From the NCBI RefSeq assembly GCF_021155765.1, contig NC_060114.1:18520501-18584500 (forward strand): DNA of 64,000 nt, in the 5' to 3' direction. Positions within the stretch are counted from its first letter, which is position 1. Each line of letters begins with the position of its first letter. Shown here piece after piece: positions 1 to 64,000 of this stretch. Under the pieces are notes generated by a model. That model was not told the DNA's origin. It made no database searches and was given only the letters and a program-made list of their open reading frames with translations. A program made the position numbers and the translations under genes. Source of the DNA: Diprion similis (lineage: Eukaryota; Arthropoda; Insecta; Hymenoptera; Diprionidae).

Positions 1-3000
1 AAAAAACGAAGAATTTTCTCTGTCATTCCTCTGCTGTTGGTCTGACGATATTTTTGATGTCTTTTTCGCATTCCTGAGGGTCCAATTAGTCGGAAAAGGG
101 TCCTGCAAATCGATTCTTAGACGAAAAGTTTTCGAGCTCTGAAAATCGCAAAAAAGCAAGGCTAACCCCTTTGGATTTTTTCAGTCGAAATTTGGCCGAT
201 TTTAAAGAGTATTAAAAGTAACTTTGTGATGCACTATATCGACGTAATTTTGCGAGAGGAATCGACTGCGCACAGTCCGATGACGCTGCGAGCAACGTAT
301 CAAAAGTTACGGCTAAAAAACGAAGAATTTTTTCTGTCATTCCTCTGCTGTTGGTCCTACGACATTTGTGATGTCTTTTTCGCATTCCTGAGGGTCCAAT
401 TAGTCGGAAAATGGTCCTGCAGAACGATTCCCCGACGAAAAGTTTTGGAGCTCTGAAAATCGCAAAAAAGCAAGGCTAACCCCTTTGGATTTTTTCAGTC
501 GAAATTTGGCCGATTTTAAAGAGTATTAAAAGTGACTTTGTGGTGCACTATATCGACGTAATTTTGCGAGAGGAATCGACTGCGCACAGTCCGATGACGC
601 TGCGAGCAACGTATCAAAAGTTACGGCTAAAAAACGAAGAATTTTCTCTGTCCTTCCTCTGCTGTTGGTCTGACGATATTTTTGATGTCTTTTTCGCATT
701 CCTGAGGGTCCAATTAGTCGGAAAAGGGTCCTGCAAAACGATTCTTAGACGGAAAGTTTTCGAGCTCTGAAAATCGCAAAAAAGCAAGGCTAACCCCTTT
801 GGATTTTTTCAGTCGAAATTTGGCCGATTTTAAAGAGTATTATAAGTGACTTTGTGATGCACTATATCGACGTAATTTTGCGAGAGGAATCGACTGCGCA
901 CAGTCCGATGACGCTGCGAGCAACGTATCAAAAGTTACGGCTAAAAAACGAAGAATTTTCTCTGTCATTCCTCTGCTGTTGGTCCTACGACATTTTTGAT
1001 GTCTTTTTCGCATTCCTGAGGGTCCAATTAGTCGGAAAATGGTCCTGCAAAACGATTCTTAGACGAAAAGTTCTGGAGCTCTGAAAATCGCAAAAAAGCA
1101 AGGCTAACCCCTTTGGATTTTTTCAGTCGAAATTTGGCCGATTTTAAAGAGTATTAAAAGTGACTTTGTGATGCACTATATCGACGTAATTTTGCGTGAG
1201 GAATCGACTGCGCACAGTCCGATGACGCTGCGAGCAACGTATCAAAAGTTACGGCTAAAAAACGAAGAATTTTCTCTGTCATTCCTCTGCTGTTGGTCTG
1301 ACGATATTTTTGATGTCTTTTTCGCATTCCTGAGGGTCCAATTAGTCGGAAAAGGGTCCTGCAAAACGATTCTTAGACGAAAAGTTTTCGAGCTCTGAAA
1401 ATCGCAAAAAAGCAAGGCTAACCCCTTTGGATTTTTTCAGTCGAAATTTGGCCGATTTTAAAGAGTATTAAAAGTGACTTTGTGATGCACTATATCGACG
1501 TAATTTTGCGAGAGGAATCGACTGCGCACAGTCCGATGACGCTGCGAGCAACGTATCAAAAGTTACGGCTAAAAAACGAAGAATTTTCTCTGTCATTCCT
1601 CTGCTGTTGGTCTGACGATATTTTTGATATCTTTTCCGCATTCCTGAGGGTCCAATTAGTCGGAAAAAGGTCCTGCTAAACGATTCCCCGACGAAAAGTT
1701 TTGGAGCTCTGAAAATCGCAAAAAAGCAAGGCTAACCCCTTTGGATTTTTTCAGTCGAAATTTGGCCGATTTTAAAGAGTATTAAAAGTGACTTTGTGAT
1801 GCACTATATCGACGTAATTTTGCGAGAGGAATCGACTGCGCACAGTCCGATGACGCTGCGAGCAACGTATCAAAAGTTACGGCTAAAAAACGAAGAATTT
1901 TTTCTGTCATTCCTCTGCTGTTGGTCTGTCGATATTTTTGATGTCTTTTTCGCATTCCTGAGGGTCCAATTAGTCGGAAAAGGGTCCTGCAAAACGATTC
2001 TTAGACGAAAAGTTTTGGAGCTCTGAAAATCGCAAACAAGCAAGGCTAACCCCTTTGGATTTTTTCAGTCGAAATTTGGCCGATTTTAAAGAGTATTAAA
2101 AGTGACTTTGTGATGCACTATATCGACGTAATTTTGCGAGAGGAATCGACTGCGCACAGTCCGATGACGCTGCGAGCAACGTATCAAAAGTTACGGCTAA
2201 AAAACGAAGAATTTTCTCTGTCATTCCTCTGCTGTTGGTCCTACGACATTTTTGATGTCTTTTTCGCATTCCTGCGGGTCCAATTAGTCGGAAAATGGTC
2301 CTGCAAAACGATTCTTAGACGAAAAGTTCCGTAGCTCTGAAAATCGCAAACAAGCAAGGCTAACCCCTTTGGATTTTTTCAGTCGAAATTTAGCCGATTT
2401 TAAGGAGTATTAAAAGTGACTTTGTGATGCACTATATCGACGTAATTTTGCGAGAGAAATCGACTGCGCACAGTCCGATGACGCTGCGAGCAACGTATCA
2501 AAAGTTACGGCTAAAAAACGAAGAATTTTCTCTGTCATTCCTCTGCTGTTGGTCTGACGATATTTTTGATGTCTTTTTCGCATTCCTGAGGGTCCAATTA
2601 GTCGGAAAAGGGTCCTGCAAAACGATTCTTAGACGAAAAGTTTTCGAGCTCTGAAAATCCCAAAAAAGCAAGGCTAACCCCTTTGGATTTTTTCAGTCGA
2701 AATTTGGCCGATTTTAAAGAGTATTGAAAGTGACTTTGTGATGCACTGTATCGACGTAATTTTGCGAGAGGAATCGACTGCGCACAGTCCGATGACGCTG
2801 CGAGCAACGTATCAAAAGTTACGGCTAAAAAACGAAGAATTTTCTCTGTCATTCCTCTGCTGTTGGTCTGACGATATTTTTGACGTCTTTTTCGCATTCC
2901 TGAGGGTCCAATTAGTCGGAAAAGGGTCCTGCAAAACGATTCTTAGACGAAAAGTTTTCGAGCTCTGAAAATCGCAAAAAAGCAAGGCTAACCCCTTTGG

Positions 3001-6000
3001 ATTTTTTCAGTCGAAATTTGGCCGATTTTAAAGAGTATTAAAAGTGACTTTGTGATGCACTATATCGACGTAATTTTGCGGGAGGAATCGACTGCGCACA
3101 GTCCGATGACGCTGCGAGCAACGTATCAAAAGTTACGGCTAAAAAACGAAGAATTTTCTCTGTCATTCCTCTGCTGTTGGTCTGACGATATTTTTGATAT
3201 CTTTTCCGCATTCCCGAGGGTCCAATTAGTCGGAAAAAGGTCCTGCTAAACGATTCCCCGACGAAAAGTTTTGGAGCTCTGAAAATCGCAAAAAAGCAAG
3301 GCTAACCCCTTTGGATTTTTTCAGTCGAAATTTGGCCGATTTTAAAGAGTATTAAAAGTGACTTTGTGATGCACTATATCGACGTAATTTTGCGAGAGGA
3401 ATCGACTGCGCACAGTCCGATGACGCTGCGAGCAACGTATCAAAAGTTACGGCTAAAAAACGAAGAATTTTTTCTGTCATTCCTCTGCTGTTGGTCTGTC
3501 GATATTTTTGATGTCTTTTTCGCATTCCTGAGGGTCCAATTAGTCGGAAAAGGGTCCTGCAAAACGATTCTTAGACGAAAAGTTTTGGAGCTCTGAAAAT
3601 CGCAAACAAGCAAGGCTAACCCCTTCGGATTTTTTCAGTCGAAATTTGGCCGATTTTAAAGAGTATTAAAAGTGACTTTGTGATGCACTATATCGACGTA
3701 ATTTTGCGAGAGGAATCGACTGCGCACAGTCCGATGACGCTGCGAGCAACGTATCAAAAGTTACGGCTAAAAAACGAAGAATTTTCTCTGTCATTCCTCT
3801 GCTGTTGGTCCTACGACATTTTTGATGTCTTTTTCGCATTCCTGCGGGTCCAATTAGTCGGAAAATGGTCCTGCAAAACGATTCTTAGACGAAAAGTTCC
3901 GTAGCTCTGAAAATCGCAAACAAGCAAGGCTAACCCCTTTGGATTTTTTCAGTCGAAATTTAGCCGATTTTAAGGAGTATTAAAAGTGACTTTGTGATGC
4001 ACTATATCGACGTAATTTTGCGAGAGAAATCGACTGCGCACAGTCCGATGACGCTGCGAGCAACGTATCAAAAGTTACGGCTAAAAAACGAAGAATTTTC
4101 TCTGTCATTCCTCTGCTGTTGGTCTGACGATATTTTTGATGTCTTTTTCGCATTCCTGAGGGTCCAATTAGTCGGAAAAGGGTCCTGCAAAACGATTCTT
4201 AGACGAAAAGTTTTCGAGCTCTGAAAATCCCAAAAAAGCAAGGCTAACCCCTTTGGATTTTTTCAGTCGAAATTTGGCCGATTTTAAAGAGTATTGAAAG
4301 TGACTTTGTGATGCACTGTATCGACGTAATTTTGCGAGAGGAATCGACTGCGCACAGTCCGATGACGCTGCGAGCAACGTATCAAAAGTTACGGCTAAAA
4401 AACGAAGAATTTTCTCTGTCATTCCTCTGCTGTTGGTCTGACGATATTTTTGATATCTTTTCCGCATTCCCGAGGGTCCAATTAGTCGGAAAAAGGTCCT
4501 GCTAAACGATTCCCCGACAAAAAGTTTTGGAGCTCTGAAAATCGCAAAAAAGCAAGGCTAACCCCTTTGGATTTTTTCAGTCGAAATTTGGCCGATTTTA
4601 AAGAGTATTAAAAGTGACTTTGTGATGCACTATATCGACGTAATTTTGCGAGAGGAATCGACTGCGCACAGTCCGATGACGCTGCGAGCAACGTATCAAA
4701 AGTTACGGCTAAAAAACGAAGAATTTTCTCTGTCATTCCTCTGCTGTTGGTCCTACGACATTTTTGATGTCTTTTTCGCATTCCTGCGGGTCCAATTAGT
4801 CGGAAAATGGTCCTGCAAAACGATTCTTAGACGAAAAGTTCCGTAGCTCTGAAAATCGCAAACAAGCAAGGCTAACCCCTTTGGATTTTTTCAGTCGAAA
4901 TTTAGCCGATTTTAAGGAGTATTAAAAGTGACTTTGTGATGCACTATATCGACGTAATTTTGCGAGAGGAATCGACTGCGCACAGTCCGATGACGCTGCG
5001 AGCAACGTATCAAAAGTTACGGCTAAAAAACGAAGAATTTTCTCTGTCATTCCTCTGCTGTTGGTCTGACGATATTTTTGATGTCTTTTTCGCATTCCTG
5101 AGGGTCCGATTAGTCGGAAAAGGGTCCTGCAAATCGATTCTTAGACGAAAAGTTTTCGAGCTCTGAAAATCCCAAAAAAGCAAGGCTAACCCCTTTGGAT
5201 TTTTTCAGTCGAAATTTGGCCGATTTTAAGGAGTATTAAAAGTGACTTTGTGATGCACTATATCGACGTAATTTTGCGAGAGGAATCGACTGCGCACAGT
5301 CCGATGACGCTGCGAGCAACGTATCAAAAGTTACGGCTAAAAAACGAAGAATTTTCTCTGTCATTCCTCTGCTGTTGGTCTGACGATATTTTTGATGTCT
5401 TTTTCGCATTCCTGAGGGTCCGATTAGTCGGAAAAGGGTCCTGCAAATCGATTCTTAGACGAAAAGTTTTCGAGCTCTGAAAATCCCAAAAAAGCAAGGC
5501 TAACCCCTTTGGATTTTTTCAGTCGAAATTTGGCCGATTTTGAAGAGTAATCAAAGTGACTTTGTGATGCACTATATCGACGTAATTTTGCGACAGGAAT
5601 CGACTGCGCACAGTCCGAATACGCTGCGAGCAACGTATCAAAAGTTACGGCTAAAAAACGAAGAATTTTTTCTGTCATTCCTCTGCTGTTGGTCCTACGA
5701 CATTTTTGATGTCTTTTTCGCATTCCTGAGGGTCCAATTAGTCGGAAAATGGTCCTGCAAAACGATTCCCCGACGAAAAGTTTTGGAGCTCTAAAAATCG
5801 CAAAAAAGCAAGGCTAACCCCTTTGGATTTTTTCAGTCGAAATTTGGCCGATTTTAAAGAGTATTAAAAGTGACTTTGTGATGCACTATATCGACGTAAT
5901 TTTGCGAGAGGAATCGACTGCGCACAGTCCGATGACGCTGCGAGCAACGTATCAAAAGTTACAGCTAAAAAACGAAGAATTTTCTCTGTCATTCCTCTGC

Positions 6001-9000
6001 TGTTGGTCTGACGATATTTTTGATGTCTTTTTCGCATTCCTGAGGGTCCAATTAGTCGGAAAAGGGTCCTGCAAATCGATTCTTAGACGAAAAGTTTTCG
6101 AGCTCTGAAAATCGCAAAAAAGCAAGGCTAACCCCTTTGGATTTTTTCAGTCGAAATTTGGCCGATTTTAAAGAGTATTAAAAGTAACTTTGTGATGCAC
6201 TATATCGACGTAATTTTGCGAGAGGAATCGACTGCGCACAGTCCGATGACGCTGCGAGCAACGTATCAAAAGTTACGGCTAAAAAACGAAGAATTTTTTC
6301 TGTCATTCCTCTGCTGTTGGTCCTACGACATTTGTGATGTCTTTTTCGCATTCCTGAGGGTCCAATTAGTCGGAAAATGGTCCTGCAGAACGATTCCCCG
6401 ACGAAAAGTTTTGGAGCTCTGAAAATCGCAAAAAAGCAAGGCTAACCCCTTTGGATTTTTTCAGTCGAAATTTGGCCGATTTTAAAGAGTATTAAAAGTG
6501 ACTTTGTGGTGCACTATATCGACGTAATTTTGCGAGAGGAATCGACTGCGCACAGTCCGATGACGCTGCGAGCAACGTATCAAAAGTTACGGCTAAAAAA
6601 CGAAGAATTTTCTCTGTCCTTCCTCTGCTGTTGGTCTGACGATATTTTTGATGTCTTTTTCGCATTCCTGAGGGTCCAATTAGTCGGAAAAGGGTCCTGC
6701 AAAACGATTCTTAGACGGAAAGTTTTCGAGCTCTGAAAATCGCAAAAAAGCAAGGCTAACCCCTTTGGATTTTTTCAGTCGAAATTTGGCCGATTTTAAA
6801 GAGTATTATAAGTGACTTTGTGATGCACTATATCGACGTAATTTTGCGAGAGGAATCGACTGCGCACAGTCCGATGACGCTGCGAGCAACGTATCAAAAG
6901 TTACGGCTAAAAAACGAAGAATTTTCTCTGTCATTCCTCTGCTGTTGGTCCTACGACATTTTTGATGTCTTTTTCGCATTCCTGAGGGTCCAATTAGTCG
7001 GAAAATGGTCCTGCAAAACGATTCTTAGACGAAAAGTTCTGGAGCTCTGAAAATCGCAAAAAAGCAAGGCTAACCCCTTTGGATTTTTTCAGTCGAAATT
7101 TGGCCGATTTTAAAGAGTATTAAAAGTGACTTTGTGATGCACTATATCGACGTAATTTTGCGTGAGGAATCGACTGCGCACAGTCCGATGACGCTGCGAG
7201 CAACGTATCAAAAGTTACGGCTAAAAAACGAAGAATTTTCTCTGTCATTCCTCTGCTGTTGGTCTGACGATATTTTTGATGTCTTTTTCGCATTCCTGAG
7301 GGTCCAATTAGTCGGAAAAGGGTCCTGCAAAACGATTCTTAGACGAAAAGTTTTCGAGCTCTGAAAATCGCAAAAAAGCAAGGCTAACCCCTTTGGATTT
7401 TTTCAGTCGAAATTTGGCCGATTTTAAAGAGTATTAAAAGTGACTTTGTGATGCACTATATCGACGTAATTTTGCGAGAGGAATCGACTGCGCACAGTCC
7501 GATGACGCTGCGAGCAACGTATCAAAAGTTACGGCTAAAAAACGAAGAATTTTCTCTGTCATTCCTCTGCTGTTGGTCTGACGATATTTTTGATATCTTT
7601 TCCGCATTCCTGAGGGTCCAATTAGTCGGAAAAAGGTCCTGCTAAACGATTCCCCGACGAAAAGTTTTGGAGCTCTGAAAATCGCAAAAAAGCAAGGCTA
7701 ACCCCTTTGGATTTTTTCAGTCGAAATTTGGCCGATTTTAAAGAGTATTAAAAGTGACTTTGTGATGCACTATATCGACGTAATTTTGCGAGAGGAATCG
7801 ACTGCGCACAGTCCGATGACGCTGCGAGCAACGTATCAAAAGTTACGGCTAAAAAACGAAGAATTTTTTCTGTCATTCCTCTGCTGTTGGTCTGTCGATA
7901 TGTTTGATGTCTTTTTCGCATTCCTGAGGGTCCAATTAGTCGGAAAAGGGTCCTGCAAAACGATTCTTAGACGAAAAGTTTTGGAGCTCTGAAAATCGCA
8001 AACAAGCAAGGCTAACCCCTTTGGATTTTTTCAGTCGAAATTTGGCCGATTTTAAAGAGTATTAAAAGTGACTTTGTGATGCACTATATCGACGTAATTT
8101 TGCGAGAGGAATCGACTGCGCACAGTCCGATGACGCTGCGAGCAACGTATCAAAAGTTACGGCTAAAAAACGAAGAATTTTCTCTGTCATTCCTCTGCTG
8201 TTGGTCCTACGACATTTTTGATGTCTTTTTCGCATTCCTGCGGGTCCAATTAGTCGGAAAATGGTCCTGCAAAACGATTCTTAGACGAAAAGTTCCGTAG
8301 CTCTGAAAATCGCAAACAAGCAAGGCTAACCCCTTTGGATTTTTTCAGTCGAAATTTAGCCGATTTTAAGGAGTATTAAAAGTGACTTTGTGATGCACTA
8401 TATCGACGTAATTTTGCGAGAGAAATCGACTGCGCACAGTCCGATGACGCTGCGAGCAACGTATCAAAAGTTACGGCTAAAAAACGAAGAATTTTCTCTG
8501 TCATTCCTCTGCTGTTGGTCTGACGATATTTTTGATGTCTTTTTCGCATTCCTGAGGGTCCAATTAGTCGGAAAAGGGTCCTGCAAAACGATTCTTAGAC
8601 GAAAAGTTTTCGAGCTCTGAAAATCCCAAAAAAGCAAGGCTAACCCCTTTGGATTTTTTCAGTCGAAATTTGGCCGATTTTAAAGAGTATTGAAAGTGAC
8701 TTTGTGATGCACTGTATCGACGTAATTTTGCGAGAGGAATCGACTGCGCACAGTCCGATGACGCTGCGAGCAACGTATCAAAAGTTACGGCTAAAAAACG
8801 AAGAATTTTCTCTGTCATTCCTCTGCTGTTGGTCTGACGATATTTTTGATATCTTTTCCGCATTCCCGAGGGTCCAATTAGTCGGAAAAGGGTCCTGCAA
8901 ATCGATTCTTAGACGAAAAGTTTTCGAGCTCTGAAAATCGCAAAAAAGCAAGGCTAACCCCTTTGGATTTTTTCAGTCGAAATTTGGCCGATTTTAAAGA

Positions 9001-12000
9001 GTATTAAAAGTGACTTTGTGATGCACTATATCGACGTAATTTTGCGAGAGGAATCGACTGCGCACAGTCCGATGACGCTGCGAGCAACGTATCAAAAGTT
9101 ACGGCTAAAAAACGAAGAATTTTTTCTGTCATTCCTCTGCTGTTGGTCCTACGACATTTGTGATGTCTTTTTCGCATTCCTGAGGGTCCAATTAGTCGGA
9201 AAATGGTCCTGCAAAACGATTCCCCGACGAAAAGTTTTGGAGCTCTGAAAATCGCAAAAAAGCAAGGCTAACCCCTTTGGATTTTTTCAGTCGAAATTTG
9301 GCCGATTTTAAAGAGTATTATAAGTGACTTTGTGATGCACTATATCGACGTAATTTTGCGAGAGGAATCGACTGCGCACAGTCCGATGACGCTGCGAGCA
9401 ACGTATCAAAAGTTACGGCTAAAAAACGAAGAATTTTCTCTGTCATTCCTCTGCTGTTGGTCCTACGACATTTTTGATGTCTTTTTCGCATTCCTGAGGG
9501 TCCAATTAGTCGGAAAATGGTCCTGCAAAACGATTCTTGGACGAAAAGTTCTGGAGCTCTGAAAATCGCGAAAAAGCAAGGCTAACCCCTTTGGATTTTT
9601 TCAGTCGAAATTTGGCCGATTTTAAAGAGTATTAAAAGTGACTTTGTGATGCACTATATCGACGTAATTTTGCGTGAGGAATCGACTGCGCACAGTCCGA
9701 TGACGCTGCGAGCAACGTATCAAAAGTTACGGCTAAAAAACGAAGAATTTTCTCTGTCATTCCTCTGCTGTTGGTCTGACGATATTTTTGATGTCTTTTT
9801 CGCATTCCTGAGGGTCCAATTAGTCGGAAAAGGGTCCTGCAAAACGATTCTTAGACGAAAAGTTTTCGAGCTCTGAAAATCGCAAAAAAGCAAGGCTAAC
9901 CCCTTTGGATTTTTTCAGTCGAAATTTGGCCGATTTTAAAGAGTATTAAAAGTGACTTTGTGATGCACTATATCGACGTAATTTTGCGAGAGGAATCGAC
10001 TGCGCACAGTCCGATGACGCTGCGAGCAACGTATCAAAAGTTACGGCTAAAAAACGAAGAATTTTCTCTGTCATTCCTCTGCTGTTGGTCTGACGATATT
10101 TTTGATATCTTTTCCGCATTCCTGAGGGTCCAATTAGTCGGAAAAAGGTCCTGCTAAACGATTCCCCGACGAAAAGTTTTGGAGCTCTGAAAATCGCAAA
10201 AAAGCAAGGCTAACCCCTTTGGATTTTTTCAGTCGAAATTTGGCCGATTTTAAAGAGTATTGAAAGTGACTTTGTGATGCACTATATCGACGTAATTTTG
10301 CGAGAGGAATCGACTGCGCACAGTCCGATGACGCTGCGAGCAACGTATCAAAAGTTACGGCTAAAAAACGAAGAATTTTTTCTGTCATTCCTCTGCTGTT
10401 GGTCTGTCGATATTTTTGATGTCTTTTTCGCATTCCTGAGGGTCCAATTAGTCGGAAAAGGGTCCTGCAAAACGATTCTTAGACGAAAAGTTTTCGAGCT
10501 CTGAAAATCCCAAAAAAGCAAGGCTAACCCCTTTGGATTTTTTCAGTCGAAATTTGGCCGATTTTGAAGAGTATTAAAAGTGACTTTGTGATGCACTATA
10601 TCGACGTAATTTTGCGAGAGGAATCGACTGCGCACAGTCCGATGACGCTGCGAGCAACGTATCAAAAGTTACGGCTAAAAAACGAAGAATTTTTTCTGTC
10701 ATTCCTCTGCTGTTGGTCCTACGACATTTGTGATGTCTTTTTCGCATTCCTGAGGGTCCAATTAGTCGGAAAATGGTCCTGCAAAACGATTCCCCGACGA
10801 AAAGTTTTGGAGCTCTGAAAATCGCAAAAAAGCAAGGCTAACCCCTTTGGATTTTTTCAGTCGAAATTTGGCCGATTTTAAAGAGTATTAAAAGTGACTT
10901 TGTGGTGCACTATATCGACGTAATTTTGCGAGAGGAATCGACTGCGCACAGTCCGATGACGCTGCGAGCAACGTATCAAAAGTTACGGCTAAAAAACGAA
11001 GAATTTTCTCTGTCCTTCCTCTGCTGTTGGTCTGACGATATTTTTGATGTCTTTTTCGCATTCCTGAGGGTCCAATTAGTCGGAAAAGGGTCCTGCAAAA
11101 CGATTCTTAGACGGAAAGTTTTCGAGCTCTGAAAATCGCAAAAAAGCAAGGCTAACCCCTTTGGATTTTTTCAGTCGAAATTTGGCCGATTTTAAAGAGT
11201 ATTATAAGTGACTTTGTGATGCACTATATCGACGTAATTTTGCGAGAGGAATCGACTGCGCACAGTCCGATGACGCTGCGAGCAACGTATCAAAAGTTAC
11301 GGCTAAAAAACGAAGAATTTTCTCTGTCATTCCTCTGCTGTTGGTCCTACGACATTTTTGATGTCTTTTTCGCATTCCTGAGGGTCCAATTAGTCGGAAA
11401 ATGGTCCTGCAAAACGATTCTTAGACGAAAAGTTCCGTAGCTCTGAAAATCGCAAACAAGCAAGGCTAACCCCTTTGGATTTTTTCAGTCGAAATTTAGC
11501 CGATTTTAAGGAGTATTAAAAGTGACTTTGTGATGCACTATATCGACGTAATTTTGCGAGAGGAATCGACTGCGCACAGTCCGATGACGCTGCGAGCAAC
11601 GTATCAAAAGTTACGGCTAAAAAACGAAGAATTTTCTCTGTCATTCCTCTGCTGTTGGTCTGACGATATTTTTGATGTCTTTTTCGCATTCCTGAGGGTC
11701 CGATTAGTCGGAAAAGGGTCCTGCAAATCGATTCTTAGACGAAAAGTTTTCGAGCTCTGAAAATCCCAAAAAAGCAAGGCTAACCCCTTTGGATTTTTTC
11801 AGTCAAAATTTGGCCGATTTTAAAGAGTATTAAAAGTGACTTTGTGATGCACTATATCGACGTAATTTTGCGAGAGGAATCGACTGCGCACAGTCCGATG
11901 ACGCTGCGAGCAACGTATCAAAAGTTACGGCTAAAAAACGAAGAATTTTTTCTGTCATTCCTCTGCTGTTGGTCCTACGACATTTTTGATGTCTTTTTCG

Positions 12001-15000
12001 CATTCCTGAGGGTCCAATTAGTCGTAAAATGGTCCTGCAAAACGATTCTTAGACGAAAAGTTTTGGAGCTCTGAAAATCGCAAAAAAGCAAGGCTAACCC
12101 CTTTGGATTTTTTCAGTCGAAATTTGGCCGATTTTAAAGAGTATTAAAAGTGACTTTGTGATGCACTATATCGACGTAATTTTGCGAGAGGAATCGACTG
12201 CGCACAGTCCGATGACGCTGCGAGCAACGTATCAAAAGTTACGGCTAAAAAACGAAGAATTTTCTCTGTCATTCCTCTGCTGTTGGTCCTACGACATTTT
12301 TGATGTCTTTTTCGCATTCCTGAGGGTCCAATTAGTCGGAAAATGGTCCTGCAAAACGATTCCCCGACGAAAAGTTTTGGAGCTCTGAAAATCGCAAAAA
12401 AGCAAGGCTAACCCCTTTGGATTTTTTCAGTCGAAATTTGGCCGATTTTAAAGAGTATTAAAAGTGACTTTGTGATGCACTATATCGACGTAATTTTGCG
12501 AGAGGAATCGACTGCGCACAGTCCGATGACGCTGCGAGCAACGTATCAAAAGTTACGGCTGAAAAACGAAGAATTTTCTCTGTCATTCCTCTGCTGTTGG
12601 TCTGACGATATTTTTGATATCTTTTCCGCATTCCTGAGGGTCCAATTAGTCGGAAAAAGGTCCTGCTAAACGATTCCCCGACGAAAAGTTTTGGAGCTCT
12701 GAAAATCGCAAAAAAGCAAGGCTAACCCCTTTGGATGTTTTCAGTCGAAATTTGGCCGATTTTAAAGAGTATTAAAAGTGACTTTGAGATGCACTATATC
12801 GACGTAATTTTGCGAGAGGAATCGACTGCGCACAGTCCGATGACGCTGCGAGCAACGTATCAAAAGTTACGGCTGAAAAACGAAGAATTTTCTCTGTCAT
12901 TCCTCTGCTGTTGGTCTGACGATATTTTTGATATCTTTTCCGCATTCCTGAGGGTCCAATTAGTCGGAAAAAGGTCCTGCTAAACGATTCCCCGACGAAA
13001 AGTTTTGGAGCTCTGAAAATCGCAAAAAAGCAAGGCTAACCCCTTTGGATGTTTTCAGTCGAAATTTGGCCGATTTTAAAGAGTATTAAAAGTGACTTTG
13101 TGATGCACTATATCGACGTAATTTTGCGAGAGGAATCGACTGCGCACAGTCCGATGACGCTGCGAGCAACGTATCAAAAGTTACGGCTGAAAAACGAAGA
13201 ATTTTCTCTGTCATTCCTCTGCTGTTGGTCTGACGATATTTTTGATATCTTTTCCGCATTCCTGAGGGTCCAATTAGTCGGAAAAAGGTCCTGCTAAACG
13301 ATTCCCCGACGAAAAGTTTTGGAGCTCTGAAAATCGCAAAAAAGCAAGGCTAACCCCTTTGGATGTTTTCAGTCGAAATTTGGCCGATTTTAAAGAGTAT
13401 TAAAAGTGACTTTGTGATGCACTATATCGACGTAATTTTGCGAGAGGAATCGACTGCGCACAGTCCGATGACGCTGCGAGCAACGTATCAAAAGTTACGG
13501 CTGAAAAACGAAGAATTTTCTCTGTCATTCCTCTGCTGTTGGTCTGACGATATTTTTGATATCTTTTCCGCATTCCTGAGGGTCCAATTAGTCGGAAAAA
13601 GGTCCTGCTAAACGATTCCCCGACGAAAAGTTTTGGAGCTCTGAAAATCGCAAAAAAGCAAGGCTAACCCCTTTGGATGTTTTCAGTCGAAATTTGGCCG
13701 ATTTTAAAGAGTATTAAAAGTGACTTTGTGATGCACTATATCGACGTAATTTTGCGAGAGGAATCGACTGCGCACAGTCCGATGACGCTGCGAGCAACGT
13801 ATCAAAAGTTACGGCTGAAAAACGAAGAATTTTCTCTGTCATTCCTCTGCTGTTGGTCTGACGATATTTTTGATATCTTTTCCGCATTCCTGAGGGTCCA
13901 ATTAGTCGGAAAAAGGTCCTGCTAAACGATTCCCCGACGAAAAGTTTTGGAGCTCTGAAAATCGCAAAAAAGCAAGGCTAACCCCTTTGGATGTTTTCAG
14001 TCGAAATTTGGCCGATTTTAAAGAGTATTAAAAGTGACTTTGTGATGCACTATATCGACGTAATTTTGCGAGAGGAATCGACTGCGCACAGTCCGATGAC
14101 GCTGCGAGCAACGTATCAAAAGTTACGGCTGAAAAACGAAGAATTTTCTCTGTCATTCCTCTGCTGTTGGTCTGACGATATTTTTGATATCTTTTCCGCA
14201 TTCCTGAGGGTCCAATTAGTCGGAAAAAGGTCCTGCTAAACGATTCCCCGACGAAAAGTTTTGGAGCTCTGAAAATCGCAAAAAAGCAAGGCTAACCCCT
14301 TTGGATGTTTTCAGTCGAAATTTGGCCGATTTTAAAGAGTATTAAAAGTGACTTTGTGATGCACTATATCGACGTAATTTTGCGAGAGGAATCGACTGCG
14401 CACAGTCCGATGACGCTGCGAGCAACGTATCAAAAGTTACGGCTGAAAAACGAAGAATTTTCTCTGTCATTCCTCTGCTGTTGGTCTGACGATATTTTTG
14501 ATATCTTTTCCGCATTCCTGAGGGTCCAATTAGTCGGAAAAAGGTCCTGCTAAACGATTCCCCGACGAAAAGTTTTGGAGCTCTGAAAATCGCAAAAAAG
14601 CAAGGCTAACCCCTTTGGATTTTTTCAGTCGAAATTTGGCCGATTTTAAAGAGTATTAAAAGTGACTTTGTGATGCACTATATCGACGTAATTTTGCGAG
14701 AGGAATCGACTGCGCACAGTCCGATGACGCTGCGAGCAACGTATCAAAAGTTACGGCTAAAAAACGAAGAATTTTCTCTGTCATTCCTCTGCTGTTGGTC
14801 TGACGATATTTTTGATGTCTTTTTCGCATTCCTGAGGGTCCAATTAGTCGGAAAAGGGTCCTGCAAAACGATTCTTAGACGAAAAGTTTTCGAGCTCTGA
14901 AAATCGCAAAAAAGCAAGGCTAACCCCTTTGGATTTTTTCAGTCGAAATTTGGCCGATTTTAAAGAGTAATCAAAGTGACTTTGTGATGCACTATATCGA

Positions 15001-15297
15001 CGTAATTTTGCGAGAGGAATCGACTGCGCACAGTCCGAATACGCTGCGAGCAACGTATCAAAAGTTACGGTTTAAAAACGAAGAATTTTTTCTGTCATTC
15101 CTCTGCTGTTGGTCCTACGACATTTTTGATGTCTTTTTCGCATTCCTGAGGGTCCAATTAGTCGGAAAATGGTCCCGCAAAACGATTCTTAGACGAAAAA
15201 TTTTTGAGCTCCGAAATTTGCAAAAATGCAAGGCTAACCCCCTTGGATTTTTTCAGATGAAATTTCGCCAATTTTGAAAAATGGTTAAACTTTTTCT
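1..15297. repeat. 314-bp satellite array (about 48 monomers)
   Basis: Tandem head-to-tail monomers of 314 bp fill the window from its first base, so the array continues to the left. Each monomer carries the same landmarks, for example the block starting gcactatatcgacg, a gagctctgaaaatcgc block and a T-rich run ending in cagtcgaaatttggcc. Most monomers differ by a few substitutions. Each contains a short open frame of 65-84 codons, but 314 is not a multiple of three, the frames do not join, and substitutions hit all codon positions, so I do not call genes. Monomer variants recur in a fixed order: the series at 226, 540, 854, 1168, 1482, 1796, 2110 and 2424 returns at 6192 to 8390, a shift of 5,966 bp (19 monomers). 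A 5-monomer (1,570 bp) shift also links 1482-2738 to 3052-4308. A pericentromeric or heterochromatic satellite is likely; no function can be read from it. Confidence 0.97.
12472..14600. repeat. Homogenised run of one satellite variant
   Basis: Seven consecutive 314-bp monomers here are almost identical to each other. They share variants that are rare or absent in the rest of the array: ggctgaaaaacg instead of ggctaaaaaacg, ggatgttttcag instead of ggattttttcag at the monomer junctions, and the tttttgatatcttttccgc form with a taa stop shortly after. One copy has gactttgagatgc in place of gactttgtgatgc near 12,786. This differs from the left part of the array, where neighbours differ and variants recur at long spacing. 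It looks like recent expansion of a single monomer. Confidence 0.9.
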
Positions 15298-15700
15298 TTG
15301 ATGCGCTATATCGACGCAATTTTGCGAGAGGAATTGATAGCGTACAGTCTCGACACGCTGGGAGCAGCGTGTAAGAGTTACAGCCGAAAAACGTATGGTA
15401 ACCTTTCTTAGTCACCTGCTGTTCTTCAAGTCTTTTTCGCCGTCTGAAGGTTCACTCAGTTTTAAAAGGATCATGCGAAATCATTCCAAAACGACAAACT
15501 TATGAAGGTATAAATCATCCGAAAAGTCAAGCAACTCAAGCAACGGTTCAGGAGTGATGGACGGAATCCGCAAAAATTTCTATGTTAATTTTTTTCAGTA
15601 GGTTCTATACTGTTCCTGATCGTAACACATTGAAATTGATTTATCAATACTCTTAATCGACGTCATTCTTGAAAGAAAACGAATACGAAACAAAAATCTG
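15298..15700. repeat. Degenerate satellite monomers at array edge
   Basis: The monomer starting at 14,984 is already diverged after about 15,175. The next one (15,298 to about 15,510) is only partly recognisable (gctatatcgacgcaattttgcgagaggaatt, then gtgtaagagttac in place of gtatcaaaagttac). A still weaker match, an aatcgacgtcattcttgaaag block, lies at about 15,650. Beyond that I see no satellite similarity. The last two units appear to be old array members no longer homogenised. Confidence 0.75.
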
Positions 15701-18700
15701 CGTCCACTTTTGCGTTGGCTACTCGGATCTTCGGACAATGGATTTCACTAACGTTTACTTTACGAACAAGGCTTGCATATGGTGCAAAAATTCCCCGAAG
15801 AATTCACAAATTGTTTTATTGAACTAATCGCAAGGCAGATTTCATTGTATCACTTGTATGGAGTGATCTGATCGAAAAATTAACGTGCGCGCAAATATAC
15901 GGTGCAGTTGCAAACGAGAAGCAGTTTTGTACTATAATAGTTTGTACATCAACGAAAACTATGTTTTTGAGGAGATTCAAAAGCAATAAGCAAGACCAAA
16001 AATTAGTTCGTTATTGTATTGTATTTTTCTTTTTCACATCCAGTGCTCTTTTATCGTCTAGTAACTCGGCATAAAAAATTGAGTTGACGTTTCACTGAGT
16101 CATATACATTATACGTACATTATATCAAATTATCTCTTTCCTGCGTCTCTAGACGTCGCCTCTTCAATATCAAAGATAATTTTTTTCAGATATTTAAAAA
16201 TTCTCTCATGTATTATCAATCAAATATCATACAAAATCTAAGACTATTGTTATATGTTCATAATAATTCTTCTTTTTATATTATACCTATAATATTTCAG
16301 TAATGTATAGCATATATTTATGTATAATAGTCACTTGCAATATATAATTATAATATTGTATTCAGCTTAAATTCTACTCTCTTATCATTTATCTGTTACT
16401 TTACAAAATTATTAGCAGCGACAATACACAGCTCCAAGTCTGGTGCAATTTTAAAAAGATTACATCGAAATCATTTATTCTTTGTGTATATCATTTCAAA
16501 ATAACAAGCTTTCACAACTTCATCTTTACAGCTTACAAATAGTATTCACCCAGATATTTTTGTTCTTCTTTCGATGCAATGAAGTTACAACAGGTTATAG
16601 TATCATCTAGTATAACATCGGTAATGTATAGGAAGTTGAAAAGGAATATTCAACTTGTTATAGTGACAAAAAGTGTGATTCTGTGCTTTACTTGTCTATC
16701 AAACATAAGAATCTATGCATCCGGGTATCGCGTGTATCCATGTACGCTACACCAACAATACTTGTTATCTCTTCATAGACAATAACTTGAATAGAATGTA
16801 TAAAATACGAGATAAGTTACATGAAAAGACAATTGTTAAGTTAACAGTCAAGGATATATAAATTATTGAGTATGAAGAATGATAAAAAAATTCATACATA
16901 CGAAGTGTGTTTCGGCAGAGATCTTAATCTATGGCACTAGTGAATCTACTCACTAATCTTCTCCTTACTTTTTTTTGTACATGTAATTCGTCGGTCGGCT
17001 TTTCTGAACTTCCAATATATTCACAGTCGAAATGTTTCGAACCTTTACTTAATTAGTATGTAGATGTTAATGAATAGGTTAATTACTGTCATGCGATTAG
17101 ATTATCAGGTCAATAGAAAAAAGATTCGGTTCATTTTCATGGTGCCGTTTTATCGTTCCTTATAAATGCCCGAAGAGTTTGTGAGTTGTTAGAATAGAAG
17201 CAAAAAAGGTCATGTTATCGATACTACCAATTTGGAGAAACAATATCACCAGTAAAAGATGTTTACCTACTTAATTCTACCATTCTCATCGAACATTTTG
17301 CGTTAATTATTGTATTACCTTAGTTACCTTCTAAGAGGCTAATTATTTATTCCCATCGATTTACCCAATGAATTGCCTAGCAGTACACAGCAACAATGCG
17401 ATTTTAGACAGCAAGCTTTTTAATGGTTAATAATGCGCACGACAATCAGTTCAAGGATGTACAGAAAAAAAATGAAGTAGAAAAAAGAAAATATGATTTA
17501 CCAACGGTAATCCACAAACACTCACGTTTTATCTGCAAGGGTAAATTGATGATTATGAAGTTCATTTTAGTGAACTTACAACCGGACTCAAGAGTAGACA
17601 GAGAAAGTAATCGAATAGATTGAGAGAATGTATTGTCAGAAATAAGTATGCAGTTTTACAGGTCATTTGGGAAAAAATAATAGAAAGAGGTAAAACAAAA
17701 AGAAACGTAGATAAATTAGAAGTACGCTAAAGACATTAAAATCAATACTTCAAGGTCTGATTTGTTAACTGTAATTACTATAGTTGAGAAAGATTCGTCA
17801 AAGAAGGTCAGGGATTGACTTGGTTGAAATGAAATGTTCATATGTATGTTCGGCGTTTTGGCTGGGCCCATCCAGCCATCTTCAAAATATAGTGACGTTC
17901 CTTAGCGCTTAAGGCATCTGAAAATGGCTGGTTGGGCCGAGCCGAAACGTCGAACACACATATGAACATTTCATTTCAACAAAGTCAGTCCCTGACCTTC
18001 CCCGACAAATCTTTCTCAACTAATTATCACTCGGGTCACAAATCTCTACATTGTAATTACTATATTATGTACGTATCAATCTATCAATTACCGGTGTTCT
18101 ATCTCAGTAACAGATATCTGGATTATACGTAATGACAATAATCGATACCAGTGGTACGTGTAACAATTTGAAAATAGAACTGAACAGTCATCTATGATGG
18201 TCAGAGTATGTTAATTATTTCACCGAACTAAGAAATAATAAGAGTTCATTAATTAAATTATATAATTATTTAAATCCTTAAGTAACAAACATACAACAGG
18301 GTTACGATGTGAATATGTTTATCGGTGAGAAAGGGGACTACTGTCTCCACACAGTGCATATAATTAGGAAAACATAATAATACACCTAGATAATATTATT
18401 TGAGAGAACATGATCGATTCATACAAGTCAGATCAATTTGATTGTCTATTTCGAAAAGAAATAGGGGGCTTGGCCGCTTCTGTTCTGGCTAACCTTGACT
18501 AGAACTTGAATAAACAAAAGGAATAGAAAAAAAAAAAAAAAAAAAAAAAAAAGAAATACAGAAGAATGTAAACATTTTCAAAAAAATACGAACACGTTGA
18601 AACAAAAAATGTTCCCTCCTTATTTCTATTCTCTTCGGCTTAGATGTTATCTCGATATTACTGGTATTAAAATTGTTATTATTATCATCATCATCATCAT

Positions 18701-20096
18701 CGTTATTATTAATATTATGATTATTATTACATTATGACTTTGTTGCAAAGTCTCAGGGTGCAAACGACGCGTTATCGAGATTCGTAAGTTTATAGGAGTC
18801 GAAAGATAATCTCACTAAAACATCCGTAGAAATTTTCAGTCGCTGTTTTATAGAATTTTATGTGACAAAGTAATGATCTACATGCATGGCGTTATTTGTA
18901 TACTTGATAGGTGTTAAGTTATTAATAAAATAATTATGCCGATTGGATAGTGTTTTTCATGTTCCGGTTCTTTCCTTCTCATGTTTCATTTGTGTAAAGA
19001 ATTTTTTGCAGTCATGAAATTCGATAAACAAAGTAAATTAAGAAAATATATTCAAATATTTTTTGTATTAATTGTGTGTGCAATTTGTGAAACATTATAC
19101 TGCATGTATTCGATTATCGTCATCAGTCTTTGCGTAGCATGAAAGATAAAAAAAAAAAAAAAAAAAAAGAAAGAAAATACTATAAAAAAATAGAGACGAA
19201 ATAATATATAATATACATACATATTTTTTTTTATATCTATACATAAAAAATCTCGTTATTCATATTACGCTGTTAATCGTAGGAGTATCGCGTTTTTTCT
19301 ACTCTCTACGATAGTTAATACACGTTAATGGAAATGTAACGAAGAATACTGGGCCAGGTTTTAGATTTGTTGATCAACATTTGTTTTTTTTCTACCTAAC
19401 CATCGTTTCAAGTTACACACGCGTAAGAATCTGCTTCTCAATATTTCTTTACGAAGAAGTCGGAAAGAGCAAGACGAAAATTACAAAAATTGATACAACA
19501 GAGATTGAAGAATGAGAACAGAAAACGTGGAGTGATTGAATCTCGATTTTATGCAAGACGCTCTAAATATTATTGAAATTATTTTGATATTTAGTGGTAG
19601 AGGAAGGAAGATGAATCTAAATTGCGATATGTAACATTGGCGATCGGTTAGAGTAGGTTTTTATTATTAAATTGATACCTTCGCACGATCCAATAATAAT
19701 AATAATAATCTTTTATTCATATTGTTTGTTTTGTCTTGTATCTTGATTTCTTTGGTTATACCAATGCGACGAAAATTGCAAATCGCTAAGAGCGATGGCG
19801 CCGTTATTGTTTATAATTGTTAGATTACACTTGGTCAAAATGTTTTAAATATTCTGATTTATCATTATTCTTTCTTTATGTTTCTTTTTCACCAAATCAC
19901 TGAGAATCTTCTAGTTGCAACTATCATTTTCCTTTGGAAGAAAAATAGTTAAGTCACTCATTGTAGAAAAAAAAAGAAAAAAAAAAAAGAAAAAAAATAA
20001 TAATAATAATCTAACAAACGTTATGAACGGATCCACAATTAATCCGTTGCACACATCTTCACGATCTAACTCTTCTAGGCCTCAGATCTATCTTCA
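15701..20096. other. Gene-poor flank and probable Ptp69D 3' region
   Basis: No convincing coding sequence is visible. The stretch is AT-rich and holds poly-A runs at about 18,529-18,552 and 19,148-19,168, an ATT/ATC repeat at about 18,674-18,735, an AAT repeat at about 19,690-19,710, and an A-rich then AAT-rich stretch at about 19,965-20,010. The minus-strand gene ending at 20,097 must place its 3' UTR at the right end of this region. A minus-strand AATAAA lies near 19,710 (tttatt on plus), but I cannot say it is used. Confidence 0.5.
17785..18026. mobile_element. Foldback (inverted-repeat) element, MITE-like
   Basis: The left arm begins gttgagaaagattcgtc and contains ggttgaaatgaaatgttcat. 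The right arm is its imperfect reverse complement and ends gacaaatctttctcaac. The arms are roughly 100 bp each with a loop of about 40 bp around 17,890-17,925. There is no coding capacity. I see no clear target-site duplication. Confidence 0.75.
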
Positions 20097-23000
20097 TTAA
20101 GATGCTGCCTCGTCTTCCCCGAGATTGTGAAGGTCCGAGTAGTTGACGATCGCTCGATGCAGGAACTCGTACTGAGCCTGAGAAACAAATTGTTCGATAT
20201 CTTAGTTCCACAATAACAGCTTCCAAACTGCATGTATCACAATTCAGGAATGTATCAAGAAAGGCATAATTCTGCCTGATTTTTACTTACAAATGAGCCG
20301 ATCATTCCATGTCTTTGAGAGCGCAGCTTTTTCGTCGTTGTAAAAATATCCACCCTTCTTTCCGTTCGTAATTGTTGTACTAAAATGCTAAGGGCGACAA
20401 ACATCGAGCTTCTGTCAGATCCGCAGTGGCAATGAACGACCAACGGACCTCCGGATTCTACATCGTTAGATATTGTCTGATCGACCAATTCGATCAAGCC
20501 TCTCGTGACCTCAGGTACCTCCCCTTCGACGGTAGGCCATCCATGGTAATGGTACTGCGTCACGATCATGTTCTCGTCCGTTTTTTCATTAATTAAACAA
20601 AGCTCTCGTCTTGTGTAGTACGGACAACTCTCGCTCTGTATGTACCTCACCCTTATGTGATCGTACGCCACCTCGTCGTCAGACCAGTATCGTGGACATT
20701 TGCGGGGTCCGTCGCTGAGCTGTACGATTCACAGAGAAGTCAGAGTAAAATTTATGAAGCAGGTGAAAAAATTTTTTTAGAAAAAAAGAGGCAGGAAGAA
20801 AATACTCACGTCGGACAGCATGACTATCGTCGATGCGCACTGTTCGGAGATCATTCGCCAGAAATCAGGTATAGTAGATTCTAGCGGGTCCTGAGTTACG
20901 ATAAATGATTCGGAATTGTCGTATCCCTCGATGAACGAGGCGTTTATATAAGTGCTGTGTTCGCGTCCTGGTACCGGTGTCAGTATAACGCGATTTCTGT
21001 CGTATGGTATGACGAGATCGTTTCTGTTTTTTATCCTATTCTCATCACCCCCGCCAACAGAAAACGATTTTCTATCTTCCAGCATAGAGCTGATTTTCTG
21101 AAAACAAAGAGTTCGACGATAATTCAAAATGTCTTGAGCATAATGATTGATAAATTATCATGTGAGTTATTAGTTGAGTAATTTCTGAATTATACACTGT
21201 GCAAATACTTTCAAATCGCGATTTGAGCGCCATCTAGTTATCAATTTCTACATAGATTTTTCTGTAATTTCTCTTCAATCGACTGTGCTTCAATGCGGAA
21301 AAGATAGTTTGTATCAATTAGTGGTTTTAAAAATTTGTTAGATCTTTATTTCCATGATTTACTTCTCACAATTCGCCGATAGTTGCTAAATTTTGCCGCA
21401 GACATGCCACGGCGCCACTGAAATAACTTGCTTTAAGTATAACCTAAAAACCCACCTCGTAACGAAATAAACAGATAAAAAATCTGTACGATATTTATTG
21501 AGCTTTAGCTTACCAAAGTGCTCTTGCCAACAATAGCACGAAGATTTTACGAAAGATTCCACATCGATTTGAAGTTTGAAAAGAAAATTATCCCGATTTG
21601 CGTAAATACTCTTAAATCGGTCACGTGACATCGTGAAAATTAGAATGTTCTACTTACGTCATATTCCTCCTCCATCTTTGTCTTATCCTTGCCATTATCT
21701 CGCTGTCGAAGTTTTTCAACGTGACTTTTGAGCTGGGTGGCAGGTATTTCAGTGTCGCCGAACTGCGCCATTTCCATAAGCGCCCGATAGACGAATATGT
21801 ACTGTTTAAGGGACTGAACCAAGAAGTTCCTCTGATGTCTGAGGTCGCAGACCGTGTTGAATATCGACACTTGTCCCTCGTCGGCGAGCTGTTGCAGCAG
21901 CGAGTCCAATGCAACGAGAGTCCCGGTCCTCCCAACGCCAGCACTGCAATGTACCAGGATCGGACCCTTTTCCAGAGAATAAGCCTCGTTGACCCTCTTG
22001 ATGAACCTGAGAATGGCGTGGGGGTGTTCAGGTGCCATGAAGTCTTTCCAGACCAAAAAGTGATACTGAATTATTATCCTCGAGTCTCTTTCCCCCGTTC
22101 GTGTCATTTTCAACTCTCTCACGACATAGTCGGAATACGGTCTCTCCCTGACGTGCTCGACGGTAATGTCGCCAAAGCTTCTTGACTCGCTTTTGTCCGG
22201 CCAGTACTTGGCGCACTTTGTCTTCGAGTACTCCTCGAGATTCGTCAGCATTAGAACGAGCTCCAGGTGCTGCTCCCATATCATTCTCCAGTAGTCACAA
22301 ACGGTGTTTTCCATCGGCCCCTGGGCGCAGATGAACTTCTTTCGTTCTTTATAGCCGAGAACAAAGTTCGCGTTGATGTAATCTGACCCGCAGATACCAT
22401 CAACCTGTACTAAACGCACCCGCGTTTGGTCGTAACACTTTATGTCCGGATAGCGGTTTTTGTATAGATTCTCACGAGCCTCCGAAGCCCGCGTTGTACG
22501 GTCTGCGAACCTGTCTGGGAGCAGCTCAAATTCGTGCTGAAAACCATAGTCCGAATCGCGGTGGCGGTCTATGTAAGCCTGAAGAAGATCGGCTCGTGAT
22601 ATCGGTGGCATGTCCGGCGGGTTTGACGCTACTAGCTGGTGCCTTCCTCTCAGAGTTCTACATAGATGCCTGACAAAAGGAGGCATCAATTAGAAGTTGG
22701 TCTTCTCACCGAGAATTTCATTCGGTTAATTAGCAAAGCTAGTAGAAATAGTCGGTTAAGGTCGTCGGTTTAAAAAAAAAAAAAAATTTTCATGAAACAT
22801 TTAAGGGGTGAGTCAATTGAATTTTAAAAATATAGATGAAACATATTTCGCGCAACTTCTGAGAACAAGTGCAAGTATTTAAAAAAATGTCTTATATTGG
22901 TTTTCAAAATATTTCAGAAGAGCGGCCACCCTTTCATAATAACTATGCTCACAAACATTCCTTTTTTTCAGGAAATGCTCACCTGAAACTGTTTCTCAGA

Positions 23001-26000
23001 CTGATTATTTCCTCCCCACCTTGACGCGCGTGTTTCAAATATTTGTGCAATACACACATGCCCATCAGGATAATAACAACAATTATCAACAAGGCGACGC
23101 AAATCTGCATCATCAGTCCAAGGTTCTCCGGCGGTTCGTGTATGGGATAATTCGATCCGACTAATTGTGGATTCAGGTAGTTGCTGTAGGCGGGAAAAAA
23201 TTCTCCAGGATTACTACCGTTAACTGAAACAAAGGAGAGTGCATAAATAATGTTATAAATACACAGACATTTGGGTAGTTTGAAACAGCGAGTTTTTTCA
23301 CCTTACCTATAACTTCGATAAATGCAGTGTAATTTGATTCCTTGTCCAAGGGACCATCCTCGGGTATATACGTCTCTCCATTGTAGCTAAAGCTTATACT
23401 CGGAACATTCTTTCTTCGTCTCCGCAAAGTTGTCAATGCGTCGCTTATCGCGGGATCATCCGTGTTGCTTGTAATATTTTCGGCATCTGTAGACGGCGGC
23501 TGATTGGCTAGATTCAATACAGACTGAAAAGTTTTCGGCTTCAGTCCGACACAATAACGGCAGTTCTCGTTTCCGTTCGAAATTTCATCATTGCCGATAA
23601 CAATGGGACTGCGTATATTGTCCGAATCGAACATGTCGGCCAGATAAACGCCGCCCGAATTAGACGTGTAGACTTTTTGATAGGTATCAACATCAACGTT
23701 TCTTGGGTCGGGCAAATCTCTGAGTTTCTGATTAAGAGCAAGCTTAACGATAAATATTCTGTAGCAGCATATCGGTCCGTTACGTTCAGATATTCTTCGC
23801 AATTTAAGCAGGAACATGTTTTGGTGTCCATTTACATATTTCTCCCAACTCGCCACGTTCATGCTATCTACGCTCGGAGCTGCTATAGGCATTGAACAAT
23901 TATTGCTGGCCAATTTGCCTGGCCGAATTTTGCCAAATTTAGTTTCAGCATTCACAGAAACCTACAACATTGCTTGATTAGGCATCGACAAAGATTTTTT
24001 CCTGGCACAATAAATCACATGCGTACAAACAGTATACCGTGTAATTAGTATTTGCTAGGCGGTGCTCAAATTTGCATGTCTTATTTTTCGACCCATCTAT
24101 GGTTGTGGTTGTTGAGTCCACATTATAACAGCCCATAATGCCTGAATCGTTTTTATAGCAAGCTGAGCCGTTAATTTGTACACTGTATCGCGTTATCACA
24201 CCATTTGGTTCGACTGGGGACGCCCACGTCACGTAAACGACACCTGTATTACTGATGTTGCTGTATTCGCACATCACAGAGACGTTCCGTGGTGGACTAG
24301 GTACTGAAAAATATTAACAAATTGTTAATCCTCGAATTTCACGATTAGATTTCGTTTTTAACCCAGACTTTAGAAAGCCCATTTCATGAAACAAATTGCA
24401 TTATTACATTTATACGTGAGGCGAAAAAATTGAGAACGAAACGACATTCGTTCAAAAACACATACTCTCGCTGATTAATAAATGATTTTAATGATACCTC
24501 CGTCTTGTGTCTCGACTCGCAGTGGGGTACTCCAGTTCCCACATTCATCTGTGTACGTGTTGCAGGCGACTACCGAAAATGTGTAATTAGTCCAAGGAAC
24601 AAGATCTGAGAATACAAACTTATTCGTTTGATTCCATAAACATGCTTCTTCTCTGATATTGTCAGTGAGACGAATTGAAATCAGTTTGTAATAATGGAAA
24701 TGATCTTCCAACTCTTTTCCGGGCGGATCCCAGGTAATCTGTATAGAATCGGAAGTCACCCCCTGGCTCACGACGTTCGGAATGAATACAGGATCTGTGA
24801 AATCAAATTTTTTATAAATAATCTTGCATCAACTTTGGAACTTATGTATTTAGACAAAGTATGCTATATAATTATAAGAACTTTTCCATCTCACTTGGGA
24901 CAGGTGAAATAAAAAATATTAAGTACAAACAGGATAAACTCAGAAAAACTCGTTATCGAGCCACTTACCTTCTTCCAATGTTCTAACCAAGCCCGCATAT
25001 TCATATATAGGCGAAGATCCGATCGAATTAGTGGCTTGAATCTTGAACAGGTAGTCGGTGTTGTTATCCAGATTTGTAAGAACATAGCTAGTCTTACCCC
25101 CGTCAATAGGTTCTGTGTTGTAAAGCCAGGGTGAACTGTCATTCTTCTTGTATAAAAGTGTATATTTTTTCACAGGATCATTTCGGTCGTGTACGGTCCA
25201 ATTCAAAAACACTCTGTGGGCACCAACTGCTTTTACAGTGTTTATATGAACATGAGGAACATCGGTCACCGTCAGCGATGTCTCGTTCCTAACAAAATTA
25301 TCAGGTTCAGCGCCTTTTGCATTACACTCGTAAGTGCCGTTATGTTTCAAGCTAACTTTGGTGAAGTTAATGATCATTTTGCGGTATGTTTCATTCCACT
25401 CGACATCCCCAGTGGACATATTTTTGTCTATCTCATCGCCGCTGATCTTCACCCAAGTGAAATTTGACAGTGGATATCCTTCGACGTTACACGAAAGTAC
25501 CGCCGGTTCGCCTGTTTTAACACGTACCGGTTGTCCTCCCGTTATCTTGGCAGGCTCTTGAAATGCAAAATATTTCATTAGACTGTTATTTCAGTAATAT
25601 TTGTAGGTGTAAAGCACATCAATTTATTAATATAAGATTAACCAGTAAGTTTCATAACGTGATCCATTCTTTCAATTCTGAATTATGTGTGTTTCCTTTG
25701 CGTTTGAAAAATTATTACGTTATAGGATGCCCAACCACCAAGAAAACATTTGACCACTTCCCAGAGGAAAGTTCAGCCAGTAACTGCATGCACGATTTAT
25801 AGATTAAAAATCAAGTTATAAAACGATCACTAGTTTATTTAATTCTGAGGTCAAAGATATTATCAACAGACACTGAGTTGATACTGATTGTCCAAGTATT
25901 TCGAGACTTTCCAACAAAGCATTGTACAGTAAGAAAAAAGCTAAGAGAAATATTTTACTGAAAGGATCTTATAACAGAAATTTCAAACAAAAATATGATT

Positions 26001-28545
26001 ATGAAAAAAATTATGGTTTTTATTTTATCATAACTTGCTCTTTGTAAAGTTTCACGGAGCAGATTGACTTTTACTCCAGCTTGTCTAGATAATGTGCGTC
26101 ATAAACGATTTGGCTATCTGACCACATTACAAAACAAGGAAAACACGATAGCTGATTTTGTCGCCTGTGAACGAAATCAACTGCATAAGTATTCCTGCTT
26201 TGAGTGGTACATGAAAATATGAGAAATTAAAAAATTACAGAACTCAATCCAATGATCCAAGAATGAAAAAAAATGCAGGCAATCAACGTCCACACATTCC
26301 GAGGCACCTTTTCGCTAAGAAGATTACTAGATAGAGTAAGATTAAGATACTTTGTCAATTTCCTCACCTATTACTCTTATGTATCTAGTCTCATTGAAAA
26401 CTTCCCCTGTCAGAGTTGCAACGACACATGTATAATTTCCAGTATTGTTTCTGCTGGCCCTTTTTATTTCCCACACGCTTTCATCTGATGAATTTTGCGG
26501 CAATGTCAAGTTCCCTCCATCTTTTGTCCACCAAGTGTATCCCTGCACCTTCGATTTGCAAGTCAAGGACGGCGTTGTTTCTGCTAAGATATATTCCTCT
26601 CGTTGAGAAACTGTTATATTAATCGGTGATGTTGTTTCCTGAAGTTCGTTTAGTAAGTTTGAAGATATCAATTTCCCTGAAAATAATTGATTTCTTCATA
26701 AAACAATGTGACTAGAAACAGACTCGAGTGGAATATAAACATGCGAGGCAAAATCCTGCAGCTATTAATAAACTTAAAGAAGCAGTTTTAGCCATACTTA
26801 ATAAACCCAAAAGTGAAAACTGACGTTCGATATCACATTTTAGAATAATAAGAATTCTATAGTGAATAATTATCACCTCGAAACGTTCCCAATTGAATAT
26901 TTTCATTCATACGTCGAGGATAATAATAATAACATAATAAAAAAAATTACGAATATTAGATTGTTGCAGTTTGTGTTTTAATCGCAGTAACAATGGTAGT
27001 CAAGATTTCATGTGTCTAAATACATCGACAGACACGCTTCGAGCATGAAAAATCTGAAGAATTCATGAATATTGTCATGCTGACTGTATAAGTAAATGCC
27101 TCAGTCTGTTGACGTACATAGATATTACGTCAATTGTGAGGAATGAAAAAAGAGGAGCAGATGAAACGCAGGAAGTGAGAAATGGCGACGCAAGTTTATC
27201 GCGGAAGACTGTATACAATATTAACGTATTACACAACATTGGAAACTTCAAAACTGGAACATAGATATTCAAGCATTCGTCACAATTTATGTAATAGTAT
27301 CTACATACATTTTTTATCTTTCACTGAATCGATACTAGATTGGTAGTAGCAAGAATTAACAAAACTATTTTATACTATGAACATCAACAAAAGTACATTA
27401 TAATAACTATCTACATCATTTTTTTGTAGAGTTTTATGATCAGTATAGACTAGATAAACTTTTACGAGTATTGACATGTGATTTGTATTCAACATAGATA
27501 ATTTTAAATATCTGTATTTGTATCTGCATCTTGGTAATTCACGAGGTGTAGTTAGTAACGTTATCGTAACGAAACACTGGGTTAAAAATCATTATTTTCT
27601 TAACAATCAAAGGATTTTCAAGAAACTAAGATTTCGAAACACGAGTGTGTTTTGTTTTATAACAGTTTACTGAATTTCAGACAATTCAAAAATCGCGAAA
27701 TAACGGTTCATCCTCAGCGTGGATCGTTACGACACGTTATTCACTTCAATATGATCATAATTTTGGAAGGATTCATATATTTGTGTCTGCACGCTGTTGA
27801 GTATTGTATCTACATTTGGGTAATTCTTTTCAAGAAGCTCTATTAGCATAATGTTTTGTGGATCTGGATCAGGCAGAATCGACAGTCTCAACATTTTTAG
27901 CGTTTGGCGTTTGTGTCTGCATGAATTCATGATAATCCGAGTGTCCAGCGTCTAAGAAATGTCATCCTCGAGGTGAATTATGGGTGAATTGCATAGTACG
28001 ATTTTCGACGCTCGATTGTTTAACGCACGTGCGTTCAAGATGCGGTTCGAAGACTTGATAGGACACGATGGGGTAATGTCGGTATCATCACGTGTTTGTA
28101 GCGTCGACGGAGAGAAAAGTACCGGGTTAAAAATGCAGGGGCGCATGCAATGAGCTTTCGGCATTCGCGTTGCGGTTTCGGGCCAAAAACGAATGACGTA
28201 TGCTCGAATCGTGTCTGTTACAGCATATCTATCTGTTCACGTATAACGATATGCGGTACGTATTTATTTTTAAACGTCGCCTGCGGTTTGTATTCCGTGA
28301 ATCATGTAGATACGCAGGCATATAGATACGACGCAACAGTAGCGGGGTTGAGAAATCGTGAGTCTTTTTTTTTCGGAATCCTCCCCGCTACAGGAGCGAT
28401 TCGAAATTCCAAGGCCATTTAGGGTCGAACCACGCGTCGTATTCTCTTGTTTTGACGTACCAGGATCTTCGGAGCTGGTGTAAGCTAATACGAAACAAAC
28501 GAAGAGGGAGGATATCTTCATTGTCGGGGCTTGGCTTCGTAACAT
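20097..28545 (-). CDS. Ptp69D: Receptor-type protein tyrosine phosphatase, Ptp69D-like
   Basis: Single-pass neuronal-type receptor phosphatase expected to dephosphorylate tyrosines at the plasma membrane. Exons (5' to 3', minus strand): 28461-28545, 26368-26676, 24969-25556, 24498-24794, 23990-24303, 23307-23961, 22983-23223, 21658-22669, 20810-21097, 20291-20719, 20097-20177; total 4299 nt, 1432 aa. Domains: signal peptide (1-28), Ig1 (to about 131), Ig2 plus FN3-1 (to 327), FN3-2 (to 426), FN3-3 (to 531), membrane-proximal region with an RRRRK basic site (to 749), TM (about 787-810), phosphatase D1 (about 840-1140) and D2 (about 1170-1425). D1 has the full HCSAGVGRTG loop, but its WPD loop reads WKD. 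D2 keeps C-X5-R as HCHCGSDRS with WPT. Two Ig, three FN3, two PTP domains and about 1430 aa match the Ptp69D family. The 23990/23961 junction uses a 28-nt intron (separate entry); all other junctions have ordinary GT-AG sites and matching phases. Confidence 0.88.
23962..23989 (-). other. 28-nt apparent intron in Ptp69D
   Basis: FN3 domain 3 reads open from its acceptor at 24,303 down to a TAA at 23,978-23,980. The next exon is open only from 23,961. The only GT-AG pair that joins them in phase is GTCGAT...TTGTAG, 28 nt long. Removing it gives an FN3 ending IFVSVNAET and makes the whole CDS divisible by three. A 28-nt intron is far below the usual animal minimum. It may be a deletion inside a once longer intron, an assembly error, or a place where the transcript stays unspliced and ends after FN3-3. 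Confidence 0.5.
26677..28460 (-). other. Ptp69D intron 1
   Basis: Intron of about 1.8 kb between the signal-peptide exon (donor gtacgt at 28,455-28,460) and the Ig1 exon (acceptor ttttcag at 26,677). A more GC-rich, CpG-rich patch at about 27,950-28,260 stands out from the AT-rich surroundings and could hold regulatory sequence. No exon or RNA gene is recognisable. Confidence 0.5.
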
Positions 28546-30997
28546 GGCGTCCGTCTATGAGGCCGGGCTCCTATCTCGTTCTGTCACCATTTAACTGTAT
28601 TCTCACAGGCCAGGATATACGGGCATTTTTCAACACAACAAAACTCCAGTTACACTCGTCACGTTTCACCTACCACCGCATCCCTCACTTTTTCACTTAT
28701 TTTCGTTATTCTAAAACTCTATACGATTACTATCAAGTGTCAACTCAAATCGCTAAACAGCGTTATCCAGACCCCGAGCATTGCCGAGTGGCCGAGACGT
28801 TCGGATGTTACTAAATTTTATTATGGTACGGCTCGGGAATTCTTTTACGCCATCTACCGGCATATCAGTTCAACTTATTGTTCACTTATCAGCCACTTTT
28901 CTTGCCCTGTCTATCAATCGCCTCACGGATAACGTTTCCCGCCTAACTAAAACCTACTTTATCTGCAGTAGGTAACTTTATCGTCGGATGTAACGTCAGC
29001 GTCGGTCACGCTGCGCTCCTACTTACCAATGCTTGTTTTACCCTGATACAAATGTGAATTGTGCTCGATGATTCAACGATGTATAGGTGTAGAGCACTTT
29101 ATGTAAATGTTGATGTTGGTAAAATTTAGACATTTTCTAATTGATCAGACTGACTTGAAGCCGATAATATGATAAAAGTTTGTGCAATCTTTGAAACTTG
29201 AGTAATGAAAAATTCATTTTGTGGAATCGTTTGGAGTTATATTGCATTTCCCAGCAAATCACTTTAGAAATCTTGTACAAGGTTTCTTCAGTAAAATCAT
29301 TCGCTTCAAAGAAATTCGTTTCTACGAACTCTTCCAAACTAAGTACTTATCCGTTTAGGATTTCCCAATATATATAAGCTACAAATGGTCTGTTCCTTCA
29401 AGAACCGGGAAGTTTCTGTTATAATCCACAGAAGTCACAAATTTTTTCCGAAAACTGACCGTTTACAAAGCTTGCAGATAACTTTCCAGGCGGAATTAAT
29501 CTTATCTGTTAACGGACGAACAATGTACATCCATGATAGATATGCAATACCTCTATTAGACATCCAATTTGACCGGAAAAAGTATAATACAACTATATCA
29601 GAGATCGAAATGTATACTTGTTATACAGCGAGTAGAACTTTACTAGGTATTCACACAGATCTCCATCAGAGGTCTCGTGGATTTTCTCGAGAAGAAATCT
29701 GGCCCTGTAATGGACATCCTCTCTGTCCATTATTCATGTGCACCTCGATCTTATCCACACGAAATATTTACCTCTAATGGAAGTATCATGAAAAATATTA
29801 GGAACTATCACGTGCACGTTATTTTGTTTTGCCCCAAACAAATAGTCCAAGGCCTAGACATAGTGAACTAGGCATTCAAGAACCAACAAGTATGCAGATA
29901 CAGGACGAAATTCGGAGTAAACGAAAAGTCTGAATTGCTGGGGCCCTGGTGGTTCCTATAATTTGGATCTCTCTTTTGTGACGAGAGAGGAGAGCGACTA
30001 TTCGCTGCCTGGTGCTTGTCTATAGTACCTCCACTTATGTGAATGGATATTCATAGACATCCAATAGATATCCATCACCGGTTGTAGATATTGTGAATTG
30101 AGATCCACCATGTATATGGATATTCTATGAAGCTCTGAATTTTGTACGGACCTTTAATAGGTGGAGTGTTCCACGTGGGCTTGTAGAAAGATTATCACCA
30201 GGAGATTATAATTTTTTCTAATTTTCCCAGGTTTTGCAATAATTTATATTGTGAAATTTGTATGGAATAAAAGTCTAGATAAAAATTTAATCGCAGGATA
30301 AGGGTCAGCATATATTTGTCATGTGGATATGAAACATGTCACGTTTTATTCACATGAATCACAATCTGATTCAGCACAGCAGCTATAATCTGGATCCTTC
30401 GGTCATAATGATACAGAATCCATGTCTCGTGGCATAAAAAGAACTTGTAAGAGGATGTGCAACAGCAGCATATTGTGCAATGCGTTCTCAGTATCATGCA
30501 ATGATTAACACAAGATATAAAAGATACCAATTGCAGTTGGAGACACTGGGCGATAGCGCGTAAAACGTTTTCATGATGGAATGCGCCGGATGGTTGTTGT
30601 CTGGGATATACACAAGAGTTACTTCTAGCAAACTATAAATAACTATAATTATGTGACCTAATTAAAAATATATAAAAATATTCTGCATTTTCGGTAAGTA
30701 TTACGAAAAATTTAATTTAAGACATTTAGAAACGAATGACAATACTGTATATGAGATTGTGAGATATTACATGAATTTGGTGTTAATTTTTGTATGGTAA
30801 AGAAGTTTTGTCTAAACGAAGTTTCGTAATACATCTTAAAATTAAATTTTATGTATAAAAATGGAATAAATATATGTATAAAATCCATCCACAGAAAAGT
30901 CTGTCGCGTTGACTGTCATTAGACGATCCGGAGATTTTCTTTAATCTAATAGTGTTTTGACTTAAACAATCATCGACAACGAATGACCCGATAATTA
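28546..30997. other. Intergenic between Ptp69D and the ectodomain gene
   Basis: Holds the Ptp69D 5' UTR and promoter (just right of 28,545) and the 3' end of the next minus-strand gene (left of 30,998). Open frames here are short and show no domain signature. Nothing else is recognisable. Confidence 0.5.
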
Positions 30998-33478
30998 TTA
31001 ATTAAAGTTGTACTTCGTTAGGAAATACAGAGAAAATATAGCTAGAACGACGGTACTCGTTTCTGGTTGAGAAATCGCCGAAATATTTTTTGTAATCTTG
31101 CACGGCTTCGTCGTGGCTTTTAGTTCCTCACTTGCAGATAGGCAACCGCCATATTCATCGTCAACACAAGGTGCAACTCTGATCGAATACGTATTGCTGC
31201 AGTTAAGCCCGTTGATTTTCTCGCTGAATTTTCCATAGTTTTTTATTACTCTTTTCCCAGGTAATACTGTAATTTCGTGAAAGTGGGTGTCAGATTCTAT
31301 TACATATGGTGACTTGTTCCAAGTAATCGTTACTGAATCCTGGGTGGAATTCACGAGTGTAACATTTGGAGCGAAGGGGGGATCTGTGAAAAATTAAATA
31401 TTCATTAGTTAAAATAATCAATAGATACAGAGAATTCGAAATCACAGAGCTACTGAAGTTCACATTGGTAGTGAATTTCTCCTCCTTAAATCTTATATTT
31501 CAATATTGGTAATACATGTATGATCTTTCTTTCAACTTACATGTGTTAAAGTTCACCGAATTACTAAAGTAATCGTGGCCGTCAGAACCCTTCACCTTGA
31601 CTCTAAATTCATTACTTTTGAATTTTTTTATATCGCATACTGATCGTATCTTATTTCCCGTGCAGTTCAATTTCTCTCCACAATCTTCCCAGCCTGAAGG
31701 AACATTGTTTCCACGAGTTATTTTGCATTCTATGCTGACGGATACGTTTTCACCTGGTACGATGGAATTATTGTCTTGCCACGTTAACCGAGCACCGCCT
31801 TGCTTGTAAGGTTTTACTGTGGCAGATAGATCATTATTGTCCAAATTCGGTTTGCGGACTTTCACGTTTATAGAACCGATTGAAAATCCGAAAATTCCAT
31901 CCTCAAAAAGGCAGTTATATTCTCCATCATCCCTTTGCGTAACATTTAGAAGCGTCAGCGTCGATGTCACTATATCATTTTCATAGAAAAAGCTTTGATT
32001 TTCATGATTCTGATGATCAATGGGTGTTTTCCAAGTAACTTTGGTGTCGTTGAGTCCTTTTCTACTGCATTCTAACTTTTGCGTTGCTGTTTCATTCACC
32101 GTAACATCTCCTGATGTAATCACTGGAATTGAGAAAATACATTTACTAACGAGTCACGTGACGGATTGATTTAACCGTTCCTGTTATAAATAACTTGCAC
32201 ACTGAAAAATCAACTTCGCGATTGGAGATTGAAACTTTTTTTGCATTGAAGTTTTGAAATGGATCGTTTCATGGGTCGGGAAATATTCTCACCACTCTCC
32301 AATCTATGTATATGATGAAAAATTTTCTACGCATTTATACAGGCGTGAATTCTTATGATTCAACAATATGTTGCAAGGGCTGCTAAGTGCACCGCGCTTG
32401 CAGGAAAAGAGTAGCATTGTGCAATGAATATCTAAATAAAACCACGTATGAAGCGTAAGCTGATGTGGAAAGTAACGGTATCATGATTACGATAAGGAAA
32501 AGAGAAACGATTACGAAACCAACGGATGTGGGGAAGATACCCCTAAGACCGTAGGTATACCGCAACTCACTAAAGATGGATACACACGTTAATTATTCGC
32601 TTAGAATTCGAGAACATGACTGAGCAGAAATTATTACATTATATGATTGTATTGAAGTTTTCGAACGATAGTTTACTATAAAGTGAAAAAAAAATAGTCG
32701 TCTCAAACGAATCAACCTAATTTAAATATGTTATAGCCAAATACGCGAAGATTGAACACTTGTGGATAAATGTGTTGCATAAATAAGTACATGAATATTT
32801 TTTTTAATATTTCAAGTATAAAGCGTAAAAATTTGCATTTTTTACCGTAAACAAAAAATGTACTTTTTGGCACAAAATGAAATTAAGAATTGTGTTAAGT
32901 ATTTGTTATTATTCTTTTTGATTGTGCTCACTTGTATTTAATTTTCCTGCGACTATTGCGATAATTTGACGTAGGTGTAACAGTAAATTGATGTTGAGGC
33001 TTCGAGAAAATGATTAAATGTTTCTATGATGACAACCATGATTACACCAAACAATTATCTCTATTCCATTCCCGTCTAATTGCGATAATATTTAAGTCGT
33101 TACACTTGCAACGATGTCTATTTTACTACATTTATCTACTAACTACAAATAATGAACGTTCCTGAAAAAGCCCGAAAAGTCGCGTAAAATAACGTAGGAT
33201 TATTCATTGTGGTTGAAATTCATTTAGCGATGTTTGTTTCTCTAATAACTGGAATATTCAGTTGAAGAATCAGAAATCATCGGATGACCATAAGGAATAG
33301 TCGTACACAATTTTGACAGAACACGTAAGCCGATCGTGAATAAAACGAAATGAATTGAATTCCCAATTTTCTTAAAAGTATACATACCTTCAGGTACACC
33401 TGCTACACGCTGGATCAGAACGAAGCAGGCTAAAAGCAAGGATATCTTAACTATCGACGCCAAGTTGCTTCGCGACAT
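30998..33478 (-). CDS. Enzyme-less Ig-FN3-FN3 paralog of the Ptp69D ectodomain
   Basis: Exons (5' to 3'): 33388-33478, 31541-32122, 30998-31383; 1059 nt, 352 aa, all junctions phase 1 with good GT-AG sites. Exon 1 encodes a signal peptide with KIS-LL-CFVL, resembling the Ptp69D leader (KIS-LF-CFVL), including the ATGGCG-like context on the complement just upstream. Exon 2 is one Ig domain plus one FN3 domain in a single exon, as in the Ptp69D Ig2-FN3-1 exon (582 versus 588 nt). Exon 3 starts with a motif near APNVTLVNSTQDSVTITW, aligning with IPNVVSQGVTSDSIQITW of Ptp69D FN3-2. The protein ends with a hydrophobic stretch (TVVLAIFSLYFL) six residues before the stop and has no catalytic domain. 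A GPI-attachment signal or a tail-anchored single pass is possible. Many N-X-S/T sites suggest an extracellular protein. A decoy or co-receptor role is inference only. Confidence 0.75.
32123..33387 (-). other. Intron 1 of the enzyme-less ectodomain gene
   Basis: About 1.27 kb, bounded by donor gtatgt (33,382-33,387) and acceptor attccag (from 32,123). AT-rich, with no Ig domain corresponding to Ptp69D Ig1, so that exon is missing from this paralog. Confidence 0.6.
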
Positions 33479-33681
33479 GGCGTCCTGTGGTCCTTCAGTG
33501 TCCTCTCACGTTTCGTTATGCGCACCAATGATCTTCCACGCAGCGTGTTAGCAGCGCTCAACTTCGAACCTTGATTTCAACTGTTCGATCACCCTCAACC
33601 CGGCTTGAGCTAGGCGGAATGCGATTCGAATTCCTCCAGCAAAAGTTTTAAAGGCCGGTGGTTATCGGCGAGTACATGAAC

Positions 33682-33691
33682 GCGCATGCGC
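33682..33691. promoter_or_regulatory. GCGCATGCGC palindrome (NRF-1/Ewg-type site)
   Basis: A perfect 10-bp palindrome about 200 bp upstream of the ATG at 33,478. It matches the well-known binding motif of NRF-1, called Erect wing in flies, a neuronal and housekeeping promoter factor. Its position fits a promoter of the minus-strand ectodomain gene. Use is not shown. Confidence 0.4.
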
Positions 33692-34399
33692 GAGTTCGTC
33701 TCAGCGACGAATCACAGATCTAGTTTAGCAATGGATCTTGGATAATTACGTTCGAATGCTTATGACGTGTTATTGCATTTGTCACGTTTCACTGTCTTAC
33801 TCATAAAACCTTAGGGCGAAGCTCGGACAGTTAGAATTGGATCGGAATTCTCGAATCGGATACGAAGTTGACCGCATGACCGCAGCTCCATTAGAAATTG
33901 CAGATACGAAAAAACTACATCTTCTTAGTTACTGGAATATTGCCGTACGTTCTGAGAAATTTATTGTTACACTCTATGCTACAAAAATAATTCCGTTCCG
34001 ACGGTTATGCGGTATGGTGAGAAAATTTTATTCCACAAATTTTTAAATTCATGTTATTCCAGCTGAATACCGATGAGGCAAAAACTGCTTAAGCTTCCAC
34101 GTACGTTCAGATTACGAGAGGTTTCTCCCTTCCGCCATTTGAAGAATATCATTTCGAAGTGATTATATTCCAGGAAAAACCTCACGTGACAGGGAAATCG
34201 TTTAGAAACATGGTAAAAGAATTCAAGGCAAGGCGGAAAATGGGTATTTTCAGCTTCAACAGACCGCATTAGTATCCTTATGGTTTTCAGGAAGTTTGCA
34301 AGAAATCATATTTATTAATTATAATAATAAAATAGAAAGCAGAGTGCATGTGACGGGTTGATTACAGTAAAATAAAAACTGTTCCGCACGATAAGAGTT

Positions 34400-35705
34400 T
34401 GTCGGAAAAATCACTTGTTTTAACTATCAGTGGTTGTCCGTTCGCTTGGATCGACCACCAGAATCAGAATTATCGGGGGTCCGTGTTTCTTGGTATTCAT
34501 TAATTTACGGTTCGTACGCCTGACTCACTGCGGCAGGCAACCGGAATTACAATTTGTGATGCATTTCATATTGGAATAGTAATTCCGGTTGTCTGCTTCA
34601 GTGCGTCAGGCGCACGGACCGTTCAATTCGTCATGCATTTGTTATTTGGACGGTAATTCTGGTTGCCTGCTTGAGTACGTCAGGCGCACGGACCGTTTCG
34701 CATATCAAGAAACTCACGGTATGAGTGGTTGAGGAATAACAAATGTGTTCAAGGCAAACTTCTGGCTTACGATCCTCATATTTGCCTCCAAAAAATTGCC
34801 TATGTTCTGCTCAAGCTCGATGAAAGATGCAGTATTGCAGCATCTTTAGATAACTGTAATAAAAGCCAGAAGAGATTTTTTTTAAAGTCGAAGGACTAAA
34901 ATTTGGTTGACACACTGAATAAATTTCAGCACAGATACTGACACACTCTCAAGTGGGTACTTGGATCGCGAGGTAAAGTCGTTAGTGGACATTTAATGTC
35001 TTTCATGTGTTTTCATCAATTATTTCCGGGTGGGGAGTCATAGCGAGTGAGGACAATTCCCAGAGAACGACTCTGAACAACCAAACGTCTCAAATTTCTA
35101 ATAATATCCCGGCCTTGAGTGAATCGATGGCCATCTCGGATTCCTGGACACGATTAAGCGTCGTACTCTACGATTACAATGCATACGTGTATAAAAGTAT
35201 TTATACGAGTTAGTTTTCCGGAGCAAGTATAACTGATTACTGTTACCAGCTGATGTTGACAGAGGATACGGGATAAGGAAAATCCCAAACACCATTGATG
35301 CGTCATATCGTTGATATATTCATGAACTCTGATCAATTCTGATTTAGTACGATATGGCGATTTTTACGTACGCGTTTAGCCACTTACGCATCAGAACAGC
35401 TCATCTATCGCTTTTGACATCGATCGCATCAGCATCAGAATTCAAACAAAATCAGAGTCAGTGTCGAATTCGTCGACGGACTTTGACATGCAGCAATACA
35501 AATAGTCGTACAAGTTCCCGAAGCGGAAAAATTCCATGATGACTGAAAGCTGGCTTGCTGGTATTAATTAAGCCTACGAATCACCGCTATTGCGCGGAGG
35601 CTAGATATGGAATCTAAATATGTAGCAACGCTGACCATAATCAAGAACCTTCGTACAAGCACCATCAAGAAAAGAACACAATCAGCAGATCCGTTAGAGG
35701 TAAAG
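34400..35705 (-). pseudogene. Decayed third RTK copy (kinase part only)
   Basis: Segments match the kinase exons and introns of RTK-A and RTK-B in order but with stops, indels and lost splice sites. About 34,430-34,500 matches the C-tail exon (gtccgttcgcttggatc). About 34,800-34,850 matches the exon ending the kinase domain (cagtattgcagcatc). About 35,020-35,140 matches the WELFSL/DVWSFG stretch (gaatcgatggccatc). About 35,240-35,340 matches an intron. About 35,380-35,560 matches the VIVEFC exon (gcatcagaattcaaac, acaagttcccgaagcgg). About 35,630-35,705 matches the end of the N-lobe exon (accataatcaagaa). The HGDLAARN half is lost. A structured repeat is inserted at 34,505-34,700. Upstream, 36,100-36,300 resembles the RTK-A 5' flank at about 51,830-52,010, suggesting that the whole ectodomain was deleted. 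Confidence 0.8.
34505..34700. repeat. Inverted plus direct repeat inserted in the RTK pseudogene
   Basis: The block cgcctgactcactgcggcag followed by gcaaccggaattac is answered by its inverted copy (gtaattccggttgtctgcttc, then gtgcgtcaggcgcacggacc). A second direct copy of the right arm follows (gtaattctggttgcctgcttg, then gtacgtcaggcgcacggacc). It interrupts similarity to the C-tail exon of the kinases, so it was inserted or expanded after duplication. Confidence 0.65.
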
Positions 35706-36499
35706 ATATTTTCATAGGCTAAGAAAGTTTTATTCTAGCTCAATAGGCTATAAAAATATAAGACTTTGAATGAAAGATGTTAATATTAAAGACCGTTACC
35801 TACATATATATTTCTCTTGGCGTTGAGTCAGAAGCAATTGCCAATCATGTAATAATTCGATTCACAAACCTTCTGATGTCCATGCGTGTGAACTCTGATG
35901 TTCAGCTCGTCACCATCTGTGAATTCGGTTGTTTTGGGTCGTGCCAACTATCAATACGCGCGATTGAAATAATTGTCTTTACACAAGAGTATAGTTACAA
36001 TGGACATCTATTAAGAAGTAACAAGTTCTTCCGATAAATTCGTAGCTTTAGGTTGTATAAAGTCTTATTCAAGTTTGTTTGACTAAGGTTGCAGTAGCAA
36101 TAAATACTTGGAATTGGTTTCGATCGTGTTTTGAGTTTAATGTAGTTCTGTACTGTCTGTTGTCTGAAATGATTTTGCTGCTTTCTGTCTTTTGTCTTTC
36201 GAGATTTATGAAAAGAGGGAAGTAGAAGGAAATTGAGAAGCTTTTCATTGGTGAGTCAAGTTTTCGGGTAAGTCAGCTGAAGACGATTGGTCTATGAGGA
36301 CTGTTATGATAGGTATCGTGAATAACGTGACAGACAGGTGTTTTTGGTTGTGTATGCCAGACGGAAGTGGCGCACAGGCTTTTATAACGTAACCCGGAAG
36401 TGTGTGGGGATTGTTTATATTGTAATTTATTTATATTATATTAATTATGTTTTAATCAATCTACGCATTTTTTGTTTTAACTTTATTATACATTTTTTT

Positions 36500-37990
36500 T
36501 TTTTAATTTTATTCTAGGGTTCTTAGGCAAATAACTTATTCTACCTGCAAACTGACCGTTGGTTTATTTGCTCTACCGCTTTGTGCAACAGTTGAAGTAG
36601 GCAATTGCTGTGTTTCTGACCATGTCTCGTCAGCCTCGGTCGAAGTATAGTTTTTTTTACTTTGATTCTATTATTATTAAGCTTTGGTTTGATTCTGTAT
36701 CATTTTGCACTACCGTGAAGTTCGGATCGTTCGACTCGATCGCTTGCTAAGTTTTTTGGTTTCCGTTATCGGAGTTTGAGTCCGTCTCCGTATCAGTTTC
36801 CCAATCTCTTTTATCATCCATTGGAATGCAGTAGGGATCGTTTTGCCGCTGTTATCTGCAAGAGGAGGAGGAGAACATTTTCTGTTTGTCTCTGTGTTTT
36901 TAATTGGTTTGCGGAATCGTCTGTTTCTCGTAAGGATGTTTCCGGTCTCAGTCTGGATACTGCAACGTCCGTCATCTGTTTTGTTCATGACTTTAGTGGT
37001 TGCCACAGGCTCTTTGGCTGAAGTTGCACGAGATTTTTTACTCCTTTTTTGTGTAATATTCCGCTTGTTTTTCTTCTTTTTTTTTGATAATTTTTTTACG
37101 TTACTTGGTACAACTTCTGGTCAAAATTTATGTTTGAAATTCGATAGGTTGTCTCTGAGTTTACGTGACTTTAAAAGATCTGCTGGCGATCGATCTTCGA
37201 AGATCGGAGTATTATGATACTGCAATAGCATCATTTGTACTCCATTTTTCTCATCTATAATTTTTTCTGCCATTTTCCTGAAGGTTTGAATGTGTCTTTC
37301 GGCCATACCGTTGGACTCTGAGCCTACGTCGGAGATGATGTCACCTGATCAAACTCCCATTCTTTAACGAAATCTTTGAATTCTTGTGACGTAAACAGAG
37401 TTCTCCGTCGGATATTATCGTTAACGGTATGCCGTGAGTCACAAACATTCTTTTTAGGTGTCCAATTATATTTTCACTTGTTACGTTTCAATGCAACTCT
37501 ATTATTTCTGGATATTTTGAGTAGTAGTTTATTGCGAGGAGGTATTTCAGGCCATTAATTTCGTATATGTAGCAATTAGCTGTTTTATCTTTTGGGGATT
37601 TGCAAGCATATTTGTGACTCAATTTCCTGCGACCACCCTATGAACCTGTCGTTTTTATCGTAAGCCCTCGACAAAGCGTCGGCTATATAAAGTTATTTGC
37701 CTGGACGATGAACAATCTCTACGTCGTATTTTTGAATTTGAACCAACATTCTTCGAAGTGGACCTGGGCATTTGTTTAGAGGCTTTTAGAATATCAGGAT
37801 TAAAGGTTCGTAATCAGATTCGACGGTTATCTTCTTCCGTAAATATAATCGTGGAAGCGCTTTACTCCGAAAGAGGCTACCAAGAGCTCTTTCTCTATTT
37901 GCCTGTAAAGTATTTGTGTATCAGTTATCGCTTTTGCCGCATACGCAAAGTCTATTTCGGAGTAGGATAGCCCCTAGTTCCGCCTGTGGG
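36500..37990 (-). mobile_element. Defective Ty3/gypsy-type retrotransposon fragment
   Basis: Minus-strand reading recovers pieces of a pol polyprotein in the usual order: the RNase H end with a YDVEIVHRPGK-like motif then IADALSR (about 37,640-37,760), integrase core pieces including INYYSKYPEI (about 37,500-37,560), IPLTIISDG (about 37,420-37,440), TSQEFKDFVKEWEFD (about 37,345-37,390) and the AERHIQTFRKMAEKI region (37,121-37,306), then a C-terminal stretch ending GNILTRNRRFRKP (about 36,900-36,950). At least one frameshift lies between ISDG and TSQEF, and a stop falls before the AERHIQ segment. Reverse transcriptase, protease and gag are not seen, and I could not define LTRs. It is a dead, 5'-truncated copy. 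Confidence 0.8.
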
Positions 37991-38073
37991 GCGCCTACCG
38001 AGAGTTTATCGTATCTTTGTTTACATCAAAGAACTGTAAAGCGTCATTCACGATCGACTTAGTGCAATGGTAG

Positions 38074-38200
38074 TGCAGTGCAGAAGTTTGGAAATACGAA
38101 TACCACGCGAGCGTTCATAATCATCGGTTTACCACTGCACTAATCCGATGTTAACGCTCGCATGGTATTCGTATTTTCAAACTTCTGCGTTGCACTGCAT
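38074..38200. repeat. Near-perfect hairpin (inverted repeat)
   Basis: The left arm gtgcagtgcagaagtttgg continues to cgcgagcgtt (38,074-38,115). The right arm aacgctcgcatggtattcg continues to gcgttgcactgca (about 38,152-38,199) and is almost its exact reverse complement, with a small nested palindrome in the loop. It adjoins the truncated end of the gypsy fragment. Probably a small MITE. Confidence 0.7.
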
Positions 38201-38597
38201 TTTTTTGTTTTTTTCTTGAGTTCCACGATGAATTGTTGCAGGGTTTTCTCCAAAAAATTAATCTTTCCTACGCTAGATTTTCTTTCGGCACTAAGTGGTC
38301 TTCGAATTTTTTTAGTAGCGTTTGCAGCTTGTCCTTTTCCGCTTCTGGCATTGAAAACGTCGTGTATATTTTTAAGCCATCCTCACCGATGCAGTAACAG
38401 TCAGTCATAGAAATCGGTGAGGCTGCTCTATATTCGTTAGCCATCGTCTTGCCGCACTTTATTTATTCCAGGGATTCTCGTGGATAAGATATGAGACTTT
38501 ACTTTAAGCGAGGTGTTGTACTTTACTCAATTGTGGAATTTTTAGTATTCCATATTTTACGCTGTATTGTCTTTCACTACCGACTACGCCATGTTAT

Positions 38598-38802
38598 GAT
38601 AGGGGGTGAAAACGACCCCTAAAGATGGGTACTTAACGGGGTGATTTCTTGACGCGCTTCATGTATTTGAACGAAAGCAACACTGAAATGTTTTTTTAAT
38701 GAATAGGAGAACTTGAGCGTTAGTTTCATTCAAATTCATAAAGCGCATCAAAAAATCACCTAGTTGGGTGTCCATCTTTGAACATCGTTTTCACTCCTCT
38801 AA
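38598..38802. mobile_element. Foldback element, MITE-like
   Basis: The left arm starts aggggtgaaaacgacccc and passes ggtgatttcttgacgcgctt. The right arm ends aacatcgttttcactcctct and passes aagcgcatcaaaaaatcacc. The arms are about 90 bp each and complementary with some mismatches; the loop is short. No coding sequence. Confidence 0.7.
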
Positions 38803-39186
38803 ACCGTTTCTCGCTGATGAAAAAAATACGTGTCTCTTAATTATCAATGTTCTACAACATACATAAGTCCCAAAAATCGGAGGGGGGCACCAAACTGATG
38901 TTCCTTGTCAGTAACGGATGGTAACATGCATATAAGAACCACAAATGCAAGAATGTTATACTCTATGGTGGTAACCGCGTCAGTATCGACATAGATCCTG
39001 ACAAGACCTTCTGGTAAGAGCGTGTAGACGCTGTTATGGTAATTGCATGTCGGTAATCAGAGGCGCGGGGAAGATGCAGCGGTGATTACCGACTGAGACG
39101 TAACATGACGGCAGCGAATTTATTCCATGTATTTACGCTGTAACACTTTTACGTTTCGATTGTGAAAGGCAAAATCATGCACTTTT

Positions 39187-39545
39187 GTGAATGCACGAAC
39201 GTGCACACACGATAATAATTATCATCTAGTCAACATTCGTGTATATCATACAGTTTGTTGCTGGAAGTTGGTCATTTGTTTCACTTCATCTTCTGCCATA
39301 TTTGCCATCACGTCTGGCTCATTAGCTTATCAATACATCCTCCTACATACTATTTGTAAAAATTATTTGAAATATGTTTGTTTCTTAATTCTCAAGTTTA
39401 TGGAAACGAAATGTAACATTCCTAGTGAGTTTATTCCTTCTCTTTTCCTTCCCACTGTTTTACTATCTTCTTTATTGGGTCTGCACATTTCTTTCACTTC
39501 TTTTACAACATATCCGAAATATGATGTCCCACGTACCCACGTACC
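39187..39545. repeat. Duplicated RTK 3' flank, copy 1
   Basis: This stretch resembles 53,390-53,710, with blocks such as tcacttcatcttctgccatat versus tcacttcaatttctatcatat and gaaatgtaacattc versus aaaatgtgacattc. In RTK-B the similar block lies directly beside the last coding exon, while in RTK-A about 1 kb of unrelated sequence (39,550-40,560) separates them. The duplication unit therefore included 3' flank. Confidence 0.6.
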
Positions 39546-40579
39546 CACATCACTGGCTTATCGAAAGGTATGTCTTTCTAGGTTTTCAATTTTATTCATT
39601 GTCGTTACGTGGGAGCAATCATGATTGTTTATAATCATCAACGAAAGAAAGTATTACAAACTCATTGTTACGAGGGTGTTTTATTTTAAAAACCCGATTG
39701 CTCACTCCTTCCTGAATTCCTCCTCCAGGATTGCGTGACAATTTTCAAAATGCATGGATAAACAGCTGAATTTGAATTCATTAAAGCGAAGGTGAAACGG
39801 TATCGTGTGATTACGAAGAGCGACGTGTGATATGATCTTCGCTTATTATTTTTTAGTTACTTCATTGTGTAGTTATTACCATCATTCACTTCAACTTTAT
39901 ATTGGATCGCATGTGAAATACCTACATGGGCATAAAAACGCCCGTAAACAGGATGGCCTGATGAGAAAATTGAAGGAGAGGAGAAGAAAAAGAAATGTAG
40001 TAAGTAAATAAAAAATATTGAATATTGCCTGTAATCTTAGTTTGCATAAAAATACGGAATAAAAACTAGAGTTTATATGCGTTTACTCGACCACCGGTAC
40101 TTATAATTCGCAAAACTCAACCATAGTAACTCTTCATTCAAGCTATTTCAAGTTTCTTGAAAGCACTCGGTAAATCATTACAAACTTATGAATGATAATA
40201 ATTATTGATTAATATCTAATTCATATTAAAAAATATTTTACGGCGTACATGTCTAGTTTGAAGTAATATTACTATATGTTATCGAATGATCGAAATACCA
40301 TGATCTATCTATCTCATGATAGAGATCACTACCACGTAAAATCCGTACGGTTGATAAATTTGTCAGTTAATCTATTATTATTCAAGTTTTTATCAATACT
40401 ATTCGAAATCCACCGCCTTCAGCGTTACCGGGTAACTGAAAGAAAAATTGAGCAGTTTCAGTGAAATTATTCACTTGTCATTCTGGTTCACTGTTTCAGT
40501 ATCTGTTTCGTTCAGATTTAACAGTTCTTCGTTTTCTTCTTTTTTTTTTCATTGATTCATTTCTCCTGATTCTGGTTAA
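39546..40579. other. Unannotated stretch downstream of RTK-A
   Basis: AT-rich sequence with no matching counterpart beside RTK-B, so apparently inserted in, or lost from, one of the two duplicates. It must hold the RTK-A 3' UTR at its right end. No gene or repeat is recognisable. Confidence 0.4.
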
Positions 40580-43500
40580 TCACACGCGACAAAAGAACCG
40601 CTTGAACCGCATCCGGAACGGCGTTCTCTCGGTCGTTTCGTCTGCAATCAGTTTGAAATGAATACGAGCTAGAAAACACTTGACTAGCCAATGAAGTTGT
40701 ATTGAGTGAGGGGAGGTCGTATTGACATTGTAAGAAGACGGTTGGAACAGATTCAGACGGTCTGAGGCAATGCTCTTCGTGGATTGTTTGACGAACCTTC
40801 TTCAATCAATCCACTGTCTCACTACGCTCGAAGCTATGTGATTTTATTGCGATACACATTGAAGAAGTGCTTGATTGATTTGCGAGGTACGCAAAAAACG
40901 TTGCCGGTTTAGCTTGACTTTATCAAACAATATAATCGCTCACCTTGACTGGCGTCCGTCGGTTCGCTTGGATCCGGGGGGATCGGATCCTGATTCTCGG
41001 GGTCCCGAATATTCCGGAATTCCGTGATGCGAGCATACGCCCTTTCGCGTCGAGTATACAATTGGATGTAATGCTGAAACATTCACGCGTGTAAGAATCA
41101 GACAGGTTTCCAATAACTTTCGAGTAGCAGGAAACAGAGTGTCACACGTAACCCAGTGGATTGTCGAGGGCTAATATACTTGTGCGACGGGACTTTGGAG
41201 AGTATTTGCAGGTATGACAGAATCACGTGATGCGATGTGTAGTTAAAGGATGTTAAACGTGTTCACCACAAGTTTTCAACTCACCATTTTGACGTTCTCC
41301 TCCATCAATTCACCGACGCTGTGCTCAAGCTCCACAAACGTGGGTCGTTTCGACGGATTCGCTTCCCAGCATTGCAGCATCGTCCGATAGCTGTGACAAG
41401 CGTCGGGTTAAATGGTTGAAAAAGTGAAATGAGGAATGATTGGTCGAACAAAAGCAGAGATACTCACATAGTCTCGGGTGAGTACTTTGGTCGTTCCATT
41501 CGATAACCACCGACAAGTGTTTCGCACATGTCTTGGGGGTTAATTTCGGGGTAAGGAGTTTTTGCGAGCGAAAACAATTCCCATAACAAGACTCCGAAAG
41601 ACCAGACGTCAGATTTTACCGAAAATATTCCGTCTCTGAGGGATTCGATGGCCATCCACTTGACGGGAAGAGGGTCGTTTCCCTCGTCCTTGTACTGTTC
41701 GTCCTCCTGGAGGGACTTGGACAGGCCAAAGTCACATATTTTCACGACGTTATCTTCCAAAAGCAGAACGTTCCTCGCTGCCAAGTCACCGTGCAGCACC
41801 TGAAGACGGTCAACGGTTCAGATTGTTTTCGGTGAAACTGAAAGGCAATAATCATGACGTGCAATAATCCCAGTCGTAAATTCCGGACGTCAACCTTTTT
41901 GCCAGCCAGATATTGCATTCCGCGTGAAATCTGCCAAGCCCAAGACACCAAGTCTCGCGTGCGAACCGGATCCAATTCCGCATTCGTAAAATCACCCGGG
42001 TACTTGGTTGGTAGTTCAAGTTCCGGTAATTGTGGGTTGTTTCCGGTGGCCGAATCTCCCGCCCCTTCGCTTCTACCCAGATGATTGGCGGCATCACCTA
42101 AATCTTCCACTGCTAAAATCGCGTCCTCCCAACGTGGTGCCGAGTTTTTACTACTCGGAGTTGAGACACTAGACAAGAGGAAGTGTTTGCAGTTAGGATA
42201 CTATCTATTTGAGCTACGGCTGCAACGCATGTATACGTAAAAGTGATTGTTGAGAGTTCGCCATTAGGACCTGGTGTAACTCATTGTTGTAACGAATTGC
42301 CTGTGACAAGAGAATGTAAGACCAGGACGTTCCAGAATACCACTGCGATGATGACTCACGTCGTCGATGTTTTGATAAACTCTGACCAATGGCTATGCAG
42401 TTCCACAATTTCAAGGTGATTCTTGGGTTCCCTCGAGACTCAGCTACTTACGTGACAAAATAGCTCACCTACGGCTTCTGACGTCGATCGGATCATCATC
42501 AGAATTTGGATTGGGGATTTTCGCAGCGACAGTACACAATTCATCGACGAACTTTGACCTGCAGCGCCACAAGTAGTCGTGCAAGTTCCCGAAGCGACAA
42601 AATTCCACGATGACCAAGAGTTGGCCTGTCGACGACGATGGTATTAACGGAGTTCACAAATGATCACTGACGCGTCTGGGTTCGCATGAGGAATTGAGAT
42701 ACGTAGAAACACCCACCATAATCAAGATTCTTAGTGCAGGCGCCGAGGAGGCTGACGATGTTCGGATGGTGACCGAGATAGCCGAGAATCTTGAGTTCTC
42801 GAAGAAGAGCTTTCATGCAGTGCAGGCTGGCTGTCGGTCGGACCGTCTTGACCGCAACCACCGAGATCGCTTCGGGTCGACGAATCGTTTTCGCCCTGGC
42901 TTTCCAGACTATTCCGAACGAGCCTCTTCCCAGTTCCTCGTCTACACAGTGAAAAGAATAAATGTTAATCCATGCAATGAACACACAGGCCTAAAATGCG
43001 ATCCGCGTTTCAGAAAAGTGAGAGAGAGTTGAAAACTCATTATACAATACTTGAAACGGAGTAAAAGACATGATAAAACATTTTCTTTATAAGTCTCGAA
43101 TATAAAGGGTTTTTCCAATGGATGAATAAAACCAAAATAATTTGTTTAATTGTTGTTTTTTAAAACGTATGTAACGACCTGGCGGTCGGCTATTCCCGAT
43201 TGGTAAGGAATAACAAGGGTTCGGGTTCACGTTTGCACCTTTAGGACAACCGGAGGTTAGGAGGAAGGTCGAATAACTCGGTTTATTCAGGATATAATTT
43301 AGAAATTTTGAGCCGTGTTTGCAATAACACAGGAAACTGGCTAGTATTGAGTGAGGGTAGCGACGAAGACTATTTCTACTCGATTTTTTTCAGATATTTC
43401 CGATTATTGCCGATACATCCGTAGTAAATACGCATCCAGTGTCACAAAAATTATTATATTTGGGTATCATCTTCAATTAGTGAAATAATATTAGTTCGAT

Positions 43501-46500
43501 TATTCACCGAACTTTCCCGAAAAAAAAATCGGTTTTTTTAATTTCTCTCACGCAATGTTTCATCAAATCGTGAGAATCCCAGACAATGGAGGAGTATAAA
43601 AGATATTGATTGTTGAAGTTCGGTGACGGCACGTTTTAAAACAACATGGATTGAAAATTCATTGGAGTTGCATTTATTTTCGGGCAATTGGCTTCTTATT
43701 TGAAAATCGTGAGGAAAATATGTTTCGGTAGCTTTGGCTCTCAATAAATCGGTTACGAACCACCATTTGGTAATTTTTATAATCACGAATGAAAAAAAAG
43801 GAGAAAACGAAACAAGTTATTTTTTTTTGAAAGACTCGAAAACCGTACGAAATTCAGAGCTCAAATTTAGGGCAAAGTGTTTTCATTTGATACCAAAATG
43901 ATCCCCAAAATCTCGATAGAGAACTGCACAGGGGTAGATTCGCCATGCTCATCCGACCACGATATATTCTTAGTCGTTACGGATTCGAACTGCTCCATCA
44001 TAGAGATAATAATATCCATAAATACCGAGTCTCAAAAGCTTTCGTGGAAATTCCCATTCCTTGTCGTAGGGCAATAAATCTGCCTGATCATTCATGGAAA
44101 GTTCCGGATTGAAAGAAGTCGGATCCTCGGTGTAGAAATATGCGAGTCGTTCTCTTAAAATCCTTCGCTTCTGAGCCTAAAACACAAGAGCATCAACAGT
44201 TTATCGTTCGTTCCATTCGCAGAAAGATCCTTATCTCTCAGATACCTTCTTGTAGAAACGCCAGGCTCCCAGAATGGCGAGGAGGAAGGAAATTCCCGTA
44301 AGGGGTAGCCATATTTCAACTGGTGTCCCGGATTCCACTTCTACAGAATGAATTCGTCAAAGTTTGCTCATGTCATATTTTTTTATCATTTTAAACACGT
44401 ACCTATGCTTTCGGTGAAAACTCCTCTCCGCACGTCACTCGAATAACAATCCGTATTCAAGTCGTTGAAGCAGGCTCGTACTTCCAAGTCGTGGCTGGTT
44501 GATGGATGAAGTTGTTCAAAGTTGTGATAAGTTGCCGAAGTATAATTAAAATCAACAATTTCTGTTCCGTTGTACGTATAGTTGACTGTTACACGGTACA
44601 GCTTTATGTGCGGGCGTAGATCTTCTGGTGGGCTTGGCCATTCTATAATTATGGAATTTGTCGTCTTCGATAACACAGTGATGTTTGGAAAATATGTAAC
44701 GTCTGTGAAAGAAACAAATCTTCATGAACGGATCATACATCGAAGGATGCTCCCATGATGAATTCCATTGTGTCATACTAGACGAAATGATGGACATTCT
44801 TTCATTTTGTTTAGATTCTGCGACCCATTTCGGAATCTCCGAATCAGTCAGGATGAACTTCATTTCGAAATACATCGCTTACGCGTAGTCCAAGCACTTA
44901 CCTATTTCCGCGGGCGTAACAAGTCCAGAGTAAGTGCTTGCGAGTCTCCTTCCCGCGTTGATCACAACAAGTTCGAACCAATAGAAAGTGCCGCGTGTCA
45001 ACTGCCTTACAACGTAGCCGCTATATTCCTTGCCCTCTTCAACTTGCACCGAGAATATATTTTCCCGTTCAACAGAATCGTTTTTCGCAAATCGTATCAG
45101 ATGCGTGTCTCCTTGAAATTCCTTGTCGATCCAGCGTAATATAACGAGTTTCGACCCGATGACATTGGCGCCGAGGTACAGTCGTGTTTCTTCGTTGACT
45201 TCGAGTCGAGCCACACCTGCTATACTCGGATGTCCGTAAATCATTGCCTGGCATTCGTAATCCCGAGAACGGCGTGAGTCCAAGGTATTCGCAATATACA
45301 ACATCGTCCTGACGTGAGTCCTGTTAAGATTCGATGTAACAGGGACGCCGACTAATTTACTTTTCCAGCGTAAGGAGGCGACTCGCCACTCAAAGTTCGA
45401 TCGTCCGTATCCGAAGAAATCGCACAACAGTGCTGTCGGCTCGTCCGGTTTCGCATACACGATTTCAGCTCCTACGATCAATTCTTTTACGGGCGCTAGA
45501 AAAAAAAATACCGAATAGACAGAGCGTTTCGAAATGTAATTCGGTATGTCGAGTAGTCTACATTATTTACACCAATCCAAAAGTTGTTTTGACTCAGAGT
45601 GGATCTTACGTATCACCGTGACAAGCATTTTTCCACCAGCGTGCGAATCCTTGATCATCTTCGCCACGCAGGTGTAATCGCGAGTGTTTCCATCCTCAGT
45701 ATCTCCGACAATTATAGTCCAGTCGATCCCACCGTCAGAATTACTGAAAGAAGTAACGCGTTTCCCCTTCGTCATCCACCAACCCTTGTATCCGTGAACA
45801 CTGACGCTGCAAGTGAAGGAAGCTTCGTTGCCTGCTGTTGTATTTTCCGCATCTCGAGTTACGTTCACTCTCAGTTCCGAAGATTTCATGTCAGTTTGCG
45901 ATTCTTGTCTCGCACGTAACTGTTTTCCGCCAGCTACGAAGTCGTATGGATCAGGATCATTGTCGAATTCTATATCAACATGACGTTGTAGGATATTTAA
46001 TCTTTGAATTGTATTCTGGCTGTAATTATTTGATAACGAAATCATTTTCATGAATTTTAAAAGCAGTTTTGAGTCTTGTTTAAAGTTCGGTATGTTGCGT
46101 TACTAATGCCAGAAAGGCGAATCTCAAAATAGACGCTCTATTGGCTCTGCAAATACAAAAGTGCATATCAAAATTTTTATCTCCCCAATCAACATAAAAA
46201 TCTGTAAAACATACAAATCTGTGGAAAAGAATTTTTTTTGGGACTCTTCCATCGATTTCTGCAATCAAGACAGTTTTAAGTTGATTGGAGAAATTTTTTT
46301 TTTTTTTTTTTTGATATGTCTTTTTGGCATTAGCAACTCGATTTGTTCAGTCAATGGAGGCGAAAATCATAAAAAATTCATAAAGTGGATGCTCATGAGT
46401 CAATCTTCGTACAAACTTTTGGAAAATATCCCGAACAATAAAAGAAGCAAAGTTTAACCCAAAAGTCTTAGCGCCGAGTCCTCAATTTTGCGACGTCAGT

Positions 46501-49500
46501 TTTCAATGGTGTGTGACATTATCGATGCCTAACGCCCTTGAATATTAGCTTAATTTTGCATTATATATTCGATTCCATACATTGATATTATTTTTACACA
46601 CTTATGACCTTCGTAATTTAATTTCAAGTCATTCTTACGCTTCGCTTCAAATTTCCGTATTCAATAAAAAATCTTTTCTTCATTGTTATAGAAATTCTAT
46701 CTATGGTAACCAATAAGCTAGAAATAATTGAAGCTTCGCGGTGAAACAACCGGAAAATCGCTTGTGCGACGATTGCAAACCTCACTTCCGTTACGCGGAG
46801 TCTGAAAAGTTAACTCGATCATTACCTGTGTCGTCGGTCGTCACGCCTTTCACAACGTCACTCGCACGTCGGTCGGGGCAGAAATCGTCGAAACAAGCTC
46901 GAACCACCAGATCGTAGCTGATCGAAGGCGAAAGGCGGACGATTGCTTCATTACCTTCATTAGCCTTCAACTTCTGCCAACGAAAATGTTTTTCCTCGTC
47001 CTTGCCGCTTTCCACTGATATAAAATAGGCGTCGATGCTTTGCCGGAGCTCCGGCGGTGGCTGCGACCATCCGATCGTCACGGTGTCCGTAGTTTTATTC
47101 ACGATCCTCACAGTTGGAACATATTCCACGTCTATGTAGAGATGATAGTTTTTAGAACATTTTAAACGATGAGTTTCATTGCTTTCATATTCTACAAGCT
47201 TGACTTCCGGTAAACAAATGTTAGCGGATACCACCTGACCATTCTGTACGTTCTTCGGAAGCTGCATGAAACTAGGACGCAATTGTGAAATGATACCATG
47301 AAAAGTGACTCGTTTTCGAACGGCGTAGCCCACTTCGAAGGAACTAAGGTTCCTTGGACGCTGTGAACCTGACGTTCGTACGCCCTAACCTCGTTCTCGA
47401 TTTGGTACGGATCGCGATGTTTCAATTCCCTCGTTATACGTAGTGTGCTGAGGCCGCTTCGATAGATAAATTGACAATTCGGCCTGCTTGATGTCATCGA
47501 TTCGTGCCAATTTCCGTCCATTTGATCGTAAGTTTGGCATATCTGTTACCGTAATTGCCAGGTTCGCCAAACATATTCCTAGAGCTCCAAATAATATAGA
47601 CGCGATCTGTTCCGGTTGCTCCGAACTTGAGAGAGACGAAATTAAATCCTCTGGTTCGAAGTCCGCTCGCTGCTACACGGAGAAAAAATTTGGAATGAAT
47701 CGCGTCGATACGCTCTGATAAGATTGTATGGGGCTTTCCACGCCGAATCGACCTGGGTTTTACCCATGTCCTCTCAGATTTGGTGTGCGATTTAATTTAT
47801 GATCGTTCTCACGTTGAAAGGCACCAAGTTTATTTCCGACTCAATTTGAATTTTCTGCAAATTTTCGAAACGATCCGATCGACCGACTAGAATTGAGTAA
47901 TTGAAAAACTTGTGAAGAATCCTATGTTGAATATGAAAATTTTCAAGCTAAGACCCGAAGTGGGCCTATTTTCCTTTCTTACTGTTCTCAAGCTACTTCC
48001 GAAAAAAGTGCTGAAAAAATTGGAAGCGGAAGTCATCTATCTATGGATGGTTGCTGAAACATTTTTATATGTCGTATCGGATTGGTAAAAATTTTTTTAG
48101 ATTTTTTCGAACCTTTTTCCAATTGCAATTTTTTGATCAGTAAAACGAGGAGGAAAAAAAATTTCTTGCGATAACCCTGAACTAATTTACAAAAATCCAA
48201 TGTGACATAAAAATATGTTCCAGCAACCATCCGTAGTAAAATGACCTCCGCTTCCAATTTTTCCGAAGTTTTATTTTCCGGAAAAAGCTTGAGAACGGTA
48301 GGAAGAGGAAATCGGCCCACTTCGGGTCCAAGCTTGAAAACCTTGATAGCTGTCGTAGGATTTTTCAAAGTCATTACTCATTCCAAAGCATTTGACGTGG
48401 AACACTTCAAATTTTCTCTCCGTGTACTACAAACTGATCGGAGTTACTTCTCGCCAGACATCTTTGGACAACAGAGTCGTCAGGAGTGACACTTTGATAT
48501 TCTAGTTTCATTCTAACGTGAGTTTTGCTCTTCCTTCGAACTTTGACGGCAGTTTCGTTACGAAATCCATCTATTATTGGCTAAGTGAATCCTCTTGTTT
48601 CTTTTCTAGCACGTTACAACGCGAAACTAACCGATACGATTTTGGCTGTCCCGATAACCTGTAGCAGATTTGCATAATTGACGCACAGAATGGACAGAAA
48701 ACTTGACCTCGTATGACCCGACCTACTCCTAGCGGAGAGAACCTCGCAATAATTTGTGTGGGAATTGTGTTTAAGTGAAGACGTCTGTAATTTTGATACG
48801 TTCTAGATCTTGGCTTTCTGAAAAAAGTCTGCACGGGCACGACCGTCTACTATGAATAGTTTCGGCTCTATATAGAGACCATCATGCCTCAAAATGTTCG
48901 TCATTGAAGTGGCCATGTCCGTTGACATGCCTGACTTTTATTCATTTGAAATGATAATTGCCTTCGTAGTTTCTCTTGAACAAGGAAGTACCAAATACAG
49001 GGCAAACATTGCGTTGAATTGTTGCAAAGTTTTTTAAACGTAAGGTTGAACGATATGTGGGTGGAAGTGATTGGGTAGATTTTTACCAGACGTCGTCAGC
49101 CATCTTGAGAAAACCTGTCGCAATGGTGAAGCAAACCCCCTCTCCATAAATATAACGGCCTTGATTTCGTAGACGGTGCTCGGTTCCAACTCATCTATGC
49201 GAAAGGATCCTGCGTGAATAAACCGCTCTGGAGAGGAAAGTCGGGGTGTCCGTAGCCATCCATCCGTGCCATTTTGCCTATACTCAATTTGGAATGAGAA
49301 GGCATCCCTTGGGGTGAATTCCATTTTTGATATGCCGTACAATTCCCATTTTATATAAATGGATTCTGGTTCAAGCACTCCGACAGTCCAAATCTGATCA
49401 GTTTGGTATTCTACGAGATAGAGGTAATCATCAACGATGTAATCGGAATTCTTTTCTGCCGTACATCTGTAACGTCCATAGTCTTCGGGTCTGACGCTTG

Positions 49501-50891
49501 TAAAGTAAAGCTCCATCGTGCCGTGAGTTTCGTTAATCCATCTCGGATGGGCTGTAGAAATTTCCTCATCCTCCAACACTGATGCTCCCTTCTTCCTTTT
49601 CCGCCATGTAAATTTTGTTAGGTTTTTACTCGCAATGCTGCATGAGATGATTGCTGGTTTGTCCGGTGTTGCGAGAACTTGATACCCGTCTACATGCAAG
49701 TCATCGTACCCTGTAAGAGAAGACCCTGTAAGAGAAGAAAAACTTTGAACAGACTCGGTTGAGGTGAATACTTTTAATCGGCTAGCAAACCTTGATTCTT
49801 CTCGAGTAAGCTGTCGAAAATCGCGGAACTTTGAATTATTGATGTGAGTACTCGATATCGTTTCCGTTTCTCTTGGTGCCGTCTCAAAAGCATATATCTG
49901 TTATACAGGGTGGGTCGAAACGGAAATAATGATAGTTCTTAGCGTGAATGAACTTTGAACTCGTCCACCAATTTCCGAGACCTTCGTATGCTCGAAATTG
50001 GGAGAAAAAGGGTTTCGTTTCGGATTTGAGAATGTGATAAATCTTCATTCCTCGCCTAGATACGCGGTTTCGAACGATTGGTTGGGAGGATGAAAAATTT
50101 AATTATCGAAGAACGTTCAAGTCGATCGAATCATCGAACGTCATCACCTGCAAGTGGATTTCCATCGCAATTTATGAAGGGCCTTTTCCGAACGACCGTA
50201 TCCCTCCCAACAAACGCTTGACCTCACTTGATTGTGAGGTATCAATAATTCAGGGTGGTTCTCAGGAGGGTCAGTTTTCGATTTCGACGGCACGCCCCCG
50301 AAATCAACTTTAAATAATGAAAAAATGTTCCCTAATTTCCACAGACTTTTATTTCAACTCTGATCTCTGCCTCAAGGATCGTGGATTTCCCCATATAAAA
50401 TACACGTGTTTCGGGCACGTTCTTAGTATATATTTTATTGTAAGAGTAACAACGTTGAAGGAAATCCGTAACTGCAGGATTTTAGTGAGCATTGGTTTTA
50501 CGGACTGAGGAAAAATTATACGCGTTGCTGCGCGTTCATATTTCACCCACGTTTCAAATCGGTCCGAGTTTATTTCTTTTATTTTTGATCAAAACTGTGG
50601 ATTGCAACTCTGCAGTAGAAGAACCTCGAAAACTGAGTATCAAGTGACGCGTTCGATACGCCACACGAAAGATGGACCGATGAAATTGGACCGAACTACG
50701 ATACTTAATGAATGCTTAGGAATCGGTTCCGACAGCATCCCGCAAAGTCAATATTTGTCAAAACGTCGAAGCCCTTGTGCTAATGAATTTCTCTCATTTG
50801 GAAGCAGATTAATTGAAGCTTTTGTTTACTCACATTCTTGGCCACCCCCAACTACGATACAAGAAGCAAATAAGAAAAGTATCAGCCACAT
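40580..50891 (-). CDS. RTK-A: Ig/FN3 receptor with Pvr-class split tyrosine kinase
   Basis: Exons (5' to 3'): 50834-50891, 49087-49710, 46826-47131, 45610-45933, 44902-45495, 44403-44702, 44246-44340, 44026-44176, 42717-42941, 42469-42625, 41895-42168, 41468-41799, 41285-41390, 40944-41073, 40580-40641; 3738 nt, 1245 aa. Order: signal peptide, Ig+FN3, FN3, Ig, Ig+FN3, FN3, TM (about 742-764), juxtamembrane ending WEFPRKLLRLG, kinase (about 820-1180), short tail. Kinase marks: GRGSFG loop, VAVKT lysine, ELKIL glutamate, VIVEFCRFGNL hinge, an insert of about 90 residues, HGDLAARN catalytic loop (glycine replaces arginine of HRD), DFG, one activation-loop Tyr (EQYKDEG), MAIESL, DVWSFG. The split kinase is PDGFR/VEGFR/insect Pvr class, but the ectodomain is not the seven-Ig Pvr type: it matches Ptp69D. 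A decayed exon lies in the 47,132-49,086 intron. The donor at 41,894 (GTTGAC) is weak but shared with RTK-B. The N-terminal half could instead be a separate gene. Confidence 0.8.
42942..44025 (-). other. RTK-A intron before the N-lobe exon
   Basis: About 1.1 kb between the juxtamembrane exon (44,026) and the G-loop exon (42,941); the RTK-B counterpart is only 329 bp. The extra sequence is AT-rich with a less AT-rich patch at about 43,170-43,290 (aacgacctggcggtcggc). That patch may be a repeat fragment, but I cannot classify it. Confidence 0.45.
45934..46825 (-). other. RTK-A intron joining the two ectodomain halves
   Basis: Intron of 892 bp between the FN3 exon (46,826-47,131, donor gtaatg) and the Ig exon (45,610-45,933, acceptor cttcgtag). 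It contains a poly-T run near 46,297-46,313. The acceptor has little polypyrimidine tract, unlike ttttacag at the same place in RTK-B. I find no signal-peptide exon in it, which supports one long gene rather than two. Confidence 0.45.
47311..47660 (-). pseudogene. Decayed Ig-FN3 exon inside an RTK-A intron
   Basis: This stretch matches the FN3 half of the RTK-B exon 60035-60649. It starts FGATGTDRVYIIW where RTK-B has VGAIGTDRIYISW. A TGA replaces the tryptophan of TNQW, and a single-base shift moves the rest into another frame (DPYQIE aligns with TLYQIK, ending KWATPFENE against KRVTTFEKG). The donor is lost and the Ig half is missing, replaced by a foldback element. Because flanking exons are all phase 1, skipping it leaves the RTK-A frame intact. 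Confidence 0.75.
47890..48390. mobile_element. Foldback element in an RTK-A intron
   Basis: Left arm blocks: tttcaagctaagacccgaag, ttggaagcggaagtcat, ggatggttgctgaaacat. The right arm repeats them inverted: atgttccagcaaccatcc, atgacctccgcttccaa, cttcgggtccaagcttgaaaa. The arms are at least 130 bp with scattered mismatches, and the loop is around 48,090-48,190. The element lies where the Ig half of the decayed exon would be. No coding capacity. Confidence 0.75.
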
Positions 50892-52638
50892 CTTCAGGGT
50901 CTATTTGATTCTTAGGATTTTTTGCTCCGATTCGATCTGACGACGACAATCACGTTACAGCAGACACTTGTTGGATCCTCGAAATCGTTGTTGTTTGAAA
51001 ATCACTTCACTCTCAACTCGTGCAGCGGCTTCTTTTCGGAAATGGAGGTCGTTTCACAAATTCTCGATGCCGTTCTGCCTCAGCCGGAGGTCAACCTTAC
51101 TCTAATTTTATTTCTGTTGTTACTGAACGGTACATAACCGCCGAATATGATGAAATGTAAGCCGTTTTCTTGAGGTTCGTTATCAGTAATTATTCCACGG
51201 GTCCTGTGGGGCTTTAAGCAGAAACAAGTTCCTTTGTTTAGATTCGCATTTTTCTTACAATGACTTTATCACGTCGTCATCACCGGAGCTTCTAATGCGT
51301 GACGCTGCAAACGAACAAAGATAATTTCTGAAGAAAATGACGAAAAATTTTCCGTCAAGCTGTACCCAATGTTGTTTACATTGACATACCGCGACTACAT
51401 CATCCAGCGTATTGTCACTGCATAGGGCATTCGGGGTTTCATTGATCTGGATATATTTTCAGGTTGAAATAAATTTTTAAAATGTTAAGAATTCAGCTGA
51501 AGCGGATCATCAAATAATAATTGAACGCCCGCTCGTTTCAAGTTCTCGTCAATCCTGTTTTAATCTGGAATTAGGTTGTTGTGGTTCGAGCCAACTATCA
51601 AGTATTCCCAAACACTTGTCCTTACTAATCACTTTAATTGAAATACACTCTTCACTCAACACTTACAGTTTCTCTCAATTGATTCTCAAGATTCGGGTTT
51701 ACAATAGTTTCACTCACAAATATAATACACTGGAATTGCGTTAACTATAACAAAGTTTGAAGATTCTAGATATGAGCCTTTCATACTTCCGCACTGCTCT
51801 TACCTTTGATGTGTCCTGAATTGTCCGAAGTCTGAAATGGTTCCAATTTGAATTCAGTTCTGTTTCGTCTCATGTATGAAATGATTTTGTCCTTTCTGCT
51901 CCGAGTCAGGCTTTGAATGAGTAATGAAAATCAGACAGGATTTAAAGAATCGTTATGGGTCAACAGGCTCTTAAATATGTCAGTGCGAAGTGATTGGTCG
52001 AGAAGCACCAAGCGATAAACTGCGGACGGAAATCCTTTGTTTTCAGAATGTGGTTTTCTTGATTGCGAGCTGCGTATCCTTTGTTCTTCTACGTTCAATT
52101 TGTACAGTTATGTCCATTGTTTCTTTTCTGTTTGCGATCCATCGTGGATATTCGTCGCTCCGAGTCTTGCCAATTCTGAACAAGCGTGATTATCGGCTTT
52201 TTGGCTGGATCGTAATAATTTGACGCGGCTAAAATCAAACAGACGCTGTAAAAGTAACTGCACTTGTTTCTCGTCCAACTCATCTCAAATCGACGAGTAA
52301 GCGACTCGAGTTATAACATCACAGAATGATAATCACTGCGTTTTGTTGAATGAGTTGCGATACTTGCGGCGAGCCTCAGTTGAGTTTTGTTCATCTGTAT
52401 CTAACCATTTTCACGGGTAAGCAATCTAGGCATTTTAGTTATCATTCTAGTTTCGAAAAGAGCGAAAATATATTCAGGTAATCTCAGGAATCTATGGAAA
52501 TGATAAAAGCAATTAATAAGGCAACCCTGCAGTGAAAATTCTCCTAAACTCGTCAACAACACTTTGTACTGTTAAATAACCTGCGTGACGTCTCCCTTTT
52601 TTCCTTGGCAATCAGATTCTTCACTTTTCGTGACTCAC
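50892..52638. other. RTK-A 5' flank
   Basis: The first 250 bp resemble the RTK-B 5' flank (gccgttctgcctcagccgga versus gtcgttctgcctcagctgaa at 61,863), so this is probably the promoter and 5' UTR of RTK-A, duplicated with the gene. The part at about 51,830-52,010 resembles 36,100-36,300 upstream of the RTK pseudogene. No coding exon is recognisable. Confidence 0.5.
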
Positions 52639-52696
52639 CTGCATAGTATTCGGACTTGGCACGAACGAAGATGCAACCAGCCAGCATTAGTATCAT
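52639..52696 (-). CDS. Orphan signal-peptide exon (58 nt)
   Basis: An ATG at 52,696 opens a hydrophobic leader (MILMLAGCIFVRA) followed by KSEYYA, then a good donor GTGAGT after one base of the next codon. Length (58 nt) and phase 1 equal those of the RTK-A signal exon 50834-50891. The RTK-A exon pairs by flank similarity with the RTK-B exon at 61,7 kb, so this one is extra. It could be an alternative first exon of RTK-A or the remnant of another family member. No Ig exon lies between it and 50,891. Confidence 0.4.
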
Positions 52697-53249
52697 CTTA
52701 ATCGTCGTTCTAAGTTTTAAAATCGATATTTCTCTGACGATTCGGTGAGGCAGCAACGATTGCGATCATGTACTTGACGGATTTTGTACATCTCTGTTTT
52801 TGAACAATCAGCCCATTGTCAGGTTGTGCTGGCTGCTTTTCCTAGGAAATGATTGTCGTTTCCGGAACCACGAACGCCGTTGCGCGTTTGCCGGACGTGA
52901 CGCTTTTCCTGATTTCATTTCCGCCAGTGGCTAACAATATGCAACCGCAGGGATTGCTTGTACGGTATTTTCAGGAAAATGTTCCCCGTTAGCGAGGTTA
53001 GATGTTACACATTATTGAAGACTGCTGATAGACTCGCAAGTTTTTCTTTCATTACGTATCAATTAATTTTATATCCATGATAATTTCAAGCATATTTTGT
53101 ACATTTTTTTGATAGTCCCTACGTTTTCTCATATCTATATTGTATATTGACAAGGCTTGTAACTTCACGCATTACGTAGTTTTTATTTTTTCGCAAAGTT
53201 GGAAAATATTTGGTACTTCAAATTACCCGAATATCCGCATTATAAGTAT

Positions 53250-53358
53250 AGATCTAAGGTGTTGTGAAGGACTCAATCCTTCTCAGAGACAGCTAAATTG
53301 TTGGATTATGAAATTCGAATACGTGCTGGTATACAAACCGTGTGCCGACGCACAATGA
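53250..53358 (+). mobile_element. Small retrotransposon pol fragment (RNase H end)
   Basis: The plus frame contains NPSQRQLNCWIMKFEY followed by VLVYKP and CAD. This fits the RNase H C-terminal pattern of Ty3/gypsy-type pol (arginine-rich stretch, tryptophan, then E-Y and Y-K/R-P-G). It is only about 100 bp long and ends in a stop. It lies between RTK-B and RTK-A and is on the strand opposite the genes. It may be chance, but the motif is fairly specific. Confidence 0.4.
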
Positions 53359-53389
53359 AGATTGAATTATGAGAAGAGAAGGATGTTTG

Positions 53390-53710
53390 AATTGATATCT
53401 AGTCTACATTCACGTACGTCATGAGTTTGTAGGTGGAAAAAAGTCATCCACTTCACTTCAATTTCTATCATATTCGCAATCACGTCCACTAGATTAGTTC
53501 ATCAAAATATCATTGGATTATTTATGAAAACTATTTGAAGTATGTTACTATCGTTATTCTTCAGTTAGTGGAGGAAAATGTGACATTCTGAACAAGTTCA
53601 TTCCCTTCCTTGTTTTCCAAACATTTCCGTATAATCAGTCTTGGGGTTGCTTATTCTTGTTTCTTCTCCTACAGCGTGCCTGTAATATCATGTCCCTGAC
53701 TCATTTCACG
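53390..53710. repeat. Duplicated RTK 3' flank, copy 2
   Basis: Resembles 39,187-39,545 at the other end of RTK-A (see that entry). Here it directly abuts the last coding exon of RTK-B, so it is probably the RTK-B 3' UTR and flank. Confidence 0.6.
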
Positions 53711-53724
53711 TCATTTTCGTTCAT

Positions 53725-56700
53725 TTACCGCCGGCAAAAGAACTGCTTGAACCGCATCCAGAATGGGGTTCTCTCAGTCGTTTTATCTGCAATTAGTTTG
53801 GAATAAATACGTGCAAGAAAAGACTTGACGAGCTAATGAAATTGTATACAGTGAGGAATTTCGAATTGGCATCGTAAGAAGATGGTTAGAATGGATTCGC
53901 ACAGTCTCAAACAACGCTCTTCCGTAAATTCCTTGAGAAAATGTCTTCATCGTAGAATCAATCCACTTCTTACTGCACTCCAGTAATCGCTTACCTTGAT
54001 TGACGTTTGTCGGTTCGATTGGATCCGGGAGGGTTGGATCCTGATTCTCGGAGTCCTGTGTATTCCGGAATTCCGTAATGCGAGCATACGCCCTTTCGCG
54101 TCGAGTATACAATTGGATGTAATGCTGAAACATTCACGCGTGTAAGAATCGGAAAGTTTCTCAGATTCGGCTGATCTCTGCTGTTTCCCACAACTTTCCA
54201 GCAGCAGAAAATGGAGTGGCAATGAGGGCTGATATACTTGTGCAACGGGACTTTAGAGACTATTTACAGGTATTCAAGAATCACGTGATGCGGTGTGTAG
54301 TTGAAGGATATTGAACGTGTTGACCACAAGTTTTCAACTCACCATTTTGACGTTCTCCTCCATCAAATTACCGACGCTGCGCTCAAGTTCCACAAACGTG
54401 GGTCGTTTCGACGGATCCGCTTCCCAGCATTGCAGCATCGTCCGATAGCTGTGACAAGAGTCGGGTTAAATGGTTGAAAAAGTGAAATGAGGAATGATTG
54501 GTCGAACAGAAGCAGAGATACTCACATAGTCTCGGGTGAGTACTTCGGTCGTTCCATTCGATAACCACCGACAAGTGTTTCGCACATGTCTTGGGGGTTA
54601 ATTTCGGGGTAAGGAGTTTTGGCGAGCGAGAACAATTCCCACAAAACGACTCCGAAAGACCAGACATCTGATTTCACCGAGAATATCCCGTCTCTGAGCG
54701 ATTCGATGGCCATCCACTTTACAGGAAGAGGATCGTTTCCCTCATCCTTGTAATCATCGTCCTCCTGGAGGGACTTGGACAGACCAAAGTCACATATTTT
54801 GACGATGTTGTCTTCGGAAAGCAGTACGTTCCTCGCTGCCAAGTCACCGTGCAGCACCTGAAGACCGTCAACGATTCAAATTGTTTTCGGTGAAACTGAA
54901 AGGCAATAATTATAACGTGCAATAATCCCAGTCGTAAATTCCTGACGTCAACCTTTTTCCCAGCAAGATATTGCATTCCGCGTGAAATCTGCCAAGCCCA
55001 AGACACCAAGTCTCGCGTGCGAACCGGATCCAATTCCGCATTCGTGAAATCACCCGGGTACTTCGATGGCGGCTTGACTTCAACTGGTTCTAAGTTACTG
55101 CCGGTGGCCAAATCTTCCATCCTCATATTGGTACCCGGATGATCGACACTGTCACATGGATCTTCTACAAATGAAGTGGCATCACCATAACGTAGTGCCG
55201 AGTTTGTTCTAGTCAAGAATAAGACGACATATCAGAAAAAATATGTTTTGGTAGGGCACAAGTACGATATTCGACAGTTACATGCATATAATTATATGTT
55301 GTACGAGTTAGTGTTCAGGAGCAAATGTAACCAATTTCTGCTACGAAATGCAGTTGTTGAGAGAATGCATTACTAGAAAGTTTTTGAGGACCAGAATGCG
55401 ACATATCGATGACATTTTGATTCAACTGGTTGCAATCAAGTACTACATCTCCATGGTGATTTTCAGGTTCGCTCATGACTTAGCCACTTCCGCATCCAAG
55501 ACGCTCACCTCTCTGTTTCAACGTTGATCGGATCAGCGTCAGGATTGGAATCAGGGATTTCCTTGGAGTCGGTACCCAATTCGTCGACGAACTTTGACCT
55601 GCAGCGCCACAAGTAGTCATGCAAGTTCCCGAAGCGGCAAAATTCCACGATGACCAAGAGTCGGCCTGTCGGTGACGATGGCATAATTCAAGTTTACGAA
55701 TGATCTTTGACGCATCAAGGTTCGGATAAGGAATTGAGATACGTATAAACATTTACCATAATCAAGATTCTTAGTGCAGGCTCCAAGGAGGCTCACGATA
55801 TTGGGATGGTGACCGAGGTAGATGAGAATTTTAAGTTCGCGAAGAAGAGCTTTCATGCAGCGGAGACTGGCTGTTGGTCGGACCGTTTTGACTGCAACGA
55901 CCGAGATCGCCTCGGGTCGACGGATTGTTTTCGCCCTGGCTTTCCACACTATTCCGAATGAGCCACTTCCCAGTTCCTCGTCTACAAAGTGGAAAACAAA
56001 AATGAGAGACCACGCAAGGAGAACAATATGGCTGAGTTCATGTACCCAAAGAATCGTCTATGTTCATTGTTAGTGTGAAAAATCAACTGACCATCACTGT
56101 CAAAGGAAGGCCCCACGAGCTGATCCACGTTTCGAAAAAGTGAAAAACAGTTTAATACTTACCTGACAATGCATATCTATTTGACATTGTTAAAACCACG
56201 ACTGGACTCTGGAGATAAATACAGACTCGAGTCGTAAGAAAAATTTACACAGTATATCCGGTCACAAATCAGACTTTCTCTATGGTGGTGATGATGACGA
56301 GAATGCATACCAAGTCTTAACAGCTTCCGTGGAAATTCCCATTTTTTATTGTAAGGCAATAAATCGGCCTGATCACTGATGGCCAGTTCTGGATTGAAAA
56401 AAATCGGTTCCTCGCTATAGAAATAAGCGAGTCTTTCTCTAACAATCCTCCGCTTCTTTGCCTGACAATGAAACACGAAATATTATGCGGTCGTAATTTT
56501 TTTAGGTTATAAAAAGATCTTAATCATTTTATTCCATACTTTTCTGTAAATCTGCCAGACTCCGAGAACGATGAGAAGGAGCAAAACTGATCCCGTTGAA
56601 GCTACCCATGTTTCGACTAGTGTCCCGGATGTCTCCTTTGGAGTAATTTTTTCCCCATCTAAAGTATTATTCAATCAATGTTTAGCTCATTAGTTGTACA

Positions 56701-59700
56701 GTCTTTCAGTTGTCACGATAAACAGTTCAGATCCTCTTATGCTAAATAATATGAGAGTCTTCGACCGAACGAACAAAAATGCAAACTCTGTTTCACGGAC
56801 GTGATACGTTGTTTTCGTGTCCTCAAATGCATGTTCTTCATACCTATGCTGTTGGTGAAAACTCCTTTCCGAACGTCACTCGAATAACAATCCGTACTAA
56901 CGTCGCTGAAGCAAGCTTTTACTTCCAGGTTATGGCTAGTTGAAGGCTGAAGTTTGCCCAAAACAAAATGAGTTTGCGTAGTATTTCGTGAATAACCAGT
57001 TTCATTTCCAGAGTACGTATAGCTGATCGATATACGATACACCTTTATGTGATCGCCTAGCTCTTCTGGCGGCGTCGGCCATTCGATGGCTATCGAATTT
57101 GTTGACTTCGAGGTCACGGTGATGTTCGGGAAGTAAACAATGTCTGAGGAATAAATACATACCCATTAACCGTCGAGGTACACGTCACAGGACACTGTTT
57201 ACAGAATTCATTGGATCCGACTAGACCAAATATAACGGACATTGTCTTATATTGTGGACTTTGGAACAATTTGGAACAACTTCGTTCCAACGTGCACCGC
57301 TTTTGCGTTTTCCGACTACGTACCTTCATCCGTAGGCGTGATCCAGCTGGAATAAGTGCTTGCGAGTCTTTTACCCGCGCTGATGACAACCAGTTGGAAC
57401 CAATAGGAAGCGTTGCGTGTCAACTGCCTCACAACGTAGCCACTATAGAATTTGTTTCCTGTAACTGGAACCGAAAACGTATCTTGCCAGTCATGAGAAC
57501 CGTTTTTCAAAGACTGTACCAGATGCGTATCTCCTCGGTACTCGATGTCGAACCATCGCAAATAAACGAGCTTCGACCCAATGGTGTAGGCGTTCAATTG
57601 CAACGGTGATTCGTTGGCGACGTCGAGACGAATGGATCCGCGGATGTAATCCAGTCTGTGATTTGTTGCCTCGCACTCGTACTTCCCAGTTTCTAACATC
57701 ACGTTGTGAGTTGGATTCGATAGCATCACTCTGATGTGTGTGTCGTTGAGCCTCAATACACTGAAGATTTCGTCGAATTTCTGTCTGTCATAATCCCAGA
57801 ACTTTCGCCACTTGAAGTTCCACAGCCGATATCCAAAGAAGTCACATGACAGAGCAGTTGGATAGTGAGGCCTCGCGTACACCATTTCAGCATTTACGAT
57901 TATATTTTCTGCTGGCACTGGAAAGAAGACAAAAATGAAAACAACCAATAGACTCAGTTTTTTCAACTGACAATGAAATTCATGACGTCGAGTAGTGGAC
58001 GTTATTCGTATTTATTTGCAAGCTACTTTGTCTCAGAGAGGATAATTCCTACTCTCTGCATAGCGCATCTTACGTATCAGTGTGACAATCATTGTTCCAA
58101 TCGTTCGCAAATCATCCGACATCCTCGCTTCACAGGTGTAAACGCATCTGCCTCCTTCTCTAGCGTCTTCCACATTTATAGTCCAACTGATCTCACTGTT
58201 GTAATAATTGAGAGACTTGACGTGGTTCTCTTTCTTTGTCCACCAACCCTCGTATCCTTGAACACTTATGCTGCAAGTGAACGAGGCATTGCTGCTTGTA
58301 GTAATATCTTTTTCATCTCGAGTCACGTTGATTTCCAGTACTGGAAACTCCATACCAGATTCCGAATGTTGCTCTGCACGCAAGTGTTGTCTTCCATCTG
58401 TAAAATCGTGTCGTTCAAGTTCATTCTCGAAGTCGACATTGACGTGGTGCTACGCTCGGCCAGCAAGAAAAACCCAATCACTCATTGCTCACCCGGGGCA
58501 CCATTGTTTGCAACTTATCTAAAGTTCGGTTCTAAAGCTAATCCGGATGAGAGGAGTGAGTGAGAGGGTAAATGAATAAAGTCCACAATTTCGCGAGAGA
58601 TCAGAGAGCGCTTGCTTCGGTATAAAAACCCTCACGGTTTAGAGGGAAAAGGCGAAGCAAGTCCTGTACTTATTTAAAATATCAGTTCAACAGGTTACAT
58701 GGTAAAAATGTGTTTGGCGCGTTCACCTTTAGACAACTTAGTCTTAGTTGATTGTCCATTCAATAATCTTATATACTGTCAAATAAACACAACTTAAATG
58801 CATGTATTTCAATAAAATTTCTGGGAAATGCATGTACTTCAATGCCTCATTCTCAAGGGAGAAATGGGAAAGGGTGGACCTGTTATATAACTAACCTAAC
58901 AACGCGATCCTGAAATCTACGCGATATGGAAAGAATTTGACACCCGACCGAGTGCGGGAAAAACGCGATAATCGCCCGCGCGGCAGAAGAGAGGAATTTA
59001 GCAGTACGTCCTACCTACTCGAGCGCTCGATTCTAAGTGAAGTGCGCGCGCGCGTGAAACTCGGGCTGCGCGCGCGCCCGCTAGAGTCAGCTCTCGCTCA
59101 GCGCGCCGCCTTGCGGCCGAGTAATCTCAACATCGTGAGGCATCAGCGGTTCGAGCGCGAACATATCGCTAAATCCTAAGCTGGATATGATTATTTGTTG
59201 TCTTGATAAAAGTCTATCCGAAATTCCTTCGGTTTTAAGATAATCTAGTTTCCAGTTCGCCTCTATTATCTCATAAAAAATCACCCACCATCATAAATTT
59301 TCAGAGAATCTATACCAATCAGACTATGGTAGTCAAGAAGAAATCAACCGAATGCGAGAAGTCGAGTGAGTGACGATGGTTCACCTCACGTTCGTTTTGC
59401 AACTTATGAATAGTGAACTCAATCATTACCTCTATCACTGGTCATCACGTCTTTCATGACAGCACTTGCGTGCTTATCGGGACAGTAATCGTCGAAACAA
59501 GCTCGCACCTGCAAGTCATGACTGATTGAAGGCGAAAGGTAGACATCCGCTTCATCGTAATCTGCAGCCTTATATTTTTCCCAACGAAAATTTCTTTCCA
59601 TCTTGTTACCGTGTTCCACTGATATGAGATAGGCGTCAACGTATTCGAGAAGCTCTGGCGGTGGCTGCGACCATTGGATCGTTATTGTGTCCATAATTCT

Positions 59701-61745
59701 TCTCACGATACGCACACTTGGAACGTAATCCAGGTCTGTACAGAAATTTTGATTTTTGTGAAAGTTTTTTTTATTGATTTACACTGGGCTCATATTCCAC
59801 TAGTTTCATACCCAATGAATGTTATCTGACGGGCTCGACATGATTAATCGTAAAGTTTGTGACGTGTATTTCTGGTAGATCTGGAAAAACGTTTCACGTT
59901 TTGAACTGAACCGGGATTCGAACCCAGGAACTTTCGCTTTCTGGGTAACTGATCTGAACACTGAGTCTCTACAGCTTATGAAGGAGAGGACTATTCCTAA
60001 GGATATTCTAAGGTAAATTGTATAAAAAGTGTACCTTTCTCGAACGTCGTAACCCTCTTTGAAAGAACGAAGGATTTTACCACACCATGAAATTGTCGAT
60101 CGTATGAATCAAGTATTATCTTGATTTGATAGAGAGTGCGATTCGTCAATTCATTTATAACGTAGTTACTTGCAGCTGGATCAATGGATGAATTAAAAAT
60201 TTGCCCTGGTCCTTGCCATTGATTTGTACTATCTTCCTTGTATTTAATTGTAAGTTCAACATATTCATTATAGTAATTGAAAAGATCGCTGATGATATTT
60301 GTATAATTCCAACTGATGTAAATACGATCTGTTCCAATGGCCCCGACCTTGAAAGGGGCAAAATGAAATTCTCCGACTTGGAAAACAATCTGCGCTGACA
60401 CAAGATGACCGGAACTGTTCGCTTGGCATATATAATCTCCAGAGTCGTCGATTGTGACGCTTGCAAAGTCCAGTTCCATTGTGACGTGAGTATTATTGTT
60501 CCACCAAATGCTGGTTGATTTCTTTGAATTTCCCTTGTGCTGCCAGATAAAGTTTGTCATTTGATTCCCTGTCACGTCACACGAGAGAACTGCACGTTCG
60601 TGTGATTCAACAATAACAGTATTACGATCTGGAACTATCCGCTCGGAAACTAAAATGGAAATAAAAAAATGATCTATAAGCTTAAATGTAGCAACTATTT
60701 TTGCAGTCACACAAAATAAAATTCCACTTCCAAACGTTCTCAAAATGGAATTTCTTATCACACGTTGATATAAGTAAATGAGTAAACCTTTATCGGACGT
60801 CGTCACCCATCTTGAAAATGCGTAAGAATCTTTGTCGGAAATCAGATCCCTTGGGTCTGAAATAAGGCCCCTGAATTCGTAGACGGTGTTGGGTTTCAAT
60901 GCATTTATGATGTAGGAACCTGCAGAAACAATCCTAGTCGGTGTGGAAAGTAGGGGTGTCCGTAGGCGTTGATTCGTACCATTTTCTCTATACTCAATTC
61001 CAAACGAATCAACATGACTCGAGTAAAATAAGTCGAAGTCCCACTGTACGAGAACAGATTCTGGTTCATGAACTGTGCCAATCCAAGTAAAATCCTTCGG
61101 GTATCTTCGGAGGTGGACAGGAATCGAAGTACGGCTAGTCGATGTGATTACCACGCATCTGTAAGTTCCGTAGTCTTCGGTTGTGACGTTTGTGAAGTAA
61201 AGCTCCATAGTAATGTGAGTTTTGTTGTTCCGCCAAAACATGCTCTTTTTCGTAGAATCGTCTACATTCCTCTCGTTTCTATTATTCCCTTCTTTCGTCC
61301 ATGCAAAATTTGACGGATCCTTAGTTATAACTTTACATGAGACAACTGCGGGTTCATTTGGTGCTGCAAAGACTGTCCACGCATCTCGACTTAGCCGCAC
61401 TGAAACGGATAAAAGGACAATTGACTATGTAACAATGTGGAACTTCGAACTAACAATGTCGACACTTTACACCGAAGTTTTACATTTCTCGTTTCGATGA
61501 GTCAAAAGCAATTGAGTTCATTATTGATCGCCAATCTACAGTAGAAGAACCTCGGAAGGTGAGTATCAAGTTACTCATTCGATGTGACACGTGTACTGTA
61601 CTGCAATACTGGATGAATTTTTAAAAGCTAAATAATTTCTCGTATCGGGAGGCAGATTAATAACGACTGTTTTTTACTTACATCCATCTACAGATGCGTT
61701 GTGAGCCAGAATACAACAAGAGAATACCCAAAGGATTCCGCGCAT
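53725..61745 (-). CDS. RTK-B: long Ig/FN3 receptor with Pvr-class split tyrosine kinase
   Basis: Exons (5' to 3'): 61682-61745, 60788-61399, 60035-60649, 59430-59735, 58074-58397, 57324-57917, 56844-57143, 56540-56658, 56311-56461, 55757-55981, 55509-55665, 54953-55208, 54526-54857, 54343-54448, 53995-54124, 53725-53786; 4353 nt, 1450 aa. Order: signal peptide (1-21), Ig+FN3, Ig+FN3, FN3, Ig, Ig+FN3, FN3, TM (about 955-975), juxtamembrane, kinase (about 1030-1387), short basic tail ending KQFFCRR. Kinase marks: GSGSFG, VAVKT, ELKIL, HGDLAARN, DFG, activation-loop DDYKDEG, MAIESL, DVWSFG. Exon sizes from the Ig exon to the stop equal RTK-A except the TM exon (119 versus 95) and the insert exon (256 versus 274). 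Expected to autophosphorylate at the membrane on ligand binding; ligand unknown. It has one more Ig-FN3 unit than RTK-A. Donor GTTTAC at 60,787 is weak. Confidence 0.85.
58398..59429 (-). other. RTK-B intron with a CpG-rich island
   Basis: Intron of 1,032 bp between the two ectodomain halves. Around 58,940-59,120 it becomes GC-rich, with alternating cgcgcg runs (aagtgcgcgcgcgcgtgaaa). A plus-strand TATA-like tataaaaacc lies near 58,620. No signal-peptide exon is visible. The island could be an internal promoter or a solo LTR-like insert; the same intron of RTK-A lacks it. Confidence 0.45.
59885..59992 (-). repeat. tRNA-derived (SINE-like) fragment
   Basis: The minus strand contains a perfect Pol III B-box block (gggttcgaatcccgg on the complement of about 59,909-59,925), preceded by an A-box-like gactcagtg and a short arm that could be a decayed anticodon stem. 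The full cloverleaf does not form convincingly, so it is not called a tRNA gene. It occupies much of the 299-bp intron between two RTK-B exons. Confidence 0.45.
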
Positions 61746-64000
61746 CTTTGGACTCTGTTTAGTATATCAGAATTTCTATTTGTTCACTACGATGAGACGA
61801 TAATAGTTACTGTCCAGCAGATGCTCGATGGAAATCACTCCATTCTTCACAAACTCTCAACGTCGTTCTGCCTCAGCTGAAGATAAAACTTATTATGATT
61901 TCATTTCTGCTGGTACACAACGATTCATAACCGCACTGTCTTCCGCTGTATTACTCTTTGCGAAATTACCGCAATAGAAGTGTAAGCTTGTTTCTTTGTC
62001 TACGATATCTGCATTTTTACTGAGAGAAAGTGCGGCTTCAAGCGGAAATACTCAGTGCATTGGTTTTGCTTTGAAATTCTTCATAGGTCGAGAAACGCTC
62101 TGAAAATGCGTAGAATTTTCTAAATATTTCAAGTAATATCCGAATTCGATAGTCAAAGGGTTATAAAAAATCAACTGAAAAACGAAAATATCGATTAACT
62201 CGTATAAAAAATCTTAGGAATATCAGAAACATCACATGTAGGTACGATCTTGTGTTGTCATCTTACATTGCTCGGTCTTAAGGCGTAGCTGAACTGGCTT
62301 AATTGTCACATAGAATAAGGTCCTACGTTATGTAAATCATTTAATTAAAAACTGTTTTATCAGAAACAATTGACTATTTATTGTTACTTATTGTTAACCG
62401 TTTTCATCCGATTACATAATATCATGCTAGCTTTTAAAATATGAATCATGCTGTTCAATTGATTTGATTCGCTAATATGAGAGCTACTGTTGATCCACTG
62501 TTGATCAGCAAAATAATCAGCTCAGATATTATCGTACGATAGCGTAAAAATAATAACACCACAACTCTATCGTCATGTAATTTCCGGCAATAATTCTAGT
62601 CAGAGGTTTTCACTTCTTAGCTGTAGTTTCCCTTATTTGTCGACTGTATAACCTCCGGCCTTGAAATATAACAATATTTTTTCACCTTCTTAGATAAATT
62701 TTCTTGTATAAAAGATTTGAAATGAAACACCAAGCGTAAATTAGGGAATGACAGATGTATTAAGTTATTTAATCGATGTTGCGTTAATCGTCGTATAATA
62801 AATTCGCGATGATGGAAATGTTCAATGAAGAGATTCACGTCATTTGTTGCTTTCTTAATATAAGAAAGAGAAAACATACGTATAAATTGAAATGCATGAA
62901 AAAAATGTTAAGAAATTATTGTATCGTTCAACGATAAGCAAAGTGTCAAAAACGTTCTCTATTCTTAAATGATAATAATTGATATTTAGTATATTTATAT
63001 ATATATATATATATAGTTTGCAATTCCAAATTAGCAACTTATTTCACATAAACTTCTATCAAAGATTCATGAAATTTCGATTTGTTACGTTGTACCAATA
63101 CATCGACTATTTGTGCATTGCGTTTATCATATTATTGGGTATATTAAAGATAACGTATTTAAACATCAAGTGCCCCTAATCGTATACGTATATAATAAAC
63201 TGTGCCAAAATAATTGAGTTGTCGAATTTAAAGGTGCACATTTAATATGCTTTTGAGAATTCGAAATGAGAACGATTTCAAAAGGTCTCGGAACTCAGAA
63301 ACGTGTTTTTTCGAACGATTTATATCATTTTCAAAACATCAAAATTTATTCCTCCAATGTACTACATTATTATTACAATTTTTCGTTGAAATTATTAATA
63401 CAATTTGTTGTTACATTGTTTGTCTTTGGTAACGTAAAAAATTAAGATATTTTAAAAAATGTAAACGTCGTGTCTGACAATATTTCTGGAAAATTGAATT
63501 ATTCACGTTGAGAACAGTTCAAATTTGAAATTTTTTTTTTATCACTTATTATTTTTCCACGCACTATCCGTTATTTTAAACTAAAATTTTTCGTCAGATA
63601 GAGTTAAGTAACCAAAAAAAATTGACATGTTATTGAAGAAATAAAAATTGACCCTTTAGAAATTGCATCGAACGATTATAATATTAAATAAACATCAATT
63701 CAACAGCTTTAAACTAATAAATATTAGGTATTTTACTAAATTATAACAACAAGTAGTTGTAATAAAATAGTACATTGGAGCAATAAATTTTAATTCCTGA
63801 AAACAACAAGAATCCTTTAAAAACAGACATTTTTGAGTTCCGTGACTCTGAAATTGAAAACGATTTAAATAAAACCTCTTGGAATCGCTCGTATTTTGTG
63901 TCCTCTATAACAAATTGAATAAGCAGCTCCAAACTCGACAAAACATTTTTTTTTTTTTGCACAGTCTAGTATATATCTTCAATATTATATACCTACTTAT
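61746..64000. other. RTK-B 5' flank and AT-rich right end
   Basis: The first 200 bp resemble the RTK-A 5' flank and probably hold the promoter. The rest is very AT-rich, with a TA repeat at about 62,996-63,015 and poly-T at about 63,531. Open frames are short and without domain signatures. No gene is recognisable. Confidence 0.5.
63250..63960. mobile_element. Large imperfect inverted repeat
   Basis: The left arm, about 63,255-63,400 (ggaactcagaaacgtg, aaaatttattcctccaatgt), is matched by the inverted right arm, about 63,730-63,930 (acattggagcaataaatttt, catttttgagttcc). The spacer of about 330 bp has no gene. The similarity is moderate, so it looks like an old foldback element or two inverted copies of one repeat. 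Confidence 0.55.

Follow-up and report, generated by a model that had tools for sequence, protein, structure and literature searches.

A probable domain-shuffled receptor kinase family in Diprion similis: Ptp69D-type ectodomain exons joined to Pvr-type kinase exons

RESULTS

Two receptor kinase genes adjoin a Ptp69D-type phosphatase

We have analyzed a window of 64,000 nucleotides of Diprion similis contig NC_060114.1, in which all features described below lie on the minus strand. The exons of RTK-A (50891-40580) and RTK-B (61745-53725) splice into open reading frames of 1245 and 1450 residues, respectively. Both products are predicted to comprise, in this order, a signal peptide, Ig/FN3 modules, one membrane helix and a split VEGFR/Pvr-class kinase, and both carry the catalytic VAVK, HxD and DFG residues expected of an active enzyme.

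RTK-A begins with a signal-peptide exon (50834-50891, starting MWLILFLFASCIVVGG) that has an ATG, a hydrophobic core and a phase-1 donor. The upstream ectodomain unit has an Ig+FN3 exon (49087-49710), which is open, of phase 1-1, matched by Pfam Ig and family-specific within the genome, and an FN3 exon (46826-47131). Between them lies a decayed second Ig+FN3 exon (47298-48534) with a broken frame and DNA matches to exon 2 of RTK-B on either side; it is split by a foldback insertion with inverted repeats (47913-48367), and skipping it preserves the RTK-A frame. The Ptp69D-type series consists of an Ig1-type Ig exon (45610-45933, GYKGWW), an Ig+FN3 exon (44902-45495) and an FN3 exon (44403-44702). 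It is followed by a transmembrane exon (44246-44340), a juxtamembrane exon containing WEFPR (44026-44176), five exons of the split kinase (41285-42941: 42941-42717, 42625-42469, 42168-41895, 41799-41468 and 41390-41285) and C-terminal tail exons (40580-41073: 41073-40944 and 40641-40580, with the stop). The third kinase exon encodes the insert and the return to the kinase; in a Pfam profile search, 356 residues spanned 256 kinase-profile positions.

RTK-B has the same layout, with a signal-peptide exon (61682-61745), two upstream Ig+FN3 exons detected by Pfam and family-specific within the genome (60035-61399: 61399-60788 and 60649-60035), an upstream-unit FN3 exon (59430-59735), and the Ptp69D-type Ig1-like (58074-58397, GYEGWW), Ig+FN3 (57324-57917) and FN3 (56844-57143) exons. 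The transmembrane (56658-56540) and juxtamembrane (56461-56311) exons together occupy 56311-56658 and precede five kinase exons (54343-55981: 55981-55757, 55665-55509, 55208-54953, 54857-54526 and 54448-54343) and the tail exons (53725-54124: 54124-53995 and 53786-53725, with the stop).

The tandem-PTP receptor at 20-28 kb of the window is Ptp69D, as assigned by its architecture. Pfam identified its Ig1 exon (26368-26676, GYTWWTKDGG), Ig2+FN3 exon (24969-25556), second FN3 exon (24498-24794) and a third FN3 (23981-24313, an open frame whose coordinates are not exon ends). Its two PTP domains (20258-22689) lie in frame 22689-21643 (domain 1, HCSAGVGRTG) and frames 21154-20780 and 20728-20258 (domain 2, HCHCGSDRS). 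Two further relatives were found nearby. Relative M (31001-33478), which has no kinase, comprises a signal-peptide start at 33478, an Ig+FN3 exon (32122-31541) and an FN3 exon (31383-31001), the latter ending with a hydrophobic, putatively GPI-like tail. A broken third receptor (34994-36187; C10:18555494) retains kinase scraps and 5' flank, without ectodomain, with DNA matches to RTK-A/B and internal stops.

The receptor ectodomains group with Ptp69D

A preliminary description of this DNA had proposed that the Ig, Ig+FN3 and FN3 exons of both receptors parallel those of Ptp69D in order and phase, and the spliced models bore this out, with near-equal exon lengths. Identity between the matched exons is only about 30%. 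When Ptp69D Ig1 was used as genome query, it matched, beyond itself, nine places at E ≤ 1, all of them in the family (eight loci plus one broken fragment; E 2.2e-6 for the best and 0.001-0.06 for the other eight), and none at the type-II loci defined below. The Ptp69D Ig2+FN3 and FN3-2 queries each placed ten family exons above the first other locus, with several type-I exons ranking below some other FN3 loci. In the reverse direction, the RTK-B Ig exon reached Ptp69D at E 0.011 only. A PDB profile search returned 458 chains, and the best 60 of these were mostly generic Ig/FN3 and gave no discrimination.

The separate phylogeny that had been called for placed the ectodomain parts with Ptp69D. 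In the Ig+FN3 tree, Ptp69D, the receptors and M grouped apart from other Ig-FN3 loci (support 96/98), and in the FN3 exon tree the receptor ectodomains joined Ptp69D (97/91).

The kinases are of the Pvr/VEGFR class

As also proposed, RTK-A and RTK-B end in a split Pvr-class kinase rather than phosphatase domains, and neither has a Pfam PTP family match. Among the best 60 of 2610 matches to solved structures, the closest were VEGFR2 and VEGFR1, followed by KIT and PDGFRA; the single entry above VEGFR2/VEGFR1 was an EGFR chain scored with two copies summed. The motif HGDLA[AT]RN was present in 17/17 chimeric and 3/3 Pvr-like kinases of the same genome, against HRDLA[AT]RN in all eight other kinases read.

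For the kinase, the phylogeny agreed with the expected Pvr grouping in part. With 14 rows, the chimeras and Pvr were separated from VEGFR2 and another kinase at 79/98 and the chimeras alone grouped at 79/99, whereas with 28 rows support for chimeras plus Pvr was 51/82 and the chimeras did not form one clade, a single clade not being rejected (AU p 0.114). The chimeric kinases thus appear to belong with Pvr at moderate tree support, more weakly than the ectodomains group with Ptp69D.

The chimeric receptors form a dispersed family

The 269 Mb genome contains 17 chimeric kinases, nine of type I (RTK-A/B-like) and eight of type II, spread over four contigs (C10, C9, C1 and C5). A Ptp69D-type Ig+FN3 exon lies upstream on the same strand, within 6 kb of kinase exon E12, at 16 of the 17 loci versus none of the three Pvr-like ones. 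E12 is 90-100% alike within a tight group that includes RTK-A and RTK-B, and 68-72% in another group whose ectodomain is simpler. A type-II gene modelled on another contig has a spliced frame that is open, with matching phases, through the kinase; its juxtamembrane, E9, E10, E12 and E13 exons are equal in length to those of RTK-A/RTK-B (151/225/157/332/106), it lacks the Ig1 exon, and type-II Ig scores fall slightly under Pfam cut-offs. It shares with RTK-A and RTK-B two fn3 stretches apiece (Pfam). At least five of the 17 copies are damaged in the exons looked at.

Four of ten family clusters sit on the Ptp69D contig, which makes up 8.4% of the genome (binomial 0.007); local spread of copies would give the same clustering. 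Among bacterial and archaeal contigs, the search for relatives gave one match, to an uncultured Desulfosoma record (35% identical, residues 1-84), and none was found among viral contigs.

Kinase exons are constrained and ectodomain exons change fast

Pooled dN/dS was computed for six type-I copies (15 possible pairs), one of which (C10:2.068) carries a stop codon in an exon outside this comparison. It was 0.08 and 0.09 for kinase exons and 0.57, 0.75 and 0.49 for ectodomain exons. The RTK-A/RTK-B pair ratio was 0.53, and dN clearly exceeded dS in one of seven bootstrapped pairs, these seven having been chosen from the 15 once the ratios were known. This contrast between kinase and ectodomain suggests that recognition has diversified, such that individual copies would read distinct or shifting partners.

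DISCUSSION

Our analysis makes it very probable that RTK-A and RTK-B are members of a domain-shuffled receptor kinase family, in which Ptp69D-type ectodomain exons were joined to Pvr-type transmembrane-juxtamembrane-kinase exons and then spread. The chimeric make-up is real and that of a family, with a single old fusion as its probable source. Homology and exon structure are read directly from the genes, and from them we infer the fusion event itself, in which N-terminal ectodomain exons of a Ptp69D-type phosphatase would have been joined to the Pvr-type exons via phase-1 introns. The family would then have expanded to 17 kinase loci, one group acquiring a second ectodomain unit and several copies breaking; spread, second unit and broken copies are observed, and we infer their sequence in time. 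The preliminary description had the ectodomain duplicated beside its source and joined to a kinase. The pairing itself stood, but a single local event was rejected, since 17 such kinases lie on four contigs; RTK-A/RTK-B are not the product of a recent local fusion. The fusion should also be older than this pair, because the second E12 group with its simpler ectodomain exists. An origin of the fusion beside Ptp69D is possible.

In such receptors, the Ig/FN3 rod may bind a cell-surface or secreted partner and so cluster the receptor, and the split kinase would trans-phosphorylate and signal like Pvr, but without the PVF-binding Ig array. We very tentatively suggest a lineage-specific recognition repertoire in which RPTP-type ectodomains under diversifying selection, carried on a conserved Pvr-type kinase, would detect variable partners (self, non-self or neuronal surface). 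Some of these partners may be common to Ptp69D, in which case kinase and phosphatase would drive a single signal oppositely. That the receptors and Ptp69D compete outright for the same ligand, in opposition, is doubtful: the exons are homologous, RTK-A/RTK-B adjoin Ptp69D and fly PTP69D is described as binding Toll-2, -6, -7 and -8 (PMC7252352), but the low identity, the fast ectodomain change, the absence of Ig1 from the modelled type-II gene and from Ptp69D Ig1 matches at type-II loci, and the location of 15/17 copies away from Ptp69D speak against it.

TAM (Axl/Mer/Tyro3) and Tie receptors are tyrosine kinases with Ig plus FN3 ectodomains, and shuffled ectodomains often contain phase 1-1 modules. 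Together with the unrelated FN3 loci that rank alongside type-I FN3 exons in one genome search, this would fit a known Ig+FN3 class (Tie, TAM, Torso or other) with a merely generic likeness to Ptp69D. We regard this as very unlikely, given the Ig+FN3 and FN3 trees, the lack of Tie, Axl, Mer, Tyro3 and Torso among the best 60 of 2610 PDB kinase matches, and the RTK-B ectodomain, whose top PDB match was an Ephrin receptor FN3 (E 0.0012) while one of its exons scored 45 bits against Ptp69D, the sole non-family gene matched in the genome. Generic Ig/FN3 similarity as sole basis of the likeness was rejected on the genome searches with family and Ptp69D exons and on the PDB comparison. Broken copies and the decayed RTK-A exon could indicate debris without present function, which is more improbable still, as RTK-A and RTK-B are open end to end, the type-II gene is open through the kinase, and the kinases are constrained. 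Least credible of all is that ectodomain and kinase exons form separate neighbouring genes: a 1084-base intron precedes the RTK-A kinase, but a transmembrane exon with matching phases bridges both parts in RTK-A, RTK-B and the type-II gene, and the layout recurs upstream of 16/17 kinases.

If the domain-shuffled family is confirmed, it would provide a natural example of a receptor phosphatase lending its sensing half to a kinase while both parental gene types persist in the genome. Such a case would permit direct tests of whether RPTP ectodomains sense ligands, and of the origin and diversification of new RTK families. The 17-locus family, with its constrained kinases and fast ectodomains, also raises the question of what the animal must recognize with so many receptor kinases. 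No earlier description of this pairing was found by title and abstract opening in searches of the open-access literature.

Comparison with known systems

RTK-A and RTK-B share with Ptp69D the exon series, its phases and near-lengths, and differ in ending in a kinase instead of tandem PTP domains. With the Pvr/VEGFR-PDGFR class they share the split kinase, an insert that by visual count is about 90 residues long, the WEFPR juxtamembrane and, with the Pvr-like genes, the HGD motif; they differ in an ectodomain of Ig and FN3 instead of several Ig without FN3. Of the 10 frames upstream of each of two Pvr-like loci, six and five gave Ig-family matches (E ≤ 0.01); fn3 was matched by none of them (E ≤ 0.1). 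TAM and Tie differ in the order of their ectodomain modules and in their kinase, that of RTK-A/RTK-B being nearer VEGFR/KIT/PDGFR. Torso, whose presence in the PDB set is not established, was absent from the best 60 kinase matches and from the RTK-B ectodomain matches, and a literature search on this identity gave no paper; these results bear on a Torso identity only indirectly. In Venus kinase receptors the kinase is insulin-receptor-like. This RTK family likewise joins an unusual ectodomain to a known kinase and differs in that its ectodomain is, as outlined in the source, a Venus flytrap (PMC2680970).

Structure of RTK-A, RTK-B and their neighbours

The models of the two receptor kinase genes were assembled by hand using splice signals and then checked by script. 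RTK-A extends from 50891 to 40580 on the minus strand (15 exons, 1245 codons) and RTK-B from 61745 to 53725 on the same strand (16 exons, 1450 codons). All introns are GT-AG, and the phase is identical at every junction common to both genes. Each starts with a signal-peptide exon, followed by phase 1-1 Ig/FN3 exons and a transmembrane exon, and continues with a juxtamembrane exon (WEFPR), the kinase being spread over five exons and the tail over two. In both products Pfam recognised two fn3 stretches besides the tyrosine kinase, with one Ig_3 stretch in RTK-A and two in RTK-B; the other modules were assigned through exon-to-exon homology, not Pfam. The ectodomain has two parts. The Ig, Ig+FN3, FN3 series noticed in the preliminary description is present in both spliced models as the membrane-proximal part, and the membrane-distal part of RTK-B comprises Ig+FN3, Ig+FN3 and FN3 exons. 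The second upstream Ig+FN3 exon of RTK-A has a broken frame and is split by a foldback (MITE-like) insertion (47913-48367); the reading frame of the gene is preserved if this decayed exon is skipped.

The phosphatase gene at 20-28 kb combines an Ig, Ig+FN3, FN3 exon series with one more FN3 frame and a pair of PTP domains. Based on this architecture we take it to be Ptp69D, as did the preliminary description; the structures closest to its PTP domain 1 are those of RPTP-alpha and LAR, which does not fix the name. Another tandem-PTP gene, on contig C4, is presumably Lar. The interval from Ptp69D to RTK-A contains remnants of a third receptor (35-36 kb) and a kinase-less gene, M (31001-33478), with a signal peptide, Ig+FN3, FN3 and a hydrophobic C-terminus. 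The ectodomain of M is kin to those of the receptors, and its product is possibly a GPI-anchored or secreted decoy. Positions 1-15450 are a satellite, a tandem array of ~314-base units, many with plus-strand open frames of ~96 codons.

A genome-wide family of chimeric kinases

The kinase exon E12 of RTK-B matched 66 places in the 269-Mb genome (60 contigs, including the window at C10:18520501-18584500), 20 of them with 61-100% identity across at least 107 of 110 residues. Nine loci with 90-100% identity constitute type I (RTK-A, RTK-B, six further on C10 and one on C1), and eight with 68-72% constitute type II (five on C9, one each on C10, C1 and C5). The remaining three (C11:6634720, C11:6645988 and C7:8144028; 61-63%) are putative Pvr genes, since Pfam found Ig families (E ≤ 0.01) in 6/10 and 5/10 frames upstream of two of them and fn3 (E ≤ 0.1) in 0/20. 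In 16 of the 17 chimeric loci (all but C10:2114405) the kinase is preceded, in the same orientation, by a Ptp69D-type Ig+FN3 exon, which contains a stop in C10:3456763; this was so in none of the three Pvr-like loci. Damaged copies were found at C1:16909737, at C8:5123239 and as a relic in the window.

L039, a type-II gene on C9, splices into a signal peptide, Ig+FN3, FN3, FN3, a transmembrane helix and a split kinase; its model extends to E13, with the tail not found, and its Ig falls slightly under the Pfam cut-offs (ig, 21.2 vs. 21.8 bits). Its juxtamembrane exon and four of its kinase exons match those of RTK-A and RTK-B exactly in length. Hence, the ectodomain-kinase joint is identical in two groups ~30% apart in E12.

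Further family-related sequences were also observed. A type-II receptor has an almost identical ectodomain copy on C9 (6258650-6260200), in whose vicinity E12 gave no kinase match, and Ig or Ig+FN3 exon fragments occur apart from any family kinase match at C14:4741010-4741790 (with stops) and C13:7941368-7941538. The genome holds three Pvr-like kinase genes, and the canonical Pvr receptor may have multiplied too.

Probable origin of the two halves

Genome searches linked the ectodomain exons to Ptp69D in both directions. The Ptp69D Ig1 query (E ≤ 1, self excluded) matched nine places, of which eight are family loci and the ninth a broken, unlinked C14 fragment, with a single strong match (E 2.2e-6; others 0.001-0.06). 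With Ig2+FN3, ten family exons (one from the kinase-less C9 copy) outranked the first other locus (E 1.2e-5), several type-I exons ranking below it. With FN3-2, ten (one in a damaged locus, one kinase-less) outranked an FN3 on C4 (E 2.0e-5), and RTK-B FN3 scored 2.1e-5. Conversely, outside the family loci the matches of RTK-B Ig+FN3 (E ≤ 1) were limited to the C14 fragment and Ptp69D, and those of the upstream Ig+FN3 of RTK-A (E ≤ 0.01) to Ptp69D. RTK-B FN3 matched family loci and Ptp69D down to E 1e-4 and, more weakly, also an unassigned position within the C9 cluster (0.005) and two unrelated ones (0.4-0.5); RTK-B Ig matched family loci, the C14 and C13 fragments and Ptp69D (0.011).

The preliminary description had called for separate phylogenies of the two halves. 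In the Ig+FN3 exon tree (23 rows), Ptp69D, the receptors and M separated from three other Ig-FN3 loci with 96/98 support, and the receptors with M from Ptp69D with 85/90; the corresponding supports in the FN3 exon tree (31 rows) were 97/91 and 97/92. The outgroups were the next best matches of the genome, and the root depends on that choice; one of the four in the FN3 tree lies ~11 kb upstream of the C4 tandem-PTP gene on the same strand. Long branches lead to M and to the C10:10.45 receptor. Absent from both trees are C9:5.971 (a near-copy of C9:5.955), C10:2.114 and C10:3.457, from the Ig+FN3 tree also C5:3.71, and from the FN3 tree the kinase-less C9 copy and the broken C10:2.068 FN3.

The kinases grouped with Pvr, with moderate support. 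A tree of 14 chosen rows (9/17 chimeras, three Pvr-like, human VEGFR2) supported the chimeras with 79/99 and the chimeras plus Pvr with 79/98. With 28 rows (all 17 chimeras and eight other kinases) the latter support was 51/82, and the chimeras split over more than one clade, a single clade not being rejected (p 0.114). The motif HGDLA[AT]RN, found in 17/17 chimeras and 3/3 Pvr-like genes vs. HRDLA[AT]RN in 8/8 other kinases, is a clean character that agrees with this grouping.

Probable sequence exchange and possible diversifying selection

Between RTK-A and RTK-B, dS fell from 0.74 for the ectodomain to 0.34 for the kinase core, and introns were 94-97% identical around E12 and 48-77% before E11. 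The low kinase dS and near-identical introns suggest sequence exchange, so the kinase end has likely been homogenised through gene conversion. The kinase halves (40933-42980 and 53984-56020), some introns included, are far closer than the ectodomains.

Among six type-I copies (one of which, C10:2.068, carries a stop in its FN3 exon), pooled dN/dS was 0.08 for kinase exon E9 and 0.09 for kinase exon E12, compared with 0.57 in Ig, 0.75 in Ig+FN3 and 0.49 in FN3 (five copies). For one pair, RTK-A and the C1 copy, dN/dS in Ig+FN3 reached 2.2, with dN ≤ dS in 0.004 of bootstraps. Seven of 15 pairs were bootstrapped, selected after the ratios were known, and dN > dS was not clear in the other six; RTK-A vs. 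RTK-B gave 0.53. This is suggestive of diversifying selection on type-I ectodomains, not proof of it.

Proposed action and known receptors

In a single gene design, a signal peptide and an Ig/FN3 ectodomain are followed by a membrane helix and a kinase that retains its catalytic residues and is under constraint. Searches of the open-access literature, judged by title and abstract opening, gave no earlier description of a Ptp69D-type ectodomain on a receptor kinase, or of such an expansion. A binding partner would cluster the receptors, whose kinases would then trans-phosphorylate. The downstream output would be Pvr-like and the input altered relative to Pvr, because the Ig array that binds PVF is absent. 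Fly PTP69D binds four Toll proteins (PMC7252352); Toll-type proteins are thus the first candidates for partners that the receptors might share with Ptp69D.
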